Assembly (NCBI RefSeq): GCF_002999135.1
Contig: NZ_CP027229.1
Span: 1,508,001-1,572,000 of the forward strand
Reading direction: 5' to 3'
DNA length: 64,000 nt
Source of the DNA: Capnocytophaga sp. oral taxon 878
Lineage (GTDB): Bacteria; Bacteroidota; Bacteroidia; Flavobacteriales; Flavobacteriaceae
Below, piece by piece: positions 1 to 64,000 of the stretch. The position numbers and the translations under genes are program-made. The stretch's first letter is position 1; every line of letters starts with the position of its first letter. The notes below the pieces were generated by a model. It was not told the origin of the DNA and did not search any database. It saw only the letters and a program-made list of their open reading frames with translations.

Positions 1-1
1 G

Positions 2-271
2 TTAGAATTTCATCAATTAGTGAGAGCAGATGTATGGGAGGATGAGGTCAGTGCCTCTTTGCTGGCAACTATTAACAAATACGAACCGCGTTTGAAGCAG
101 GTAGAGGTAAAGGTTACCCTCTCTGAAATTGAGGATTATTCGCACCATAGCAAAGTACACATAAGGCGCAAGGCTGATATAACTGTAAAAGGACAGCTTG
201 TTACCAATCAATTGCCGTTTTACTTTACAACTGCCATTTACATTAGTCCCCTTTCTCAACAACAAGCATAG
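2..271 (+). CDS. tssE: TssE, T6SS baseplate protein (GPW/gp25 family), 5'-truncated by window edge
   Basis: The reading frame is already open at base 2 (residues LEFHQLV before the GTG at 20), so the gene begins outside the window and only the C-terminal ~89 residues are seen. The visible part has the mixed alpha/beta pattern of the gp25-like family (a segment EPRLKQVEVKVT followed by two beta strands). It is followed 9 bp later by tssF. TssE is the wedge protein that helps start sheath polymerisation on the baseplate. The assignment rests on this partial sequence plus position at the head of a T6SS baseplate operon; the GTG at 20 is not thought to be the true start. Confidence 0.7.
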   Translation, partial: LEFHQLVRADVWEDEVSASLLATINKYEPRLKQVEVKVTLSEIEDYSHHSKVHIRRKADITVKGQLVTNQLPFYFTTAIYISPLSQQQA

Positions 272-280
272 CAATACTTT

Positions 281-2053
281 ATGAGAGACGATTTTTTCTA
301 TACGCTGAAAAATAGGATACTGCACAATGCGATGGATCTATGGGGCGTAAAAGACCTACAAAATGCAGATCCTGTATTAGACCTACTAACCGACATCTTT
401 GCTTATGAACTCTCTAAACTCTACCAAGAGGTAGAGGTCTCTAACGCCCAATTGCTACATAGGCTGTCCTCTATCTTAGTAGATAACAAATGGACACTGC
501 CGTTACCCTCACACGGACTTTTTCGCATCTTTCCTAACGAAGAAGTAGAAACGGTACAGCCTACTAATCATTTTTATACCACTAAAAGAGGTTTGGGATT
601 AAGCCCTACGCCTATCTATTTCACCCCATTAGTTACACAAACTCTTTATAACGCTTCTGTAAAATACACCCTATCTGGCAATCATATTAGTTACTATGAG
701 AATTTCATTAGGCAAGAGCAAGTAATATCTTCCTTATCACCTATTAGCAACGAAAATGCATGTTGGATAGGTATTGAAGCCACTCCTGCTGTTTATGCCG
801 CTATGGATGAGCTATTGCTTACCATTCTCATAAAGCATTCATCTCTTTACAGTTATGCTCATCTGATTCGTTTTTACGATATTGATAGCAATGAGATAAA
901 TGTGCGCAGAGATGTTTTTAAAAAGCAACTAATCACAGAAGAACACTATTATCCCGATATTATCAGCTACTACCAAGACCATTTTTACAGTCTTAGCACT
1001 GATTTTAGCAGTCAAAAACTTCTATCCCTTAGAGAATTTTCACCTGAAATAAACCTTGAATTAGAAGGTATTGACTACGACACAAAGCTATTATGGATAA
1101 AAATAGTCTTCCCTAATTTCTTTACCACTGCTGAGCTGCAAAACATCCGTTTTACCCTCAATACCATTCCTGTGGTCAATCGCCAGCAGGTTTACAAGCA
1201 GCACAATGTAAAACGCAATGGGCGCATCGCTTCTTTGCCGTGTGAAGGTAAGAATTACCTTTTGAATCTGAATTCTATATGGGATAACAACGGACATATA
1301 TACCAAAATATCCTGAACAACTACAAAGAGCACCCAGAAGGTACTTACTCATTGTATTTTGGTGATTTAGAGAAATTCGATGTGCGCAACGCCAAGACCA
1401 TTCTTCAAAAGACGATGTACTTAGTAAGAGAAGAAGGCAGCGCGTTTGCAGCGATGAACCCAGAGAAGCTCAACACCGATTTAGAGGAACTAATGCGCCG
1501 TTTGGATACCTTAGAGCGTAAGATGATCTCCGAATGGGGTAATAACGATGAGTTTAACGATAAAACATTTCTTTTGACAACTCCATACCCCAAAGCGACA
1601 ACCTATGAGCTTAGCTATTGGACTACCAATGCAGAAGAAGGCAATGGGTTTGATGAGCACTCTGTATTCCATCAACACACTACCAATGAGTTTGATATGC
1701 AACGCAGCAGGCTTATTACCCCTACCATAGGAGGGGCTACCCGTCACACGGAGCGCGCTCAAATCAACAACCTGCGTTACGGCTTACTCTCTAAGGAGCG
1801 TATCGTCTCAGAGCAAGATATCCGAAGTTACCTACAACAGCGATTTGGAGAGGAACTCATAGAGATTAAGATTTGTTCAGGAGCAGAGATTGCCAAAGAA
1901 AAACGGAGGGGTATTATTCGTACCACAGAGGTACATCTGAGCTTTTCCCATCGCCCTACAGAAGAAAATGCAGGGCGTTTGGCTTTGTTTTTGCAGCAGC
2001 AACTTACCGAAAAATCAATCAGTAATATTCCCTATAGGGTATTTATCAAATAA
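281..2053 (+). CDS. tssF: TssF, T6SS baseplate wedge protein
   Basis: A 590-aa protein with no signal peptide or membrane segment. Its length, its start (RDDFFYTLKNRIL, then DLLTDIFAYELSKLYQEVEVSNAQLLHRL-type helices) and its place between tssE and clpV fit the Bacteroidota TssF family. TssF forms the baseplate wedge with TssG, TssE and TssK in the cytoplasm. The gene starts 9 bp after tssE and is followed 11 bp later by clpV, so it belongs to one transcript with its neighbours. No broken motif was noticed. The call is by family resemblance and operon position; there are no catalytic residues to check in this family. Confidence 0.8.
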   Translation: MRDDFFYTLKNRILHNAMDLWGVKDLQNADPVLDLLTDIFAYELSKLYQEVEVSNAQLLHRLSSILVDNKWTLPLPSHGLFRIFPNEEVETVQPTNHFYTTKRGLGLSPTPIYFTPLVTQTLYNASVKYTLSGNHISYYENFIRQEQVISSLSPISNENACWIGIEATPAVYAAMDELLLTILIKHSSLYSYAHLIRFYDIDSNEINVRRDVFKKQLITEEHYYPDIISYYQDHFYSLSTDFSSQKLLSLREFSPEINLELEGIDYDTKLLWIKIVFPNFFTTAELQNIRFTLNTIPVVNRQQVYKQHNVKRNGRIASLPCEGKNYLLNLNSIWDNNGHIYQNILNNYKEHPEGTYSLYFGDLEKFDVRNAKTILQKTMYLVREEGSAFAAMNPEKLNTDLEELMRRLDTLERKMISEWGNNDEFNDKTFLLTTPYPKATTYELSYWTTNAEEGNGFDEHSVFHQHTTNEFDMQRSRLITPTIGGATRHTERAQINNLRYGLLSKERIVSEQDIRSYLQQRFGEELIEIKICSGAEIAKEKRRGIIRTTEVHLSFSHRPTEENAGRLALFLQQQLTEKSISNIPYRVFIK

Positions 2054-2064
2054 CGCATAATACT

Positions 2065-4503
2065 ATGGAAGATACGTTTAGCACAGGATTAAACGCCGCG
2101 TTGAAGTTGGCTAAAAATATGGCAATAGCCGAGCACCACACGAGCTTTGGAGTGGCACATCTGGCATTGGCAATGCTTTATGAACCCTCAGGACTTCGTG
2201 AGGTCTTGGAAGGCTTGGGTAAGGATATCGCCTATATGATAGAGTGGTTTGAGATGCGCAAAGAGTCCTATCAGTCAGAAGAAATACCCTTTGACGATTC
2301 CTTTGAGGATAGAGAGATCAAAAAGCTGTGGGAAGAGGCTGTCCGTTCCAAAATCAAATTAGGAGCGGATACGATAGATGCCGTATGTGTGTTTATGGCA
2401 ATTGTAAGAGAAGGCGTGATATATTCTGCTGCGCAAATAGAGCTATTGGGCGTAGAAGAAAAAGAGTTTTTAAATCAGTTTAGTATCTCCTCCTTTGAGC
2501 TAAGCGCATCCGATAGCCAGGCAATAGAGGAAATGACCTCTGGATTTGCTTTTGCTGTAAACCTTAAAACCGATAAGATTATCACAGAGGGCAGTCTTGT
2601 GATAGGTCGTGAAGAAGAAGTACGAAATATCTTGGAGAACTTAGAGCGTACCCAGAACAAAGCCACTTTATTGGTGGGTGATTCTGGTATAGGTAAAACA
2701 GCCATTGTAAAAGCCTTTGTAAAAGAACTGAATGAAAATAGAGATCACCAACTGCAAAACACCTTGGTTTTTGGGCTAAATGTGTCCAAATTGCTATCAG
2801 GTAGCACCTCTGAGAATGAACTCTCTAAGAAAACGGTTGAACTCTTTGAAAAACTAAACAAACTGCAAAATACATCTATCTTAGTTATTGATGATCTGCA
2901 AGTGCTATTAGAGAATGCCACAGGTAAATCCAATTTGATGATCAATGTGCTTAACTCCCAGCTTAGTGAAGGAGCTACCAACCTGATAATGTGTATTTCT
3001 TCAGATGCTTACCACAAGTATTTAGAAAAACACCCTATCCATACTAAGTTAGAGGTACTACAATTAGAAGAATTAGACCATTTTCACCTGCTCAAATGCT
3101 TAGAGCGACACCAAGAACACTTTCAGAAAGCCTATCAGATTGAGATTTCTCAGGCTACACTTGCTGAGGCAATTTACCTATCACGGCGTTATTTTAAGGA
3201 GAGTAAACTCCCTTATGGGGCTATTGACCTTATTGATCGCACCTTGGCAGCAGTGAAGATGAGCAATGCCAATACCTCTACAACGATAACAGTTTTTAAA
3301 AAGAAATTAGAAAAACTTAAAACCAGTGAAGAAAAAGACTTTTCAAAACTACAACTCTGGCAAAATACTCTTTTAAGCAAGTTAAGTGCTATTATCAGTA
3401 GCAGGCTTATCGGTAGCTATGTACTTACTGAGGAAACTCCTTATGAGGAGGGTATTGCTAAAATGGAAGCCCTTCTTGTAGAACTTGAAGCACTATCAGC
3501 TCATAAGATCACTTGTATAGAGCCTACTGAGATAGAAGCTATCATTGCGGTGATTACAGGTATTCCCATCGGTAAGATACAAGCCGATGAAAAGGATCGT
3601 TTGCTCAACATAGAAAACCGTTTGCAAGAACGGGTAAAAGGTCAGAATAGGGCTATACAAACCCTTGCCGATGCCATTATAGAATCGCGTAGTGGACTGA
3701 GCAATCCCAAGCAACCTATTGGCTCGTTTTTCTTCTTAGGTCCTACAGGGACAGGAAAGACAGAGCTTACCAAATCGCTGGCAGAGCTGCTCTTTGACGA
3801 TGAAAATGCGATGATACGCTTTGATATGTCTGAGTTCAAGGAAGAACATTCAGCAGCTTTGCTCTATGGAGCGCCACCAGGTTACGTAGGTTATGAAGAG
3901 GGCGGTATGCTTGTAACTAAAATACGACAGAAACCTTATTCAGTAGTGCTCTTTGATGAGATAGAAAAAGCCCACAGCTCTGTGTATGACGTCTTTTTGC
4001 AAATAATGGATGAGGGTACTATTCACGATAAGTTAGGGCGCAGTGGTGATTTCTCTAATGCAATTATTATCTTTACCTCAAACATTGCCAGCAGTTGGAT
4101 AGCAGAAGAAATTAGCAAGGGGCATACGCCTACCTCTAATGAGCTTATTGAGGTGATGAGTGAGTATTTCAGACCTGAGTTTTTAGGACGCCTTACAGAG
4201 GTAGTGCCTTTTTCACCTATTACAGAAGCGGTAGCTCAGGATATTTTCTTATTGCACCTCTCAAAATTACAACAGCAATTACAAGTGCAAAAGAACATAT
4301 CCTTATCCCTTACAGAAGAAGCATTGCATTACCTTTCTAACAAGGGTTACTCACAAAAATATGGCGCACGCCCCATTGCAGGGATTATCAGGAATTACCT
4401 GAAAAAAGCGATCTCCAAGTTTATCGTGGCGCAGCAGGTAAAAGAAGGTGAAACCTTAAAGGTAGATTATAAAGATAACCAACTTATATGGAGTGTTGAG
4501 TAA
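2065..4503 (+). CDS. clpV: TssH/ClpV, AAA+ sheath-disassembly ATPase
   Basis: An 812-aa Hsp100 protein that recycles contracted TssBC sheath. Order: Clp N-terminal domain (about 1-150), AAA1 with Walker A GDSGIGKT near residue 205, middle region, AAA2 with Walker A GPTGTGKT near 558, Walker B VVLFDEIEKAH, arginine-finger segment FLGRLTE and sensor-2 motif YGARPI near the end. AAA2 looks fully active. AAA1 is odd: its Walker B reads LVIDDLQVL (DD in place of the usual DE), and the segment that carries the paired arginine fingers in ClpB-type proteins reads HTKLEVL, with no arginine. ATP hydrolysis is therefore probably carried mainly by AAA2 (inference). The gene lies between tssF and tssG in the baseplate operon. 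Confidence 0.93.
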   Translation: MEDTFSTGLNAALKLAKNMAIAEHHTSFGVAHLALAMLYEPSGLREVLEGLGKDIAYMIEWFEMRKESYQSEEIPFDDSFEDREIKKLWEEAVRSKIKLGADTIDAVCVFMAIVREGVIYSAAQIELLGVEEKEFLNQFSISSFELSASDSQAIEEMTSGFAFAVNLKTDKIITEGSLVIGREEEVRNILENLERTQNKATLLVGDSGIGKTAIVKAFVKELNENRDHQLQNTLVFGLNVSKLLSGSTSENELSKKTVELFEKLNKLQNTSILVIDDLQVLLENATGKSNLMINVLNSQLSEGATNLIMCISSDAYHKYLEKHPIHTKLEVLQLEELDHFHLLKCLERHQEHFQKAYQIEISQATLAEAIYLSRRYFKESKLPYGAIDLIDRTLAAVKMSNANTSTTITVFKKKLEKLKTSEEKDFSKLQLWQNTLLSKLSAIISSRLIGSYVLTEETPYEEGIAKMEALLVELEALSAHKITCIEPTEIEAIIAVITGIPIGKIQADEKDRLLNIENRLQERVKGQNRAIQTLADAIIESRSGLSNPKQPIGSFFFLGPTGTGKTELTKSLAELLFDDENAMIRFDMSEFKEEHSAALLYGAPPGYVGYEEGGMLVTKIRQKPYSVVLFDEIEKAHSSVYDVFLQIMDEGTIHDKLGRSGDFSNAIIIFTSNIASSWIAEEISKGHTPTSNELIEVMSEYFRPEFLGRLTEVVPFSPITEAVAQDIFLLHLSKLQQQLQVQKNISLSLTEEALHYLSNKGYSQKYGARPIAGIIRNYLKKAISKFIVAQQVKEGETLKVDYKDNQLIWSVE

Positions 4504-4518
4504 GGGATTTTTTTAAGA

Positions 4519-5442
4519 ATGTTAGAAGACAAGTACAACATATCAGAACTAAAGCAAAGTGAAGCTGCTGATTTTATCGCAGAGGTATTCTATGATGAGC
4601 TTAAATTCATCTTAGGAGAGGAGCTTGACACCCTACTCAAACTAAAGCTATACGGTATGAACGCTCGTGTACACTCAAAGGATGTGCTCAATATCTCTAC
4701 TGATTACCAAGCTACCCGATTGGGATATAGGGAATTTTTGGTCTTACACCTCAGCAGGAACAGTATGTACCACCAGTTGCCAGAAGCACTCTTTCATCCT
4801 TTGGTAGTCAGCCGCCCTTCAATGAGCAATAGAGAGATTGTAGAGGCGGTACGCAAGAATCGCAAACGGGAGAAAAACAATCTGTATTTCTTTTCTGCTT
4901 TTGATACACAGCTGTTTAAAGAACGCGCACATATTTTCAGCAGACATTTAAACCTGCTTACTGATGATAAAGCCAAAGAGAATTTTTTAAATATTGCTAA
5001 ACAGTTGTTAAATGTAGGGCTTACCATTCCTAAAAAGAAGTTAGAGATACTATTTTTGGAGCTATGCCATAGTGAGCAACTCAAAGAAAATCTCCCTGTT
5101 ATTGAGCGTCTGTTAGAGCTTGTATTAGAACTACCTCTAAAACTCTGTTACATACCTAAAAAGTTCGAAAAACTGCCTTTTATCCCATTAGGTGAGGCGC
5201 GTATAGGCGTGAATTTCGGTTTAGATGGTAGTATGGAGAGTGAAATAGAAGATGTAAAAATAACCTTATTTTTAAGTAAAGCAATAGATTATGAACTATA
5301 TACTCAGCATACAGACAATATCAGAAAAATACTCAGTTTTTTGCTATTGGCAGCAAGAGAAGTTATTTTCTCTTATGAGAAACAACAAAAGATAGATTTA
5401 GTAATAGGAAAAGGACATTTGGGGTTGGATACTTTTCTGTGA
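4519..5442 (+). CDS. tssG: TssG, T6SS baseplate protein
   Basis: A 307-aa soluble protein following clpV after 15 bp. TssG is the partner of TssF in the baseplate wedge, and the F-H-G order is usual in T6SS loci. The middle contains a basic helix (VRKNRKREKNN), and the C-terminal part has the beta-rich pattern ending LVIGKGHLGLDTFL that resembles the 'G-hLG..T.L' ending of TssG proteins. No membrane segment is seen. The family in Bacteroidota is divergent from the proteobacterial one, so the call depends partly on gene order. Confidence 0.75.
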   Translation: MLEDKYNISELKQSEAADFIAEVFYDELKFILGEELDTLLKLKLYGMNARVHSKDVLNISTDYQATRLGYREFLVLHLSRNSMYHQLPEALFHPLVVSRPSMSNREIVEAVRKNRKREKNNLYFFSAFDTQLFKERAHIFSRHLNLLTDDKAKENFLNIAKQLLNVGLTIPKKKLEILFLELCHSEQLKENLPVIERLLELVLELPLKLCYIPKKFEKLPFIPLGEARIGVNFGLDGSMESEIEDVKITLFLSKAIDYELYTQHTDNIRKILSFLLLAAREVIFSYEKQQKIDLVIGKGHLGLDTFL

Positions 5443-5475
5443 TTTTGTAAATAGAGATAAGAAAATTAAGAAGAT

Positions 5476-6363
5476 ATGGAAGCGTTAATTTCATTTTTTG
5501 TAAAATACTTACTTGTACCGCTCTTGGCAGTGGTAATGCTTTTTGTGGTTAATAAATTAGCAGGTATAAAAAAGAAGATACAGGTTAAAAAAGTCATCAT
5601 CTTTGTGCTTATTGTGGTGCTTATCTTAACGCTACCTTCACTTTTTGCACTGCTCAAAAATGAGTTTGTGTGGGGTGGTTTGGTACTTAGTATCATCTCC
5701 TACCTCATCTTAGGAATAGGTTTGGTGTACTATGTAAAGAGCAGTTATTACGCTAAAACACTGGGTTTTGAAGATGATTTACAAGATAAGGCAATTTTCT
5801 TTTTAGTGCTGTGTATTGCAATGTTAGTCTCAGGTTGGGCCTATTACCTCTTCTTTAACTTGTTAAGCACGCTTCCTTATGCAAGCACTGCAATGTTTAT
5901 TGTCCTGTGGTTTGTAATGCCTTTGCTATACGTAATAGCAAGGGATTACTATCTAAAATTTGCTCCTGTTTTTCGTACTCCTTGGGTGGTTAAGTCTGAT
6001 GCTACGGATAGTTCTTATTGGGAGCGTGTAGATACCTTTAACCTTATACAAGTTACTGTTCGCATCAAGAAAACCCCTGATGCTGAGAATTATTCTTCTT
6101 ATGTTGTAAAGTTACCTATGGAAGTTCCGATAGGAAAATGGTTTGATCGTTTTATTGAAGACCAGAATGTACGCTTTCCAGAAAGTCCTATACTCACCAA
6201 AGATGAAGACGAGGATATTGGCTGGGTATTTTACACTCCTAAGTGGTTTACTATACCACTTTTTGTAAGGTTTTTAGATCCAGAGAATGAGGCTTATGAC
6301 AATAGGATTAAGAACCGACAGATAATTTATATCCGTAGGGTGAAATTAGAAAAAGGTATTTAA
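5476..6363 (+). CDS. tssN: TssN, Bacteroidota T6SS inner-membrane protein
   Basis: A 295-aa protein with about five hydrophobic segments in the first 160 residues (for example YLLVPLLAVVMLFVV, IIFVLIVVLILTLPSLFALL, FFLVLCIAMLVSGWAYYLFF), followed by a soluble C-terminal half. This layout, and its place between tssG and tssK, match TssN of the Bacteroidota-specific membrane complex TssNQOPR, in which TssN links the envelope complex to the baseplate. That complex replaces the TssJLM complex of proteobacteria, and no tssJ, tssL or tssM is seen here. The C-terminal half (from about residue 170) probably faces the cytoplasm and touches TssK or the baseplate (inference). Confidence 0.8.
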   Translation: MEALISFFVKYLLVPLLAVVMLFVVNKLAGIKKKIQVKKVIIFVLIVVLILTLPSLFALLKNEFVWGGLVLSIISYLILGIGLVYYVKSSYYAKTLGFEDDLQDKAIFFLVLCIAMLVSGWAYYLFFNLLSTLPYASTAMFIVLWFVMPLLYVIARDYYLKFAPVFRTPWVVKSDATDSSYWERVDTFNLIQVTVRIKKTPDAENYSSYVVKLPMEVPIGKWFDRFIEDQNVRFPESPILTKDEDEDIGWVFYTPKWFTIPLFVRFLDPENEAYDNRIKNRQIIYIRRVKLEKGI

Positions 6364-6384
6364 TACATAAAAAATATAATAAAA

Positions 6385-7536
6385 ATGAAGAAAATACAGT
6401 ATTTGCCAGTGAATTGGGAAGATGGGATGAAAATCACTCAAAAAGATTTTTGTGATGATTATTTCCATACCATTGAACTTATAAAAGATTACAACGCTAC
6501 CAATCAGAATAGTTTTGAGTACGGCTTATTAGAGCCTATTGATACCAATAATGGCAATTTGGATTTAGAATTTTCAAACGAATCTAATACACTGAGAGTA
6601 ACACTCAAATCGTGCCATCTTATTACTAAATTGGGTTATCGTATTTTGTTTTACGATGAACTCTATGGAGCCGAACAGCGCCCTTTTGCTATTGTAAATC
6701 TTGCCGATGTAGACGCTAACACAGAAGGTTTTTTTATCATTCTCTCTGTTAATCCTTATGAGGGGATACCTGTAGGAGTCCCGAATCCTGAAGAAGTACC
6801 CTTACATCACCCTTATATTCTACCAAAAATAAAATTAGAAATCATTCCTTATCAGCAAATAAATACGAGTTTTCTTGATAACTATTTTTTAGTGGTAGGG
6901 GAAATACACCTTAAGGAAAAGATTTTAGCAGAAAATAAGACTTACATACCAGCAGTGAAAAAAGTAGCTTATCATACTGAGACTGAAAAATTCAGGGCGG
7001 ATCTCTGTAAGACTATTGGTGATATTAACAAAAATGCTATTGGAATTATAAAGAAGAACAAGGGTAATGAACGCACCAATCACTTAGGGACAAACACTTG
7101 TTTATTATGCCAAAATAGCAATGATTTTTACACTCAAAATAGCTTCTTCTTTAACAATATAGCCTCTGAATATCCTCCAATTGCTCTTGTAGAGCGAATA
7201 ACGCATTGGGCACATCAACTCTCTATTTCTATAAACCTTATGGAAGATAGAGCACAAGAAGAACTATTGCAGTATTACTACGAATGGATAGATGTAAAAC
7301 CCTCTGAGTTTACAGCTACTATAGAGAATGTTATTAATCTGCACTATAATCATATGAATATAGCTCCCACTTTAAACACACTCCAACTATTCATCTCAAT
7401 GATACATAAACTGTTTGAAAAGATGAGTGGTTTAGAATACATTGGGCAAAGAAGAGACAATATTGTAGTGAGCCAAGAATTACCTACTCAAAAGGAAAAA
7501 GGTAAAAATAGTTCTATATGGTCTATGTTTGATTAA
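6385..7536 (+). CDS. tssK: TssK, baseplate adaptor
   Basis: A 383-aa soluble protein beginning KKIQYLPVNWEDGMKITQKDF, which recalls the 'W..G..l...HF' opening of TssK proteins, with D-F in place of H-F. TssK connects the TssFGE wedge to the membrane complex. It starts 21 bp after tssN and is the last gene of the first transcription unit: the next 127 bp hold a new promoter. A pair of cysteines (CLLCQN, around residues 238-241) is notable in an otherwise cysteine-poor protein. The C-terminal domain (about 270-360) is helical, as expected for the part that docks to the membrane complex. Confidence 0.78.
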   Translation: MKKIQYLPVNWEDGMKITQKDFCDDYFHTIELIKDYNATNQNSFEYGLLEPIDTNNGNLDLEFSNESNTLRVTLKSCHLITKLGYRILFYDELYGAEQRPFAIVNLADVDANTEGFFIILSVNPYEGIPVGVPNPEEVPLHHPYILPKIKLEIIPYQQINTSFLDNYFLVVGEIHLKEKILAENKTYIPAVKKVAYHTETEKFRADLCKTIGDINKNAIGIIKKNKGNERTNHLGTNTCLLCQNSNDFYTQNSFFFNNIASEYPPIALVERITHWAHQLSISINLMEDRAQEELLQYYYEWIDVKPSEFTATIENVINLHYNHMNIAPTLNTLQLFISMIHKLFEKMSGLEYIGQRRDNIVVSQELPTQKEKGKNSSIWSMFD

Positions 7537-7616
7537 TATATTGATAAATAGCATTCTAATTGAATTAAGACAAAAAAAACTTACAACAAAATCAGTGCTA
7601 TTTAGAAATTATTTTC

Positions 7617-7624
7617 TATTTTTG
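7617..7624 (+). promoter_or_regulatory. Probable -7 element for the tssO-tssR unit
   Basis: The octamer TATTTTTG fits the Bacteroidota -7 consensus TAnnTTTG and lies 39 bp before the tssO start, in the 127-bp gap after tssK. The matching -33 TTTG is not clear, so this is a moderate call. Confidence 0.5.
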
Positions 7625-7663
7625 TACTCGATTTTTTAATCTTAAGGCACAACAGTTTATTCT

Positions 7664-8179
7664 ATGAAATCAGTATCTCAAGAGGTAAGAGCTAAAAATA
7701 TTAGAGATTTCTCTATTTCGTTCACTATGCTGATAGTGATGTTCTTTCTGTGCTGTTACATTACCATATCCATAGCTGAGGAGGGAATTAACTTGTTAGA
7801 GGAAAAGAGGAATAAGTATGAACAAGTTTTCAAACAGCAAGCAGAGCTTAATTTTATGTTGGATGACTTAAACAAAAAACTCTTTGCTTTGCGCAGTAAA
7901 AAACGTAATGCTGGTGAGCACAAGCAGCTACAAAAGATCATCTCAGAGGCACGAGAGGAATTGGAAAAAGATATTGACACCACTAAGGTAGGAAATGAAC
8001 ACTATACCATCTATAGCCAACTGCTCTCTCAAGTGAGAGAAATACAAACTGTAATGGATCTCTATGAAATAGAGGACAACAAAAGGTCTTACTATATAGA
8101 GCAGTTAGAGAAATGCAAGCAGATTTATCAAGACCTGAGCCGTCAGAGAAGTAGTAATAACAAAGCAACAGGAAAATAA
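7664..8179 (+). CDS. tssO: TssO-like T6SS membrane-complex protein
   Basis: A 171-aa bitopic protein. A short N-terminal cytoplasmic stretch (about 17 residues) is followed by one membrane helix (SISFTMLIVMFFLCCYITIS) and a long periplasmic region predicted as coiled coil, rich in E, K, Q and L heptads. This is the plan of TssO in the Bacteroidota membrane complex TssNQOPR. It is the first gene of the second T6SS unit, 6 bp before another small bitopic protein. The exact letter (TssO rather than TssQ) is uncertain from sequence alone. Confidence 0.6.
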   Translation: MKSVSQEVRAKNIRDFSISFTMLIVMFFLCCYITISIAEEGINLLEEKRNKYEQVFKQQAELNFMLDDLNKKLFALRSKKRNAGEHKQLQKIISEAREELEKDIDTTKVGNEHYTIYSQLLSQVREIQTVMDLYEIEDNKRSYYIEQLEKCKQIYQDLSRQRSSNNKATGK

Positions 8180-8184
8180 TAACT

Positions 8185-8622
8185 ATGAATGAAACATTTT
8201 GGAAGAAAATACGCTTTGCAATGATATTCGTACTCTTGGCTTCACTCCTACTTTTGGTGTTAGTCAAACTCATACGACCTATTCCTTTTATTGAAGGCAA
8301 TGAGGTAATGAAGGAGATTCAAAACTCAGAGAAAATCCTCAAAGAGCAGAAAGAATACACTCACAAGGTGCGTATACTTTGCGATACTATTAAAGGAATT
8401 GACTTTCAAATCAATCAGCAACAGCGTTTAGAGGAGATAAAAAGAGAAATACAATCCCTTGAAGATGTTTACAAGGAAAACAAAGATGCAAAGTACATTT
8501 TTGGTCTGCAATCGGCAAGGGTACTGAGAATTTATTTTGAAGCGCGAGAATCATTCAATAAAATTCAGACAAACAACAAAAAACTCAAAAGCAACTTAGA
8601 TGAGTGTAAAGCCAATATTTAA
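8185..8622 (+). CDS. Small T6SS membrane protein (TssO/TssP/TssQ group)
   Basis: A 145-aa protein with one membrane helix near residues 10-30 (FAMIFVLLASLLLLVLVKLI) and a periplasmic coiled-coil tail. It resembles the preceding tssO product in plan but not clearly in sequence, and starts 6 bp after it. Its context, followed by a PKD-domain protein and TssR, makes it one of the accessory components of the Bacteroidota-specific membrane complex. I cannot tell from the sequence which letter it should have. There is no lipobox cysteine at the N-terminus, which argues against a lipoprotein. Confidence 0.5.
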   Translation: MNETFWKKIRFAMIFVLLASLLLLVLVKLIRPIPFIEGNEVMKEIQNSEKILKEQKEYTHKVRILCDTIKGIDFQINQQQRLEEIKREIQSLEDVYKENKDAKYIFGLQSARVLRIYFEARESFNKIQTNNKKLKSNLDECKANI

Positions 8623-8634
8623 CATATAAATACG

Positions 8635-9564
8635 ATGAATCAAAAGACCGCTATTATCGTTGGAGGTTCCCTATTGTTGATTTTACTCATTTTAGGGTAT
8701 GTTTTCTTCACTCCTTCCTCAAAATCAGAGAATTTGGATTTCTATATCTTTGACTCCAATAACAACAATCACTATGAAGTAGGAGAACCTTTAGAGTTTA
8801 CCATAAGTGACAGCACTATGGTAAAAAACCATCAGATTGTCTGGAAGTTCGGCAACGGTGATATGGCAAAGGGCAAAAATAGTGTAAAATACGACTATAA
8901 ATCTGCTGGCAAATACCTCATCACTTTAGAGGTTGGCAAAAACAATAAAGTCTCTAAGTATATCAAGGTTATCCCTACTGAACAAAAACAGGCTTTGGAC
9001 TCTATTCCTCGCCTTTTAGGTCCTGATATTGGTTATGTAGGGGAAGAACTCGTTTTCTACGCTGAGGGTCCAGGAGCTAAGATTTGGTATTGGGAGTTTG
9101 GAGAATCAGGCACGGTAGACGCCTACGAACAGCAAACCGTATATGCTTACTCTGAGCCAGGTACCTATAAAGTAAAACTCTCCACTAACACCACTGCCTT
9201 TCCTATCTTTCACGAAATAGAAATTTTGCCCCAATTTGAAAAAGTAAATGACCTTATCACTGTTGATTCATTGGCTTTGGCAGAAGATGATATAAAGAAA
9301 CACCTACAAAGTATTGCCAACACAGAGGTGGGCGACAGAAATAACTTTTATAAACAACTCAATTATATCAAACAACGCTATATATGCCATGACCTCAGTG
9401 AAGTAGTTGTGGTTATCAATCAGAATAAGTACAACGACCTGTATAGTTATTGTCAAGGATTGCACTACCTTGAAGCTAAGAAAAAACAGAAAGTAAATAT
9501 CACCAAAGTGGAAATAGACACTTTCAACTGTGTAAAGCGGATTAATGTATCACAAACGGAGTAG
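8635..9564 (+). CDS. PKD-domain periplasmic protein of the T6SS membrane complex (TssP-like)
   Basis: A 309-aa protein anchored by one N-terminal membrane helix (IIVGGSLLLILLILGYVFF). Two PKD-like beta-sandwich domains follow: one around residues 40-115 (WKFGNGD, YDYKSAGKYLITLEV) and one around 125-200 (WYWEFGESG, YAYSEPGTYKVKLS). The C-terminal ~100 residues are helical. PKD domains mediate protein contacts outside the cytoplasm, so a bridging role in the periplasm between inner-membrane proteins and TssR is likely (inference). By position before tssR it probably corresponds to TssP of the TssNQOPR set. Confidence 0.6.
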   Translation: MNQKTAIIVGGSLLLILLILGYVFFTPSSKSENLDFYIFDSNNNNHYEVGEPLEFTISDSTMVKNHQIVWKFGNGDMAKGKNSVKYDYKSAGKYLITLEVGKNNKVSKYIKVIPTEQKQALDSIPRLLGPDIGYVGEELVFYAEGPGAKIWYWEFGESGTVDAYEQQTVYAYSEPGTYKVKLSTNTTAFPIFHEIEILPQFEKVNDLITVDSLALAEDDIKKHLQSIANTEVGDRNNFYKQLNYIKQRYICHDLSEVVVVINQNKYNDLYSYCQGLHYLEAKKKQKVNITKVEIDTFNCVKRINVSQTE

Positions 9565-9568
9565 AATA

Positions 9569-11860
9569 ATGCGTTACAATAAAACTACATACCTTCTGAT
9601 TTTAATAGGTGCTTTTTTGATCACATCAGAGGCTTTTTCTCAAATTGCTAAATACCAAAAGATAGAAAAGACGGGAGCTTATAATTTCAATTACGTAGCC
9701 CCTGAGAGACGCTGGAAAAAAGACAAGGATGTTTTTGTAGTCTACTCTGATAGGAATGATAATAAGGCGTATACCAATGCTTATTTTCAAAAGAAGCTCA
9801 GCAGTCAAAAACTACTCACTCCTTACTTTGTAATAGGTCGTAAGAATGGCTGCTTTGAACTTGTCAAGGCTGACTCTTCAAAGGTAGGTAAGCCCAAAGG
9901 GTTCTTTTCGCCTCTTATGGGGCGCAAACGCCATTTTAAGGATGCTAAATCTGTGGAATATATCGGTTGGATACCAGTGCAGCAACTCTTATTACACCAC
10001 TCTGCTTTTACAGATTTTAGCAATAACAAGCCCATTAAATACAAAGTTGGTGTCAGTAGCCCAGAGGGATTACTTGAAAAGCAACTCTATTTTGCAAATG
10101 ATTCGCTGTGGCTCTTTAAAGACCCTACCCTAAAGGGAAAGAGTAAGCAAAAAATCAAAATAAATGAAACTGTATATGCTTTTAAATACAGTCAAAACAA
10201 GGAAGCGGTACTTATCTCCAATAAACCTATAGTAAGAGATACGATCTCTCAACTGATAGGCTGGGTCTCTGCAAAGGCTATTAGCCCTGTAGGACAAGGC
10301 AAAGTATACAAACTTGTCAATGACTATCAGCATACCATCTCATCGGATGAGTGTGATTCTCTTTCTTTGGGAAAGCAAACAGTGCGGTCAAATTACGTAT
10401 ATAACACTTCCAACAGCCTTATAGGGCATCAGAAAACGAATCCCCTAAGTGTGCCTTTCTACGTATGGGATCACACCAAGGGTAAACTCATCAATGTAAA
10501 AGGAGATTATTTTCCTATTACTGAAATTGCACGAATGGATAAAGAAAGAAAAAAAATAAACTTTCATTTTTTCTTTGATGCAGAAGATGTACAGCGCGTA
10601 AAACCACTGCTCAACGCCCTACAAAACACTTGGCTTTCTCTCTCAGAAATGAAGGATATAACTCCTACCTTCTCTGCGGTTTGCATAGGGAAGAACACCT
10701 CTTATAGTCTGCTTAAAACCACTTCTTTTGAAGAGTGGCTTTACTTTATTGAAAACCCTACAAAAACTATTAGTGGCACTACTACACAGTCAAAAACAGA
10801 CCTTGCAGAAGCACTATTAAAGACCTTACCTAACTACGGTCCCAATAGTTTTGAGAGTAACTTTTATATTATTGTGGGCACCAATGAGCTACATAAGATA
10901 AGCGAACAAAATCCTCTACTCTCTAAGATGGCGCAAAACTCAGCCATTGTTTTATTTGCTCAGATAGAAAACAACCCTGATGGTGCTTCTCAGAACTTTT
11001 TGTTATATGCCAAAGAAATTCTCTCTAAGATTGGCAAATATCGCACAGCACATTTAGAGAACTATATAGTAGATAACCAGCTGATAACAGAGGATAATAG
11101 CCTCAAAAACATTGCAGATGAACAGATGAACATCTATGTGTATGATGCCCCTAAAAATAGCTTGTTTAACGGTGGACTTGTCTTTCCTCAACTCTACCAG
11201 CGATTAACACCAGCGGCACTCAATACAGCTATGGATTCTATTTTAGTGCATAGCAAACTCACCCAAGAGAAACTTATCACTTCATTGGAGAATTACAAAA
11301 ATAACTTAGGAGTGATTTACTCTGAACCCTCAGTAGCTGCTAAATGCTTTTTAAAGGGAGATAGAACTAAACTCTCTCAGATTAAGAAAGACAATATCAA
11401 TGAGATATTCTTTGATCGCTTTCAGACAGATAAAAACCTTTATTTAGACGCAGGTTTAGAACTTACCAAAGAGGAAATCACCGACCTTATTGACAATTAC
11501 AGAAGTTTGCTACCTGATTTTAACGAGCTTAATAGTACAAACAAAAAGCTACTCAAACGACTTTATATGCAGCAAATACGCAATATCAATCGCATTTACA
11601 ATCGCAAGGTGATTCGCAGAGGGGCTCCTTTATCAGAACTCTTCTCGCGAAAGACAAGTATCTTTGTAAATGACGCAAAGGAATTTAATAGCTACAATAG
11701 TAACGAAGTGAATACTAAAAAAGCACAGAAGCAAGGTTTTGATACTTTCTATCACAAACTCATTGATAAAGTGAATCAACTTGAAAAGCTATTCTTAGAA
11801 AATAAGATAGAAAAGACAGAGAATAACACCTATTTCCTACCTAATAAGTTGCTGTTATAG
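9569..11860 (+). CDS. tssR: TssR, periplasmic T6SS membrane-complex protein
   Basis: A 763-aa exported protein. The start at 9569 is chosen because it gives a clean signal peptide (MRYNKTTYLLILIGAFLI..., cut near SEAFSQ) and lies 4 bp after the previous stop; an in-frame start at 9545 would add a hydrophilic tail and overlap the previous gene. The first ~330 residues contain SH3-like repeats (WIPVQQLL, WVSAKAIS). A segment from about 335 (FHFFFDAEDVQRVKPLL ... YIIVGTNELHK) resembles a von Willebrand A-like domain. The length and the final position in the operon fit TssR of Bacteroidota. Its stop codon is the exact boundary of the repeated rhs module that begins at 11861. Confidence 0.7.
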   Translation: MRYNKTTYLLILIGAFLITSEAFSQIAKYQKIEKTGAYNFNYVAPERRWKKDKDVFVVYSDRNDNKAYTNAYFQKKLSSQKLLTPYFVIGRKNGCFELVKADSSKVGKPKGFFSPLMGRKRHFKDAKSVEYIGWIPVQQLLLHHSAFTDFSNNKPIKYKVGVSSPEGLLEKQLYFANDSLWLFKDPTLKGKSKQKIKINETVYAFKYSQNKEAVLISNKPIVRDTISQLIGWVSAKAISPVGQGKVYKLVNDYQHTISSDECDSLSLGKQTVRSNYVYNTSNSLIGHQKTNPLSVPFYVWDHTKGKLINVKGDYFPITEIARMDKERKKINFHFFFDAEDVQRVKPLLNALQNTWLSLSEMKDITPTFSAVCIGKNTSYSLLKTTSFEEWLYFIENPTKTISGTTTQSKTDLAEALLKTLPNYGPNSFESNFYIIVGTNELHKISEQNPLLSKMAQNSAIVLFAQIENNPDGASQNFLLYAKEILSKIGKYRTAHLENYIVDNQLITEDNSLKNIADEQMNIYVYDAPKNSLFNGGLVFPQLYQRLTPAALNTAMDSILVHSKLTQEKLITSLENYKNNLGVIYSEPSVAAKCFLKGDRTKLSQIKKDNINEIFFDRFQTDKNLYLDAGLELTKEEITDLIDNYRSLLPDFNELNSTNKKLLKRLYMQQIRNINRIYNRKVIRRGAPLSELFSRKTSIFVNDAKEFNSYNSNEVNTKKAQKQGFDTFYHKLIDKVNQLEKLFLENKIEKTENNTYFLPNKLLL

Positions 11861-11880
11861 CAAATAAAATGAGCTATTTT

Positions 11881-11912
11881 TTTGTATAATCAGAAAATAA
11901 TTAGTACTTTTG
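11881..11912 (+). promoter_or_regulatory. Bacteroidota promoter of rhs1
   Basis: TTTG at 11881-11884, a 20-nt spacer and TACTTTTG at 11905-11912 match the -33/-7 consensus. The start codon of rhs1 follows 27 bp later. The same promoter, base for base, precedes rhs3 (32016-32047), so it belongs to the duplicated rhs module. Confidence 0.75.
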
Positions 11913-11939
11913 CCTCGTAAATCACCTTAATAAAGTACT

Positions 11940-14900
11940 ATGTCCGACACCTCACACAGTTTTTTCGATAACTTCAGCGACCACTTGCAATCCACTCTTG
12001 GACAGCAGGCGCAGGGGCTTTCCCAGCTGAAGATAGAGAATGCCAAGATGAACTCCAATAAGAACCTTAGTGGAGAGACCAAGACTGTGGCAAATGTGTT
12101 GGACGCTGTGGATGCGGGAGTGCAGGCTTTTGGGCTGGTAACAGGAGCAGTGGACGGGGTGGTAGAATCTGCCTTGGTAACTGCCCTTAGCGGTTTAGGA
12201 CTCAAAGGAATGGCGTGTCTGCCTGTGGCAATACAGCTAAGCCCTGTGCTGGGTATAGACATCCACTTTGTCAATATACCCCCATCACCCGCCCCTGTGC
12301 CGATGCCTCATCCCTATATGGGTATCCTCTTGCGTCCTAAGGACTTTCTCTCGGCGGCAATCTTGTCGCTTATTCCTCCCCCACCAGAAGCACCTGATGT
12401 TGAAGACCCTGACAACCCCACAGAGGCGGAGCAACAAGCCTTAAACCTCAATAAAGCAGTGAACTTAGCCCATACCCTGCTCACGATGAAGCTGGGCAAT
12501 CTGGGGGCATCCGTGCTCATCGGAGGGCTACCGCGTGTGGTGGCAGGTACCCCAACGATAAATATCCCTCACGTTCCTATGGGAGCAGGCTTTCACGCTG
12601 TGGCAGCAGGCATTCAAAAGAACAAAGGACACGCCTATATGGGTAGCCTCAACGTGCTGGCAGATGGCGACCCGCTCTCGGGTGGCGGTGCACACTTGCA
12701 TATGAACTGCTGTGATGTAGGCATCCCCTCTCCCCATACCGCTGGACAAGTAGCCAAACACAAGGAAGTACCTACAGGAATTCCTGTGTATTTGCCCACA
12801 GGAGTGATTAACCCCATACCAATGAGCAAACAGGTGCTTACCAACCCCGTGCCTATCCCTCTTAACCCTATCTCTTTTTTTAGTGGGAAGATAAAATCCT
12901 CTTTTGGGCGTTTGTTTAAGAAAGCAAAGAAAAAACTCTCAGATAAACTTCACGGGATAGTCAATAAGCATATCCAATCTGATAAACTCAAAGACAGACT
13001 ACATACGGCTATCTGTACCGTTACAGGGCACCCTGTGGACGTGGCAGATGGCACTTTCTTTACTGATGAGGAAGACTTCTTCCTCTCAGGGGTAATTCCC
13101 TTCTCGTGGCAGCGTATCTATTACAGCCAAAGCGACTATCGCGGTCCTTTGGGCTATGGCTGGCATCACAGTTATGATATGGCTATCGTGGTAGACGAGC
13201 ACAGCCTCACTTTTAGAATGAGTGATGGTCGCCCTATTGCCTTTGTGCTGCCCACTGCCGACCACCCTGTGCTTAATATCGCTGAGCAAATGGAAGCGCG
13301 TTGCACCGCTGAGGGAGAGTACTATATCTGGAACCGCAAAGAAGACCTATATTACTACTTTACCAAAGAAAAATACAAACAACAACAACTGCTAAGCCGT
13401 ATTGTAGACAACAACGATTTTAGCATTGACTTCTTCTACAACCGCAGTGGGCATCTTGAAAAGATCATCGATAGCTGCAAGCGTACCCTGCGGATTGAAA
13501 ACGATAGCAAGGGGCATATCACCAAAATTATCGCCCCTCACCCTGAGTACCAAAGCAAACCAGAAGATAATGCACTGACAGTCGCTATTTATGAGTACGA
13601 TACTGAGGGCAACCTTATCAAAGAGACCAACGCTGCGGGCGATAGTATGCACTTTGAGTACGACAATCACCTGCTCACCAAAGAGGTATGGCGTACAGGG
13701 CTTACGTGGCACTTTGTTTATGATGGTAATAAGACGGGTGCGCGCTGCGTGCATACGTGGGGTGATAAAGACCTCTACAACCACCGCCTGACTTTCTTAG
13801 AGGGAAAAACCATCGTTACCAACAGCTTAGGACACGACACCACCTATTATCACAAAGGCGGGCTGGTATACAAGCAGGTAGATGCTGAGGGAGGCGAACA
13901 GCATTGGCGTTACGATGCCAACAATCAGCTCATCGCCTATACCGACCAATTAGGCAGTACCTACTTTTACGACTATGACGAGCGCGGCAATACGCTAAGG
14001 GCAACCGACCCCGAGGGTGGTAATACCCAAACCGAATACCCGCACCCAATACTGCCATTAGGGCACTTACCTACGAAGTTTAAAGACTTAAACGGAGGGG
14101 TATGGCGTTGGAAGTACGACAAGCACGGGAATGTCATTACCCGCATCAATCCCGAGGGGGCTATTACCACAATGGAATACCAAGAGGGACTTTTGAAGAC
14201 CATCACCGATCCGCTGGGCAATACCACCTCCCTCAAATACGATAGCGAGCACAACATCACAGAGGTGAGCGACAACAGAGGCAACCGCAGTTATTTTGAG
14301 TATGATAAATGGGGGCGATGCACCGCTATTACCAACCCCAAAGGAGTGAAGCAAGAGCGAACCTTTGACGCGCTTAATAGGGTCATTCGGGTAAAGGACT
14401 TTGACGGCAATGAAATCAAACTCGCTTACGACCCTATTGACAACCTGACCTACTACCGCGACAATATCAACGAGGTAAGCTACAGCTACAAGGGGATGTG
14501 GAAGCTCGGCAAGCGTACCGACTACAGAGGTACGATGAAGTTCGACTACAACACTGAAGAACAGCTCACAGCTATCTTCAATGAAAAGAGAGAGCGGCAT
14601 TACTTTGAACTTGACAAGGTAGGGAATGTTATTGAGGAAACGAACTTTGCTGAAAAGCTAAGACGCTACAAACGCGACCTTGCAGGTAGGGTTATTGAAG
14701 AAACGCTGCCCAGTGGCAAACAAAGAGCTTATAACTACGACAAAGTAGGGCGTGTAACCAAAGTGGAGATGGTCTCAGGGATGCGCGGCAGCGATGAGGA
14801 GCTATCGCAGTTCTTTGAGTACTACCCCTCAGGAAAACTCGCCCGTGCAGTGAATATCAACAGTGAGCTTAAATTCTCTTACAACAACTTAGGACTGCTC

Positions 14901-16535
14901 ACCAAGGAATACTGCAATGGGGAGCAAATCACCCATAGTTATAACAACTTAGGGCAGCGCATCAGCACTGAGAGTAGCAAGGGAGCGAACTTGCAATACG
15001 AGCACGACAGCTTTGGACAGCTCAGCAGGATGAGCGTAGAGCAAGAGGGCGTGCAATGGGAGAGTACCCACCAGTACGACAGCTTAGGTTTTGAGTTGGA
15101 ACGCCACCTGCCAGGGAAGATACGACAGACCTTTAAGTATGATGATATAGGCAGGCTTATAGACCAACAGACACTCACCGACTACAAGATACGCCACCAA
15201 CGGCGTTATACTTGGGGCGTGGGCAATCGCCTGCAACAAACTAACGACAGTAAGTTTGGAACTACCCATTACAACTACGACCTTGTGGGACACCTTCAGC
15301 ACGCTACCTTTGGCGACCACACCCAGCAATGGCGCAAGAGCGATAAGACAGGCAACCTCTTCAATACAGAAGACAGGCAAGGAATAGAATACGGGAAAGG
15401 CAATCGCTTAAAGAAATGGCACGGCTGGACGTTTAAATACGATGACGATGGCAAACTTATAGAGAAGTACAAAGGTGGCGGGGGTTGGTTTAGTGCTAAG
15501 GAGGAGTGTTGGCAGTATAAGTGGGATGCTTTTGGAATGCTCAAGGAGGTAAAACGTCCTGACAAGCAAAAAGTAACCTTTACCTACGATGCTCTTGGCA
15601 GACGCCTTACCAAGCATTTTAGCCGCACCACCACCCACTTTTTGTGGAGTGGCAATGTGCCCTTGCACGAATGGAAAGAAACCTTTGAGTTCAATTATAG
15701 CACGGGCTTATATGATTTAGGTACTGAGCACAGTCCCATCACTTGGATTTTTGAAGCAGGCTCTTTTGTGCCTTGTGGAAAAATCACCAACGGCAAACAT
15801 TACTCCATCATCACCGACCACTTAGGTACCCCCATAGAAGCCTACAACCAAGAAGGCGAACTGATATGGGAACGCGAACAAGACCTCTATGGCAACTCCC
15901 GACAAGGTTTTGCAAAAGAAAACTTCAGATGCCCCTTCAAATATCAAGGACAGTATTACGACCCTGAAATAGAACTCTGCTACAACCGATTTAGGTATTA
16001 TCACCCTGAAACGGGTAGGTATATAAGTGAAGACCCGATAAGATTCTTATCTGGTGAGGCTAACTTCTTTGCTTATGTAAGTGATACCAATGCGTGGTTG
16101 GATGTGCTGGGGTTAATAATTTTGCAGCAAGTCCCATATGACAACCATCCTTTATCTGATAGGGTAGAAGATTTTAGAAGAAAAAATCCTGATATTTCAG
16201 GAGGAAGAAATGTTGCTATAGCTGAATTAAATAATGGAGATATCATTATAACTCACTCTGATAAACATGGGCATTCTGAAAAATATTTATTAGAGGAATT
16301 AGAAAAAAGAAATGCTTTAAATGATGTAAGGCATCTTTATACAGAATTGGAGCCATGTTCTGGTCATGGAATGCCTAATTGTTATGGTAAATTAGATGAT
16401 AAATTACCTAAAGATCAAATTGTAATGTTTAGTTATCCTTATCCTATATCAGACAAAACTCAAGAGAACAAAAAAGCACGACGTGATAATGTAAGGGAGA
16501 AAAGTAAAAAAGCAAATCAATATCGTAACTCATAA
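11940..16535 (+). CDS. rhs1: PAAR-like/Rhs T6SS effector 1 with deaminase-type C-terminal toxin
   Basis: A 1531-aa polymorphic toxin. A PAAR-like tip region (about 90-290) sits on the VgrG spike. A DUF6531 domain starts near 361 (TGHPVDVADG, GYGWHHSYD). A long run of Rhs/YD repeats forms the toxin cage to about 1365, and the core ends at DPIRFLSGE ... WLDVLGL. The last ~140 residues are unique and AT-rich. They carry an HSE motif (about 1443) and EPC...PNC (about 1470-1481), the zinc and catalytic pattern of the cytidine-deaminase superfamily toxins (XOO_2897/BURPS668-like groups), so the tip probably deaminates nucleic acid or nucleotides. The core is almost identical to rhs2 and rhs3. The normally conserved DPIG is DPIR here. 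The candidate immunity gene follows after 14 bp. Confidence 0.9.
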   Translation: MSDTSHSFFDNFSDHLQSTLGQQAQGLSQLKIENAKMNSNKNLSGETKTVANVLDAVDAGVQAFGLVTGAVDGVVESALVTALSGLGLKGMACLPVAIQLSPVLGIDIHFVNIPPSPAPVPMPHPYMGILLRPKDFLSAAILSLIPPPPEAPDVEDPDNPTEAEQQALNLNKAVNLAHTLLTMKLGNLGASVLIGGLPRVVAGTPTINIPHVPMGAGFHAVAAGIQKNKGHAYMGSLNVLADGDPLSGGGAHLHMNCCDVGIPSPHTAGQVAKHKEVPTGIPVYLPTGVINPIPMSKQVLTNPVPIPLNPISFFSGKIKSSFGRLFKKAKKKLSDKLHGIVNKHIQSDKLKDRLHTAICTVTGHPVDVADGTFFTDEEDFFLSGVIPFSWQRIYYSQSDYRGPLGYGWHHSYDMAIVVDEHSLTFRMSDGRPIAFVLPTADHPVLNIAEQMEARCTAEGEYYIWNRKEDLYYYFTKEKYKQQQLLSRIVDNNDFSIDFFYNRSGHLEKIIDSCKRTLRIENDSKGHITKIIAPHPEYQSKPEDNALTVAIYEYDTEGNLIKETNAAGDSMHFEYDNHLLTKEVWRTGLTWHFVYDGNKTGARCVHTWGDKDLYNHRLTFLEGKTIVTNSLGHDTTYYHKGGLVYKQVDAEGGEQHWRYDANNQLIAYTDQLGSTYFYDYDERGNTLRATDPEGGNTQTEYPHPILPLGHLPTKFKDLNGGVWRWKYDKHGNVITRINPEGAITTMEYQEGLLKTITDPLGNTTSLKYDSEHNITEVSDNRGNRSYFEYDKWGRCTAITNPKGVKQERTFDALNRVIRVKDFDGNEIKLAYDPIDNLTYYRDNINEVSYSYKGMWKLGKRTDYRGTMKFDYNTEEQLTAIFNEKRERHYFELDKVGNVIEETNFAEKLRRYKRDLAGRVIEETLPSGKQRAYNYDKVGRVTKVEMVSGMRGSDEELSQFFEYYPSGKLARAVNINSELKFSYNNLGLLTKEYCNGEQITHSYNNLGQRISTESSKGANLQYEHDSFGQLSRMSVEQEGVQWESTHQYDSLGFELERHLPGKIRQTFKYDDIGRLIDQQTLTDYKIRHQRRYTWGVGNRLQQTNDSKFGTTHYNYDLVGHLQHATFGDHTQQWRKSDKTGNLFNTEDRQGIEYGKGNRLKKWHGWTFKYDDDGKLIEKYKGGGGWFSAKEECWQYKWDAFGMLKEVKRPDKQKVTFTYDALGRRLTKHFSRTTTHFLWSGNVPLHEWKETFEFNYSTGLYDLGTEHSPITWIFEAGSFVPCGKITNGKHYSIITDHLGTPIEAYNQEGELIWEREQDLYGNSRQGFAKENFRCPFKYQGQYYDPEIELCYNRFRYYHPETGRYISEDPIRFLSGEANFFAYVSDTNAWLDVLGLIILQQVPYDNHPLSDRVEDFRRKNPDISGGRNVAIAELNNGDIIITHSDKHGHSEKYLLEELEKRNALNDVRHLYTELEPCSGHGMPNCYGKLDDKLPKDQIVMFSYPYPISDKTQENKKARRDNVREKSKKANQYRNS

Positions 16536-16549
16536 TTATTTATTTTAAA

Positions 16550-17608
16550 ATGAAGTGTGAAAAAATAGAATTAGGAATTACAGATATTACTAAAGCAAAA
16601 TTCCTTAATGAACATCTCGTTGCCAATATTAATAACAATACTATTACTATTTTAGATGTTATTGAAGCTAAAGTAATAAAAACTATTAGGGACTTACCTT
16701 TTCAATATATATCTGATATATTGTTAGTAGATAATAAACTCTATATAGTAGGTATGGGTATCGATTTTCTAATTTACAATTTAGAAACAAATCAATATTC
16801 TAAAATAGTTTTATCTCATACAAATAAAATAGAAGGATCTGCAATTTTAATACTAAATGATTACTTTCTGATAGCAGATGATATTTCTGAAACTATCAAA
16901 ATATATAATAAACATTTTAGTTATGTTTATCATTTTAGAGTAGGATATGGTGTTAAACAACTCTATTTTGACAGAGAACTTAATCTCCTTATTATTTGTA
17001 TTTGTGAATCAGAAGATACAGGTTTTCTATTATTTTATAAAGTTGAAGGAATAAATATTATTCCATACAATATACAAATAAAAACTTTTTTTGCCATAAG
17101 TGGAATCATAATAGATAAAACATCTGATAAACTTATTATTTATGGAGGGTATCCACCGCTTAATATCCAAATACATAAGTACTCTAACTTAGAGTTTAAT
17201 AAAGAATTAGTGTTAAATGAAGATTACACTAATGATGTCTTTGGTGTTAATATAAGTGAATCATTCAATATAACTTGTTGCTTATTTGGTAATAATTATC
17301 TTCTTTATCCATATAGTGGAGGAGAAGTAATGCTAATCGACTTAATAAATAATACAGTAAAATCTATTTATAACAAAGATGAAATCTATATTTTCTCGTA
17401 TATAGTTGATAATAAAATTCTTTGTATTTCAAGAGAGGGAGTAGCTACCTATATAAATTGTTATTTAGAAAAATCTTTGAATAAAAATATTGAAAATACA
17501 ATAAATAAAGGATTTCCATTTCCTCAAGTAGTTGAGGAAAAATCATTCACTTTTAGATATAGCATTGAACCTGAAGAGAATTACATATATTTAAAAAGAA
17601 TATCATAA
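16550..17608 (+). CDS. Putative immunity protein for Rhs1, beta-propeller-like
   Basis: A 352-aa protein with no signal peptide, built of repeated short beta strands (for example DNKLYIVGMG, NDYFLIADD, FGNNYLLYPYSGGEVMLID), suggesting a WD40- or PQQ-like propeller. No known immunity family was recognised. It starts 14 bp after the rhs1 stop, shares the low GC of the toxin tip, and has no other partner, so it is assigned as the antidote of the deaminase tip by position. A large propeller would be unusual for an immunity protein. An alternative is a cargo gene unrelated to the toxin. Confidence 0.55.
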   Translation: MKCEKIELGITDITKAKFLNEHLVANINNNTITILDVIEAKVIKTIRDLPFQYISDILLVDNKLYIVGMGIDFLIYNLETNQYSKIVLSHTNKIEGSAILILNDYFLIADDISETIKIYNKHFSYVYHFRVGYGVKQLYFDRELNLLIICICESEDTGFLLFYKVEGINIIPYNIQIKTFFAISGIIIDKTSDKLIIYGGYPPLNIQIHKYSNLEFNKELVLNEDYTNDVFGVNISESFNITCCLFGNNYLLYPYSGGEVMLIDLINNTVKSIYNKDEIYIFSYIVDNKILCISREGVATYINCYLEKSLNKNIENTINKGFPFPQVVEEKSFTFRYSIEPEENYIYLKRIS

Positions 17609-17834
17609 AACACCTATTATAAAATCACATTTTAAAGACTATTCTATCTGATGTATATTACTTTGTCTAAAAACGACCAAATATTAAGAGTTATCCATAA
17701 CTAATATTGGCCTTTCTTATTTTATAGGTAAATAGATGTTTAATTAGTAAAGCTGTCTTGTTTATAAAAATGGTTAAATTGCTTATCTTAACGACTTCGG
17801 AGTTCTGCATTCTGCGCTCCCTTGCGCACAAGTA

Positions 17835-17872
17835 GTTTTGAGCTGCTTAAAAGGTTTTCAGCTGCTCAAAAC
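17835..17872. repeat. Hairpin related to one in the candidate oriT region
   Basis: GTTTTGAGC (17835-17843) pairs with GCTCAAAAC (17864-17872), and the stem continues after a T-T mismatch with GCT/AGC. The flanking sequence (CGACTTCGGAGT ... GCTCCCT ... CAAGT) resembles that of the hairpin at 43082-43120. It ends 3 bp before the homology to the Rhs core begins. The rest of the 266-bp gap after 17608 shows nothing recognisable. Confidence 0.6.
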
Positions 17873-17874
17873 AC

Positions 17875-18747
17875 ACCAAGCATTTTAGCCGCACCACTAC
17901 TCACTTTTTGTGGAGTGGCAATGTGCCCTTGCACGAATGGAAAGAGACCTTTGAGCTCAATTACAGCACAGGCTTATATGATTTAGGTACTGAGCACAGC
18001 CCCACCACTTGGATTTTTGAAGCAGGCTCTTTTGTGCCCTGTGGAAAGATCACCAATGGCAAGCATTACTCCATCATCACCGACCACTTAGGTACGCCCA
18101 TAGAAGCCTACAACCAAGAAGGTGAGCTGATATGGGAACGCGAACAAGACCTCTACGGCAACTCCCGTCAAGGCTTTGCCAAAGAAAACTTTAGATGTCC
18201 GTTCAAGTACCAAGGACAGTATTATGATCCTGAAATAGAACTCTGCTACAATAGGTTTAGGTATTATCACCCTGAAACGGGGAGGTATATAAGTGAAGAC
18301 CCTATTGGGTTCTTATCTGGGGAGCCGAATTTCTTTGCTTACGTAAGTGATACGAATGCGTGGTTAGATGTGTTGGGGTTGGTAGCACCAAATAATAATG
18401 GAATTAGTGCTCAACATGGAAATTCCGCACATAATGCTTTTATAGATGATATAGTAAAAGATCTAAAGTCAGATCCAACGGTAGATCAAAGTTCTGTAAG
18501 AAAAAATCAAGAACAAGTAGATTTTAATGGAAATAAAGTTGGTTCTAATAGGCCAGATTTACAATATAATGATATTTTTGGTAATCACTATAATATAGAA
18601 GTTGATACAACTGATAATGGGCGGCTTAATCATTCAAGTGTCATACCAGTAAATGATCCCAATGCAAGAAATACTTTTTGGCTTATTGATATGAATGGAA
18701 ATGTAAGACAAGACTCTTCTGGGCATGGAAGTTATTCAAAAATTTAA
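17875..18747 (+). pseudogene. Orphan Rhs C-terminal tip (silent toxin cassette), PD-(D/E)XK-like toxin
   Basis: Homology to the Rhs core begins abruptly at 17875 (TKHFSRTTTHFLWSG) and covers its last ~168 residues through DPIGFLSGEPNFF to WLDVLGL. The frame is open only from 17851 and has no ATG before the toxin; the first possible start is TTG at 17908. The gene therefore lacks the PAAR, DUF6531 and most YD repeats and cannot make a loadable effector by itself. The unique tip (about 117 residues) contains SAHNAFIDDI, RPDLQY and YNIEVDT, a D...ExD arrangement that recalls PD-(D/E)XK nucleases (tentative). Recombination in the shared core could fuse this tip to a full-length rhs gene. Confidence 0.8.
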
Positions 18748-18758
18748 AAACTAATAAT

Positions 18759-19331
18759 ATGGAAATAAATAAATTAGATAGTTTTTATATAACAATTATT
18801 AACTCACCTTTAGAAGATATTTTAAATTTTATAAAAAATGATGATTTTACAAAAAATCGTGAATTTAAATATAAGACAATTAATATAGATAATTTTTTTA
18901 AAAATAATATAAGTTTAAATCCTACATCTAAGCTCCTTATTTTTGAATCTATAACTTTTTTAGGTAAAAGTATAGCTCTTGGTGGTTGGATTACATTAAT
19001 AAATTATTTTTGTAAAAAACAAAATAAAGATAATTATTTTATAGAATTTAATACAGATAAATCTCCTATACAAAGAAATTGTTTTTTTAAATTTGAAAAA
19101 GATGATCATAGTAGAATTATACAAAATATTATTAATGAAAAGGAAAAATGGGAATTTTTCTCTAAAGGAAAACCTTTAAAATTTGAAAAAACAGAATATT
19201 ATAGGCGAAAAGAAATTAAAAATCGTTTGAATAAAGATATTTTAATAGAATATAGTAAAAATATTGGGTTCGATTTACTTGATGAATTATCATTCGTAAC
19301 AAATAAAAAATCTATTTTTATAGAATATTAG
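18759..19331 (+). CDS. Putative immunity protein for the orphan Rhs tip
   Basis: A 190-aa, very AT-rich, cytoplasmic protein of alternating helices, starting 11 bp after the orphan tip. It has no recognised domain. Features that can be seen are many lysines and asparagines, one moderately hydrophobic segment (FESITFLGKSIALGGWITLI), and no signal peptide. The gene is intact although the toxin cassette has no start, which is the normal pattern for orphan tips: the antidote must remain expressed if the tip is to be usable later (inference). Confidence 0.55.
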   Translation: MEINKLDSFYITIINSPLEDILNFIKNDDFTKNREFKYKTINIDNFFKNNISLNPTSKLLIFESITFLGKSIALGGWITLINYFCKKQNKDNYFIEFNTDKSPIQRNCFFKFEKDDHSRIIQNIINEKEKWEFFSKGKPLKFEKTEYYRRKEIKNRLNKDILIEYSKNIGFDLLDELSFVTNKKSIFIEY

Positions 19332-19531
19332 ATGGAGATTACATAAATGTCAGAAATAGCTTCAACTGAGGTAGTAATAAAGAAAAATAGACAGCTTAAA
19401 CATTAAGGATAATTTGTTGTAACACTACCAACATCTTATCATTTAACAGACTAATCACAAAAAAATATCAACCATAACCCTCTAACAATCAGTAAATAAC
19501 AAAATACTCCGCAAAATATTTTAAAAATAAT

Positions 19532-19562
19532 TTTGTGGAATAGAAGAATTATAGTATTTTTG
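19532..19562 (+). promoter_or_regulatory. Promoter of tssBC copy 1
   Basis: TTTG at 19532-19535, a 19-nt spacer and TATTTTTG at 19555-19562. An imperfect palindrome (CCGCAAAAT ... ATTTTGTGG) overlaps the -33 box and is conserved in front of copy 2, so it could be an operator. The remaining bases from 19332 hold no supported gene. Confidence 0.7.
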
Positions 19563-19589
19563 CAGCTAAACAATTAAAAGCAAAAATCT

Positions 19590-20060
19590 ATGGCGTTATA
19601 CAACTATGGTATCGGTGGTAATGAGGTAGAAGTCGATGCAAATGAATCTATTGCAGACATTCCCTCAAACAGAACCCTTATGGTTCAGAAGCTCACAGAT
19701 GAAGCTCCTGTAACTCCTGAGACAGTAGAAGGTTTGCAGACAGTAGAAGAAGTGTTTGAGCACTTCAGACCCTCTGTGGAATTAGAACTCCAAGATGAAG
19801 AAGGTAATGAGATCAAAGAGAAAGTTGAGTTTAAGAACCTTGCTGACTTTGGAGCCAAATCACTTCAAGAAGGCAGTGAACTTATGAACCGCCTAAATAC
19901 AGAAAAAGAGCAGAACATTAAAATTGCTAAACAAGCAGCCTCTAATAAATTGTTAGCTAAAATATTAGCTAACCCAGAGAGTAAAGAAGCTCTTATGAAG
20001 GTATTAGAAGGGTCGTTAGAAGAATTAGAAAAGTCTGAAGGCAATAATAAAATAGGATAA
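19590..20060 (+). CDS. tssB1: TssB (VipA), T6SS sheath small subunit, copy 1
   Basis: A 156-aa protein starting MALYNYGIGGNEVEVDANES. It is the small subunit of the contractile sheath and acts as a heterodimer with TssC. The N-terminal part, with IADIPSNRTLMVQKL, and the short helical C-terminus fit the Bacteroidota TssB family. It is 2 bp upstream of tssC1 under its own promoter. It differs from copy 2 at only a few residues (FRP/FKP, DEEGN/DEAGN, FGAKS/FAAKS). Confidence 0.92.
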   Translation: MALYNYGIGGNEVEVDANESIADIPSNRTLMVQKLTDEAPVTPETVEGLQTVEEVFEHFRPSVELELQDEEGNEIKEKVEFKNLADFGAKSLQEGSELMNRLNTEKEQNIKIAKQAASNKLLAKILANPESKEALMKVLEGSLEELEKSEGNNKIG

Positions 20061-20062
20061 TT

Positions 20063-21439
20063 ATGGCAGATAATAAGTTACAAGCACAGAGAAGCACTGC
20101 TACCACAACCGTAGTAAAACAAGAAACCGCCACCTCAGCATCTGCTTTAGATGCTCTCAAAGAGTTTGGAGGTTTTGCTTTTTTAGAGAACCTCATTGAT
20201 GGTTACTCAAACCTTAATCCCGCCAGAAAGGCACGCCGTAATATATTTCTTACTGATGAACAATGGTCATCAGAGAGAAAAAACCTTATCAATAGATTAA
20301 GTGTTTGGTTAGACCTGCTTAAGAACAGTAATAATGTAGAGCAAATGCGAGATATAGCCAATAACAAGGCTGAACAGATAGAACAGTTGCTAAACTTTAA
20401 CCTTAAAAAGTCACTTGAAAGAGTAAAAGAATTAGAACGGTCTTACCGTTCAGTAGCACTGTTCTACAAGAATACAGAAAGTCCTAAAGTAAAGAATATA
20501 TCTATTGTAAATGCCGATATAAGCCAGCTTAAGGATTTGGATAACACCCTATTTATTGACCATATCAGCAGTGAGTTAGATAGAAATTACGATCGTTTGG
20601 ACTTGCGTAATAACTATTCTATCTTGGTAGTGCCAGGTTATTTGGGTTCTAACGCAGTTTTGGACAAATGGTCAAAGATAGCCTATAAGAATAAAGCGAT
20701 GTTGGTTACTGACTTTGCAGACTTAGAAAGTGCCGATGATGTGATTGATATATTCTTCAATGCGAACCACTCAGGAGGAGATGTATACAAGTCAAACACA
20801 CTAATGACCTGCAATTGGCTTTTAGGAAGAGATAAGAATGTAAAAGTAGGAGAAGAAGAAAGCCTATATGTGCCAGGCTCATCAGCTTTGGCAGGGAAGA
20901 TTTACAACACCCTAATGGCACAGGTGGTAGCTGGTAAAAAATTTGGTAGTATCAATGAGGTAGAGAGTGTACGTTTTGATTTAAAGAAGAGTGAAATCTC
21001 AGAATTAGAAAGAGTTGGATTGATACCGATGGTCAATGAGTTCAGCAAGGTAATGGCATTCTCAGGAAAGACGTTATTCAATGGTGATAATTTAGGCTTA
21101 CAGACCTATTCAGTGGTGAGGGTATTTGACTATATTGCCAAAGTACTGATAGACTTCTTAAACCGTAGAGCATTTGAGAACTTTTCTTCAAAGACAGAGG
21201 ATGATTTGCGTAGACAGATTGTAAAGTTCCTTGATAGCATACAGGGACCAACAAGGCTGATAGAGAAGTTCAAGGTGATTCGTATCCAGCAGGATAAAAA
21301 ACAGAAAGACAGAGTATGGTTGGATATTCATATTACTCCTTACTTCCCATCAAAGAGTTTTGTGATACAATTAGAAGGTCGCAAGGGAGAGGGAGAAGAA
21401 GAGGCAGTTTGGGAAAGTCAGTACCAACAGCAAGAATAA
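20063..21439 (+). CDS. tssC1: TssC (VipB), T6SS sheath large subunit, copy 1
   Basis: A 458-aa sheath protein. Landmarks are LVVPGYLGSN (near 195), FADLESADDVIDIFF, the core segments AKVLIDFLNRRAFENF and the C-terminal strand WLDIHITPYFPSKSFVIQLEG. The last strand matches the conserved sheath interlocking strands. Copy 2 differs in two patches (DIANNK/DAANSK near 105; KDKNVKVGEEESL/REMNARVGEDEHL region, ERVG/EKIG) and is otherwise identical. Nucleotide differences are concentrated between about 20690 and 21175, while both ends are nearly identical, a sign of gene conversion. A strong terminator follows. Confidence 0.95.
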   Translation: MADNKLQAQRSTATTTVVKQETATSASALDALKEFGGFAFLENLIDGYSNLNPARKARRNIFLTDEQWSSERKNLINRLSVWLDLLKNSNNVEQMRDIANNKAEQIEQLLNFNLKKSLERVKELERSYRSVALFYKNTESPKVKNISIVNADISQLKDLDNTLFIDHISSELDRNYDRLDLRNNYSILVVPGYLGSNAVLDKWSKIAYKNKAMLVTDFADLESADDVIDIFFNANHSGGDVYKSNTLMTCNWLLGRDKNVKVGEEESLYVPGSSALAGKIYNTLMAQVVAGKKFGSINEVESVRFDLKKSEISELERVGLIPMVNEFSKVMAFSGKTLFNGDNLGLQTYSVVRVFDYIAKVLIDFLNRRAFENFSSKTEDDLRRQIVKFLDSIQGPTRLIEKFKVIRIQQDKKQKDRVWLDIHITPYFPSKSFVIQLEGRKGEGEEEAVWESQYQQQE

Positions 21440-21475
21440 CCTTAGAGAGTGTAGATATAACTAAGTAAGATATAG

Positions 21476-21509
21476 AAAGGCTATCCAAAAATTTAAGTGG
21501 ATAGCCTTT
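21476..21509 (+). terminator. Rho-independent terminator of tssBC copy 1
   Basis: AAAGGCTATCCA (21476-21487) pairs with TGGATAGCCTTT (21498-21509), a 12-bp stem with a 10-nt loop, followed by TTTAGGTTTT. The same hairpin follows copy 2. Confidence 0.85.
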
Positions 21510-21587
21510 TTAGGTTTTATTTAACATTTAGTAATAATTTGAAAATCAGTGTTTTGTAAAATATTTTAGCAGAAAGAGTGAAAAACA

Positions 21588-21619
21588 TTTGGTAGGTTCA
21601 CAAAATAGTGCTAGCTTTG
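21588..21619 (+). promoter_or_regulatory. Promoter and long leader of tssD (Hcp)
   Basis: TTTG at 21588-21591, 20-nt spacer, TAGCTTTG at 21612-21619. Transcription from here gives an untranslated leader of about 170 nt before the ATG at 21796. The leader contains a GA-rich stretch (AAAAGGAGGAAGT, near 21678) that can pair with ACTTCGCTTCTTTT (21713-21726), so it is probably folded. No other gene is seen in 21510-21795. Confidence 0.65.
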
Positions 21620-21795
21620 CGCCATAGACAATATTTTAGAATCTTTCTCTTTTTTCCAAAATAGAATAGTTGTCTACAAAAGGAGGAAGTATTTCAGGGT
21701 TTTGTCTGAGGAGACTTCGCTTCTTTTGGTATTATAGCGAATTAAGTCGAGTCTCTTTTTGGGATTTTTTTAATAACAATTAATTTAAATTGCGT

Positions 21796-22194
21796 ATGGG
21801 ATCTTTTAGAGCTTCATTCGAATTTTCTGGAAAAGAATACGATGTATTGTTTTCTAATTTTGAGTTTAGTAGAAATACAGACTCAAAGGGTAAGCCTTCT
21901 TCTAATGTATTAGGAGGCAGAGTGCGTTTAATCATAGAGTCAACAGAAGACACCGCTGTTGTTGAGTCTATGCTCAATGGACAATTCAAACCTGTTGAGG
22001 GTAAAATCGTCTTCAAAAAGACAGACGAGGATGCCAAGATGAAAGAGGTTGAGTTCAAGAACGCTTATGTTGTTAATTACAAAGAGACTTTGGATGTTAA
22101 CAATGATGTACCGATGACCATTGATGTAACATTCTCTGCTGAAGAAATCATCATCGGAGATGCGTCATTAGACAATCGTTGGCCAAAGGCATAG
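21796..22194 (+). CDS. tssD: TssD (Hcp), T6SS inner-tube protein
   Basis: A 132-aa protein, MGSFRASFEFSGKEYDVL..., with the beta-barrel pattern of the Bacteroidota TssD family (NVLGGRVRLIIEST, FKNAYVVNYKETLDV, ending DNRWPKA). Hcp rings stack to form the tube expelled by sheath contraction and are the most abundant secreted T6SS component. The start is placed at the ATG at 21796 rather than at the in-frame TTG at 21790, because the family begins MGSF or similar. It is the only hcp in the window, has its own promoter, and is followed by its own terminator, so it can be transcribed separately from tssBC and vgrG. Confidence 0.92.
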   Translation: MGSFRASFEFSGKEYDVLFSNFEFSRNTDSKGKPSSNVLGGRVRLIIESTEDTAVVESMLNGQFKPVEGKIVFKKTDEDAKMKEVEFKNAYVVNYKETLDVNNDVPMTIDVTFSAEEIIIGDASLDNRWPKA

Positions 22195-22231
22195 TTGGAT
22201 ATTTTTGTCTCAACTATGGTAAAAGACAATG

Positions 22232-22267
22232 AGCTCTCGGGTGTATCTTTCATTCGAGAGCTTTTTT
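22232..22267 (+). terminator. Rho-independent terminator of tssD
   Basis: AGCTCTCG (22232-22239) pairs with CGAGAGCT (22255-22262), with a 15-nt loop and a run of six T. It lies between tssD and vgrG. Confidence 0.8.
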
Positions 22268-22312
22268 CAAAAATAGACGAACTAATACCTTAAAATATAA
22301 AAGTAATTTTTT

Positions 22313-24073
22313 ATGATTTTAGATATATTTGACAGCAAACAGATCAGTATAGATGGTAAGTTTATTGATAGCTATAAAAAATTGAAACTTGAACAGACTA
22401 TTAATGATCATCATAAATTCACACTTCATTTAGATAGTGGTGTATCTGATAAGCTCAATACAGATGCTATAAATAAGGCTAAGGAATGGTTAGGAAAAAC
22501 AATTGTTATTAGCACTACAGGGAAGGATTTTGTAGGGGTTGTTACTGATATTTCTTTTGAAGACTCTTATAATGAGGATAAATATATAGTAGTAAAAGGC
22601 TTCTCTCCGACAATTCTATTAGAAGATGGTAACAAATCACAATCATGGTTAGGAAAAACGTTAGCGGATATTTTTAAGGCGCTTACTAATAATGGACGCT
22701 TAAATGTGAAAATAACCCCAGAGTATACAAGCTCTATAGAATATGAAGCTCAATATACAGAGAGCAATTTTCATTTTATACAACGCCTTTGTAAACAGTA
22801 TTATGAATGGATGTTTTATGATGGAGAAACTCTTATGCTGGGTAAGCCTGAAAAGCCAGAGGCAAAACAATTACTGATAGGTATAGATATTTCTAAAATC
22901 AAGACACATATTACAACAGATGCAAGGAAATCAAAATCGACTTCATTTAGTTCCTCAAATAATAACACTTATTCAGCACAAAGTCCAGATAATGTATCAG
23001 GATTAAATGATTTAGGAGATTTTGCCTTTAAAACTTCGTTGCAGATTTATCCTGAAGGACACAATGAGTTTCCCTTAGCTCGTATTCCTGACCAATCAAC
23101 ATTAGACAAATTGATGAAGCGTAGACAACAGAGTATAGCTTCTCAAACACATTATATAGAGGTAACATCAACCTGTAAAGGACTGACTATAGGGAGTGTT
23201 ATCGAAATAGCCTCAGCAGACCCTTTAAAAAGGGATAATATTGAAACCAAAGGGAAATATATTATAACAGAGATAAAACACGAAGTAGACTTTGATAAGT
23301 ATTATCAAAATGAATTTAAAGCCTTGCCTGCTGAGATTGCTGTACTTCCTGAACCAGAAGTAGAAATGCCTATAGCACAAGTACAAATGGCAACAGTGGT
23401 GAGTAATGATGATCCTAAAAAGAAAGGCCGTGTACAAGTAAAGATGAATTGGCAGAGTGGGGATATGAAAACTTCGTGGATACGAGTAATGACCCCTGAT
23501 GCAGGAAGCAGTGATTCAGTAAGTTCTAATAGAGGTATGGTGTTTATTCCTGAAAAAGGCGACCAAGTATTAGTAGGTTTTAGGCATAACAACCCTAATC
23601 GTCCCTTTGTATTAGGAAGCCTCTTCAATGGAAAAAGCGGTGGCGGCGGTGGTAGTGATAACAAAACAAAAAGTATCACAACTCGCAGTGGAAATACAGT
23701 ATCTCTTAATGATGCTGATAAGAGCATAACAATATCAGACCCCAGTGGAAGTCAGGTTTTATTAGATGGAAAGGAGAATATTTTAATGTCCTCTAAGACT
23801 TCAATTAATTTGACGGTAGGTAGTAGCTCTATAACAATAAATAAGGAAGGGAAAATTACAATAGAAGGAGTTGAGATTGAAGTAAAAAGTTCTGGCTCTA
23901 TAAGTAATACATCTCCTAAGGTCGCAATATCAGGAGGAGAAGAAGTCGCTATCAATGGTAAAAATTCTACAAACATTAATGGAGCAAGTGTTAATGTATC
24001 AGGAAATGCCACTACAAATGTAAGTTCTTCAGGAACGACTGTTATTGATGGTACTATTGTAAAAATAAACTAA
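22313..24073 (+). CDS. tssI: TssI (VgrG), T6SS spike protein
   Basis: A 586-aa spike protein. An N-terminal gp27-like part (about 1-330; FHFIQRLCKQYYEWMFYDGE is the typical phage-hub motif) is followed by a gp5-type OB domain (about 360-440; DPKKKGRVQVKM, GDQVLVGFRHNNPNRPFVLGSLFNG). A glycine-rich linker (GKSGGGGGSDNK) leads to a beta-helix of short T/V/S/G-rich repeats (TINKEGKITIEGVEIEV, INGASVNVSGNATTNV). There is no extra C-terminal effector domain, so the cargo must be carried by separate PAAR-Rhs proteins. It begins a run vgrG - TPR protein - small membrane protein - rhs2 - immunity genes with gaps of 1, 38, 7 and 2 bp. Confidence 0.95.
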   Translation: MILDIFDSKQISIDGKFIDSYKKLKLEQTINDHHKFTLHLDSGVSDKLNTDAINKAKEWLGKTIVISTTGKDFVGVVTDISFEDSYNEDKYIVVKGFSPTILLEDGNKSQSWLGKTLADIFKALTNNGRLNVKITPEYTSSIEYEAQYTESNFHFIQRLCKQYYEWMFYDGETLMLGKPEKPEAKQLLIGIDISKIKTHITTDARKSKSTSFSSSNNNTYSAQSPDNVSGLNDLGDFAFKTSLQIYPEGHNEFPLARIPDQSTLDKLMKRRQQSIASQTHYIEVTSTCKGLTIGSVIEIASADPLKRDNIETKGKYIITEIKHEVDFDKYYQNEFKALPAEIAVLPEPEVEMPIAQVQMATVVSNDDPKKKGRVQVKMNWQSGDMKTSWIRVMTPDAGSSDSVSSNRGMVFIPEKGDQVLVGFRHNNPNRPFVLGSLFNGKSGGGGGSDNKTKSITTRSGNTVSLNDADKSITISDPSGSQVLLDGKENILMSSKTSINLTVGSSSITINKEGKITIEGVEIEVKSSGSISNTSPKVAISGGEEVAINGKNSTNINGASVNVSGNATTNVSSSGTTVIDGTIVKIN

Positions 24074-24074
24074 T

Positions 24075-25391
24075 ATGGCAAGTAATCCTATTGAAAATAG
24101 TATAGAACAACTAACTGAGGACTGGTCATTAGCTGTTGAACAAGCTGATGTAAGACTTGTTAGAATTTTATCAGAATATGAAAACCAAAGTCTGATAGAT
24201 ACTTTTTTTGATTATCTTTTAGCGATAGATATAGAAAGTGATACTTTTGTATTCTGTAGTGAAACGGAATATACAGATACAAATGCTTTTTGTCACTCTA
24301 TTGTCAAAGAAATAGAGGAAGAAGTACAGATTTGGAATACAGCAAATATCCCAGAGGATATACCTCATTCAGAAATCAATTGGAAAGCAGATCTTACAAT
24401 TGAAGATCCTATAACACTATTGACACAGAACCTAAATAGTTTTAGTAGATACGTCTCACCAGATGAAAAGCAAAAAATATGTTTGGTCTTAAAGCAACCT
24501 GCTTTTACTAAAAAAGAGGCTACTGAGTTTTTTTCAGAGATTCTAAAACAAGATTTAGTGAGTAATTTGCGTTTTACGGTAGCAGATTATAAAGAGGGTA
24601 CTTTGTATGATAAACTATCATCACAATATTCAACAGAGGTTAAAACCATCATTCCTTCAATGGATATAGCTGGTCTTGCAGAACAACTTGCATCGCAAGA
24701 AGTCAATGAAGGAAGTGCAGATAGCCTTTATAGAATGTATTTGATGCGTTTATTTAATAAGGCAAAAGCAAAAGATTCTGAGGGAATAATGCAAGAGGCT
24801 AAAAATTGTTTAGATATAATCAGCAAAGAAATTGAGAATGATGTCAATTGGATTTCACAAATAGTAACTGTTTATACCGTAATTTATGGTGATAAATTGC
24901 GTCTAAAAGATTATAAAGAGGCTTTATATTTCTCTGATAAAGCGGTTGAAGCAGCTACTTTATCTGAAGGAAAAATCGACCCTACATTGTCCTATCGTTT
25001 GATGGGGCAAACACTTACAGGAAATGGAGCAATTTTGTGTATCCAAAAACAATGGGAAAAAGCTGTTAAGGTATATGAACAAGCTACTAAGGCTTATGAA
25101 AGTTGTGGTGATTATTTAATGCAGTGTGAAACACTCCGACTCTCTGCTTGGGTAAAAGAACAAAACAATCAGAAAAGTGATGCTATAGATGATTATACAA
25201 AGGCATTTTATTTAGTAAATAAGATGACACCTGAGATAGCAAAACACTCAACATATCCTCTAATTGTTCAGAAGCTATTAGATAGTACTATTAGATTAGA
25301 CAAGCTATCTGATAAGGAAATGGACAATGTATTGTCTCCAATTTTAGGAGAAGAATGGAGAAGTTATGTGAAAGAATACAGAAAGAACTAA
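24075..25391 (+). CDS. TPR-repeat protein, probable effector-loading adaptor
   Basis: A 438-aa cytoplasmic protein starting 1 bp after vgrG. The first ~200 residues are not recognised; they contain a P-loop-free alpha/beta segment (KICLVLKQPAFTKKEATEFF). The second half is made of tetratricopeptide-like helical pairs (DYKEALYFSDKAVEAATL, QWEKAVKVYEQATKAYESCGDY, KSDAIDDYTKAFYLV). The position between VgrG and a PAAR-Rhs effector is where adaptor or chaperone genes lie in other T6SS clusters, but the protein does not resemble the DUF4123, DUF2169 or DUF1795 adaptors. The role as a VgrG-Rhs adaptor is inference. Confidence 0.65.
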   Translation: MASNPIENSIEQLTEDWSLAVEQADVRLVRILSEYENQSLIDTFFDYLLAIDIESDTFVFCSETEYTDTNAFCHSIVKEIEEEVQIWNTANIPEDIPHSEINWKADLTIEDPITLLTQNLNSFSRYVSPDEKQKICLVLKQPAFTKKEATEFFSEILKQDLVSNLRFTVADYKEGTLYDKLSSQYSTEVKTIIPSMDIAGLAEQLASQEVNEGSADSLYRMYLMRLFNKAKAKDSEGIMQEAKNCLDIISKEIENDVNWISQIVTVYTVIYGDKLRLKDYKEALYFSDKAVEAATLSEGKIDPTLSYRLMGQTLTGNGAILCIQKQWEKAVKVYEQATKAYESCGDYLMQCETLRLSAWVKEQNNQKSDAIDDYTKAFYLVNKMTPEIAKHSTYPLIVQKLLDSTIRLDKLSDKEMDNVLSPILGEEWRSYVKEYRKN

Positions 25392-25429
25392 GATATACTA
25401 TATACTAAAAGATAGAAACATATTACGTT

Positions 25430-25690
25430 ATGGAAAATCTAACACCAAAATTTTTTGAAAATCCAGCTACTATTTTCCTTATTGCAGCGATTGTACTTAT
25501 TATCTTTGTAATAGGTATTATCTTAGATAAGGATTGGGCAGTTTTTATTATAAGAAAATCAGGATTTACCTTTTACATTGCCTCGTTAGGTAGAAATGCC
25601 GTGCGCCTCTATCAAGGGATTGGTTTTACCATAGGTGCTATTGCAGCTTTATTTCTATTTGCTTATTATTCAGGATATTTTAACAAATAA
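25430..25690 (+). CDS. Small two-helix membrane protein in the vgrG-rhs2 cluster
   Basis: An 86-aa protein with two strongly hydrophobic segments (TIFLIAAIVLIIFVIGIIL and GIGFTIGAIAALFLFAYYSG) and a basic loop between them. The stop lies 8 bp before the rhs2 start. No family was recognised. It might be a membrane factor for effector insertion, an immunity-type protein for a membrane effect, or an accessory of the membrane complex. Only its place in the operon supports a T6SS link. Confidence 0.5.
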   Translation: MENLTPKFFENPATIFLIAAIVLIIFVIGIILDKDWAVFIIRKSGFTFYIASLGRNAVRLYQGIGFTIGAIAALFLFAYYSGYFNK

Positions 25691-25697
25691 CGCACCA

Positions 25698-28600
25698 ATG
25701 GCAGAGACAGACCACAGTTTTTTCGATAACTTCAGCGACCACTTGCAATCCACTCTTGGACAGCAGGCGCAGGGGCTTTCCCAGCTGAAGATAGAGAATG
25801 CCAAGATGAACTCCAATAAGAACCTTAGTGGAGAGACCAAGACTGTGGCAAATGTGTTGGACGCTGTGGATGCAGGTGTGCAGGCTTTTGGGCTGGTAAC
25901 AGGAGCTGTGGACGGGGTGGTAGAATCTGCCTTGGTAACTGCCCTTAGCGGTTTAGGACTTAAAGGAATGGCATGTCTGCCTGTGGCAATACAGCTAAGC
26001 CCTGTGCTGGGTATAGACATCCACTTTGTCAATATTCCGCCATCACCCGCCCCTGTGCCGATGCCTCATCCCTATATGGGTATCCTCTTGCGTCCTAAGG
26101 ACTTTCTCTCGGCGGCAATCTTGTCGCTTATTCCTCCCCCACCAGAAGCACCTGATGTTGAAGACCCTGACAACCCCACAGAGGCGGAGCAACAAGCCTT
26201 AAACCTCAATAAAGCAGTGAACTTAGCCCATACCCTGCTCACGATGAAGCTGGGCAATCTGGGGGCATCCGTGCTCATCGGAGGGCTACCGCGTGTGGTG
26301 GCAGGTACCCCAACGATAAATATCCCTCACGTTCCTATGGGAGCAGGCTTTCACGCTGTGGCAGCAGGCATTCAAAAGAACAAAGGACACGCCTATATGG
26401 GTAGCCTCAACGTGCTGGCAGATGGCGACCCGCTCTCGGGTGGCGGTGCACACTTGCATATGAACTGCTGTGATGTAGGCATCCCCTCTCCCCATACCGC
26501 TGGACAAGTAGCCAAACACAAGGAAGTACCTACAGGAATTCCTGTGTATTTGCCCACAGGAGTGATTAACCCCATACCAATGAGCAAACAGGTGCTTACC
26601 AACCCCGTGCCTATCCCTCTTAACCCTATCTCTTTTTTTAGTGGGAAGATAAAATCCTCTTTTGGGCGTTTGTTTAAGAAAGCAAAGAAAAAACTCTCAG
26701 ATAAACTTCACGGGATAGTCAATAAGCATATCCAATCTGATAAACTCAAAGACAGACTACATACGGCTATCTGTACCGTTACAGGGCACCCTGTGGACGT
26801 GGCAGATGGCACTTTCTTTACTGATGAGGAAGACTTCTTCCTCTCAGGGGTAATTCCCTTCTCGTGGCAGCGTATCTATTACAGCCAAAGCGACTATCGC
26901 GGTCCTTTGGGCTATGGCTGGCATCACAGTTATGATATGGCTATCGTGGTAGACGAGCACAGCCTCACTTTTAGAATGAGTGATGGTCGCCCTATTGCCT
27001 TTGTGCTGCCCACTGCCGACCACCCTGTGCTTAATATCGCTGAGCAAATGGAAGCGCGTTGCACCGCTGAGGGAGAGTACTATATCTGGAACCGCAAAGA
27101 AGACCTATATTACTACTTTACCAAAGAAAAATACAAACAACAACAACTGCTAAGCCGTATTGTAGACAACAACGATTTTAGCATTGACTTCTTCTACAAC
27201 CGCAGTGGGCATCTTGAAAAGATCATCGATAGCTGCAAGCGTACCCTGCGGATTGAAAACGATAGCAAGGGGCATATCACCAAAATTATCGCCCCTCACC
27301 CTGAGTACCAAAGCAAACCAGAAGATAATGCACTGACAGTCGCTATTTATGAGTACGATACTGAGGGCAACCTTATCAAAGAGACCAACGCTGCGGGCGA
27401 TAGTATGCACTTTGAGTACGACAATCACCTGCTCACCAAAGAGGTATGGCGTACAGGGCTTACGTGGCACTTTGTTTATGATGGTAATAAGACGGGTGCG
27501 CGCTGCGTGCATACGTGGGGTGATAAAGACCTCTACAACCACCGCCTGACTTTCTTAGAGGGAAAAACCATCGTTACCAACAGCTTAGGACACGACACCA
27601 CCTATTATCACAAAGGCGGGCTGGTATACAAGCAGGTAGATGCTGAGGGAGGCGAACAGCATTGGCGTTACGATGCCAACAATCAGCTCATCGCCTATAC
27701 CGACCAATTAGGCAGTACCTACTTTTACGACTATGACGAGCGCGGCAATACGCTAAGGGCAACCGACCCCGAGGGTGGTAATACCCAAACCGAATACCCG
27801 CACCCAATACTGCCATTAGGGCACTTACCTACGAAGTTTAAAGACTTAAACGGAGGGGTATGGCGTTGGAAGTACGACAAGCACGGGAATGTCATTACCC
27901 GCATCAATCCCGAGGGGGCTATTACCACAATGGAATACCAAGAGGGACTTTTGAAGACCATCACCGATCCGCTGGGCAATACCACCTCCCTCAAATACGA
28001 TAGCGAGCACAACATCACAGAGGTGAGCGACAACAGAGGCAACCGCAGTTATTTTGAGTATGATAAATGGGGGCGATGCACCGCTATTACCAACCCCAAA
28101 GGAGCGAAGCAAGAGCGAACCTTTGACGCGCTTAATAGGGTCATTCGGGTAAAGGACTTTGACGGCAATGAAATCAAACTCGCTTACGACCCTATTGACA
28201 ACCTGACCTACTACCGCGACAATATCAACGAGGTAAGCTACAGCTACAAGGGGATGTGGAAGCTCGGCAAGCGTACCGACTACAGAGGTACGATGAAGTT
28301 CGACTACAACACTGAAGAACAGCTCACAGCTATCTTCAATGAAAAGAGAGAGCGGCATTACTTTGAACTTGACAAGGTAGGGAATGTTATTGAGGAAACG
28401 AACTTTGCTGAAAAGCTAAGACGCTACAAACGCGACCTTGCAGGTAGGGTTATTGAAGAAACGCTGCCCAGTGGCAAACAAAGAGCTTATAACTACGACA
28501 AAGTAGGGCGTGTAACCAAAGTGGAGATGGTCTCAGGGATGCGCGGCAGCGATGAGGAGCTATCGCAGTTCTTTGAGTACTACCCCTCAGGAAAACTCGC

Positions 28601-30107
28601 CCGTGCAGTGAATATCAACAGTGAGCTTAAATTCTCTTACAACAACTTAGGACTGCTCACCAAGGAATACTGCAATGGGGAGCAAATCACCCATAGTTAT
28701 AACAACTTAGGGCAGCGCATCAGCACTGAGAGTAGCAAGGGAGCGAACTTGCAATACGAGCACGACAGCTTTGGACAGCTCAGCAGGATGAGCGTAGAGC
28801 AAGAGGGCGTGCAATGGGAGAGTACCCACCAGTACGACAGCTTAGGTTTTGAGTTGGAACGCCACCTGCCAGGGAAGATACGACAGACCTTTAAGTATGA
28901 TGATATAGGCAGGCTTATAGACCAACAGACACTCACCGACTACAAGATACGCCACCAACGGCGTTATACTTGGGGCGTGGGCAATCGCCTGCAACAAACT
29001 AACGACAGTAAGTTTGGAACTACCCATTACAACTACGACCTTGTGGGACACCTTCAGCACGCTACCTTTGGCGACCACACCCAGCAATGGCGCAAGAGCG
29101 ATAAGACAGGCAACCTCTTCAATACAGAAGACAGGCAAGGAATAGAATACGGGAAAGGCAATCGCTTAAAGAAATGGCACGGCTGGACGTTTAAATACGA
29201 TGACGATGGCAAACTTATAGAGAAGTACAAAGGTGGCGGGGGTTGGTTTAGTGCTAAGGAGGAGTGTTGGCAGTACAAGTGGGATGCTTTTGGAATGCTC
29301 AAGGAGGTAAAACGCCCTGACAAGCAAAAAGTAACCTTTACCTACGATGCTCTTGGCAGACGCCTTACCAAGCATTTTAGCCGCACCACCACCCACTTTT
29401 TGTGGAGTGGCAATGTGCCCTTGCACGAATGGAAAGAAACCTTTGAGTTCAATTATAGCACGGGCTTATATGATTTAGGTACTGAGCACAGTCCCATCAC
29501 TTGGATTTTTGAAGCAGGCTCTTTTGTGCCTTGTGGAAAAATCACCAACGGCAAACATTACTCCATCATCACCGACCACTTAGGTACCCCCATAGAAGCC
29601 TACAACCAAGAAGGCGCGCTAATATGGGAACGCGAACAAGACCTCTATGGCAACTCCCGACAAGGTTTTGCAAAAGAAAACTTCAGGTGTCCATTCAAGT
29701 ACCAAGGACAATATTACGATCCTGAGATAGAACTTTGCTACAATAGGTTTAGGTATTATCACCCTGAAACGGGTAGGTATATAAGTGAAGACCCGATAAG
29801 ATTCTTATCTGGGGAGCCTAACTTTTTCGCGTATGTAAGTGATACCAATGCGTGGGTGGATGTGCTGGGATTGGGGGGGAGTATTTATGCAAACACTAGA
29901 GAAATGACTGATGAAGAAATAGCTCGTTTTTTTGGTGATGAAAAATGGCACAAAACTAATGCAAAATCAGATTATTTAGGAAATTTTAAGAAAGAAATGA
30001 AAGGAGATACTAATGCAGATTTTCACATAGATAAAGATACAAATGATATTTACTTAAAGACTAATCAAAAAAAAATATGGATAAACACAGGAGATAAATT
30101 AGAATAA
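25698..30107 (+). CDS. rhs2: PAAR-like/Rhs T6SS effector 2 with short unassigned toxin tip
   Basis: A 1469-aa effector beginning MAETDHSFFDNFSDH; the start at 25698 is chosen because it aligns with the other Rhs starts (an in-frame start at 25635 would overlap the previous gene). The PAAR-like region, DUF6531 and YD-repeat core match rhs1 and rhs3 almost completely to WVDVLGL near residue 1392. The core ends with DPIRFLSGE, as in rhs1. The tip is only about 77 residues: GDEKWHKTNAK, GDTNADFHID, IYLKTNQKKIWINTG. This pattern recalls small polymorphic-toxin domains (type 33-like), but no activity can be assigned. Unlike rhs1 and rhs3 it lacks the module promoter and is read with vgrG. Three immunity copies follow. 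Confidence 0.88.
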   Translation: MAETDHSFFDNFSDHLQSTLGQQAQGLSQLKIENAKMNSNKNLSGETKTVANVLDAVDAGVQAFGLVTGAVDGVVESALVTALSGLGLKGMACLPVAIQLSPVLGIDIHFVNIPPSPAPVPMPHPYMGILLRPKDFLSAAILSLIPPPPEAPDVEDPDNPTEAEQQALNLNKAVNLAHTLLTMKLGNLGASVLIGGLPRVVAGTPTINIPHVPMGAGFHAVAAGIQKNKGHAYMGSLNVLADGDPLSGGGAHLHMNCCDVGIPSPHTAGQVAKHKEVPTGIPVYLPTGVINPIPMSKQVLTNPVPIPLNPISFFSGKIKSSFGRLFKKAKKKLSDKLHGIVNKHIQSDKLKDRLHTAICTVTGHPVDVADGTFFTDEEDFFLSGVIPFSWQRIYYSQSDYRGPLGYGWHHSYDMAIVVDEHSLTFRMSDGRPIAFVLPTADHPVLNIAEQMEARCTAEGEYYIWNRKEDLYYYFTKEKYKQQQLLSRIVDNNDFSIDFFYNRSGHLEKIIDSCKRTLRIENDSKGHITKIIAPHPEYQSKPEDNALTVAIYEYDTEGNLIKETNAAGDSMHFEYDNHLLTKEVWRTGLTWHFVYDGNKTGARCVHTWGDKDLYNHRLTFLEGKTIVTNSLGHDTTYYHKGGLVYKQVDAEGGEQHWRYDANNQLIAYTDQLGSTYFYDYDERGNTLRATDPEGGNTQTEYPHPILPLGHLPTKFKDLNGGVWRWKYDKHGNVITRINPEGAITTMEYQEGLLKTITDPLGNTTSLKYDSEHNITEVSDNRGNRSYFEYDKWGRCTAITNPKGAKQERTFDALNRVIRVKDFDGNEIKLAYDPIDNLTYYRDNINEVSYSYKGMWKLGKRTDYRGTMKFDYNTEEQLTAIFNEKRERHYFELDKVGNVIEETNFAEKLRRYKRDLAGRVIEETLPSGKQRAYNYDKVGRVTKVEMVSGMRGSDEELSQFFEYYPSGKLARAVNINSELKFSYNNLGLLTKEYCNGEQITHSYNNLGQRISTESSKGANLQYEHDSFGQLSRMSVEQEGVQWESTHQYDSLGFELERHLPGKIRQTFKYDDIGRLIDQQTLTDYKIRHQRRYTWGVGNRLQQTNDSKFGTTHYNYDLVGHLQHATFGDHTQQWRKSDKTGNLFNTEDRQGIEYGKGNRLKKWHGWTFKYDDDGKLIEKYKGGGGWFSAKEECWQYKWDAFGMLKEVKRPDKQKVTFTYDALGRRLTKHFSRTTTHFLWSGNVPLHEWKETFEFNYSTGLYDLGTEHSPITWIFEAGSFVPCGKITNGKHYSIITDHLGTPIEAYNQEGALIWEREQDLYGNSRQGFAKENFRCPFKYQGQYYDPEIELCYNRFRYYHPETGRYISEDPIRFLSGEPNFFAYVSDTNAWVDVLGLGGSIYANTREMTDEEIARFFGDEKWHKTNAKSDYLGNFKKEMKGDTNADFHIDKDTNDIYLKTNQKKIWINTGDKLE

Positions 30108-30109
30108 AT

Positions 30110-30553
30110 ATGATTGCTTATTATATCAACATAGAAATATTTGGAACAGAGTTATTAATAGATGAAATACTTAAAATATTAGGTAATAAGATTAAGATAG
30201 GGAATATCATCCATCCAAATGATAAGAACCCTAAAAGAGATGAAAAATATGGCTTTGGTTGTATTTCTTTATCGCATCCTAAAGTTTATATAGCTGACGA
30301 TGAATTAGTAGATTATCTTTCTTGGTTATCTGATTTCATAAAAGAGTATTTTGATATTTTCTATACTTTGGGGATGGAAGAGGTTTGGTTTTATACAAAC
30401 ATATACTATACAGATAGTTTTCTCAGCTTAGAGTTATTTGATAGTGATTTTTTAAAACAAATAGCTTCTTATAAGATATCTATATCTATTCCTATGAACA
30501 TATATAAAGAAACTGAACAGGAAATTATAGAGATGTTACGTAATAGACCATAG
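30110..30553 (+). CDS. Candidate immunity protein for Rhs2, tandem copy A
   Basis: A 147-aa cytoplasmic protein (MIAYYINIEIFGTELLIDEIL) starting 2 bp after the rhs2 stop. Alternating strands and helices are seen, with an acidic middle (YIADDELVDYL) typical of immunity proteins that mask a basic toxin. No family was recognised with confidence. Copies B and C downstream are close paralogues. Copy A differs from B at about ten residues (for example NIE/SID, GNIIH/EYIIH, EEVWFY/EKACFF). Confidence 0.7.
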   Translation: MIAYYINIEIFGTELLIDEILKILGNKIKIGNIIHPNDKNPKRDEKYGFGCISLSHPKVYIADDELVDYLSWLSDFIKEYFDIFYTLGMEEVWFYTNIYYTDSFLSLELFDSDFLKQIASYKISISIPMNIYKETEQEIIEMLRNRP

Positions 30554-30604
30554 GACTAATAAAAAAAATATATAGATAAACACAGGAGATAAATTAGAAT
30601 AAAT

Positions 30605-31048
30605 ATGATTGCTTATTATATCAGCATAGATATATTTGGAACAGAGTTATTAATAGATGAAATACTTAAAATATTAGGTAATAAGATTAAGATAGAGTAT
30701 ATCATCCATCCAAATGATAAGAAGCCTAAAAGAGATGAAAAATATGGCTTTGGTTGTATTTCTTTATCGCATCCTAAAGTTTATATAGCTGACGATGAAT
30801 TAGTAGATTATCTTTCTTGGTTATCTGATTTCATAAAAGAGTATTTTGATATTTTCTATACTTTGGGGATGGAAAAGGCTTGTTTTTTTACAAACATATA
30901 CTATACAGATAGTTTTCTCAGCTTAGATTTATTTGATAGTGATTTTTTAAAACAAATAGCTTCTTATAAGATATCTATATCTATTCCTATGGACATATAT
31001 AAAGAAACTGAACAGGAAATTATAGAGATGTTACGTAATAGACCATAG
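30605..31048 (+). CDS. Candidate immunity protein for Rhs2, tandem copy B
   Basis: A 147-aa paralogue of copy A, from the second 495-bp unit. It keeps the upstream toxin-tail fossil, including the AGGAGAT that served as ribosome-binding region next to copy A, so translation is probably kept. Differences from A are mainly at the N-terminus (YISIDIF) and around 103-106 (KACFF). Such divergence among tandem immunity genes often reflects protection against variant toxins carried by rivals (inference). Confidence 0.7.
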   Translation: MIAYYISIDIFGTELLIDEILKILGNKIKIEYIIHPNDKKPKRDEKYGFGCISLSHPKVYIADDELVDYLSWLSDFIKEYFDIFYTLGMEKACFFTNIYYTDSFLSLDLFDSDFLKQIASYKISISIPMDIYKETEQEIIEMLRNRP

Positions 31049-31098
31049 GACTAATAAAAAAATATATGGATAAACACAGGAGATAAATTAGAATAAAT

Positions 31099-31608
31099 AT
31101 GATTGCTTATTATATCAACATAGAAATATTAGGAACAGAGTTATTAATAGATGAAATACTTAAAATATTAGGTAATAAGATTAAGATAGGGAAAATCATC
31201 CATCCAAATGATAAGAACCCTAAAACAGGTGAAAAATATGACTTTGGTTTGATTCGTTTATTGCATCCTAAAGTTTATATAGATGACGATGAATTAAAAT
31301 ATAGCTTTGGTTGTATTGGTTTATCGTATCCTAAAGTTTATATAGATGACGATAAATTAGTAGGTTATCTTTCTTGGTTCTCTGATTTCATAAAAGAGTA
31401 TTTTGATATTTTCTATACTTTGGGGATGGAAAAGGCTTGTTTTGTTACAAACATATACTATACAAAAAGTTTTCTCAGCTTAGAGTTATTTGATAGTGAT
31501 TTTTTAAAACAAATAGCTTCTTATAAGATATCTATATCTATTCCTATGAACATATATGAAGTAACTGAACAGGAAATTATAGAGATGTTACGTAATAGAC
31601 CATATTGA
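31099..31608 (+). CDS. Candidate immunity protein for Rhs2, tandem copy C with internal expansion
   Basis: A 169-aa paralogue of copies A and B. A 63-bp in-frame tandem duplication (31234-31296 and 31297-31359) repeats the motif K-Y-x-F-G-x-I-x-L-x-x-P-K-V-Y-I-D-D-D, and the C-terminus gains one tyrosine. The two halves have already diverged (FGLIRLLHP against FGCIGLSYP). The frame is kept. The gene may therefore be a functional variant with an enlarged surface rather than decay (inference). Confidence 0.7.
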   Translation: MIAYYINIEILGTELLIDEILKILGNKIKIGKIIHPNDKNPKTGEKYDFGLIRLLHPKVYIDDDELKYSFGCIGLSYPKVYIDDDKLVGYLSWFSDFIKEYFDIFYTLGMEKACFVTNIYYTKSFLSLELFDSDFLKQIASYKISISIPMNIYEVTEQEIIEMLRNRPY

Positions 31609-31661
31609 GTTGTTGAAAATATGTATAGCTGAAAACTATAAAAATAATAGACGTTAAACGT

Positions 31662-31988
31662 GTTTAAACTTTTTTGAGGAACTTGGATATAAATCCTAAT
31701 AGGAGTATTCCAATCCAAGTTACATCAAGATACTCATATCTCATTATCAAACCTTTATATCCGTCAAGCCAACCATTTGCTTGTTCAATTTTAAACCTAT
31801 TTTTGTACAATTCTTCATCAAAATAAACATCTGGTTGCTCTCCTTTATTAAATTTTCTACACTTAAAAAGGGAATAATCCAATTATTTATTGTATCTTTG
31901 CCCAAAGTTCCTGAATTTTGGTGTTCTTTTTTTTCAAACACAAAATTACTAATTTTCGGGAACTTTTACTTCTCTAAAAAGTTTAAAC
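31662..31988 (-). mobile_element. Internally deleted IS5-family element (MITE-like) with 17-bp inverted ends
   Basis: The ends 31662-31678 (GTTTAAACTTTTTTGAG) and 31972-31988 (CTCTAAAAAGTTTAAAC) are inverted repeats, 16 of 17 matching. Read on the - strand, the element begins with a short transposase start (KDTINNWIIPFLS) and then, in another frame, has a transposase C-terminus (YFDEELYKNRFKIEQANGWLDGYKGLIMRYE ... GFISKFLKK, 31664-31882). The catalytic middle is missing, so it cannot move by itself. It fills most of the 466-bp gap between immunity copy C and rhs3, and ends 7 bp before the shared rhs module begins (31996). No clear target-site duplication was seen. Confidence 0.8.
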
Positions 31989-32015
31989 AGCTTCGCAAAT
32001 AAAATGAGCTATTTT

Positions 32016-32047
32016 TTTGTATAATCAGAAAATAATTAGTACTTTTG
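32016..32047 (+). promoter_or_regulatory. Bacteroidota promoter of rhs3
   Basis: TTTG at 32016-32019, 20-nt spacer, TACTTTTG at 32040-32047. It is identical to the rhs1 promoter, and the homology upstream of both genes begins at 11861 and 31996. Confidence 0.75.
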
Positions 32048-32074
32048 CCTCGTAAATCACCTTAATAAAGTACT

Positions 32075-35000
32075 ATGTCCGACACCTCACACAGTTTTTT
32101 CGATAACTTCAGCGACCACTTGCAGTCCACTGTTGGACAGCAGGTGGAAGGGCTATCCCAGTTGAAGATAGAGAATGCCAAGATGAACTCCAATAAGAAC
32201 CTTAGTGGAGAGACCAAGACTGTGGCAAATGTGTTGGACGCTGTGGATGCAGGTGTGCAGGCTTTTGGGCTGGTAACAGGAGCTGTGGACGGGGTGGTAG
32301 AATCTGCCTTGGTAACTGCCCTTAGCGGTTTAGGACTTAAAGGAATGGCATGTCTGCCTGTGGCAATACAGCTAAGCCCTGTGCTGGGTATAGACATCCA
32401 CTTTGTCAATATTCCGCCATCACCCGCCCCTGTGCCGATGCCTCATCCCTATATGGGTATCCTCTTGCGTCCTAAGGACTTTCTCTCGGCGGCAATCTTG
32501 TCGCTTATTCCTCCCCCACCAGAAGCACCTGATGTTGAAGACCCTGACAACCCCACAGAGGCGGAGCAACAAGCCTTAAACCTCAATAAAGCAGTGAACT
32601 TAGCCCATACCCTGCTCACGATGAAGCTGGGCAATCTGGGGGCATCCGTGCTCATCGGAGGGCTACCGCGTGTGGTGGCAGGTACCCCAACGATAAATAT
32701 CCCTCACGTTCCTATGGGAGCAGGCTTTCACGCTGTGGCAGCAGGCATTCAAAAGAACAAAGGACACGCCTATATGGGTAGCCTCAACGTGCTGGCAGAT
32801 GGCGACCCGCTCTCGGGTGGCGGTGCACACTTGCATATGAACTGCTGTGATGTAGGCATCCCCTCTCCCCATACCGCTGGACAAGTAGCCAAACACAAGG
32901 AAGTACCTACAGGAATTCCTGTGTATTTGCCCACAGGAGTGATTAACCCCATACCAATGAGCAAACAGGTGCTTACCAACCCCGTGCCTATCCCTCTTAA
33001 CCCTATCTCTTTTTTTAGTGGGAAGATAAAATCCTCTTTTGGGCGTTTGTTTAAGAAAGCAAAGAAAAAACTCTCAGATAAACTTCACGGGATAGTCAAT
33101 AAGCATATCCAATCTGATAAACTCAAAGACAGACTACATACGGCTATCTGTACCGTTACAGGGCACCCTGTGGACGTGGCAGATGGCACTTTCTTTACTG
33201 ATGAGGAAGACTTCTTCCTCTCAGGGGTAATTCCCTTCTCGTGGCAGCGTATCTATTACAGCCAAAGCGACTATCGCGGTCCTTTGGGCTATGGCTGGCA
33301 TCACAGTTATGATATGGCTATCGTGGTAGACGAGCACAGCCTCACTTTTAGAATGAGTGATGGTCGCCCTATTGCCTTTGTGCTGCCCACTGCCGACCAC
33401 CCTGTGCTTAATATCGCTGAGCAAATGGAAGCGCGTTGCACCGCTGAGGGAGAGTACTATATCTGGAACCGCAAAGAAGACCTATATTACTACTTTACCA
33501 AAGAAAAATACAAACAACAACAACTGCTAAGCCGTATTGTAGACAACAACGATTTTAGCATTGACTTCTTCTACAACCGCAGTGGGCATCTTGAAAAGAT
33601 CATCGATAGCTGCAAGCGTACCCTGCGGATTGAAAACGATAGCAAGGGGCATATCACCAAAATTATCGCCCCTCACCCTGAGTACCAAAGCAAACCAGAA
33701 GATAATGCACTGACAGTCGCTATTTATGAGTACGATACTGAGGGCAACCTTATCAAAGAGACCAACGCTGCGGGCGATAGTATGCACTTTGAGTACGACA
33801 ATCACCTGCTCACCAAAGAGGTATGGCGTACAGGGCTTACGTGGCACTTTGTTTATGATGGTAATAAGACGGGTGCGCGCTGCGTGCATACGTGGGGTGA
33901 TAAAGACCTCTACAACCACCGCCTGACTTTCTTAGAGGGAAAAACCATCGTTACCAACAGCTTAGGACACGACACCACCTATTATCACAAAGGCGGGCTG
34001 GTATACAAGCAGGTAGATGCTGAGGGAGGCGAACAGCATTGGCGTTACGATGCCAACAATCAGCTCATCGCCTATACCGACCAATTAGGCAGTACCTACT
34101 TTTACGACTATGACGAGCGCGGCAATACGCTAAGGGCAACCGACCCCGAGGGTGGTAATACCCAAACCGAATACCCGCACCCAATACTGCCATTAGGGCA
34201 CTTACCTACGAAGTTTAAAGACTTAAACGGAGGGGTATGGCGTTGGAAGTACGACAAGCACGGGAATGTCATTACCCGCATCAATCCCGAGGGGGCTATT
34301 ACCACAATGGAATACCAAGAGGGACTTTTGAAGACCATCACCGATCCGCTGGGCAATACCACCTCCCTCAAATACGATAGCGAGCACAACATCACAGAGG
34401 TGAGCGACAACAGAGGCAACCGCAGTTATTTTGAGTATGATAAATGGGGGCGATGCACCGCTATTACCAACCCCAAAGGAGTGAAGCAAGAGCGAACCTT
34501 TGACGCGCTTAATAGGGTCATTCGGGTAAAGGACTTTGACGGCAATGAAATCAAACTCGCTTACGACCCTATTGACAACCTGACCTACTACCGCGACAAT
34601 ATCAACGAGGTAAGCTACAGCTACAAGGGGATGTGGAAGCTCGGCAAGCGTACCGACTACAGAGGTACGATGAAGTTCGACTACAACACTGAAGAACAGC
34701 TCACAGCTATCTTCAATGAAAAGAGAGAGCGGCATTACTTTGAACTTGACAAGGTAGGGAATGTTATTGAGGAAACGAACTTTGCTGAAAAGCTAAGACG
34801 CTACAAACGCGACCTTGCAGGTAGGGTTATTGAAGAAACGCTGCCCAGTGGCAAACAAAGAGCTTATAACTACGACAAAGTAGGGCGTGTAACCAAAGTG
34901 GAGATGGTCTCAGGGATGCGCGGCAGCGATGAGGAGCTATCGCAGTTCTTTGAGTACTACCCCTCAGGAAAACTCGCCCGTGCAGTGAATATCAACAGTG

Positions 35001-36622
35001 AGCTTAAATTCTCTTACAACAACTTAGGACTGCTCACCAAGGAATACTGCAATGGGGAGCAAATCACCCATAGTTATAACAACTTAGGGCAGCGCATCAG
35101 CACTGAGAGTAGCAAGGGAGCGAACTTGCAATACGAGCACGACAGCTTTGGACAGCTCAGCAGGATGAGCGTAGAGCAAGAGGGCGTGCAATGGGAGAGT
35201 ACCCACCAGTACGACAGCTTAGGTTTTGAGTTGGAACGCCACCTGCCAGGGAAGATACGACAGACCTTTAAGTATGATGATATAGGCAGGCTTATAGACC
35301 AACAGACACTCACCGACTACAAGATACGCCACCAACGGCGTTATACTTGGGGCGTGGGCAATCGCCTGCAACAAACTAACGACAGTAAGTTTGGAACTAC
35401 CCATTACAACTACGACCTTGTGGGACACCTTCAGCACGCTACCTTTGGCGACCACACCCAGCAATGGCGCAAGAGCGATAAGACAGGCAACCTCTTCAAT
35501 ACAGAAGACAGGCAAGGAATAGAATACGGGAAAGGCAATCGCTTAAAGAAATGGCACGGCTGGACGTTTAAATACGATGACGATGGCAAACTTATAGAGA
35601 AGTACAAAGGTGGCGGGGGTTGGTTTAGTGCTAAGGAGGAGTGTTGGCAGTACAAGTGGGATGCTTTTGGAATGCTCAAGGAGGTAAAACGCCCTGACAA
35701 GCAAAAAGTAACCTTTACCTACGATGCTCTTGGCAGACGCCTTACCAAGCATTTTAGCCGCACCACCACCCACTTTTTGTGGAGTGGCAATGTGCCCTTG
35801 CACGAATGGAAAGAAACCTTTGAGTTCAATTATAGCACGGGCTTATATGATTTAGGTACTGAGCACAGTCCCATCACTTGGATTTTTGAAGCAGGCTCTT
35901 TTGTGCCTTGTGGAAAAATCACCAACGGCAAACATTACTCCATCATCACCGACCACTTAGGTACCCCCATAGAAGCCTACAACCAAGAAGGCGCGCTAAT
36001 ATGGGAACGCGAACAAGACCTCTATGGCAACTCTCGTCAAGGTTTTGCTAAAGAAAACTTTAGATGTCCGTTCAAGTATCAAGGGCAATATTACGATCCT
36101 GAGATAGAACTTTGCTACAATAGGTTTAGGTATTATCACCCTGAGACGGGGAGGTATATAAGTGAAGACCCAATAGGATTCTTATCTGGAGAACCTAACT
36201 TTTTCGCGTATGTTGGGGATACCAATGCTTGGGTGGATTTGCTGGGGTTGGAACTTATATTCGTTAATCCAAATGACATTAATTATTCACAGCGAACAGT
36301 ATCTGAAATAAGAGTGTTTGATCCTTCTAAATATAAACCAATAAATGTAATCATTGTTGATGGACAGATGGTTACTTATGATAACAGGAGATTATTAGCT
36401 GCTCAGAATGCTGGACTTAATACACTTGAAATAAACACTGTCGAAGCGGATGAACTATTTCCTCTTTCTGAAAAAAATACTTGGTGGGATAAATTTAAAG
36501 AAAGATACAAAGATGATAGAAATATTGCAGCAGGAGGTATTGTACCTGATAAAGGATTAAAAGAAAAACCTGTTCTTAAATCATCTATTTCTAATAAAAA
36601 AAATACTTATAAAGATAAATAA
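32075..36622 (+). CDS. rhs3: PAAR-like/Rhs T6SS effector 3 with ParB/Srx-like toxin tip
   Basis: A 1515-aa effector with the same PAAR-like, DUF6531 and YD-repeat core as rhs1 and rhs2. Small N-terminal differences are STVGQQVEGLSQ against STLGQQAQGLSQ. The core end keeps the canonical DPIGFLSGE and then reads WVDLLGL. The tip (~124 residues) has VNPNDINYSQRTVS, PINVIIVDGQMVTYDNRRLLAAQNAGL and IEVNTV-like strands. This is the pattern of ParB/sulfiredoxin-fold domains, in which the DNRRL-type motif lies near the active site, so a nuclease or nucleotide-hydrolysing toxin is possible. It has its own promoter; the immunity gene follows after 9 bp. Confidence 0.88.
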   Translation: MSDTSHSFFDNFSDHLQSTVGQQVEGLSQLKIENAKMNSNKNLSGETKTVANVLDAVDAGVQAFGLVTGAVDGVVESALVTALSGLGLKGMACLPVAIQLSPVLGIDIHFVNIPPSPAPVPMPHPYMGILLRPKDFLSAAILSLIPPPPEAPDVEDPDNPTEAEQQALNLNKAVNLAHTLLTMKLGNLGASVLIGGLPRVVAGTPTINIPHVPMGAGFHAVAAGIQKNKGHAYMGSLNVLADGDPLSGGGAHLHMNCCDVGIPSPHTAGQVAKHKEVPTGIPVYLPTGVINPIPMSKQVLTNPVPIPLNPISFFSGKIKSSFGRLFKKAKKKLSDKLHGIVNKHIQSDKLKDRLHTAICTVTGHPVDVADGTFFTDEEDFFLSGVIPFSWQRIYYSQSDYRGPLGYGWHHSYDMAIVVDEHSLTFRMSDGRPIAFVLPTADHPVLNIAEQMEARCTAEGEYYIWNRKEDLYYYFTKEKYKQQQLLSRIVDNNDFSIDFFYNRSGHLEKIIDSCKRTLRIENDSKGHITKIIAPHPEYQSKPEDNALTVAIYEYDTEGNLIKETNAAGDSMHFEYDNHLLTKEVWRTGLTWHFVYDGNKTGARCVHTWGDKDLYNHRLTFLEGKTIVTNSLGHDTTYYHKGGLVYKQVDAEGGEQHWRYDANNQLIAYTDQLGSTYFYDYDERGNTLRATDPEGGNTQTEYPHPILPLGHLPTKFKDLNGGVWRWKYDKHGNVITRINPEGAITTMEYQEGLLKTITDPLGNTTSLKYDSEHNITEVSDNRGNRSYFEYDKWGRCTAITNPKGVKQERTFDALNRVIRVKDFDGNEIKLAYDPIDNLTYYRDNINEVSYSYKGMWKLGKRTDYRGTMKFDYNTEEQLTAIFNEKRERHYFELDKVGNVIEETNFAEKLRRYKRDLAGRVIEETLPSGKQRAYNYDKVGRVTKVEMVSGMRGSDEELSQFFEYYPSGKLARAVNINSELKFSYNNLGLLTKEYCNGEQITHSYNNLGQRISTESSKGANLQYEHDSFGQLSRMSVEQEGVQWESTHQYDSLGFELERHLPGKIRQTFKYDDIGRLIDQQTLTDYKIRHQRRYTWGVGNRLQQTNDSKFGTTHYNYDLVGHLQHATFGDHTQQWRKSDKTGNLFNTEDRQGIEYGKGNRLKKWHGWTFKYDDDGKLIEKYKGGGGWFSAKEECWQYKWDAFGMLKEVKRPDKQKVTFTYDALGRRLTKHFSRTTTHFLWSGNVPLHEWKETFEFNYSTGLYDLGTEHSPITWIFEAGSFVPCGKITNGKHYSIITDHLGTPIEAYNQEGALIWEREQDLYGNSRQGFAKENFRCPFKYQGQYYDPEIELCYNRFRYYHPETGRYISEDPIGFLSGEPNFFAYVGDTNAWVDLLGLELIFVNPNDINYSQRTVSEIRVFDPSKYKPINVIIVDGQMVTYDNRRLLAAQNAGLNTLEINTVEADELFPLSEKNTWWDKFKERYKDDRNIAAGGIVPDKGLKEKPVLKSSISNKKNTYKDK

Positions 36623-36631
36623 GAATAATGT

Positions 36632-37048
36632 ATGGATATTGTTAAACTAATAAATAATTTTAAATGTCCTTTAATAAATGGTATATTTTTTCCAAATGGG
36701 GATATTTTGGTCATTGAAAAAAATAATGTATCAATAAGAGTTGTTTGTAAAACAACTGTTGAGAGCTATTTTTTATACAACTCGGTAGATTATGTTACAA
36801 AATTTGAAATATTAGTAAGGAACAGTAATAATAAATATACTGTAGGGGGAGGTGAAGGAAGTTGGGGAGGCGATGGGATAATTTTATTAGAAGATAACAT
36901 TGGTAATTTAATATGGTTTCTATTTATGGATAATATAGATCCAATTATTAATATCACAATTATAGATGATTTTATCGAAGCTAAAAATGCAAATAATTTA
37001 ATTATAAGAGTTCCCATAAATACTCCTCAAGATATTTATATTGTTTAG
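36632..37048 (+). CDS. Putative immunity protein for Rhs3
   Basis: A 138-aa cytoplasmic, beta-rich protein (NGIFFPNGDILVIEKNNVSIRVV, GGGEGSWGGDGIILLEDNIGNLIWFLFMD) that is AT-rich like the toxin tip. It starts 9 bp after rhs3 and is the last gene before tssBC copy 2. No family was recognised. A glycine-rich loop (VGGGEGSWGGDG) is its most distinctive feature. Confidence 0.6.
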   Translation: MDIVKLINNFKCPLINGIFFPNGDILVIEKNNVSIRVVCKTTVESYFLYNSVDYVTKFEILVRNSNNKYTVGGGEGSWGGDGIILLEDNIGNLIWFLFMDNIDPIINITIIDDFIEAKNANNLIIRVPINTPQDIYIV

Positions 37049-37165
37049 AATACCCATAAGTTTGTTAATATCTCACCACTCATCAAACTAATCACAAAAA
37101 AATAACCATAACCCTCTAAAAATCAACCACTAACAAAACACCCCGCAAAATATTTCAAAAATAAT

Positions 37166-37196
37166 TTTGTGGGACAGAGAAATTTTACTACTTTTG
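37166..37196 (+). promoter_or_regulatory. Promoter of tssBC copy 2
   Basis: TTTG at 37166-37169, 19-nt spacer, TACTTTTG at 37189-37196. A palindrome (37142-37151 with 37164-37173) overlaps the -33 box, as in copy 1, while the spacer and 5' leader differ, so the two copies may be expressed at different levels. Confidence 0.7.
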
Positions 37197-37223
37197 CTCC
37201 TAAACAATTAAAAGCGAAAATCT

Positions 37224-37694
37224 ATGGCATTATACAACTATGGTATCGGTGGCAATGAGGTAGAAGTCGATGCAAATGAATCCATTGCAGACATTCCCTC
37301 CAACAGAACCCTTATGGTTCAGAAACTCACAGATGAAGCTCCTGTAACTCCTGAGACAGTAGAAGGTTTGCAGACAGTGGAAGAAGTGTTTGAGCACTTC
37401 AAACCCTCTGTGGAATTAGAACTCCAAGATGAAGCAGGCAATGAGATAAAAGAGAAAGTTGAGTTTAAGAATCTCGCTGACTTTGCCGCTAAATCACTTC
37501 AAGAAGGCAGTGAACTTATGAACCGCCTAAATACAGAAAAAGAGCAGAACATTAAAATTGCTAAACAAGCAGCCTCTAATAAATTGTTAGCTAAAATATT
37601 AGCTAACCCAGAGAGTAAAGAAGCTCTTATGAAGGTATTAGAAGGGTCGTTAGAAGAATTAGAAAAGTCTGAAGGCAATAATAAAATAGGATAA
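37224..37694 (+). CDS. tssB2: TssB (VipA), T6SS sheath small subunit, copy 2
   Basis: A 156-aa near-identical copy of tssB1. Differences are FKP for FRP, DEAGN for DEEGN and FAAKS for FGAKS. Either copy should pair with either TssC. It opens a second sheath operon with its own promoter, directly after the rhs3 immunity gene. Confidence 0.92.
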   Translation: MALYNYGIGGNEVEVDANESIADIPSNRTLMVQKLTDEAPVTPETVEGLQTVEEVFEHFKPSVELELQDEAGNEIKEKVEFKNLADFAAKSLQEGSELMNRLNTEKEQNIKIAKQAASNKLLAKILANPESKEALMKVLEGSLEELEKSEGNNKIG

Positions 37695-37696
37695 TT

Positions 37697-39073
37697 ATGG
37701 CAGATAATAAGTTACAAGCACAGAGAAGTACTGCTACCACAACCGTAGTAAAACAAGAAACCGCCACCTCAGCATCTGCTTTAGATGCTCTCAAAGAGTT
37801 TGGAGGTTTTGCTTTTTTAGAGAACCTCATTGATGGTTACTCAAACCTTAATCCCGCCAGAAAGGCACGCCGTAATATATTCCTTACTGATGAACAATGG
37901 TCATCAGAGAGAAAAAACCTTATCAATAGATTAAGTGTTTGGTTAGACTTGCTTAAGAACAGTAATAATGTAGAGCAAATGCGCGATGCTGCTAATAGCA
38001 AAGCAGAACAGATGGAACAGTTGCTAAACTTTAACCTTAAAAAGTCACTTGAAAGAGTAAAAGAATTAGAACGGTCTTACCGTTCAGTAGCACTGTTCTA
38101 CAAGAATACAGAAAGTCCTAAAGTAAAGAATATATCTATTGTAAATGCCGATATAAGCCAGCTTAAGGATTTGGATAACACCCTATTTATTGACCATATC
38201 AGCAGTGAGTTAGATAGAAATTACGATCGCTTGGACTTGCGTAATAACTATTCCATCTTGGTAGTGCCAGGTTATTTAGGTTCTAACGCAGTTTTGGACA
38301 AATGGTCAAAGATAGCCTATAAGAATAAAGTGATGTTGGTTACTGACTTTGCAGACTTGGAAAGTGCAGATGATGTGATTGATATATTCTTCAATGCGAA
38401 TCACTCAGGAGGTGATGTATACAAGTCTAATACACTGATGACTTGTAATTGGCTTTTGGGTAGAGAGATGAATGCAAGAGTAGGAGAAGATGAGCACTTA
38501 TATGTACCAGGATCATCAGCCTTAGCAGGAAAGATTTACAACACACTGATGGCACAAGTCGTTGCAGGAAAGAAGTTCGGCAGCATTAATGAAGTAGAGA
38601 GTGTACGCTTTGATTTAAAGAAGAGTGAGATTTCAGAATTAGAGAAAATAGGTTTGATACCAATGGTCAATGAGTACAGCAAGGTAATGGCTTTCTCAGG
38701 AAAGACCTTGTTCAATGGAGATAATTTAGGCTTACAGACCTATTCAGTAGTAAGGGTATTTGACTATATCGCCAAAGTACTGATAGACTTTTTGAACCGC
38801 AGAGCATTTGAGAACTTTTCTTCAAAGACAGAGGATGATTTGCGTAGACAGATTGTAAAGTTCCTTGATAGCATACAGGGACCAACAAGGCTGATAGAGA
38901 AGTTCAAGGTGATTCGTATCCAGCAGGATAAAAAACAGAAAGACAGAGTATGGTTGGATATTCATATTACTCCTTACTTCCCATCAAAGAGTTTTGTGAT
39001 ACAATTAGAAGGTCGCAAGGGAGAGGGAGAAGAAGAGGCAGTTTGGGAAAGTCAGTACCAACAGCAAGAATAA
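37697..39073 (+). CDS. tssC2: TssC (VipB), T6SS sheath large subunit, copy 2
   Basis: A 458-aa copy of tssC1, identical over most of its length, with changes clustered near residues 99-108 and 220-325 (KNKVML, REMNARVGEDEHL, EKIG, NEYSK). From about residue 375 to the terminator the DNA is identical to copy 1. The changed patches lie between the conserved sheath strands, so the proteins are probably interchangeable or form mixed sheaths (inference). The gene ends 76 bp before the stop codon of the converging coupling-protein gene. Confidence 0.94.
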   Translation: MADNKLQAQRSTATTTVVKQETATSASALDALKEFGGFAFLENLIDGYSNLNPARKARRNIFLTDEQWSSERKNLINRLSVWLDLLKNSNNVEQMRDAANSKAEQMEQLLNFNLKKSLERVKELERSYRSVALFYKNTESPKVKNISIVNADISQLKDLDNTLFIDHISSELDRNYDRLDLRNNYSILVVPGYLGSNAVLDKWSKIAYKNKVMLVTDFADLESADDVIDIFFNANHSGGDVYKSNTLMTCNWLLGREMNARVGEDEHLYVPGSSALAGKIYNTLMAQVVAGKKFGSINEVESVRFDLKKSEISELEKIGLIPMVNEYSKVMAFSGKTLFNGDNLGLQTYSVVRVFDYIAKVLIDFLNRRAFENFSSKTEDDLRRQIVKFLDSIQGPTRLIEKFKVIRIQQDKKQKDRVWLDIHITPYFPSKSFVIQLEGRKGEGEEEAVWESQYQQQE

Positions 39074-39109
39074 CCTTAGAGAGTGTAGATATAACTAAGT
39101 AAGATATAG

Positions 39110-39143
39110 AAAGGCTATCCAAAAATTTAAGTGGATAGCCTTT
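39110..39143 (+). terminator. Terminator of tssBC copy 2, at the boundary with the conjugation module
   Basis: AAAGGCTATCCA / TGGATAGCCTTT stem as in copy 1, followed by TTTGTTT. Homology with the copy 1 region ends here, and the coupling-protein stop codon is 6 bp further on. A convergent role for both genes is possible. Confidence 0.85.
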
Positions 39144-39148
39144 TTTGT

Positions 39149-41161
39149 TTATTCTCCCTCCTTCTCCACCAAATGCCTTAGCTCAGGGTCGTTGGTGATG
39201 CGTTCTTTTTCGCGTTCAATAATTTCAATGATATCTAACTTTATTTGGCGGTAATTGGCTTCTACCTGTTCTTTGGTGGTGTCGTTGCCGTTGGCATCGG
39301 TGAAGGAGAGAACTTCGGGAATCTTTTGGTAGGCTTTGGTCTCAACGGCTACTTTCTCATTATCCACTATTATCTGAGCGTGGAATATCTTCTGCTCGAT
39401 ACGCTCATCAAAATTATCAGAAACAGCTCCTACAAACATCCCTTGGGTGAGGTTGGCAATCTTGCTGGCAGGGATAAGACTATCCAACTGCGTAGATATA
39501 GAAGTAGAAGTATCATTGCGGTTAATCGTAGTAGATTGCCTTTTCTGCAATACCTTTCCAAAACGTTCAGAAAGAGTTTTAGCAGTTTCCCCTACTACTT
39601 GTCCGCTAAAGATATTCCCTACAGTGTTTTGTATTACTTTACTCTCTTTATCTCCGTAATCGCGGGTAAGCTGTGAGAAATCCTGAAAGCCCAAACAAAC
39701 GGCTACTTTATTGCTTCGGGCTGTGGCTATCAAGTTGTCTAAGCCTCTGAAATAAATGGTAGGCAACTCGTCAATAATCACAGAGGATTTGAGCTGTCCT
39801 TTCTTGTTGATGAGCTTTACAATACGTGAATTGTACAAACCCAAAGCTGCCGAATAGATATTCTGCCTATCAGGATTGTTGCCTACACAGAGGATTTTAG
39901 GTTCTTTGGGGTTATTGATATCCAACGAAAAATCATCACCTGTCATCACCCAATAGAGCTGAGGCGAAATCATTCGGGAGAGAGGAATTTTAGCACTGGC
40001 TATCTGCCCTTGTAGCTGGTCTTGTGCGCCACCTTGCCAAGCATCCATAAAAGGCGATAGGTAATTCTCAAGTTCAGGATACGAGGTGAGAATAGTAAAA
40101 ACATCAGCATAAGGCTTGTTCAATAGCTCGATGGCGTGTGGAAAAGTACAGTACTTACCACCTTTGTAAATCTTCAAAAACCAAATAATAGCAGCCAATA
40201 GAATGATAGGCGACTCTACAAAGAAATCACCTTGCTTTTGAATCCACGAGCGGTTGAGATTGAGCATAATCGTATAAGCAGATTCATAAGCATCAGAAAT
40301 ATCACTCATAAAGTTGGGATTGATAGGGTTACAACGATGACTACGGCGAGGATCATCAAAGTTTATCACATAGAACTTGGGTTTTACCTTGTACTTGTCT
40401 AAGTTTTTTAGCAGATGATTATAGGCAATGGTAGAGAGGTCGTCGAACTTGAAGTCGTAGATATACATTGCAAAGCCTTTTTCTATCTGCTGTTTGATAT
40501 AGTTGTTCACAATAGCATAAGATTTACCAGAACCAGGAGTCCCCAGCACTATGGTCGCCCGAAAAGGATTTACCACATTGATCCAGCCTTTGTTCCACTT
40601 CTTGCGGTAGTAGAACAAAGTAGGCAAATTCACAGAATACTCGTTTTTCATCAGTCGAGTTTCCTGCATAAACGACTCGTTTTCATTGTTAAAAACATCG
40701 TCTAAAAGATTGTCTTTTAGCAAGCGACTCATCCACGAACCTGCCATAAGGAGCGCTATGTAGCCCAAAGATAGGGTAAGGATATAGAAAAAGGCAACCA
40801 CTGAAGCAGGAAGTCGCAAGTACAAAATCCAAAAGTTACCAAAGTAAAGAGTAGCTCCTATTCCCAGAGCGATGTAAATCTTTCGCCAAGTAATTTTGTC
40901 GTTCTTTACGCCTGTTGTGCCCAAACAGCTCAGAGCTAAGAGCAGGAGGGCAAAGCATTTGGTGTATAGCGGGTGAGAGAACAGTCCTGCTGTTCGTTGG
41001 AAGTTGGTCAGGATTCTATCTACTACGGCTAATATCCACTTTTCGCCTTGGAAAAAGCCATAACAATACCAATAGAGGTGCATCAGTACTATGAGAATAC
41101 TTACTGCACGCATAAAAGCCATAATCTTGGCTAATGCTCTTAAATCATCATCATTTTGCAT
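39149..41161 (-). CDS. mobC: Conjugation coupling protein (VirD4/TraG-type, MobC of CTn elements)
   Basis: A 670-aa type IV coupling protein that brings the relaxase-DNA complex to the mating channel. Three or more N-terminal membrane segments (about 10-160; the aromatic motif HLYWYCYGFF is typical of the Bacteroidota family) precede a motor domain with Walker A GTPGSGKSYAIV near residue 207 and the Walker B-like strand SVIIDELPTIYF (near 465). A QDFSQL motif follows. It ends 6 bp from the T6SS sheath terminator and is the last gene of the mobA-mobB-mobC run. The length is normal for the family. Confidence 0.92.
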   Translation of the reverse strand: MQNDDDLRALAKIMAFMRAVSILIVLMHLYWYCYGFFQGEKWILAVVDRILTNFQRTAGLFSHPLYTKCFALLLLALSCLGTTGVKNDKITWRKIYIALGIGATLYFGNFWILYLRLPASVVAFFYILTLSLGYIALLMAGSWMSRLLKDNLLDDVFNNENESFMQETRLMKNEYSVNLPTLFYYRKKWNKGWINVVNPFRATIVLGTPGSGKSYAIVNNYIKQQIEKGFAMYIYDFKFDDLSTIAYNHLLKNLDKYKVKPKFYVINFDDPRRSHRCNPINPNFMSDISDAYESAYTIMLNLNRSWIQKQGDFFVESPIILLAAIIWFLKIYKGGKYCTFPHAIELLNKPYADVFTILTSYPELENYLSPFMDAWQGGAQDQLQGQIASAKIPLSRMISPQLYWVMTGDDFSLDINNPKEPKILCVGNNPDRQNIYSAALGLYNSRIVKLINKKGQLKSSVIIDELPTIYFRGLDNLIATARSNKVAVCLGFQDFSQLTRDYGDKESKVIQNTVGNIFSGQVVGETAKTLSERFGKVLQKRQSTTINRNDTSTSISTQLDSLIPASKIANLTQGMFVGAVSDNFDERIEQKIFHAQIIVDNEKVAVETKAYQKIPEVLSFTDANGNDTTKEQVEANYRQIKLDIIEIIEREKERITNDPELRHLVEKEGE

Positions 41162-41226
41162 ATTTGTTTCTGTTTTTAGTGTTTGTCAATATTTTATACT
41201 TAGCTATATCAGCTCACTAGCCACAC

Positions 41227-42564
41227 CTAAGATTTGTTTTTCATTTTTCGCCGTTTGGCAGTAGCACGTTTCATTCTTCTGGTAAAATCCTCTTCTTCGT
41301 AATCTACCCCCTGATCATCCAAAGAGAAAAGAGTAAAAAAAGCATTTAAGGCTGAGTCCTTACCAAAATCCTCTTGGTAATGTGTCCAAGAAGTGTCAGA
41401 GAAAGTATCCTCTTCAACAGTATTAGTATTGTTGTGATTTTTACTTGCATAATGAGTTACAGACGGCATATTTACCTCAGAGGTTAAAGCCGTAGCAGGC
41501 TCTTCTAACGATTTTAGCCACTGATGAAAAACATTGGCAGAAAACTCCTTCCCCAGCTGAGAGCCATTATACACACATCGACTATTGTGGTCGATAAAGG
41601 TTACCCCGTAGGTTCTCCCTTCTTTGTTTTCACGAAAGACAACCTCTATCCCTTTTGCTTTTAGTTCTTGAACAAATTCACGTTTGCTATAAGCCGTCTC
41701 TTTGGCAAAGGTGATATGTGCCTTTAAGGAAGTGGTGTCTTGTCCTTTTAGGTATTCGTGTCCCTTTTGTAAATGTTTTTCGATATAAGGTAAGCTCAGT
41801 GTTTTGCCGAGCTTGGAGGCTTTAAAAGGATGGCTTGCTTTGTTACCATTCTCATCCAATACCACATACACCAAGCCCTTTTTAGGAACGCCTTGCAGTT
41901 CGCCTTCTACCTTTTCTACCGCTATGTTAAACTGATTGAGCAAGGCGTTGAACGTTCCTAACGAGGTAAAATGATAGTGTTTTAGCAATTGTTTTACAGT
42001 ATGAATCAGTTGCTTTTTAAGGTCGTTTTGTCGGTAATCTAAGGGGACTAATTTAGACAAAGGCAAGAGCTCATCATCTGTTAGCAGTGAATCATTGGTG
42101 ATAGCAGGGATAAGTTGGTATTTCGTTTCCAACTCTCGGCATACTTTCATTGAGCGTATTTTTTCAAAAGTATCAGAGATTTTCTTGCCATACTCATCTA
42201 TCCCCAGCGATACAATGTGAATATGTTTGCGCTCGATATCCGAATGTTTGTAAACCACAAAAGGTTGGTCGCCAAAGCCCATTTGTTGCATATAGTCAGT
42301 AGCCAACTTTACAAAGCTCTCATCACTAACCTTATCGTTAGGATCGGGATTGAGGGAGATGTGTAGGATAGGTTTTTCTGTCCTTATGTTGGCATAGAGA
42401 TAAGGGGCAAAGGAACGAGATACTTCCGAAATGCCTACATTTCCTTGCAGAGGTTGTATTACTTTTTGAGAGTATAATACCTCTCCTTGTCCTTTATCCA
42501 CCTTGTTGTGATTGTACAAAAGTACCCCTAACAGCTGCGCTCCTCGATGTATCTTTGCTATCAT
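41227..42564 (-). CDS. mobB: Relaxase MobB
   Basis: A 445-aa relaxase of the Bacteroidota mobilisation family. The N-terminus (MIAKIHRGAQLLGVLLYNHNKV) is typical. The metal-binding motif is seen as KHIHIVSLGID near residue 127, preceded by HISLNPDPND. It nicks at oriT and stays bound to the transferred strand. It lies 24 bp downstream of mobA and 65 bp upstream of the coupling-protein gene. The C-terminal third is charged and of low complexity, ending RRMKRATAKRRKMKNKS, which suits DNA binding. Confidence 0.9.
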   Translation of the reverse strand: MIAKIHRGAQLLGVLLYNHNKVDKGQGEVLYSQKVIQPLQGNVGISEVSRSFAPYLYANIRTEKPILHISLNPDPNDKVSDESFVKLATDYMQQMGFGDQPFVVYKHSDIERKHIHIVSLGIDEYGKKISDTFEKIRSMKVCRELETKYQLIPAITNDSLLTDDELLPLSKLVPLDYRQNDLKKQLIHTVKQLLKHYHFTSLGTFNALLNQFNIAVEKVEGELQGVPKKGLVYVVLDENGNKASHPFKASKLGKTLSLPYIEKHLQKGHEYLKGQDTTSLKAHITFAKETAYSKREFVQELKAKGIEVVFRENKEGRTYGVTFIDHNSRCVYNGSQLGKEFSANVFHQWLKSLEEPATALTSEVNMPSVTHYASKNHNNTNTVEEDTFSDTSWTHYQEDFGKDSALNAFFTLFSLDDQGVDYEEEDFTRRMKRATAKRRKMKNKS

Positions 42565-42588
42565 AACTTGCTGTTTTCTTCTTAAAAA

Positions 42589-43014
42589 CTACTTTAGTTT
42601 TTGCTCTATTTGTTGCGAAAGCTCTAATATTTGTTTGCAGATAGCAATCATTTGGGTAGTTTCTTTTTCCAATTTATAGAGGTAAGCAGCCGCTTTCTTC
42701 TCCGAAAAATTACGGTAGAGTATCTTTACAATCTGATTGTAATTGACCCCTACCGAACGAAATTGCGCATAGAGTTCAGTAAGTTTGGTGTAATAATCTA
42801 AAGCAGATTTATCAATTTTCACCACTTTTATCTCTCGGTTAAAAAGCAAGGAAGTGATAAAATGTGCTTTGACTTTCATTCCTGATTGCTCGAAAAGCGA
42901 GAGAAACTGATTGTTTTCTTTTTCATTCAATCGAAAAACATATCTAAAAGAAGCAGGATTTATCTTTTTATTTCTACCTGTGGAGTGTTTGTGAGTTGTT
43001 TTCTGTAAGGTCAT
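42589..43014 (-). CDS. mobA: Mobilisation accessory protein MobA (relaxosome)
   Basis: A 141-aa basic protein with the start KTTHKHSTGRNKKINPASFRYVFRLNEKENNQFLSLF, a ribbon-helix-helix-like pattern of Bacteroidota MobA proteins. A central helix SVGVNYNQIVKILYRNF is the signature of accessory nicking proteins. MobA binds oriT and helps MobB. It is the first gene of the - strand mob run and faces the structured 573-bp region. Confidence 0.85.
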   Translation of the reverse strand: MTLQKTTHKHSTGRNKKINPASFRYVFRLNEKENNQFLSLFEQSGMKVKAHFITSLLFNREIKVVKIDKSALDYYTKLTELYAQFRSVGVNYNQIVKILYRNFSEKKAAAYLYKLEKETTQMIAICKQILELSQQIEQKLK

Positions 43015-43587
43015 ATAAATTCAGTATTATTAAAAAACCACGACTTTGGAGTGTGTTTTAAGCTCCCTGCAAGGGCAAGTGGTTTTGAGGTGCCTATACG
43101 GCTACTGCGTGCCTCAAAACACAACTTGCTCTGTTCGGGTGAACAGAAAATTCTCCCTAACGGTCGAATTTTAATTAGCCATAAAAAGAGAAATTAACAC
43201 TACGAGCGGGTAAAGTGATTTCAGGGTGCAAAACAAGTGATTTCTTAGCAAAGGATTTGTATATAACACAAAGCCAATCACTTCCTTACAAAGCCATTTA
43301 CAACCCTACATAAGGCTATATGTATATTTATATGTTCCTTTGCACCCGCATACCAAAGCAAGTATGTACGAAAGTAAAAATGTAATTAGGTAGCTATGTA
43401 GCTACAAAGCTATAAAGCTACAGAAGTATGTACATACGCAAGTAATTAGATAATTAGTCAATTACTTATGTGAGTAAATACTTACTTATAGAGGTAGTTA
43501 GATAATTGGCTAATTACAGATAGTTGTATTTGAATAGCTATGCACTTATATACTTATTGAATTACAAACATATTTAAACACATATAT
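43015..43587. other. Intergenic candidate oriT / regulatory region
   Basis: 573 bp between the divergent mobA and traA genes with no gene. It holds a hairpin GTTTTGAGG/CCTCAAAAC (43082-43090/43112-43120) extended by CAAGT/ACTTG, a small hairpin CTGTTC-GGGT-GAACAG (43131-43146), a distant inverted repeat GGGTGCAAA/TTTGCACCC (43224-43232/43339-43347), two AAGTGATTT words (near 43214 and 43235), and from 43380 a run of short repeats (GTAGCTA, AAGCTATAAAGCTAC, AATTAGATAATTAG, GATAATTGGCTAATTAC). The position next to mobA and this content suit an oriT plus a ParA-type binding array. The nick site cannot be placed. Confidence 0.55.
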
Positions 43588-44346
43588 ATGACATCTATGA
43601 CAAAATTCATTAGCTTTTCTACCCAGAAAGGAGGGGTAGGAAAAAGTACCTTTACCACCTTAGTAGCCAGCTTGCTACATTATCGAATGGGCTACAATGT
43701 AGCAGTGATGGATTGTGATTATCCACAATACAGCCTACACCGAATGCGAGAACAAGACCTCAAAACAGTGATGAACAATGAGCATTTTAAGAAAGCTGCT
43801 CATAGACAGTTTAGTGAGCTAAACAAAAAGGCATATCCCATAATACAATGTAAGCCTAATGAAGCCCTTGAAAAGGCACAACAGCTCATTGCAGAGACAC
43901 CTTTCCCTATAGAGGTTATCCTTTTTGATATGCCAGGGACAGTAAATACCGCAGGAATATTGACCCTGTTGGCACAAATGCATCACATTTTCTCACCTAT
44001 CACTGCCGATAGAGTGGTGATTGAAAGTACTTTGAGTTTTACTGAGGTACTTTCCAATATCATTGCTAAGAATACCGAAAGTGCTATTAAAAGCGTGCAT
44101 TTGTTTTGGAATCAGGTAGATGGAAGAGAAAAATCGCCTTTGTATAAGATATACGAGCAGGTGATCGCTGATTTAGGTTTGAACCTAATGCAAGCCTACA
44201 TATCTGATAGCAAGCGTTTCCGAAAAGATGGCACAGAAAACCAACGATTGGTATTCCGTTCTACCTTAATGCCTGCTGATGAGAAGTTGATGAGCGGTTG
44301 CCATTTGGACGACTTTATTGATGAGTTGGTACAGATTATTCAATAA
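43588..44346 (+). CDS. traA: TraA, ParA-family ATPase of the conjugative element
   Basis: A 252-aa ParA/MinD-type ATPase with the deviant Walker A KGGVGKST near residue 14, the A' motif VAVMDCDYPQYS and the Walker B-type LFDMPG. In CTnDOT-like elements TraA is the first product of the transfer operon. The first ATG (43588) is used; another ATG lies 9 bp further on. It starts just after the repeat-rich end of the candidate oriT region and is followed 11 bp later by traB. Confidence 0.9.
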   Translation: MTSMTKFISFSTQKGGVGKSTFTTLVASLLHYRMGYNVAVMDCDYPQYSLHRMREQDLKTVMNNEHFKKAAHRQFSELNKKAYPIIQCKPNEALEKAQQLIAETPFPIEVILFDMPGTVNTAGILTLLAQMHHIFSPITADRVVIESTLSFTEVLSNIIAKNTESAIKSVHLFWNQVDGREKSPLYKIYEQVIADLGLNLMQAYISDSKRFRKDGTENQRLVFRSTLMPADEKLMSGCHLDDFIDELVQIIQ

Positions 44347-44357
44347 ACCCTAAAGAT

Positions 44358-44741
44358 ATGAAGACAGTAAAACCTATAGACGAAAACGAACTAATGGAGC
44401 TAATGGCAGGCAAGCAACCCACGCCTGCCCCTGCCATTGCTACGGCTCCGATAGAGACAGAGAAAGCACCTCAGAAACCAGCTCCCACCAAGAAGAAAAA
44501 GGCAGAACTCTATGAGTATGAAAGTTATTTTTTTGAGCAGGGAGAGACTTCAGCAAGGGAAGGAAAATCGGTGTATATACGTCCTGAGTTTCACCAGCGA
44601 ATAGCCCGCATTGTACAGGTGATAGGAGAAGACAAGATCAGTCTGTACAACTATTTAGATAATGTGCTCAAAGCGCATTTTGAGCAGTACCAAGAGGAAA
44701 TTACACAGAGTTTTGAACAGAAATACAAGCCTATATTTTAA
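44358..44741 (+). CDS. traB: TraB-like protein (DUF3408 type)
   Basis: A 127-aa protein. A proline- and alanine-rich N-terminus (PTPAPAIATAPIE) leads to a C-terminal domain with YIRPEFHQRIARIVQVIGEDKISLYNYLDNVLKAHFEQY, the ribbon-helix-helix-like pattern of the DUF3408 family found after ParA in Bacteroidota conjugative elements. It may bind DNA and work with TraA. Confidence 0.78.
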   Translation: MKTVKPIDENELMELMAGKQPTPAPAIATAPIETEKAPQKPAPTKKKKAELYEYESYFFEQGETSAREGKSVYIRPEFHQRIARIVQVIGEDKISLYNYLDNVLKAHFEQYQEEITQSFEQKYKPIF

Positions 44742-44743
44742 CA

Positions 44744-45295
44744 ATGGAAAAGATAATTATTTTACTACTTATCGTGGTGATTTTGTTGTTGCTATCGGAC
44801 AAAATGCCTATAACACATTCTAAAAAGAGAGCTCCCAAACCTAAAGCTACTCCTATACCCAAAACAGCTCCTCCAAGTTCGGTAATGGGGGAAAGCAGGT
44901 TTGTGCCTCCTGCAAAGATAGTCCCTACAGCTATCCCCTTAACAGAAAAAGAGCAACAGGATATTCTGACAGAATGGGAAGAGGAACCTATCATAAACCT
45001 TGAAGATGAAGAAGAGGATTTGCGCAGCTATCGCACAGAGGCAGAGGACAATGATTTTGCCACAGGGCTTTCATTTGAGGACTTGGAAAAGGTAGCTACT
45101 TTCCTCTCTGAGGACAAAGAAGAGGTTACCACGGAGAACATAGAGTTACTGCAAAAAGTAGAGGGCACCAGCCTATTAGAAGCCATAGAAAAAGCCTTGC
45201 CCCAAGCGACTCTTAAAGTAAGTACGCTCTTGGAGAAGGCGTTGCCTAAAGCTATAGAGAGTAAAACGGAGTTTGATATTAGGGAGTTTGTGTAA
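44744..45295 (+). CDS. traD: TraD-like membrane-anchored conjugation protein
   Basis: A 183-aa protein starting 2 bp after traB. One N-terminal membrane helix (IIILLLIVVILLLL) is followed by a basic proline-rich linker and an acidic soluble domain (EDEEEDLRSYRTEAED, LEKVATFLSEDKEEV). Position after traB and this layout fit TraD of CTnDOT-type operons. The expected traE does not follow directly; it is displaced 4 kb by the defence gene. Confidence 0.6.
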   Translation: MEKIIILLLIVVILLLLSDKMPITHSKKRAPKPKATPIPKTAPPSSVMGESRFVPPAKIVPTAIPLTEKEQQDILTEWEEEPIINLEDEEEDLRSYRTEAEDNDFATGLSFEDLEKVATFLSEDKEEVTTENIELLQKVEGTSLLEAIEKALPQATLKVSTLLEKALPKAIESKTEFDIREFV

Positions 45296-45314
45296 TATTT
45301 TATGTTATAAAATA
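45296..45314. terminator. Bidirectional palindrome between converging traD and the TIR-STAND gene
   Basis: TATTTTAT / ATAAAATA with a 3-nt loop. It overlaps the - strand stop codon and lies right after the traD stop, with T or A runs on both sides. It is a weak AT-only stem. Confidence 0.45.
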
Positions 45315-48300
45315 CTCTTCATCTTTCTTTTTTTCCTGAATAATTCGTTTGCTTAACTCGTTTATATTCTGCTGTGCCCATTCTGAAACTATAGGATTAC
45401 TATTGTCCACAATGCTTTCAAGTAATTTTTTATTAGATTCAAGTAAGGGTACAATAGAACCTGACCACGAGAAGCTATTCATATTGGCCTCTAATCCGTG
45501 AAGAACCTCTTTTATACTTCCAAATTCATCTATTAATCTTTTTGCAATAGGATTCCATTCAGTTCGGTCTTCATTATATATAGGAACTAATTCAGCAATA
45601 AGAGTAGGTGCAATAGGTTGATTCTTATTACACCAGTCTATAATTTTCTCAATATTATTATTAAATAATATATCCTTTTTTGTATATATATTATTAATAT
45701 GCTCTCCTAATAGCTGCTTTATCCCCCAGAATTTCATATATCCATCATGCTCATTGATTATAGCAGAAGATATAATTGCCCAAGTGCTATCAAAATAATC
45801 ACTCAATGCAATTTCAAATATGCTTCTATATGGTTCCAAACTAAGTGCAGTATCCCAGTTTATATAATTGATAATATCGTTTACCACAAATGAACATAAT
45901 TTCTCATCTTTTTCTTCGTTTTTAAGAATATTTCTTATATGATTAAAGTATTGAAAGTTATCAATGTTATTATTCCATTGTACTCCTATTTTATATATAC
46001 ACTCTTTCAAAAAACCATCTATGACAATTTGTTTTTCAGCATCTTGAGTACGAATAGAACTTAATAGCTCAAAAATCATTATATACCCCTGTATCTCATA
46101 ATTTAATAGCTTATTTTGTAAAGATTCAATCTCTTGTATACTGAGTTTTTGTAAAGCCATCCTATACTTTAAATGCCCTAAATAACTAAACAATTGAGGG
46201 TGATTATCTATTAATTTAAATAATTGATCAAAGTGCTCAACTCCTTTCTCATCATTAGCAACAAAAATAAACAGAAGATAATTTAAATACGATTTTTCTC
46301 CTACTTTTTGATAAAAATATTTCTTAATTTCTCTTTCTGATTGCTCAATAAAGCCTAATAGAATTGAATAATCAAACAATTCTTCGCCTAATTCTTCTGC
46401 TATTGATAATGATATATTAATAAATTTTTCACTTTTATCTATATTATCATTAAAAAAATCACTTATTGATTTGCCAAAATATGATTGATATATTACATAG
46501 ATCCCTCGCTCTCTTTTGTAGAGTTTAGATAGAAGTTCTCTTTGCTCTACTTCTTTAAACTCCATAAAAACCTTGGCTAAAGAATACATTCGTTCCTTTT
46601 CTTTCTCTTCAAACTTTTCAAGAGAGTAGTTTTTATCATAGAACTTATCATAACTTCTAAAACGAGTCATAAAATCTTTTGATAATTCTTCTATAATCTT
46701 TTGTAAGTGCGTTCTATGTTCTTCTAATATTTTATTACCTTCAAAAGCTAAGGTCATTCTAATGCTATCTAATCCTTCTTGCCAAATTCCATTTTTTATA
46801 GCGATAACATCATCTATATATGGTAGTACTATAGCTATCAAACCTATGTTAGTCAAACCTCTAATGGAATCAGCAATAATTTTACTTACTTCATCTATAT
46901 ATATACCTTCACTTCTAATAAGATTGATAAGTTCATCTAATATACTGTTATAGTATTCTGATATTTCTACATCATATATAGGGGCATAATCTTTTAATTC
47001 ATCTATTCCTTGCCTTTCTGCACCTTTCATTCTTACAAAATGGTTAGTTGTTAAACCAGAAGCCATTGCTTTAATAGCTAATTGGGTAAACTTTTCGTCT
47101 TTCATACCTAACCCCCATTTGATAATCTTTAATCTCTCCTTTAGAGAAACTTCTGTCCCAGCTAAGAAAATATGAAATAATTGTAGAAATTGCCCAGTTG
47201 CATTATTAGCCCACGACTCATTCTCTGCAACCGCAAGTCTATACAATATTTTAGTACTATTAGCGAACGTTTCCTTACCAAAGCATAGCTTTTCTAATGT
47301 CCATATTATATTTCGTCTTCCTTCTTTAAATTCTAATAGCTCTTCTGTTTTTTTATTGTTGAATTGTCTATAAAGGTTATCAGATATTGCTACTGGATTC
47401 ACTTCTACAAATGAACGGAAGAGGCGTGAACCCAATTCAGTATTTAAAACTTCCGTACTATCAAAAGGGGAGTTTTCTCCTACTATTGTTTCAATTATCT
47501 GTTTAGCATTATCACTATATTTTAAATACTTAAGCTGTTCTGATAATGAATCAATTAAAATCGTATCATGAGGAGAGTCAAGTTCTTGTATTTCTTTAAT
47601 TATCTCATAAAACTTTTCTTTGTCAGTATTCTCAAACCATTCTTGTGCCAATAGGATTGCTAAAGGAAAAGGACGCAGTGATAGATAACGTCCTTTTTTT
47701 TCAAATATCTCTCTTTTTTGATAATGTTTAACTAATTCCTTGAATGTACTGTTCCTAACTTCATCGGTGTCATTAGATATTGTCAATTTTTTATTGTTAA
47801 TGATAAATTGATACTGTTTAGATAAATCTTCTTCATATCCAAATTTGCTAAATAAAGAACAAGACCTTAATATAGCTCTACAGTTCTTAACACTTGCTTT
47901 CTCTCCTAAAATCTTATCCAATAATTCCTTATTATCTATGTCATCTATAAGTTCACCATTTTTAATACTTCTTCCTAATAGAATGGCCATAAAGGGGATG
48001 CCATCTGAAAACTCTTTTATCTGTTCAATTTTATTCTTATCTAATCCCTTAAACATTGATGAGATAATACACTCTGTAATATCAGAAAAATCTTTTTTTT
48101 CTATGACAAAATATTGGGTATTTCCAATCTTATTTAAGCTATATTCTTCAGGGTTTGAATCAATGGTAATTAGTGTAAGTCCTCTTGTTAAATGTTTTGC
48201 AATTATTTTATGTTTATCAATATTACAGTTGTCAATAACTAAAATAGCATCTGATTTATTTTGGTTTACTTGAGACATAAAATAAGAAAAATCAATCTCA

Positions 48301-49106
48301 CTTGTGAGATAGTTATAGTCTAAATATAATATTCTATTTGAAAGTAATATGGATTCTTGATTATTTTCTACTTTCTTGAATATCTCAAATAAAATTCGAG
48401 TTTTTCCCATTCCAGGAAGACCTGTAATCCTAATTGGTAGTTTATTAGGATTATTAATTTCCGTCATTATAATATCTCTAATTTCTTTTGTCTTCTTATT
48501 CTCTATAAACTCACTTTCTATACTTATTTCATCTCTCCATTCTCTCCATTGTTCCCAAGTTTTAAAAGGTCTATATTTATTTTTTTGTTCTTCAAGAATA
48601 TGTTGTATAATAGTTATCAATGCATTTTTTAAATTACTAATTAATCTTTCTTTGATGCTTTCAATTTCTTCTTCATTGTTATTTGAATATTTATATTTAA
48701 TAGGATATCTTATATGTTGTATATCAAAAGGTAATTCTTCAGGTTCTCCATAAAAAGTATTAATTACTCCTATAATTCTTTCTTTTCCTAATGCATTACG
48801 TGCAACTCCATATTCAAACATGACATTATTATTAGAAAAAAGTTTTTTCTGTTCTTTTTTATTTACTATAGATAGATCCGCAATAAATATATCTGAATTT
48901 GGAATTCTTTTTTCAACAATAGTATCAGCTACAGATGGTGATCCTGGTTCCCCATTTATCCCATCTTTTATATCAAACTCAATAGTTTGATAAAATTCTT
49001 CTTCTTTAATCTTATCTTTAGTTTCGTTAATACATTCCAAAATAAAATTATGATTGTATTTTGGATCTGTTGTTGATTGCCATGAATAGAATATTGTTAT
49101 TTTCAT
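45300..49106 (-). CDS. TIR-like / STAND NTPase protein, candidate anti-phage defence gene
   Basis: A 1268-aa protein. The start MKITIFYSWQ at 49106 is chosen because it begins the domain and follows a promoter; the frame is open to 49268, but that part looks non-coding. Residues 1-165 are a TIR-like domain (FYSWQS, SDIFIADLS, NNVMFEYGVARNALG with a candidate catalytic Glu, RIIGVIN). Next is a STAND-type NTPase with Walker A GLPGMGKTR (near 229) and Walker B ILVIDN (near 287). The last ~800 residues are helical repeats, a likely sensor. This plan is that of Avs-like and other STAND defence proteins: target binding assembles the protein and the TIR domain depletes NAD. The gene is much more AT-rich than its neighbours and opposite in strand, so it is cargo. 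Confidence 0.85.
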   Translation of the reverse strand: MKITIFYSWQSTTDPKYNHNFILECINETKDKIKEEEFYQTIEFDIKDGINGEPGSPSVADTIVEKRIPNSDIFIADLSIVNKKEQKKLFSNNNVMFEYGVARNALGKERIIGVINTFYGEPEELPFDIQHIRYPIKYKYSNNNEEEIESIKERLISNLKNALITIIQHILEEQKNKYRPFKTWEQWREWRDEISIESEFIENKKTKEIRDIIMTEINNPNKLPIRITGLPGMGKTRILFEIFKKVENNQESILLSNRILYLDYNYLTSEIDFSYFMSQVNQNKSDAILVIDNCNIDKHKIIAKHLTRGLTLITIDSNPEEYSLNKIGNTQYFVIEKKDFSDITECIISSMFKGLDKNKIEQIKEFSDGIPFMAILLGRSIKNGELIDDIDNKELLDKILGEKASVKNCRAILRSCSLFSKFGYEEDLSKQYQFIINNKKLTISNDTDEVRNSTFKELVKHYQKREIFEKKGRYLSLRPFPLAILLAQEWFENTDKEKFYEIIKEIQELDSPHDTILIDSLSEQLKYLKYSDNAKQIIETIVGENSPFDSTEVLNTELGSRLFRSFVEVNPVAISDNLYRQFNNKKTEELLEFKEGRRNIIWTLEKLCFGKETFANSTKILYRLAVAENESWANNATGQFLQLFHIFLAGTEVSLKERLKIIKWGLGMKDEKFTQLAIKAMASGLTTNHFVRMKGAERQGIDELKDYAPIYDVEISEYYNSILDELINLIRSEGIYIDEVSKIIADSIRGLTNIGLIAIVLPYIDDVIAIKNGIWQEGLDSIRMTLAFEGNKILEEHRTHLQKIIEELSKDFMTRFRSYDKFYDKNYSLEKFEEKEKERMYSLAKVFMEFKEVEQRELLSKLYKRERGIYVIYQSYFGKSISDFFNDNIDKSEKFINISLSIAEELGEELFDYSILLGFIEQSEREIKKYFYQKVGEKSYLNYLLFIFVANDEKGVEHFDQLFKLIDNHPQLFSYLGHLKYRMALQKLSIQEIESLQNKLLNYEIQGYIMIFELLSSIRTQDAEKQIVIDGFLKECIYKIGVQWNNNIDNFQYFNHIRNILKNEEKDEKLCSFVVNDIINYINWDTALSLEPYRSIFEIALSDYFDSTWAIISSAIINEHDGYMKFWGIKQLLGEHINNIYTKKDILFNNNIEKIIDWCNKNQPIAPTLIAELVPIYNEDRTEWNPIAKRLIDEFGSIKEVLHGLEANMNSFSWSGSIVPLLESNKKLLESIVDNSNPIVSEWAQQNINELSKRIIQEKKKDEEYFIT

Positions 49107-49136
49107 AAAGTCTTTAATTGTTAAAATTCCACCCTG

Positions 49137-49165
49137 CAAAATTACAAAAACTTTTCCATATACAA
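49137..49165 (-). promoter_or_regulatory. Promoter of the TIR-STAND gene
   Basis: On the - strand TAATTTTG (49137-49144) preceded, 18 nt upstream, by TTG (49163-49165). This is close to the Bacteroidota consensus and supports the start at 49106, about 30 bp downstream. Confidence 0.6.
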
Positions 49166-49216
49166 CCATATTAAGCCAAACCCTACCACTTTCATTCTCC
49201 TCATCTCCTATTCCCC

Positions 49217-49224
49217 TACCTTTG
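49217..49224 (+). promoter_or_regulatory. Probable -7 element for traE onward
   Basis: TACCTTTG fits TAnnTTTG and lies 28 bp before the traE start. The -33 box is not clear. It would let traE-traQ be transcribed although the defence gene separates them from traABD. Confidence 0.5.
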
Positions 49225-49252
49225 CCCCGAATTTTAAAATAACAGATTATCA

Positions 49253-49561
49253 ATGAAGCGAAAATCAATTCTAAAACGGCTCCTTCTATTGACGATGATA
49301 GGAGTTACACAATTTTCCATTGCTCAGGGCAATGGTGTAGGAGGTATCAACGAAGCTACCCGTATGGTTACCTCGTATTTTGACCCAGCTACCAAGCTCA
49401 TCTATGCCATAGGGGCTGTGGTGGGACTCATCGGTGGGGTGAAGGTATATAACAAGTTTAGTAGTGGCGACCCCGATACCAGCAAAACGGCTGCCAGTTG
49501 GTTTGGGGCTTGTATTTTCCTAATTGTAGCGGCTACGATCTTACGTTCGTTCTTCTTATAA
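49253..49561 (+). CDS. traE: TraE (DUF4134), conjugation membrane protein
   Basis: A 102-aa protein with a signal sequence (MKRKSILKRLLLLTMIGVTQFSIAQ) and two further hydrophobic segments (LIYAIGAVVGLIGGVKVY, FGACIFLIVAATILRSFF). GINEATRMVTSYFDPATKLIYAIGAVVG is the family signature. It is VirB2-like in size and topology, so it may be a pilin-type subunit (inference). It is followed 4 bp later by traF. Confidence 0.88.
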   Translation: MKRKSILKRLLLLTMIGVTQFSIAQGNGVGGINEATRMVTSYFDPATKLIYAIGAVVGLIGGVKVYNKFSSGDPDTSKTAASWFGACIFLIVAATILRSFFL

Positions 49562-49565
49562 ACTT

Positions 49566-49916
49566 ATGGAGACAAAAAACAGCTATTCTATCAACAAAGG
49601 CATCGGCAGAAGTGTAGAGTTCAAAGGACTCAAAGCGCAGTACCTCTTCATCTTTGCAGGAGGACTGCTCTCGGTGCTTATCTTGGTGATGATCCTCTAC
49701 ACGGTAGGAGTCAATTCTTTTGTATGCTTGGGGGTAGGCGTTAGTATGGTCAGCCTTGTGGTTTGGCAGACTTTTTCACTAAACCAGAAATACGGTGAAC
49801 ACGGCCTGATGAAACAAGCAGCTCGCAAACGCCACCCCAAATACCTACGCCACCAAAGATCCCCACGCCAATTTATTCGTTACCCTAAACCTAAAACAAC
49901 CCTCAATGAGAAATAG
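49566..49916 (+). CDS. traF: TraF (DUF4133), conjugation membrane protein
   Basis: A 116-aa protein with the motif YSINKGIGRSVEFKGLKAQYLFIFAGGLL, two membrane helices and a basic C-terminus (KQAARKRHPKYLRHQRS), as in the DUF4133 family. It resembles VirB3 in size and place before the VirB4-type ATPase. Its last 11 bases overlap traG. Confidence 0.87.
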   Translation: METKNSYSINKGIGRSVEFKGLKAQYLFIFAGGLLSVLILVMILYTVGVNSFVCLGVGVSMVSLVVWQTFSLNQKYGEHGLMKQAARKRHPKYLRHQRSPRQFIRYPKPKTTLNEK

Positions 49917-52395
49917 TTCTAAAATCAACACCTTAGAGAGTAAGTTCCCTATTCTTGCCATAGAACAAGACTGCTTGCTCACCAAAGAAGCCGACATCAG
50001 CGTCGGCTTCGAGGTGCAGCTTCCAGAGCTCTTTACCATTTCGGGTGAGGACTATGAGATACTCCACTCACTTTGGCATAAGGCTATCAAAGTATTGCCA
50101 CAGTATACCGTTATCCACAAACAGGACTGGTTTATCAAGGAACAATACGAACCTGAACTACAAGGTGAGAATCTGAGTTTTCTCTCTCATTCGTACGAAA
50201 AGCATTTTAACGAGCGTCCGTTCTTAAATCACAGATGCTACCTGTTCATCACCCAAACCACCAAAAACCGAATGAGAGCCCAAAGCAACTTTTCCTCCCT
50301 TTGCAAAGGAAACTTCTTGCCTAAGGAGCTCACTAACCGAGAACACGCCACCCAGTTCTTGGAAGCGGTAGCGCAGTTAGAGCGTATTTTAAATGACTCT
50401 AACCTGATAAAGCTCCGTCAGCTCAAAACAGAGGACTATATAGGTACTCCTCACAAAAAGGGACTCTTTGAGCAATATCTTAGTCTTTCCACTGATGAGA
50501 AAGAGAGCCTGCAAGATATATGCCTCTCTGCCGAGCAAATGCGCATTGGTAACCAAAGACTCTGTGTGCATACCTTATCAGATACAGAAGACTTGCCCTC
50601 TAAGGTACAAGCCGATAGCCGTTACGAGCGACTCTCTACCGATAAGAGCGATTGCCGTTTGTCCTTTGCAGCCCCTGTGGGCTTGCTACTGAGTTGTAAC
50701 CATATCTACAACCAATACCTATTCTTGGACAATTCTGAAGAAAATCTCAGACAGTTTGAGAAGTCAGCACGCAATATGCATTCGCTTTCAAGATACAGCC
50801 GTAGCAACCAAATCAACAAAGAATGGATAGAGCAATACCTCAATGAGGCTCACTCTTATGGACTTTCCTCTATCAGAGCACACTTTAATGTGATGGCGTG
50901 GTCGGACAACCCACAAGAGCTTAGGAGTATTAAAAACGATGTGGGTAGCGCTTTGGCGTCAATGGAGTGCAAGCCGCGCCATAACACCATAGATACGGCA
51001 ACTCTCTATTGGGCAGGTATAGCTGGCAATGCAGCCGACTTCCCCAGTGAAGAGACTTTCTATACTTTTATAGAGCCCGCTTTGTGCTTTTTCACTCAGG
51101 AGACCAACTATCAAAGTTCTTCCAGTCCTTTCGGCATTAAGATGGCCGACAGGCTCACAGGCAAGCCTATCCACTTGGATATCTCCGATGAGCCTATGAA
51201 AAAAGGGATTATCACCAACCGTAATAAGTTCGTCTTAGGACCTTCGGGTAGTGGTAAATCCTTTTTCACGAACCACTTAGTAAGGCAGTATTACGAACAA
51301 GGTACACATATCGTTTTAGTAGATACAGGGAACTCCTACCAAGGGGTCTGTGAGCTTATTCACCACAAGACCAAAGGCAAGGATGGGATTTACTTTACTT
51401 ATACCGAAGACAATCCCATTGCTTTTAACCCTTTCTACACTGATGATGGGGTGTTTGACATTGAAAAGCGAGAGAGTATCAAAACACTGATACTCACCCT
51501 TTGGAAGCGAGACAATGAGCCTCCTACACGTGCGGAAGAGGTAGCCCTTTCCAATGCAGTGAACCTTTACCTACAATTGGTAAAAGACAATCCCTCGCAC
51601 ACACCTTCTTTCAATGGCTTTTATGAGTATATCAAGAATGACTACCGAGCTATACTACAAGAGAAGCAGGTAAGAGAAAAGGACTTTGACTTGGCTAACT
51701 TCCTCAACGTGTTAGAGCCTTATTACAAAGGAGGTGAATACGACTATCTGCTCAATTCCGATAAGGAATTAGACCTGCTTTCCAAACGCTTTATCGTATT
51801 TGAAATTGATGCGATTAAAGACCACCCGATACTCTTTCCTGTGGTTACGATCATCATTATGGAGGTGTTTATCAACAAGATGAGGCGCCTGAAGGGTATT
51901 CGCAAGATGATTCTCATCGAAGAAGCGTGGAAAGCGATTGCCAAAGAGGGAATGGCGGAGTACATCAAGTACCTATTCAAAACCGTGCGTAAGTTCTTTG
52001 GTGAGGCAGTGATTGTAACCCAAGAGGTAGATGATATTATCCATTCACCTATTGTAAAGGAATCTATCATCAACAACTCCGATTGCAAGATATTGCTCGA
52101 CCAGCGCAAGTATATGAACAAGTTTGATGCTATCCAAGCGATGTTAGGACTTACTGAGAAAGAGAAGTCGCAAATCCTATCTATCAATCTCTCCAACGAC
52201 TCTCGTCGCAAATACAAAGAAGTGTGGATAGGCTTAGGAGGCACACACTCTGCGGTGTATGCTACAGAGGTAAGCCGAGAAGAATACTTTGCCTACACCA
52301 CTGAAGAGAGCGAAAAACACCAAGTGATGGAACTCTCCGAGAAGTTAGACGGCAATTTGGAAAAAGCCATCGTACAAATGGCTAATGGACTGTAA
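49906..52395 (+). CDS. traG: TraG, VirB4-type conjugation ATPase
   Basis: An 829-aa ATPase that powers assembly of the mating channel. Walker A GPSGSGKSFFTN is near residue 447, a Walker B strand KMILIEEAWKAI near 668, and the Q-rich TQEVDDI segment after it. The N-terminal 350 residues form the usual VirB4 recognition domain. It overlaps traF by 11 bp. The length is normal for the Bacteroidota TraG family. It should not be confused with the VirD4-type 'TraG' name used for coupling proteins. Confidence 0.94.
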   Translation: MRNSSKINTLESKFPILAIEQDCLLTKEADISVGFEVQLPELFTISGEDYEILHSLWHKAIKVLPQYTVIHKQDWFIKEQYEPELQGENLSFLSHSYEKHFNERPFLNHRCYLFITQTTKNRMRAQSNFSSLCKGNFLPKELTNREHATQFLEAVAQLERILNDSNLIKLRQLKTEDYIGTPHKKGLFEQYLSLSTDEKESLQDICLSAEQMRIGNQRLCVHTLSDTEDLPSKVQADSRYERLSTDKSDCRLSFAAPVGLLLSCNHIYNQYLFLDNSEENLRQFEKSARNMHSLSRYSRSNQINKEWIEQYLNEAHSYGLSSIRAHFNVMAWSDNPQELRSIKNDVGSALASMECKPRHNTIDTATLYWAGIAGNAADFPSEETFYTFIEPALCFFTQETNYQSSSSPFGIKMADRLTGKPIHLDISDEPMKKGIITNRNKFVLGPSGSGKSFFTNHLVRQYYEQGTHIVLVDTGNSYQGVCELIHHKTKGKDGIYFTYTEDNPIAFNPFYTDDGVFDIEKRESIKTLILTLWKRDNEPPTRAEEVALSNAVNLYLQLVKDNPSHTPSFNGFYEYIKNDYRAILQEKQVREKDFDLANFLNVLEPYYKGGEYDYLLNSDKELDLLSKRFIVFEIDAIKDHPILFPVVTIIIMEVFINKMRRLKGIRKMILIEEAWKAIAKEGMAEYIKYLFKTVRKFFGEAVIVTQEVDDIIHSPIVKESIINNSDCKILLDQRKYMNKFDAIQAMLGLTEKEKSQILSINLSNDSRRKYKEVWIGLGGTHSAVYATEVSREEYFAYTTEESEKHQVMELSEKLDGNLEKAIVQMANGL

Positions 52396-52435
52396 TAAAC
52401 TAATAATCATACGTAAATCATAATAATTAAAGTCA

Positions 52436-53065
52436 ATGAAGAAAATGTTATTAACGGGGTTTTTTGCTATAGCTATGCTGGCAAGCCCCAAATTAAGTGC
52501 ACAATGGGTAGTAACTGACCCAACTAATTTTGCTCAGAGCATCATCAACACTACCCAGCAGATAGTGCAAACCTCCTCAACGGCTAAGAATATGCTCAAC
52601 AACTTCCGAGAGGTGGAAAAGCTCTACAACCAAGGTAAGGAGTATTACGATGCTCTGAAAAAGGTAAATAACTTGGTAAAAGATGCCCGCAAAGTACAGG
52701 AAACGGTGCTACTGGTGGGCGACATCTCCAAGATGTATGTAACCAACTTCAAGAAAATGAGTCAAGACCCTAACTTCTCCTCTCAAGAGTTGTCGGCTAT
52801 TGCCAATGGCTACTCCAAGCTCTTGGGTGAAAGTTCTAAGCTGCTCAAAGACCTGCAACAAATTGTTAATAGCTCCTCACTCTCTATGAACGACAAAGAG
52901 CGTATGGATATTATCGATAAGGTGCATAAGGAAGTGAAAGAGTACTATAACTTAGTACGCTACTACACCCAGAAAAACATCTCGGTAAGCTATCTACGTG
53001 CTAAGAAGCAAAACGATGCGCAAAAGGTACTTTCACTCTATGGAACAGAACTCAAATACTGGTAA
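52436..53065 (+). CDS. traI: TraI (DUF4141), periplasmic conjugation protein
   Basis: A 209-aa protein with a clear signal peptide (MKKMLLTGFFAIAMLASPKLSA, then QWVVTDPTNFAQSI). The rest is helical with coiled-coil character, as in the VirB5-like DUF4141 family; the motif VVTDP(T/G)N(L/F)AQSI is diagnostic. A TraH-sized gene between traG and traI is absent; only a 40-bp gap is present. Confidence 0.88.
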   Translation: MKKMLLTGFFAIAMLASPKLSAQWVVTDPTNFAQSIINTTQQIVQTSSTAKNMLNNFREVEKLYNQGKEYYDALKKVNNLVKDARKVQETVLLVGDISKMYVTNFKKMSQDPNFSSQELSAIANGYSKLLGESSKLLKDLQQIVNSSSLSMNDKERMDIIDKVHKEVKEYYNLVRYYTQKNISVSYLRAKKQNDAQKVLSLYGTELKYW

Positions 53066-53078
53066 AAAAAACTGATAA

Positions 53079-54065
53079 ATGGAAAATCTACACCAAATAC
53101 TCCGTACTTTATACGATGAGATGATGCCCCTAACAGCTCAGATGTCTGCCATAGCCAAAGGCTTGGCAGGCTTAGGGGCACTGTTTTATGTGGCAATGCG
53201 TATATGGCAAGCCTTAGCCCGAGCCGAACCTGTGGATGTATATCCCTTGCTCCGTCCCTTTGCCATAGGGCTGTGTGTGATATTTTTCCCTACTCTGGTG
53301 TTAGGAACAATGAATACAGTGCTAAGTCCTGTGGTAACGGGTACCCATAGCATCTTAGAAGGACAAACACTCGATTTGCACAAACTACAAGAGCAAAAGG
53401 ACCGATTAGAGCGAGAGGCACAATTGCGCAACCCCGAAACTGCCTACCTCGTCTCAGATGAAGAGTTTGACAAAAAGATTGATGAATTGGGTTGGATGCC
53501 CGAAGATATGGCTGTAATGGCAGGAATGTATATTGAAAGAGGGATGTATGACCTCAAGCAAAGCATCCGATCGTGGTTTCGTGAACTACTCGAAATGCTC
53601 TTTCAAGCAGCCGCTTTAGTGATTGACACCATACGCACTTTCTTTCTTGTGGTGATGTCTATTTTAGGACCTATAGCCTTTGCCATTTCGGTATGGGATG
53701 GATTTCAATCTACCTTACTACAATGGGTTACCCGCTATGTAAGTGTCTATCTATGGCTTCCTGTATCCGATTTGTTCAGTGCTATTTTAGCACGTATCCA
53801 ATCCCTTATCTTACAACGAGACATCGAACAACTCTCCGACCCGAGTTTCATTCCTGATACTACCAACACAGCCTACATTATCTTTATGGTCATTGGTATC
53901 ATAGGCTATTTTACCATTCCTACTGTGGCAGGTTGGATTATACAAGCAGGAGGTATGGGCAATTATGGTAGAAATGTAAACCAAGCTACCTCTAATGCGG
54001 GTAATATAGCAGGTGCAGGAGCTGGCTCTCTTTCAGGTAATATTACAGGTAGGTTAATGAAGTAA
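53079..54065 (+). CDS. traJ: TraJ, VirB6-like membrane protein
   Basis: A 328-aa polytopic protein with about six hydrophobic segments (FAIGLCVIFFPTLVLG, FFLVVMSILGPIAFAIS, YIIFMVIGIIGYFTIPTVAGWII). The motif RAEPVDVYPLLRPFAIG and the tail of small residues (AGAGAGSLSGNITGRL) fit the Bacteroidota TraJ family. It forms the inner-membrane part of the channel. It follows traI by 13 bp. Confidence 0.9.
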   Translation: MENLHQILRTLYDEMMPLTAQMSAIAKGLAGLGALFYVAMRIWQALARAEPVDVYPLLRPFAIGLCVIFFPTLVLGTMNTVLSPVVTGTHSILEGQTLDLHKLQEQKDRLEREAQLRNPETAYLVSDEEFDKKIDELGWMPEDMAVMAGMYIERGMYDLKQSIRSWFRELLEMLFQAAALVIDTIRTFFLVVMSILGPIAFAISVWDGFQSTLLQWVTRYVSVYLWLPVSDLFSAILARIQSLILQRDIEQLSDPSFIPDTTNTAYIIFMVIGIIGYFTIPTVAGWIIQAGGMGNYGRNVNQATSNAGNIAGAGAGSLSGNITGRLMK

Positions 54066-54093
54066 AAACAAGTCTAATTGAATACTAAAATTA

Positions 54094-54717
54094 ATGGAAT
54101 TTAAAATCTTTAGAAACATCGAAAACGGATTCAAGCAAATCCGTATGTATGCCATAGCCTTTGCTGTGCTTTGCTCAGGCGTGAGTATCTTCGCTGTAGG
54201 CTATGCCTATTACTTTGCCGAGAAACAGCGCGAGAAAATCTATGTGTTAGACAATGGCAAATCATTAATGCTGGCACTCTCTCAAGATGAGAAAATCAAT
54301 CGCCCTGTCGAAGCTAAAGAACACGTGCGCAGGTTTCACGAACTCTTCTTCAACTTAGCCCCCGATAAAAAAGCAATTGAAGATAATACCAAACGTGCCT
54401 TTTTTATGGCAGATAAATCTGCCTTTAACTACTATAAAGATTTGGCTGAAAAAGGCTATTACAACCGCATCATCTCTGGCAATATCCTCCAACGGGTAGT
54501 CATCGATAGCGTGCGCTGTAACTTTAATAGCTATCCTTATCAGGTAGAAACCTTTGCCAAGCAGTTCATCACCCGCGCCAGCAACATCACCGAAAGGAGT
54601 CTTATTACCTCTTGCAGGTTGATTAACTCCGTGCGTTCTGATAACAACCCTCAAGGGTTTATCATCGAACAGTTCAATGTAATAGAAAACAAAGACCTTA
54701 GAACCGTAGAGAGATGA
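54094..54717 (+). CDS. traK: TraK, VirB8-like conjugation protein
   Basis: A 207-aa bitopic protein with one membrane helix near residues 15-36 (AFAVLCSGVSIFAVGYAYYFA) and a periplasmic NTF2-like domain. FRNIENGFKQIRMYA and EAKEHVRRFHELFFNLAPDKKAI are family markers. It belongs to the envelope-spanning core. The last four bases overlap traL. Confidence 0.9.
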   Translation: MEFKIFRNIENGFKQIRMYAIAFAVLCSGVSIFAVGYAYYFAEKQREKIYVLDNGKSLMLALSQDEKINRPVEAKEHVRRFHELFFNLAPDKKAIEDNTKRAFFMADKSAFNYYKDLAEKGYYNRIISGNILQRVVIDSVRCNFNSYPYQVETFAKQFITRASNITERSLITSCRLINSVRSDNNPQGFIIEQFNVIENKDLRTVER

Positions 54718-55019
54718 TAGCCAAAATCCAAAGAGAGATACATTCTCTAAAAAAGCAAACCCGAAGTTATTGCCAGGGACTTTCACCCTCACAAAGAAAA
54801 CGCTTGGTACTCTTAGCCTTTGCAGTCTACTCACTACTTACTCTTTTTATACTATGGCACGCTTACCAAGAGTACCACCAAGGCGAAGCCCCTGCCATAC
54901 AGCATATTGACAACAAGGCTATTGTACCTACAGAGGGAAATACCCCAAAAAAGGATTCGTTAATTTTTAAACAACTTAATAATGGAAAAGAACACACCCC
55001 TTCCAGAGCAAAACGGTAA
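54714..55019 (+). CDS. traL: TraL (DUF3989), small conjugation membrane protein
   Basis: A 101-aa protein with a basic N-terminus (LKKQTRSYCQGLSPSQRKRLVL), one membrane helix (LLAFAVYSLLTLFILWHAY) and a short hydrophilic tail. It overlaps traK by 4 bp and traM by 38 bp, which suggests translational coupling. The SPSQRKRLVL motif before the helix is shared by TraL proteins. Confidence 0.82.
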   Translation: MIAKIQREIHSLKKQTRSYCQGLSPSQRKRLVLLAFAVYSLLTLFILWHAYQEYHQGEAPAIQHIDNKAIVPTEGNTPKKDSLIFKQLNNGKEHTPSRAKR

Positions 55020-56385
55020 TACCCCTGCCTCAGATAAGGCTAACGCTTCTTCTACACCGAGTTTCTTGGTCAGTGAAGAAGAGGAAAAAGCCCTCCAAGA
55101 GCGCAATGAGGAAAAAGCCCTTGCTAAAAAACAACAACTCAAAAAAATTGTCATCTATGCCCTAATGGGGATAATCTTCCTCGCTTGTATGTATCTGCTT
55201 TTTGGTGGCGGAAGTGAGCAAGAGCAAACACAAGTAGGTATCAATGAGGCAATACCACAAGCTACCGAGACACTCTTGCCTTCTGATAAAGAAAAAGCCT
55301 ACGAAGAAGCCCTCTTAGAAGAAAAAGAAGCTGATAAAAAAGCCTCTCTCAATGCGCTGTCAGACTATTGGCAAGAAGACGAAGGCGAGGAATATCCCGA
55401 AGCTATCGAGGAGGAAGAAGAACCTACTCCGCGTTATCGCAAGGCTACCCCTAATGCCTTTGAGCGTTCCGCTCAGTCTTATCGCGATATTCACCAGACT
55501 TTAGGCAGTTTCTACCAAGACAATAGTGCTTACGAGGAGCAACAAAAACTCAAAGAAGAGATAGCCTCGCTCAAGTCTCAACTCTCCAACAAGCAAGATC
55601 CTACCTCTGTAGATGCTCAAATGGCATTGATGGAAAAGTCTTATGAGATGGCTTCAAGATATTTGCCTAAAGGACAACAAAACCCTTCAATGATGGGGGG
55701 CGCAGGCTCACAAGAGGGCGAGGGAAACAATAGTAGCGAAGCTGACAATGCAGAACAGAGCAAAAATATCGCTCCTGTCTATACCCCAGAGGAAAAGGTC
55801 GTCAGTCGTTTGCCCCGCAAGCAGTCCGAGAAGGAGGCTCTGCAAGAATGGGTGAAGGAGCAACAGACCGCTTTTTTCAATGGCGAGAGCTTTAAGCCAC
55901 AAGGTAGTATTCTAAAGAATAGCATTCGCGCTTGTACACATATAGAACAGCTATTAGGAGAAAACTCAAGGGTGCAGCTAAGACTTTTAGAGCCTATACG
56001 AGTAGCAGGCATACTCATTCCCAAAGGAGAACTGCTTACAGCCTCTGCTAAAGTGAGTGGTGATAGATTGTTACTCACCGTAAAATCCTTAGAATACAAG
56101 GGCAAGGTAATTCCTGTTTCTATAGCTGCCTACGATATCGATGGGCAACAAGGGTTATACCTGCCCGCTTCTTCCGATGCCAATGCCTTTAGAGAAATAG
56201 CAGCGGGAATGAGCAAAAGTTCAGGAAGTAGCTTTACCTTTAGCTCTTCAGCCAAAGACCAAATTGTCTCGGAGCTGAGCAAAGGGGTCGTGCAAGGAGG
56301 TACCTCCTTTCTTTCTAAAAAGATTGCACAGCCTTCCATAAGGGTTAAAGCAGGTTATCAGCTCCTACTCATCTCTAAGAAATAG
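54982..56385 (+). CDS. traM: TraM, VirB10-like conjugation protein
   Basis: A 467-aa protein with an acidic cytoplasmic start, one membrane helix (KIVIYALMGIIFLACMYLLFG, near 52-72), a long charged coiled-coil linker, and a beta-rich C-terminal domain (IRACTHIEQLLGENSRVQLRLLEPIRVAG, IPKGELLTASAKVSGDRLLLTV) of the TraM/VirB10 type. It spans inner membrane and periplasm. The start inside traL is kept because the acidic N-terminal SEEEEKALQERNEEK segment is normal for the family. Confidence 0.9.
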   Translation: MEKNTPLPEQNGNTPASDKANASSTPSFLVSEEEEKALQERNEEKALAKKQQLKKIVIYALMGIIFLACMYLLFGGGSEQEQTQVGINEAIPQATETLLPSDKEKAYEEALLEEKEADKKASLNALSDYWQEDEGEEYPEAIEEEEEPTPRYRKATPNAFERSAQSYRDIHQTLGSFYQDNSAYEEQQKLKEEIASLKSQLSNKQDPTSVDAQMALMEKSYEMASRYLPKGQQNPSMMGGAGSQEGEGNNSSEADNAEQSKNIAPVYTPEEKVVSRLPRKQSEKEALQEWVKEQQTAFFNGESFKPQGSILKNSIRACTHIEQLLGENSRVQLRLLEPIRVAGILIPKGELLTASAKVSGDRLLLTVKSLEYKGKVIPVSIAAYDIDGQQGLYLPASSDANAFREIAAGMSKSSGSSFTFSSSAKDQIVSELSKGVVQGGTSFLSKKIAQPSIRVKAGYQLLLISKK

Positions 56386-56479
56386 CCTTTCAGACAAACC
56401 CATAAACACAAAACAAAGCACAAAACAACACAATTGTTTATTTTTCAACCTATTAAACACACTTAATATCATTTTATTT

Positions 56480-57391
56480 ATGCGTAAATTACACTTATTA
56501 TTATCGGTAACAATGCTTACCGTTACCGTGCAAGCCCAGAATGAGGCAAAGGAAAACACAGCCCTCAGTACTGAGAAAAAGGAACTTTTAGCACAATCAG
56601 GAAAAGTAGTGCCTTATCCTTTGCAGGTGGCTTATGATCAAACAACCCATCTTATCTTTCCTGCTTCTATCCGCTATGTGGATTTGGGAAGCGAAAACTT
56701 AGTAGCCGACAAGGTGAAAGATGCCGAGAATGTACTAAGGGTAAAAGCAGCTAAAACAGACTTTACCGATAGCACCAACCTATCGGTCATCACTCAAGAC
56801 GGAGGCTTTTATAGCTTTGAGGTGAGTTATCACACCACGCCACAACCTCTTACCATTGATTTTGGCAGAGGAATGCCCCAAGGCAACAATGTGAAATCGG
56901 ATATTCTCTTCTCTGATACAGGCTGGGAATCACCTGCGGTGGCACAGATTATTATGTCGTCTATCTACCATCAGAAGAAGAATTATATCAAGCATATAGG
57001 TTCAGAGAATGCAGGTATACAATGGCTACTAAAAGGCATCTATGTACACAATAGCAAACTCTATGTAGATGTGCAATTGTCCAATCGCTCTAATCTGCCT
57101 TTTGAAGTAGATTTTATCACTTTTAAAATCATTGATAAGAAGACCACCAAAAAGAGCATTGTACAGGAAGTGCCTGTTGAGCCCTTGCGCGTATACCAAC
57201 CTATATCGCTACTAAAGGCGCATAAAGAAGCCCGCTCGGTGTATATGTTAGACCAACTCACCCTCTCTGATGACAAGGTTTTGCGGGTAGAAATCTTTGA
57301 AAAGAACGGCTCTCGTTACCAATCGTTCCTCATCACCAACGAGGAGATTATAGCCGCTCGCCCTATCGAACAGTTTAACCTTAAATTTTAA
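56480..57391 (+). CDS. traN: TraN (DUF4138), VirB9-like conjugation protein
   Basis: A 303-aa secreted protein with a signal peptide (MRKLHLLLSVTMLTVTVQAQ). The segment YDQTTHLIFPASIRYVDLGSENLVADKVKDAENVLRVKAA is the characteristic DUF4138 motif, and the C-terminal domain (LLKGIYVHNSKLYVDVQLSNRSNLPFEVDFI) is VirB9-like. It is the outer part of the core complex with TraM. The 94 bp before it show no terminator. Confidence 0.92.
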   Translation: MRKLHLLLSVTMLTVTVQAQNEAKENTALSTEKKELLAQSGKVVPYPLQVAYDQTTHLIFPASIRYVDLGSENLVADKVKDAENVLRVKAAKTDFTDSTNLSVITQDGGFYSFEVSYHTTPQPLTIDFGRGMPQGNNVKSDILFSDTGWESPAVAQIIMSSIYHQKKNYIKHIGSENAGIQWLLKGIYVHNSKLYVDVQLSNRSNLPFEVDFITFKIIDKKTTKKSIVQEVPVEPLRVYQPISLLKAHKEARSVYMLDQLTLSDDKVLRVEIFEKNGSRYQSFLITNEEIIAARPIEQFNLKF

Positions 57392-57966
57392 TGCCAATGG
57401 TAAGAATTATCACTTGTATTTGTCTGTGCTTTTTAGGAGGCTCCATTGCCCAGGCACAGCGATTGTTACCCAAGCAAAAAGGTATCTCGCTCTCTTGGGT
57501 TGTGCCTGCAGAGGCTTTTACTTCCTCCTTTTCTGATGATTTTGGGGTACAGTTAGGCTATAGTATCAATGCTAAAAGGGGTAACTACAAGCATTTTGCT
57601 CTTGAATATCAAAGGCGATTATACCCTTACAAGAGTCTGAATATACCCGTTGAGAGGTATATAGGTGCAGGAGGTTATAGCTTTGCCTTAGTCAGTGACA
57701 GCAGTAAAACGGTAGCTTTGAACTTAGGAGCAGAAGCTCTTTTGGGCTATGAGGTAGTCAATCACAGCAAAAGCCTCCTTCCTGATGGGGCTTTGCTAAA
57801 GAATGAAAATAATTTTCTCTATGGTGCACAAGTAGGTTTGCAGGTAGAGACTTACCTAAGTGATCATTTTTTAGTGCTTTGCTCTGGCAAGGTAGCAGCT
57901 CTATGGGGAAGTTCCTTTGAGCTACTGCGTCCTTGTGCTACTGTAGGACTGCGTTATATGTTTTAA
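57391..57966 (+). CDS. traO: TraO, outer-membrane conjugation protein
   Basis: A 191-aa protein with a signal peptide (RIITCICLCFLGGSIAQAQ) and alternating beta strands ending in an aromatic residue (VGLRYMF), the layout of a small outer-membrane barrel. The start overlaps the traN stop by one base. TraO proteins close the transfer channel in the outer membrane (inference from topology). Confidence 0.87.
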   Translation: MPMVRIITCICLCFLGGSIAQAQRLLPKQKGISLSWVVPAEAFTSSFSDDFGVQLGYSINAKRGNYKHFALEYQRRLYPYKSLNIPVERYIGAGGYSFALVSDSSKTVALNLGAEALLGYEVVNHSKSLLPDGALLKNENNFLYGAQVGLQVETYLSDHFLVLCSGKVAALWGSSFELLRPCATVGLRYMF

Positions 57967-57985
57967 CCTTTAAAAAGACAATACG

Positions 57986-58417
57986 ATGAAGAAAATAAAT
58001 CAGAAAATTGTAATAGGACTCATTGCAATGCTATGTGTGAGCCTATTCACCTCTTGTAAAAAAGAGTTGGACGTACAACAAAACTTTCCTTTTGAGGTAA
58101 AGGTACTACCTGTGCCTAAAAGTATAGGTAAAACCGATACGGTAGAAATACGCTGTGAGTTGCGCTCTCCCTACCAGTACGATGAGAACCGCTATTTTAT
58201 TCGTTACTTTCAGTATGAGGGAAAAGGCAGTTTGCGTACCTCTCTGCAAGGGGAAGCTCTGTTTGCCAATGATGTCTATCCACTTGCCTCCAAAGGAGCG
58301 TTTAGGCTTTACTACACTTCTGCTTCAGAAGCTAACCAGTCTCTCTCCGTTTGGATAAGCGACTCCTTCGGCAATGAACAAAAACTTGACTTTGAGTTTA
58401 ATGTGAAGAAAGAGTAA
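57986..58417 (+). CDS. traQ: TraQ-like lipoprotein (DUF3872)
   Basis: A 143-aa lipoprotein: signal peptide with lipobox SLFTSC near residue 24, then an Ig-like beta sandwich (NFPFEVKVLPVPKSIGKTDTVEIRCEL). This is the DUF3872/TraQ type. The primase-type traP usually found between traO and traQ is missing here. It is the last gene of the transfer operon and is followed by a long terminator hairpin. Confidence 0.82.
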   Translation: MKKINQKIVIGLIAMLCVSLFTSCKKELDVQQNFPFEVKVLPVPKSIGKTDTVEIRCELRSPYQYDENRYFIRYFQYEGKGSLRTSLQGEALFANDVYPLASKGAFRLYYTSASEANQSLSVWISDSFGNEQKLDFEFNVKKE

Positions 58418-58449
58418 AGATATAAAGCCAAAATTCTCCTTTCTCTTCC

Positions 58450-58483
58450 AAAACAAGCCTACTTTTAAAAGTGGGCTTGTTTT
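58450..58483 (+). terminator. Terminator of the tra operon
   Basis: AAAACAAGCC (58450-58459) pairs with GGCTTGTTTT (58474-58483), and the inner ACTTTTAAAAGT is itself palindromic, so the stem is about 17 bp with almost no loop. GTTTT follows. Because the next promoter overlaps its 3' side, the same DNA may also regulate the HTH pair. Confidence 0.85.
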
Positions 58484-58487
58484 GTTT

Positions 58488-58495
58488 TACCTTTG
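58488..58495 (+). promoter_or_regulatory. -7 element for the helix-turn-helix pair
   Basis: TACCTTTG fits TAnnTTTG. Transcription would begin near 58502, leaving a leader of 3-9 nt before the ATG at 58505 or 58511. Confidence 0.6.
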
Positions 58496-58504
58496 CGCAA
58501 AATA

Positions 58505-58795
58505 ATGCAAATGGAAGTAGTAGTTATAGAAAAATCTGTTTTTGAACAGATACAAAAAGACGTACAGCAACTCAACAATTCTCTGCAAGTGATAATGGAT
58601 ACTTATAGGGGGATTTGGCAAAAAGAAAAGTGGTTAGACTCTCAGGAGGTTTGTCTGCTTCTGGGTATTAGTAAGCGTACCTTGCAGTATTATAAAGACC
58701 AAAAACTCTTGCCTTTCTCGTGCATCCACCGCAAGAACTATTTTAAGCGTAGTGATGTAGAACAGCTTTTAACCTCTAACCATCAAACCCGATGA
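58505..58795 (+). CDS. Helix-turn-helix DNA-binding protein 1 (HTH_17/excisionase-like)
   Basis: A 96-aa protein (from MQMEVVVIEKSVF). An N-terminal amphipathic helix pairs with a C-terminal winged-helix DNA-binding domain: WLDSQEVCLLLGISKRTLQYYKDQKLLPFSCIHRKNYFKRSDVEQLL. This family contains small regulators and excisionases of Bacteroidota conjugative elements. The start at 58493 is rejected because it lies inside the -7 box; 58505 or 58511 are both possible. The gene overlaps HTH2 by 4 bp and is its paralogue. Confidence 0.8.
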   Translation: MQMEVVVIEKSVFEQIQKDVQQLNNSLQVIMDTYRGIWQKEKWLDSQEVCLLLGISKRTLQYYKDQKLLPFSCIHRKNYFKRSDVEQLLTSNHQTR

Positions 58796-59073
58796 ACTTA
58801 CTCACAGAAACACACCAGGAACTAAGCTCTTACCTTAGTCAGCTTGAAAACCTTAAACAGCAAATGGACTTTATCCTTAAAAACTTCCGCCCTGTATTTG
58901 ACGGCGAGGTATTTCTATCAGGAAAGGAGGTCTGTGAGCTGCTGCATATCACCAAAAGAACCCTACAGCAATACCGTGATGATGGGCTCTTTCCTTATAT
59001 CCAAATTGGTGGTAAAATTCTCTTTAAACAAAGTGATATTCTAAAGATTTTGGAGGCTAACTATAAGAAATAG
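58792..59073 (+). CDS. Helix-turn-helix DNA-binding protein 2 (HTH_17/excisionase-like)
   Basis: A 93-aa paralogue of the preceding gene with the same plan: N-terminal helix (HQELSSYLSQLENLKQQMDFILKNF), then EVFLSGKEVCELLHITKRTLQQYRDDGLFPYIQIGGKILFKQSDILKIL. The 4-bp ATGA overlap suggests coupled translation and perhaps a heterodimer. The likely target is the tra promoter or an excision gene of the element, but nothing in the window shows this. Confidence 0.8.
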   Translation: MNLLTETHQELSSYLSQLENLKQQMDFILKNFRPVFDGEVFLSGKEVCELLHITKRTLQQYRDDGLFPYIQIGGKILFKQSDILKILEANYKK

Positions 59074-59160
59074 CTCCTTTTTTTATCTTTAATGGCTTTC
59101 TTATAAGGCTTCTCTCTATCCTAAACCAACAAAAAATCTATCTGTAAGGTTTTTCTTTTG

Positions 59161-59187
59161 CTTCTTTTCTTTCTCAAAGAAAAGAAG
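59161..59187. repeat. Perfect hairpin, possible terminator of the HTH pair
   Basis: CTTCTTTTCTTT / AAAGAAAAGAAG with a 3-nt loop (12-bp stem), 88 bp after the HTH2 stop. No strong T run follows on the + strand. Confidence 0.5.
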
Positions 59188-59215
59188 GTCGTGAGCCACG
59201 ATAGGCAATTAATAG

Positions 59216-59250
59216 CACTGACAAGCAGTCATAAAAAATGCTTGTCAGTG
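59216..59250. terminator. Bidirectional terminator between the HTH pair and the PRTRC operon
   Basis: CACTGACAAGCA (59216-59227) pairs with TGCTTGTCAGTG (59239-59250), 12-bp stem and 11-nt loop; TTGTTGTTT follows on the + strand. It lies 8 bp after the end of the - strand ThiF gene. Confidence 0.75.
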
Positions 59251-59257
59251 TTGTTGT

Positions 59258-60112
59258 TTATACAGCTAAGGGTTGTGTACGAAAGTCTTTAAGGTTGAGG
59301 AAAAAGCCTCTGTAAGGAGTGAGCCCTTCTCTGAACAAGTTCCAAAGTAGAGTGCTTCCCATTTGTGAAAGGGTGGCATTGATGAACAAATCTTGCTTGG
59401 TTAAGGCTTTGGCAAGGGAGCAACTTGGGGTATTGTCATTCTGCTCGGCTTGCGTTAATAGTTCTCCAAAGGCTTGGGTAATAGTAGGCAGGGTGTCTAT
59501 GGGAGTAAAAGTATCGCTATGAGGTTGCTCAATGGCTTGTAAAGTACCTAAAATCACTTGTCCTGAATGAGTGCTGTTGCCAAAATCTAACCAATACTTA
59601 GGGTTGTTGTGGTAGTGATGGGCTCGCTCTAAATGAGTGAGTACTTCCCCAATGTCAAAGCGTGCCTTTACGCTATCTACACACGAAAGGTAAATGCTTC
59701 CTCTCATTGTTTCTTCTTCAGAGGGAAAGGTCTCAGTGCTGAATAGCTGTGTTTGCGCTCTCCAATCTGTACCAAAAAAGCGATTGATACGGCTTATCAG
59801 GGCAGAAGATTTATACATTCCTAACTCACAAGCCGAAAAAAGCTGTCTACCAAGATTGGCAGGACTTACAAGGTCGTTGTCCCAAAGGGTTACCGATAAC
59901 CCTGCGTGTCCTAAAGCAACCAAAGCGTGGTTGATACGTGCTAAAGCAGTGGCTACTTGCGAGCCTGTGCCTCCTGCTCCTATTAGATGTACTTTAATAG
60001 GATTGGTAGCGTTGAGCAAAGCTGTATCAGTAAAATGTACCTGCTCTTTGTGTGTTTGGACAGAGGTATTGAAAGGGTTGAGGGTGTTTGAGGTGTTTAG
60101 GGTCTGTTTCAT
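59258..60112 (-). CDS. PRTRC system ThiF-family protein
   Basis: A 284-aa E1/ThiF-like protein starting MKQTLNTSNTLN at 60112; this start lies 2 bp after the stop of the previous gene, whereas 60163 would overlap it by 49 bp. The adenylate-binding motif is VHLIGAGGTGSQVATALARI near residue 40, followed by VTLWDNDLVSPANLGRQLF, the D..D...NL.RQ signature of ThiF/MoeB/E1 enzymes. The PRTRC (ParB-related, ThiF-related cassette) function is not known. The zinc-binding cysteines of E1 enzymes are not seen. Confidence 0.82.
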   Translation of the reverse strand: MKQTLNTSNTLNPFNTSVQTHKEQVHFTDTALLNATNPIKVHLIGAGGTGSQVATALARINHALVALGHAGLSVTLWDNDLVSPANLGRQLFSACELGMYKSSALISRINRFFGTDWRAQTQLFSTETFPSEEETMRGSIYLSCVDSVKARFDIGEVLTHLERAHHYHNNPKYWLDFGNSTHSGQVILGTLQAIEQPHSDTFTPIDTLPTITQAFGELLTQAEQNDNTPSCSLAKALTKQDLFINATLSQMGSTLLWNLFREGLTPYRGFFLNLKDFRTQPLAV

Positions 60113-60114
60113 TG

Positions 60115-60837
60115 TTATAGGATTTGTTGTAAGGTGAGATGATTGGGATTGAGCAGTTCGCAAGGGAAAGGCTTATTACTTTGAGTGAGTTCCTGCCAAA
60201 GGGTTATTAAGGGTATTTTGGTTATAGGATATGAGCCTAATTGATGAGAAAAATAGCTGTTGAAAAAATAATCTTCCCATTGGGTGATAAAGTCTTCTAA
60301 GCAAGAGGCTTTACGCTCATTTACCTGCACTGACCCCATACACACATTGCCATTTTCATAGACGTTAAAAAAAGGCGCATAGCACAGAGGTGTATTAAGG
60401 TGTGGCTTTTGGTTTTTCGCTAAGGCATATATCCAAAGGCTCTTGGGGGTAACTTTCCACAACAGAGGAGGTAGATTTACTTCTTTGCTTTCTATAGCGA
60501 GGGAGGAGGCAAAAAATAACTGCTTTTTTTGTGCTTTAGAGTACCAAACAGCCTGCCCCTCGCCTTTATGGGATAGATGGAGCACCCTGCGGGGGATAAT
60601 ACCTTTAGGGATTAGAAAGGCTTTTGCTTGCTCTTTTTGGCAGGTGAGCGTTTTGGCAAGTGCTTGCGCTTGGTCGAGGGTAAGCGGTTGTGCGCTTGTA
60701 GGGTTACCATTGTTATCAAGGTGTAAGTACTCTACATAACTCTGTGGGTTGTAGCGGTTACTGTCTTCGTAAAAAACAAGTGCTGATGTAGGGCGATATA
60801 CTTCCCCTACTTCTGGGGTGAGGTCTGTGTATTTCAT
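60115..60837 (-). CDS. PRTRC system protein B
   Basis: A 240-aa protein. Features: N-terminal VYRPTSALVFYEDSNR, a segment GIIPRRVLHLSHKGEGQAVWYSKAQKKQLFFA, and PLCYAPFFNVYENGNVCMGSVQVNERK. The 'APFFNVYENG.VC.G' pattern is typical of PRTRC protein B. It is 1 bp from its upstream neighbour and 2 bp from the ThiF gene, a tight operon. No catalytic motif is known. Confidence 0.78.
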   Translation of the reverse strand: MKYTDLTPEVGEVYRPTSALVFYEDSNRYNPQSYVEYLHLDNNGNPTSAQPLTLDQAQALAKTLTCQKEQAKAFLIPKGIIPRRVLHLSHKGEGQAVWYSKAQKKQLFFASSLAIESKEVNLPPLLWKVTPKSLWIYALAKNQKPHLNTPLCYAPFFNVYENGNVCMGSVQVNERKASCLEDFITQWEDYFFNSYFSHQLGSYPITKIPLITLWQELTQSNKPFPCELLNPNHLTLQQIL

Positions 60838-60838
60838 T

Positions 60839-62005
60839 TTAAATGCGGTTTAAAAGGGTTATAAGTTCAGTTAAGAGAGGAAAGAAACGCTGTTCAAAAT
60901 CAAAGTTAGCAAGGGGTGTTGTGCCGTTAAAATGCTTGTGAATGGTAGGGAGTTCTATCTCACTACATTGGGAATATTCTCCATTGAGCCAATCTAAAAG
61001 ATAGGTATGGAATAGGTCGCTTTGGTCTTCATAGACAAAAGATAGGTATTTCTCTACTTCAAAAAGTTCTTCTTCACCTTGCTCATAATAGTCCTCTGCT
61101 CTGTGCAAATGGGTATAGATAGAGTGGTTAGGAAAATCCTGCCACAAGGTATAAAAGGCTTGAAAGAGGGCAAGGCATTCGGCTTCTAAATCATTCTTAG
61201 GAATAAATCGGGCTATACGCCTTTGAAAAAAGTCTAAATGGCAAGGGTTGCGTATCTTTTTGGAAAGAATAGTACCTATTTGTTGTGCCTGCTTTAAAAG
61301 GTGTAGGAGGTGGTCTCTTTCCGCTATTTCTTCATAGTCTTGGCTAATACAATCCTGCAACATTTCATAGGCATAAGCCACAAAACAATCTTCTTGTACA
61401 TAGTTTGCTATAAAAGCACGTTGGTTTAGGTAGGCATATACCGATAAAAATAGTTCATAAAGTGGTTTGTTTTTATGTACTTTCAGAAGTCTATAAAGTG
61501 GTTGCAGAGGGACAAAAAACACTTCGTTGGGCAAATAAAAACGTTCTTCGCAAGAGAAAAAAGCATCGCTATTGGGGGCTTTCAATACTTTTAGTTCACA
61601 GAAAGTACCTTTGGTATCTCTCTTTTTGATTTGCTCTTGGCTGTAAGAAAGGGCTAAGGCAATCCCGCAAGAAAGGTCGTACTGCTCTATGGGAAAGGGA
61701 GTAAAGCCGTAATAGTCTGCCATTTGAGTAAGGGAACACTTGAGAGTGGTTTTTAGCTGAGCTTGCTCCTCTCCACTAAAAATGATGTGCTTGCTTGAAT
61801 GATACACTTTAGGAGGAAAGGTCGTTTTTAGAAAACCATTGGCAAAAGAGTTTTCGGGGCTACTTGTTGCTGTTCTTGACGTATCTGTGAGCAGTCTTTG
61901 GGGCGTTGGACTGCTTTGGAAAACTCTCTTAACCTGCGGTAGAGTTCTCTCTGTGCTTCGCTTTGTATAGGTGCGAGGTTTTGTTGGGATTGCTGTTGCA
62001 TACAT
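60839..62005 (-). CDS. Probable PRTRC system protein F
   Basis: A 388-aa, largely helical protein with a basic, threonine- and serine-rich N-terminus (AIPTKPRTYTKRSTERTLP) that is probably disordered. It is placed between PRTRC B and PRTRC C in the operon, where protein F lies in other cassettes, and its length fits. I could not identify a diagnostic motif, so the letter rests on gene order. Confidence 0.55.
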   Translation of the reverse strand: MYATAIPTKPRTYTKRSTERTLPQVKRVFQSSPTPQRLLTDTSRTATSSPENSFANGFLKTTFPPKVYHSSKHIIFSGEEQAQLKTTLKCSLTQMADYYGFTPFPIEQYDLSCGIALALSYSQEQIKKRDTKGTFCELKVLKAPNSDAFFSCEERFYLPNEVFFVPLQPLYRLLKVHKNKPLYELFLSVYAYLNQRAFIANYVQEDCFVAYAYEMLQDCISQDYEEIAERDHLLHLLKQAQQIGTILSKKIRNPCHLDFFQRRIARFIPKNDLEAECLALFQAFYTLWQDFPNHSIYTHLHRAEDYYEQGEEELFEVEKYLSFVYEDQSDLFHTYLLDWLNGEYSQCSEIELPTIHKHFNGTTPLANFDFEQRFFPLLTELITLLNRI

Positions 62006-62045
62006 TTTTAGTTTGTTTTTAGTTTTTGATAATGTTTGTAATTTT

Positions 62046-62088
62046 AGCTATAAGCCTTGTTTTAAGCTGTTTTACAAGGCTCATAGCT
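62046..62088 (-). repeat. Intercistronic hairpin between PRTRC C and F genes
   Basis: AGCTATAAGCCTTGT (62046-62060) pairs with ACAAGGCTCATAGCT (62074-62088) with one mismatch in 15. No U-run follows on the - strand, so a processing or attenuation signal is more likely than a full terminator. Confidence 0.6.
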
Positions 62089-62105
62089 TTAGAATTAGTA
62101 GAGAT

Positions 62106-62324
62106 TTAGCCTTTTGTACCCATTGTGATTTGTAGGGGATAGACAACGCTGTCTCCCTCTACATAAGGTGTGCCTGCTTTGGCATTGGTGAGCAGGGGGT
62201 AATGGGTGCTGTAAAAATTCTTGACTTGCTCTACTGACCACGATGGATTAGGGTCGGCAAGGTGAATAGTTTGTCGGTTTTCTTCAAAGACAAACATTCT
62301 TTTCAGTTGGGTAGCTATGAGCAT
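62106..62324 (-). CDS. PRTRC system protein C
   Basis: A 72-aa protein: RMFVFEENRQTIHLADPNPSWSVEQVKNFYSTHYPLLTNAKAGTPYVEGDSVVYPLQ. The L.DPNP..S.E.V..FYS..YP.LT.A pattern is the hallmark of PRTRC protein C, a small ubiquitin-sized protein. This suggests it could be a partner of the ThiF-like E1 protein (inference). Confidence 0.88.
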   Translation of the reverse strand: MLIATQLKRMFVFEENRQTIHLADPNPSWSVEQVKNFYSTHYPLLTNAKAGTPYVEGDSVVYPLQITMGTKG

Positions 62325-62351
62325 AACAATACTTTTTTTAGGGGTTAATAC

Positions 62352-62849
62352 TTATTCTTCAAACAAGGTAGGGGCAAAGTGTGTGGATAGTTCTGACCTT
62401 TTTTTGCGGATTTTATCGGCATAGTTAGGGAACTCATCGGGAGGAGGTAGTTTTGACCACGCTTCTCGGTACTTGCCCTGCGCTTCTAAATCAGCTACTT
62501 TTTTCATAGCCTCATCGTATTTCTTTTGTTGTTTCTCGGCTTTTTCTTTCTCCATAGCTGATTGCCTTTGGGCTTGCTTTTGCGCCTCGATGTACTGCTC
62601 CATATTCACAAACAGAGAGGAGGTTTCTTCTAAGGGTTGGGTGATGCTTTGAAAAAAGCCTGCATCTAATTCTTCGGCAGTGCCTCTAAGTACTAAGGGA
62701 GGCAAAAGGTGCTTGGCAGGGTCTGAACATTGTTCATTCTCAAGCAATACCGATACAACAAGCTGGCTATTTGCTTCTTGGGTTATGACTAAATGCAGTT
62801 TGCCTTGTATGGCTAACTGAGCAATTTGATTGAAAAAATGGGTTTCCAT
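62352..62849 (-). CDS. PRTRC system protein E
   Basis: A 165-aa protein with METHFFNQIAQLAIQGKLHLVIT at the start, a central coiled coil (QKQAQRQSAMEKEKAEKQQKKYDEAMKKV) and a conserved-looking tail (GKYREAWSKLPPPDEFPNYADKIRKKRSEL). It precedes PRTRC C by 27 bp. The layout fits PRTRC protein E. Confidence 0.82.
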   Translation of the reverse strand: METHFFNQIAQLAIQGKLHLVITQEANSQLVVSVLLENEQCSDPAKHLLPPLVLRGTAEELDAGFFQSITQPLEETSSLFVNMEQYIEAQKQAQRQSAMEKEKAEKQQKKYDEAMKKVADLEAQGKYREAWSKLPPPDEFPNYADKIRKKRSELSTHFAPTLFEE

Positions 62850-62898
62850 TGGATACTTCGTTTTTAAATTGATACTTCTGTTTTTATATTCTTATCTT

Positions 62899-63114
62899 TT
62901 AAGGGGCTTTTTTAATAGTGTTTTCAGTGCGATAACTCACTGTGTAGCCGTTTGCCTTTACGATAGCTTCTAAGGTTTGTCGGGCTTTGAGGGTTGCCTC
63001 TCGGTCTTGGTCGCTAAGGTTCATAAAGTGCAGTGGCTCAAAAGTTCGGATGATTATCCCTATATAGGACAGGGCTTGGGTGTCGGTTGTTAGGGGTTGT
63101 TTGAGTGGTTTCAT
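62899..63114 (-). CDS. Small hypothetical protein in the PRTRC operon
   Basis: A 71-aa protein with no recognised domain: SYIGIIIRTFEPLHFMNLSDQDREATLKARQTLEAIVKANGYTVSYRTEN. It has no signal or membrane segment. It shares the - strand operon (49 bp before PRTRC E, 19 bp after the next upstream gene). Probably a cytoplasmic accessory protein of the element. Confidence 0.6.
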   Translation of the reverse strand: MKPLKQPLTTDTQALSYIGIIIRTFEPLHFMNLSDQDREATLKARQTLEAIVKANGYTVSYRTENTIKKAP

Positions 63115-63133
63115 TGAGATACTCTTTTTTAGG

Positions 63134-63367
63134 TTAAACTACTTCTTGGGGTTCTATCTCAAACTCAATGCTTCTTTTGCTACATTGGGTTTGGTCGTAC
63201 CATTGCAAGTTGGTTAGGTCGTCTTGGGTAAAGGGTAGCTTGTACCGCTTGCAATAGGCTTTTATCACTTCGATTGCTTTGTACTTGCTTGTGCATACTT
63301 GCATAAGGACACGGCTACTCATATAGTGCCAGCTATCGGTTTTATAGACTAAGTAAACGCTTTCCAT
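63134..63367 (-). CDS. Small hypothetical protein
   Basis: A 77-aa protein (MESVYLVYKTDSWHYMSSRVLMQVCTSKYKAIEVIKAYCKRYKL), with a glutamate-rich end. It resembles the short 'accessory' proteins common near PRTRC cassettes. It is 6 bp after the next upstream gene, so it is part of the same transcript. No function is suggested by its sequence. Confidence 0.6.
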   Translation of the reverse strand: MESVYLVYKTDSWHYMSSRVLMQVCTSKYKAIEVIKAYCKRYKLPFTQDDLTNLQWYDQTQCSKRSIEFEIEPQEVV

Positions 63368-63373
63368 AGGCTG

Positions 63374-63580
63374 TTAGGTTTTATTAAGGGTTGAGTTTTG
63401 GGCTTCTTTGAGTTGCTTTAGTTTAATATATAAGTCCTGCCAATAGGCTTTTAGCCTCTTGTCTAACGCCTTGTGGGTGTTGTCAGTATGCTTATACCCT
63501 CTAAAGCTATCGGCTTGCGCTAAGGCTTTATCAAGGTCGGTTACCTCTATAGGTACGCCATTGAGGTCTGTTATTATCAT
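63374..63580 (-). CDS. Small hypothetical protein
   Basis: A 68-aa helical protein (MIITDLNGVPIEVTDLDKALAQADSFRGYKHTDNTHKALDKRLKAYWQDLYIKL). The start overlaps the end of the upstream gene by 4 bp, which indicates translational coupling. The phrase D-L-N-G-V-P-I-E-V-T-D-L-D at the N-terminus is its most distinctive feature. No family was assigned. Confidence 0.6.
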   Translation of the reverse strand: MIITDLNGVPIEVTDLDKALAQADSFRGYKHTDNTHKALDKRLKAYWQDLYIKLKQLKEAQNSTLNKT

Positions 63581-63990
63581 TTTTCAAAGGTTTTAAAAAG
63601 TTCATCAAAACGAATGTCGTCCGTCCAATACTCATCGGAGGAGTATTTTCCATAGGCTTTTATATAGAAATCATCGTATCGGGTAAATACGCTTCGGTAA
63701 ATATCCAAACGGCTTTCAGGCGTATTGAAAGAGGCTAATTCCTCCTCAGTGAGTTCCACAAAAGCCCAAGTACGTTCTTCCAAAAAGGATAAATCGGGCT
63801 GTTCCTCATCGCTGAGGGTATAAAAGTCGGTTCTTGCCTCATAGAAACTAAGGTTTACAAAATCGGGGTCGCTCTTTAGGGTAGATACTTGTTGGGCTAC
63901 ATTTTTCACTTTCTCAAGCCATTGCTTGGTAAGGCTGATAAGGGCAAAGTCGCAACTATCCCAATCGCTATTGGTATAGGCACGCACCAA
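63577..63990 (-). CDS. Acidic hypothetical protein (137 aa)
   Basis: A 137-aa acidic, aromatic-rich cytoplasmic protein (DWDSCDFALISLTKQWLEKVKNVAQQVSTL, ARTDFYTLSDEEQPDLSFLEERTWAFVELTEEEL). No recognised domain; the composition recalls anti-restriction or DNA-mimic proteins, but this is weak. It ends with a 4-bp overlap with the next gene. The first ATG on the - strand is at 63990; an earlier start outside the window cannot be excluded. Confidence 0.55.
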   Translation of the reverse strand: MVRAYTNSDWDSCDFALISLTKQWLEKVKNVAQQVSTLKSDPDFVNLSFYEARTDFYTLSDEEQPDLSFLEERTWAFVELTEEELASFNTPESRLDIYRSVFTRYDDFYIKAYGKYSSDEYWTDDIRFDELFKTFEK

Positions 63991-64000
63991 TAGGTGTGTT

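Follow-up and report, generated by a model that had tools for sequence, protein, structure and literature searches.

A TIR-STAND gene in the traD–traE slot of a Capnocytophaga ICE: a putative TIR-effector version of PD-lambda-4 with reassorted TIR and ATPase alleles

Why does the conjugation operon of a Capnocytophaga ICE carry, on its opposite strand, a gene for a large protein built like an immune receptor, and how does this gene vary between elements? The locus lies in a 64,000-nucleotide stretch (the window; positions 1,508,001 to 1,572,000 of contig NZ_CP027229.1) of the genome of Capnocytophaga sp. oral taxon 878 (2.99 Mb, two contigs). An ORF of 1268 codons (45303–49106, minus strand; ATG at 49106, stop codon at 45300–45302), encoding 1268 amino acids, sits between traD (183 aa) and traE (102 aa), with 4 bp between its stop codon and that of traD. 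Its GC content is 28.0%, versus 41.5% for traA–D and 43.2% for traE–N. Strand, position, AT-richness and the distance to traD are all as given in the initial annotation, which was made from the letters alone. A protein database search returned 180 homologues at E ≤ 0.001, and 118 of the 120 among the matches listed cover 100% of the query, which places the ORF far beyond chance and confirms that the gene is real. The features of the locus are as follows.

45300–49106, minus strand: gene for the 1268-aa TIR-STAND-solenoid protein, with its stop codon
48582–49106, minus strand: TIR-like effector module, residues 1–175, allele A, with the conserved Glu98
47907–48581, minus strand: STAND nucleotide-binding module, residues 176–400, P-loop at 229–237
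47463–47906, minus strand: winged-helix/ARC-like region, residues 401–548, which in Capnocytophaga is exchanged along with the ATPase
45303–47462, minus strand: all-helical solenoid, putative sensor, residues 549–1268, common to the Capnocytophaga alleles
49137–49165, minus strand: Bacteroidota-type promoter-like pair for the cargo gene (TTG at 49163–49165, 18-nt spacer, TAATTTTG at 49137–49144)
49217–49224, plus strand: TACCTTTG, resembling a -7 box, 28 bp ahead of the traE start
45296–49252, no strand: cargo slot, from the traD stop to the traE start
44744–45295, plus strand: traD-like gene, which bounds the slot on the left
49253–49561, plus strand: traE-like gene, which bounds the slot on the right

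Domains and family of the protein

The motifs VMFEYG, which contains Glu98, and GLPGMGKTR are both present in the protein, and Glu98 together with the P-loop residues G229, G232, G234, K235, T236 and R237 is invariant in two alignments (15 of 15 and 45 of 45 rows, each including the window's own sequence). Pfam is nearly silent on the protein, its CAP12-PCTIR_TIR match (E = 0.0086) lying below the cut-off; the TIR of a paralogue in the same genome passes the cut-off (TIR subfamily PF10137), which the window's allele misses. Two TIR effector models of PADLOC match residues 80–161 (E = 5.1e-5 and 3e-4), and the predicted fold of the TIR part matches SfSTING. The structure prediction bore out what had been read from the motifs: a TIR fold with a catalytic-type glutamate (Glu98, in VMFEYG), a P-loop ATPase of the STAND/NLR-like kind with an NLR-type NBD and a winged helix, and, as the putative sensor, an all-helical solenoid spanning residues 549–1268. 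Structural matches of the solenoid to HEAT/ARM-like proteins, karyopherin and PP2A were not taken as homology. Sequence searches of solved structures with the whole protein, the TIR profile and the profile of alignment A3 returned no match.

The PADLOC profile PD-Lambda-4_A aligns its positions 217–1271 (of 1283) with residues 204–1262 (E = 1.8e-48), its positions 1–216 being without a match in the window protein. It matched none of 14 control genomes and two of the 60 genomes searched, namely the window's own and G011. All seven of the more distant relatives tested also match the profile, three of them (L061, L065 and L079) end to end; at the N-terminus of these three lies a domain with the motif D-GGED...FQ-KA, nuclease-like in appearance (motif assigned by eye), in which Pfam finds nothing above its cut-off. 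N-terminal parts elsewhere are an alpha/beta hydrolase (L066 and L081) or a calcineurin-like phosphoesterase (L069). Since the N-termini differ among relatives, the conserved unit appears to be the ATPase plus the C-terminal part, with exchangeable N-terminal effectors; and since the end-to-end relatives have another, nuclease-like N-terminus, the window gene falls into a branch of the PD-lambda-4 STAND family that has a TIR as effector. Judged by sequence, it is a TIR-effector version of this known anti-phage family, alike in ATPase and C-terminal helical part and different in its TIR N-terminus. A little-studied family is thereby tied to a TIR effector, with a predicted fold. According to the accessible portions of Vassallo et al. 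2022 (PMC9519451), in which the name PD-lambda-4 does not occur, PD systems are named after the selecting phage, the PD-lambda systems being those selected with lambda-vir; each candidate was confirmed to lower plating of its selecting phage, and 12 of the 21 systems probably work by abortive infection. The accessible part of a review gives a P-loop NTPase as the PD-lambda-4 component (PMC10952713). A search for an E. coli PD-lambda-4 gene with DNA from a Lelliottia relative as query gave no match.

The protein had been put forward as possibly a new Avs-like type. It does resemble Avs/AVAST (Avs1–5), yet its sequence groups it with PD-lambda-4: the comparison with STAND defence families gave the PD-Lambda-4_A match, and at E ≤ 1 no Avs model of PADLOC, a library which we take to include such models (its content is unlisted, and fold similarity is general among STANDs). 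For the ATPase and sensor part, sequence points to PD-lambda-4 in preference to a new Avs type. Nor is the protein unique: a 76% identical paralogue occupies the traD–traE site of another ICE in this genome, and the homologue search found the TIR-STAND family to be widespread in Bacteroidota. What is new is the TIR variant of a known anti-phage family; it lies in a cargo slot and shows an unusual population-level mosaic. NLRs have leucine-rich repeats; the window protein differs from plant TIR-NLRs (RPP1, WRR4A) in having a helical solenoid instead. With the TIR-STING/Cap12 and Pycsar effectors it has in common the TIR subfamily PF10137 and the SfSTING fold match; the TIRs of those systems are fused to a cyclic-nucleotide-binding domain, whereas here the TIR is joined to a STAND receptor.

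The cargo slot between traD and traE

The window's ICE type was recognized by its TraG (829 aa, identity of at least 85%); counting the window's own genome, eight of 20 Capnocytophaga genomes have it. Eight slots were readable in six of these genomes: two in the window's genome, one each in G011, G009, G012 and G014, and two in G013, whose contig contains three runs of 100 N, each slot lying on an unbroken piece. G004 and G006 stand outside the count because the contig ends before the traD–traE site. All eight slots are filled, with six kinds of cargo: (i) TIR-STAND, in three slots; (ii) a 316-aa protein with a SocA/Panacea match (Pfam E = 4.5e-6) plus a 231-aa protein; (iii) a 540-aa protein whose end resembles M43 metallopeptidases (E = 1.6e-4, narrowly short of the Pfam cut-off) plus a 190-aa protein; (iv) ShosA (E = 2.3e-78) plus ShosT (E = 6e-23); (v) an 882-aa ATPase matching the PADLOC candidate PDC-S06 (E = 4.1e-156); and (vi) a 352-aa protein for which no match was found. 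In every slot the cargo runs antisense to the tra genes, its end separated from the traD stop by 4 to about 190 bp. The ShosTA, SocA/Panacea and PDC-S06 cargoes have the slot and the orientation in common with TIR-STAND, and their proteins are unrelated to it. The suggestion that the traD–traE junction is a cargo hotspot is borne out by this survey, and the slot offers a source from which further defence genes may be harvested.

Empty sites were seen in other elements. In G145, from outside Capnocytophaga, traD and traE lie about 280 bp apart with no cargo gene seen in the gap. Among the plasmid relatives, seven records were inspected out of 15 listed, of 87 with a match: six lack cargo, with traE 68–202 bp from the gene in the traD position, and the seventh has no traD-like neighbour. 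Of four ICEs of another type fetched from Capnocytophaga, the two inspected have traD–traE gaps of 18 and 47 bp. On this small sample, the slot seems characteristic of the window's Capnocytophaga ICE clade. A literature search over titles and the beginnings of abstracts, with subscription papers mostly outside its scope, returned no description of a traD–traE cargo slot.

The TIR-STAND gene had been said to have its own promoter. A TTG-N18-TAATTTTG pair on the minus strand ends 30 bp before its start codon, identified with what we take to be the Bacteroidota -33/-7 consensus; the pair is unique within 44300–49700, and with 17 such pairs in the 64-kb window its presence makes a promoter plausible rather than certain. 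Facing traE, TACCTTTG is the sole TAnnTTTG on the plus strand of 44300–49700 (the minus strand has five there), with no TTG partner at 17–22 nt. Together these elements hint at two promoters in the slot region, one serving either side, in which case traE and the genes after it could stay active in the presence of cargo. One leader, GTATATGGAAAAGTTTTTGTAATTTTG, recurs in the three TIR-STAND slots, in G009 and in the two slots of G013; judged by eye, the leaders of G012 and G014 are different and contain TATCTTTG and TACATTTG. The Panacea and PDC-S06 slots have the leader of the TIR-STAND slots, and the ShosTA slot has another.

No phage-borne copy was present among 50,697 phage records, and no close copy was found in viral_contigs. 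Outside the genus, none of 29 fetched relative loci matched any of 17 ICE proteins of the window (E ≤ 1e-5) over flanks of up to 10 kb, some shorter, in which an unlike tra type would escape detection. When eight proteins were compared with PADLOC (the relatives' neighbours in L081, L079, L047 and L056 plus the window's TraD and TraE), the only results were a weak LmuB match (L081) and an HNH match (L056).

TIR and ATPase alleles on one sensor type

Comparison of 31 Capnocytophaga-group entries, taken from the matches listed (P0001 and P0002 both being the window's protein), revealed what the initial annotation could not see: three TIR alleles (A, B and C; residues 1–165) and two ATPase alleles (1 and 2; residues 200–545). 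All six combinations occur: A1 in three entries, B1 in one, C1 in two, A2 in one, B2 in 17 and C2 in seven. Three of them (A1, B2 and C2) are known from sequenced genomes; B1, C1 and A2 are known solely as protein-database entries, where chimeras are possible. Over residues 550–1268 most 50-residue blocks are at least 90% identical to the window's, the lowest being 82%. For three loci in two genomes, synonymous divergence is 0.08–0.11 in residues 546–1268 and 0.82–1.06 in the TIR; in the ATPase and winged helix it is 0.85–1.88 between A1 and the others and 0.009–0.012 between C2 and B2. Each shift in identity takes up about one 60-bp window; the shifts lie close to the start codon, around residue 170 and at about residue 548. 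The joint at residue 170 was seen between C2 and B2, and for A1 the change is graded (80–92%) over residues 171–231; B2 is also unlike the others at the beginning of traE. TIR and ATPase modules have been replaced allelically on one sensor type. Chimeric assembly was considered as the source of the mosaic and set aside for the TIR-only swap (C2 versus B2) and the ATPase swap (A1 versus B2 and C2), both of which appear among three loci in two sequenced genomes.

The TIR alleles are identical in amino acids across ATPase types in 12 of 13 treed rows (P0003 differs slightly), which points to recent spread. The genus is held together in the sensor tree (support 100) and is not one clade in the TIR tree, where the AU p value of 0.046 is marginal and the branch long. 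A1 and C2, unlike in TIR as well as in ATPase, occur together in the window's genome; the two ICEs concerned align at 94–97% over long stretches on either side of the cargo. Among 120 full-length family proteins (the 732-aa fragment P0037 having been dropped), 400 pairs, not independent events, combine a sensor identity of at least 85% with a TIR identity of at most 60%; the reverse (sensor at most 60%, TIR at least 85%) is shown by none, and by 16 when the TIR threshold is lowered to 75%. Winged-helix swaps are less one-sided (363 versus 46 pairs at the thresholds used). The homologue search words were drawn from the first 500 residues, a bias that would favour shared N-termini, not sensors. 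Outside the genus no pair has ATPases at least 80% and TIRs at most 60% identical, and none shows the reverse, which limits the demonstration of TIR-only exchange to Capnocytophaga; elsewhere TIR and ATPase seem to move together. Titles and abstract beginnings, with subscription papers mostly beyond the search, contained no description of combinatorial effector and ATPase alleles on a constant sensor. Three TIRs and two ATPases, found in every combination on a single sensor type, amount to a natural experiment, and the allele set lets one ask what selects effector over sensor diversity in bacterial NLR-like immunity.

Module shuffling most likely reflects recombination between ICEs. Three readings of it are (i) neutral recombination at conserved joints, (ii) escape from phage inhibitors directed at the TIR or at assembly and (iii) orthogonality of co-resident copies; perhaps it is maintained because the varying parts are attacked by phage inhibitors or barred from cross-assembly. 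There is a substantial possibility, short of an even chance, that frequent homologous recombination between ICEs simply swaps old alleles, without selection on TIR/ATPase diversity, an account that is compatible with an immune-receptor role of the protein. The joints lie in conserved sequence (leader plus start, residues about 171–230 and residue about 548), co-resident ICEs provide the opportunity, and dN/dS between TIR alleles is 0.30–0.47, so that amino-acid change is not in excess; the strong asymmetry of the pair counts and the amino-acid identity of TIR alleles across ATPase types weigh on the other side. Tentatively, the locus may instead be a polymorphic immune locus that diversifies its 'wrong' end, in which a few old TIR and ATPase alleles would be reassorted over a near-fixed sensor on conjugative elements, keeping co-resident copies orthogonal and evading phage inhibitors of TIR/ATPase assembly, all nested in whole-gene exchange at a dedicated traD–traE slot with a divergent promoter region. 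The co-residence of A1 and C2 in one genome, a single case, fits orthogonality.

Function of the cargo protein

In view of the predicted folds, the conserved P-loop and TIR glutamate, the PD-lambda-4 membership, the cargo-slot location and the allelic replacement, the protein is probably an intracellular, NLR-like immune receptor that travels as cargo of the ICE. NLR and Avs receptors are the analogy behind the scheme. An intruder, in the likeliest case a conserved protein of a phage, would be sensed by the C-terminal solenoid. The STAND ATPase would thereby be freed to exchange nucleotide and to oligomerise, bringing together the TIR domains at the N-terminus; these would cleave NAD+, or else produce a nucleotide signal, and growth of the infected cell would stop. 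We infer the trigger, the oligomerisation, the NADase activity, the abortive outcome and the anti-phage role, and the likely function is abortive anti-phage defence by NAD+ cleavage. Elsewhere, the slot is filled by defence, TA-like or effector-like genes. Details of Avs receptors are also given in the accessible part of PMC12724215.

The placement within the tra operon also lends itself to a different target, an incoming conjugative element or plasmid (detected, for example, by its relaxase or coupling protein), whose recipients would be killed or stopped to the benefit of the resident ICE. Different alleles in the two ICEs of one genome would be expected of a self/non-self locus; however, these two closely related ICEs coexist, so those alleles at least are not mutually exclusive, and the sensor, the part that should vary, is the most constant. 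Further against such a role are the 29 relatives outside the genus, flanked by no match to the 17 ICE proteins (an unlike tra type would escape), and the selection of PD-lambda systems with a phage, as stated in the accessible text of PMC9519451. We regard it as unlikely. Less credible still is a MalT-like STAND regulator acting on the tra operon in which its own gene lies. Transcription regulators such as MalT are found among STAND proteins, according to the literature extracts accessible, and the cargo gene is divergent from traE; but the protein has a TIR module, and domain searches detected no DNA-binding domain. Moreover, ICEs of the same type hold unrelated cargo at the site, so this element type does not need the TIR-STAND gene.

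Cargo of the traD–traE slot and the adjoining traE start

In some other Capnocytophaga genomes carrying the same type of integrative element (ICE), the traD–traE gap that houses the TIR-STAND gene in the window is occupied by different genes.

Slot cargo and traE N-terminal versions
L028 (G012) 9436–11627: 540-aa protein and 190-aa partner
L097 (G013) 1364–2422: 352-aa protein
L027 (G009) 3335–5536: 316-aa protein, SocA/Panacea protein and 231-aa protein
L005 (G011) 13030–13475: traE N-terminal version
L027 (G009) 2951–3460: traE N-terminal version

The 540-aa protein of G012 ends in an M43-like metallopeptidase region (HTLGLTH) scoring slightly under the Pfam cut-off, and its 190-aa partner has a signal-peptide-like start; the pair is possibly a secreted effector and its immunity protein. 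The 352-aa protein of G013, which had no match in Pfam or PADLOC, is a candidate for a new defence gene. The three-gene cargo of G009 had no match in PADLOC and shares its leader with the TIR-STAND cargo; the start of its 316-aa protein and its 231-aa protein are membrane-like. ICEs that are otherwise near-identical carry two distinct traE N-termini, both signal-peptide-like, and the breakpoint between these versions lies immediately before the cargo leader.

Effector variants of PD-lambda-4-type proteins

More distant relatives represent additional effector variants of the PD-lambda-4-type ATPase/solenoid.

PD-lambda-4-type ATPase/solenoid fusions
L066 209–4093: fusion with alpha/beta hydrolase
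L081 5173–9300: fusion with alpha/beta hydrolase
L069 8954–13219: fusion with calcineurin-like phosphoesterase

Second ICE and other regions of the window

Another ICE of the window's type lies in the same genome in inverse orientation (G000:C1:1154020–1191757). Beside it, at 1154020–1162005, is a further copy, 96.7% identical, of the homologue of window 58930–66929 (a stretch that extends beyond the window end); this extra copy is an adjacent partial duplication.

Three window blocks (12000–16000, 26000–30000 and 32000–36600) have a GC content of 44–51%, against 25–46% elsewhere in the window; the first two are known from base composition alone, and the third corresponds to an Rhs-like ORF.

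ORFs recognized by eye
Window 32075–36622: Rhs-like ORF, 1515 aa
Window 37224–39073: two ORFs resembling the type VI secretion sheath proteins TssB/TssC

The Rhs-like ORF and the 138-aa ORF that comes after it look like a polymorphic toxin with an immunity gene. The TssB/TssC-like pair adjoins the mobilisation genes of the ICE.
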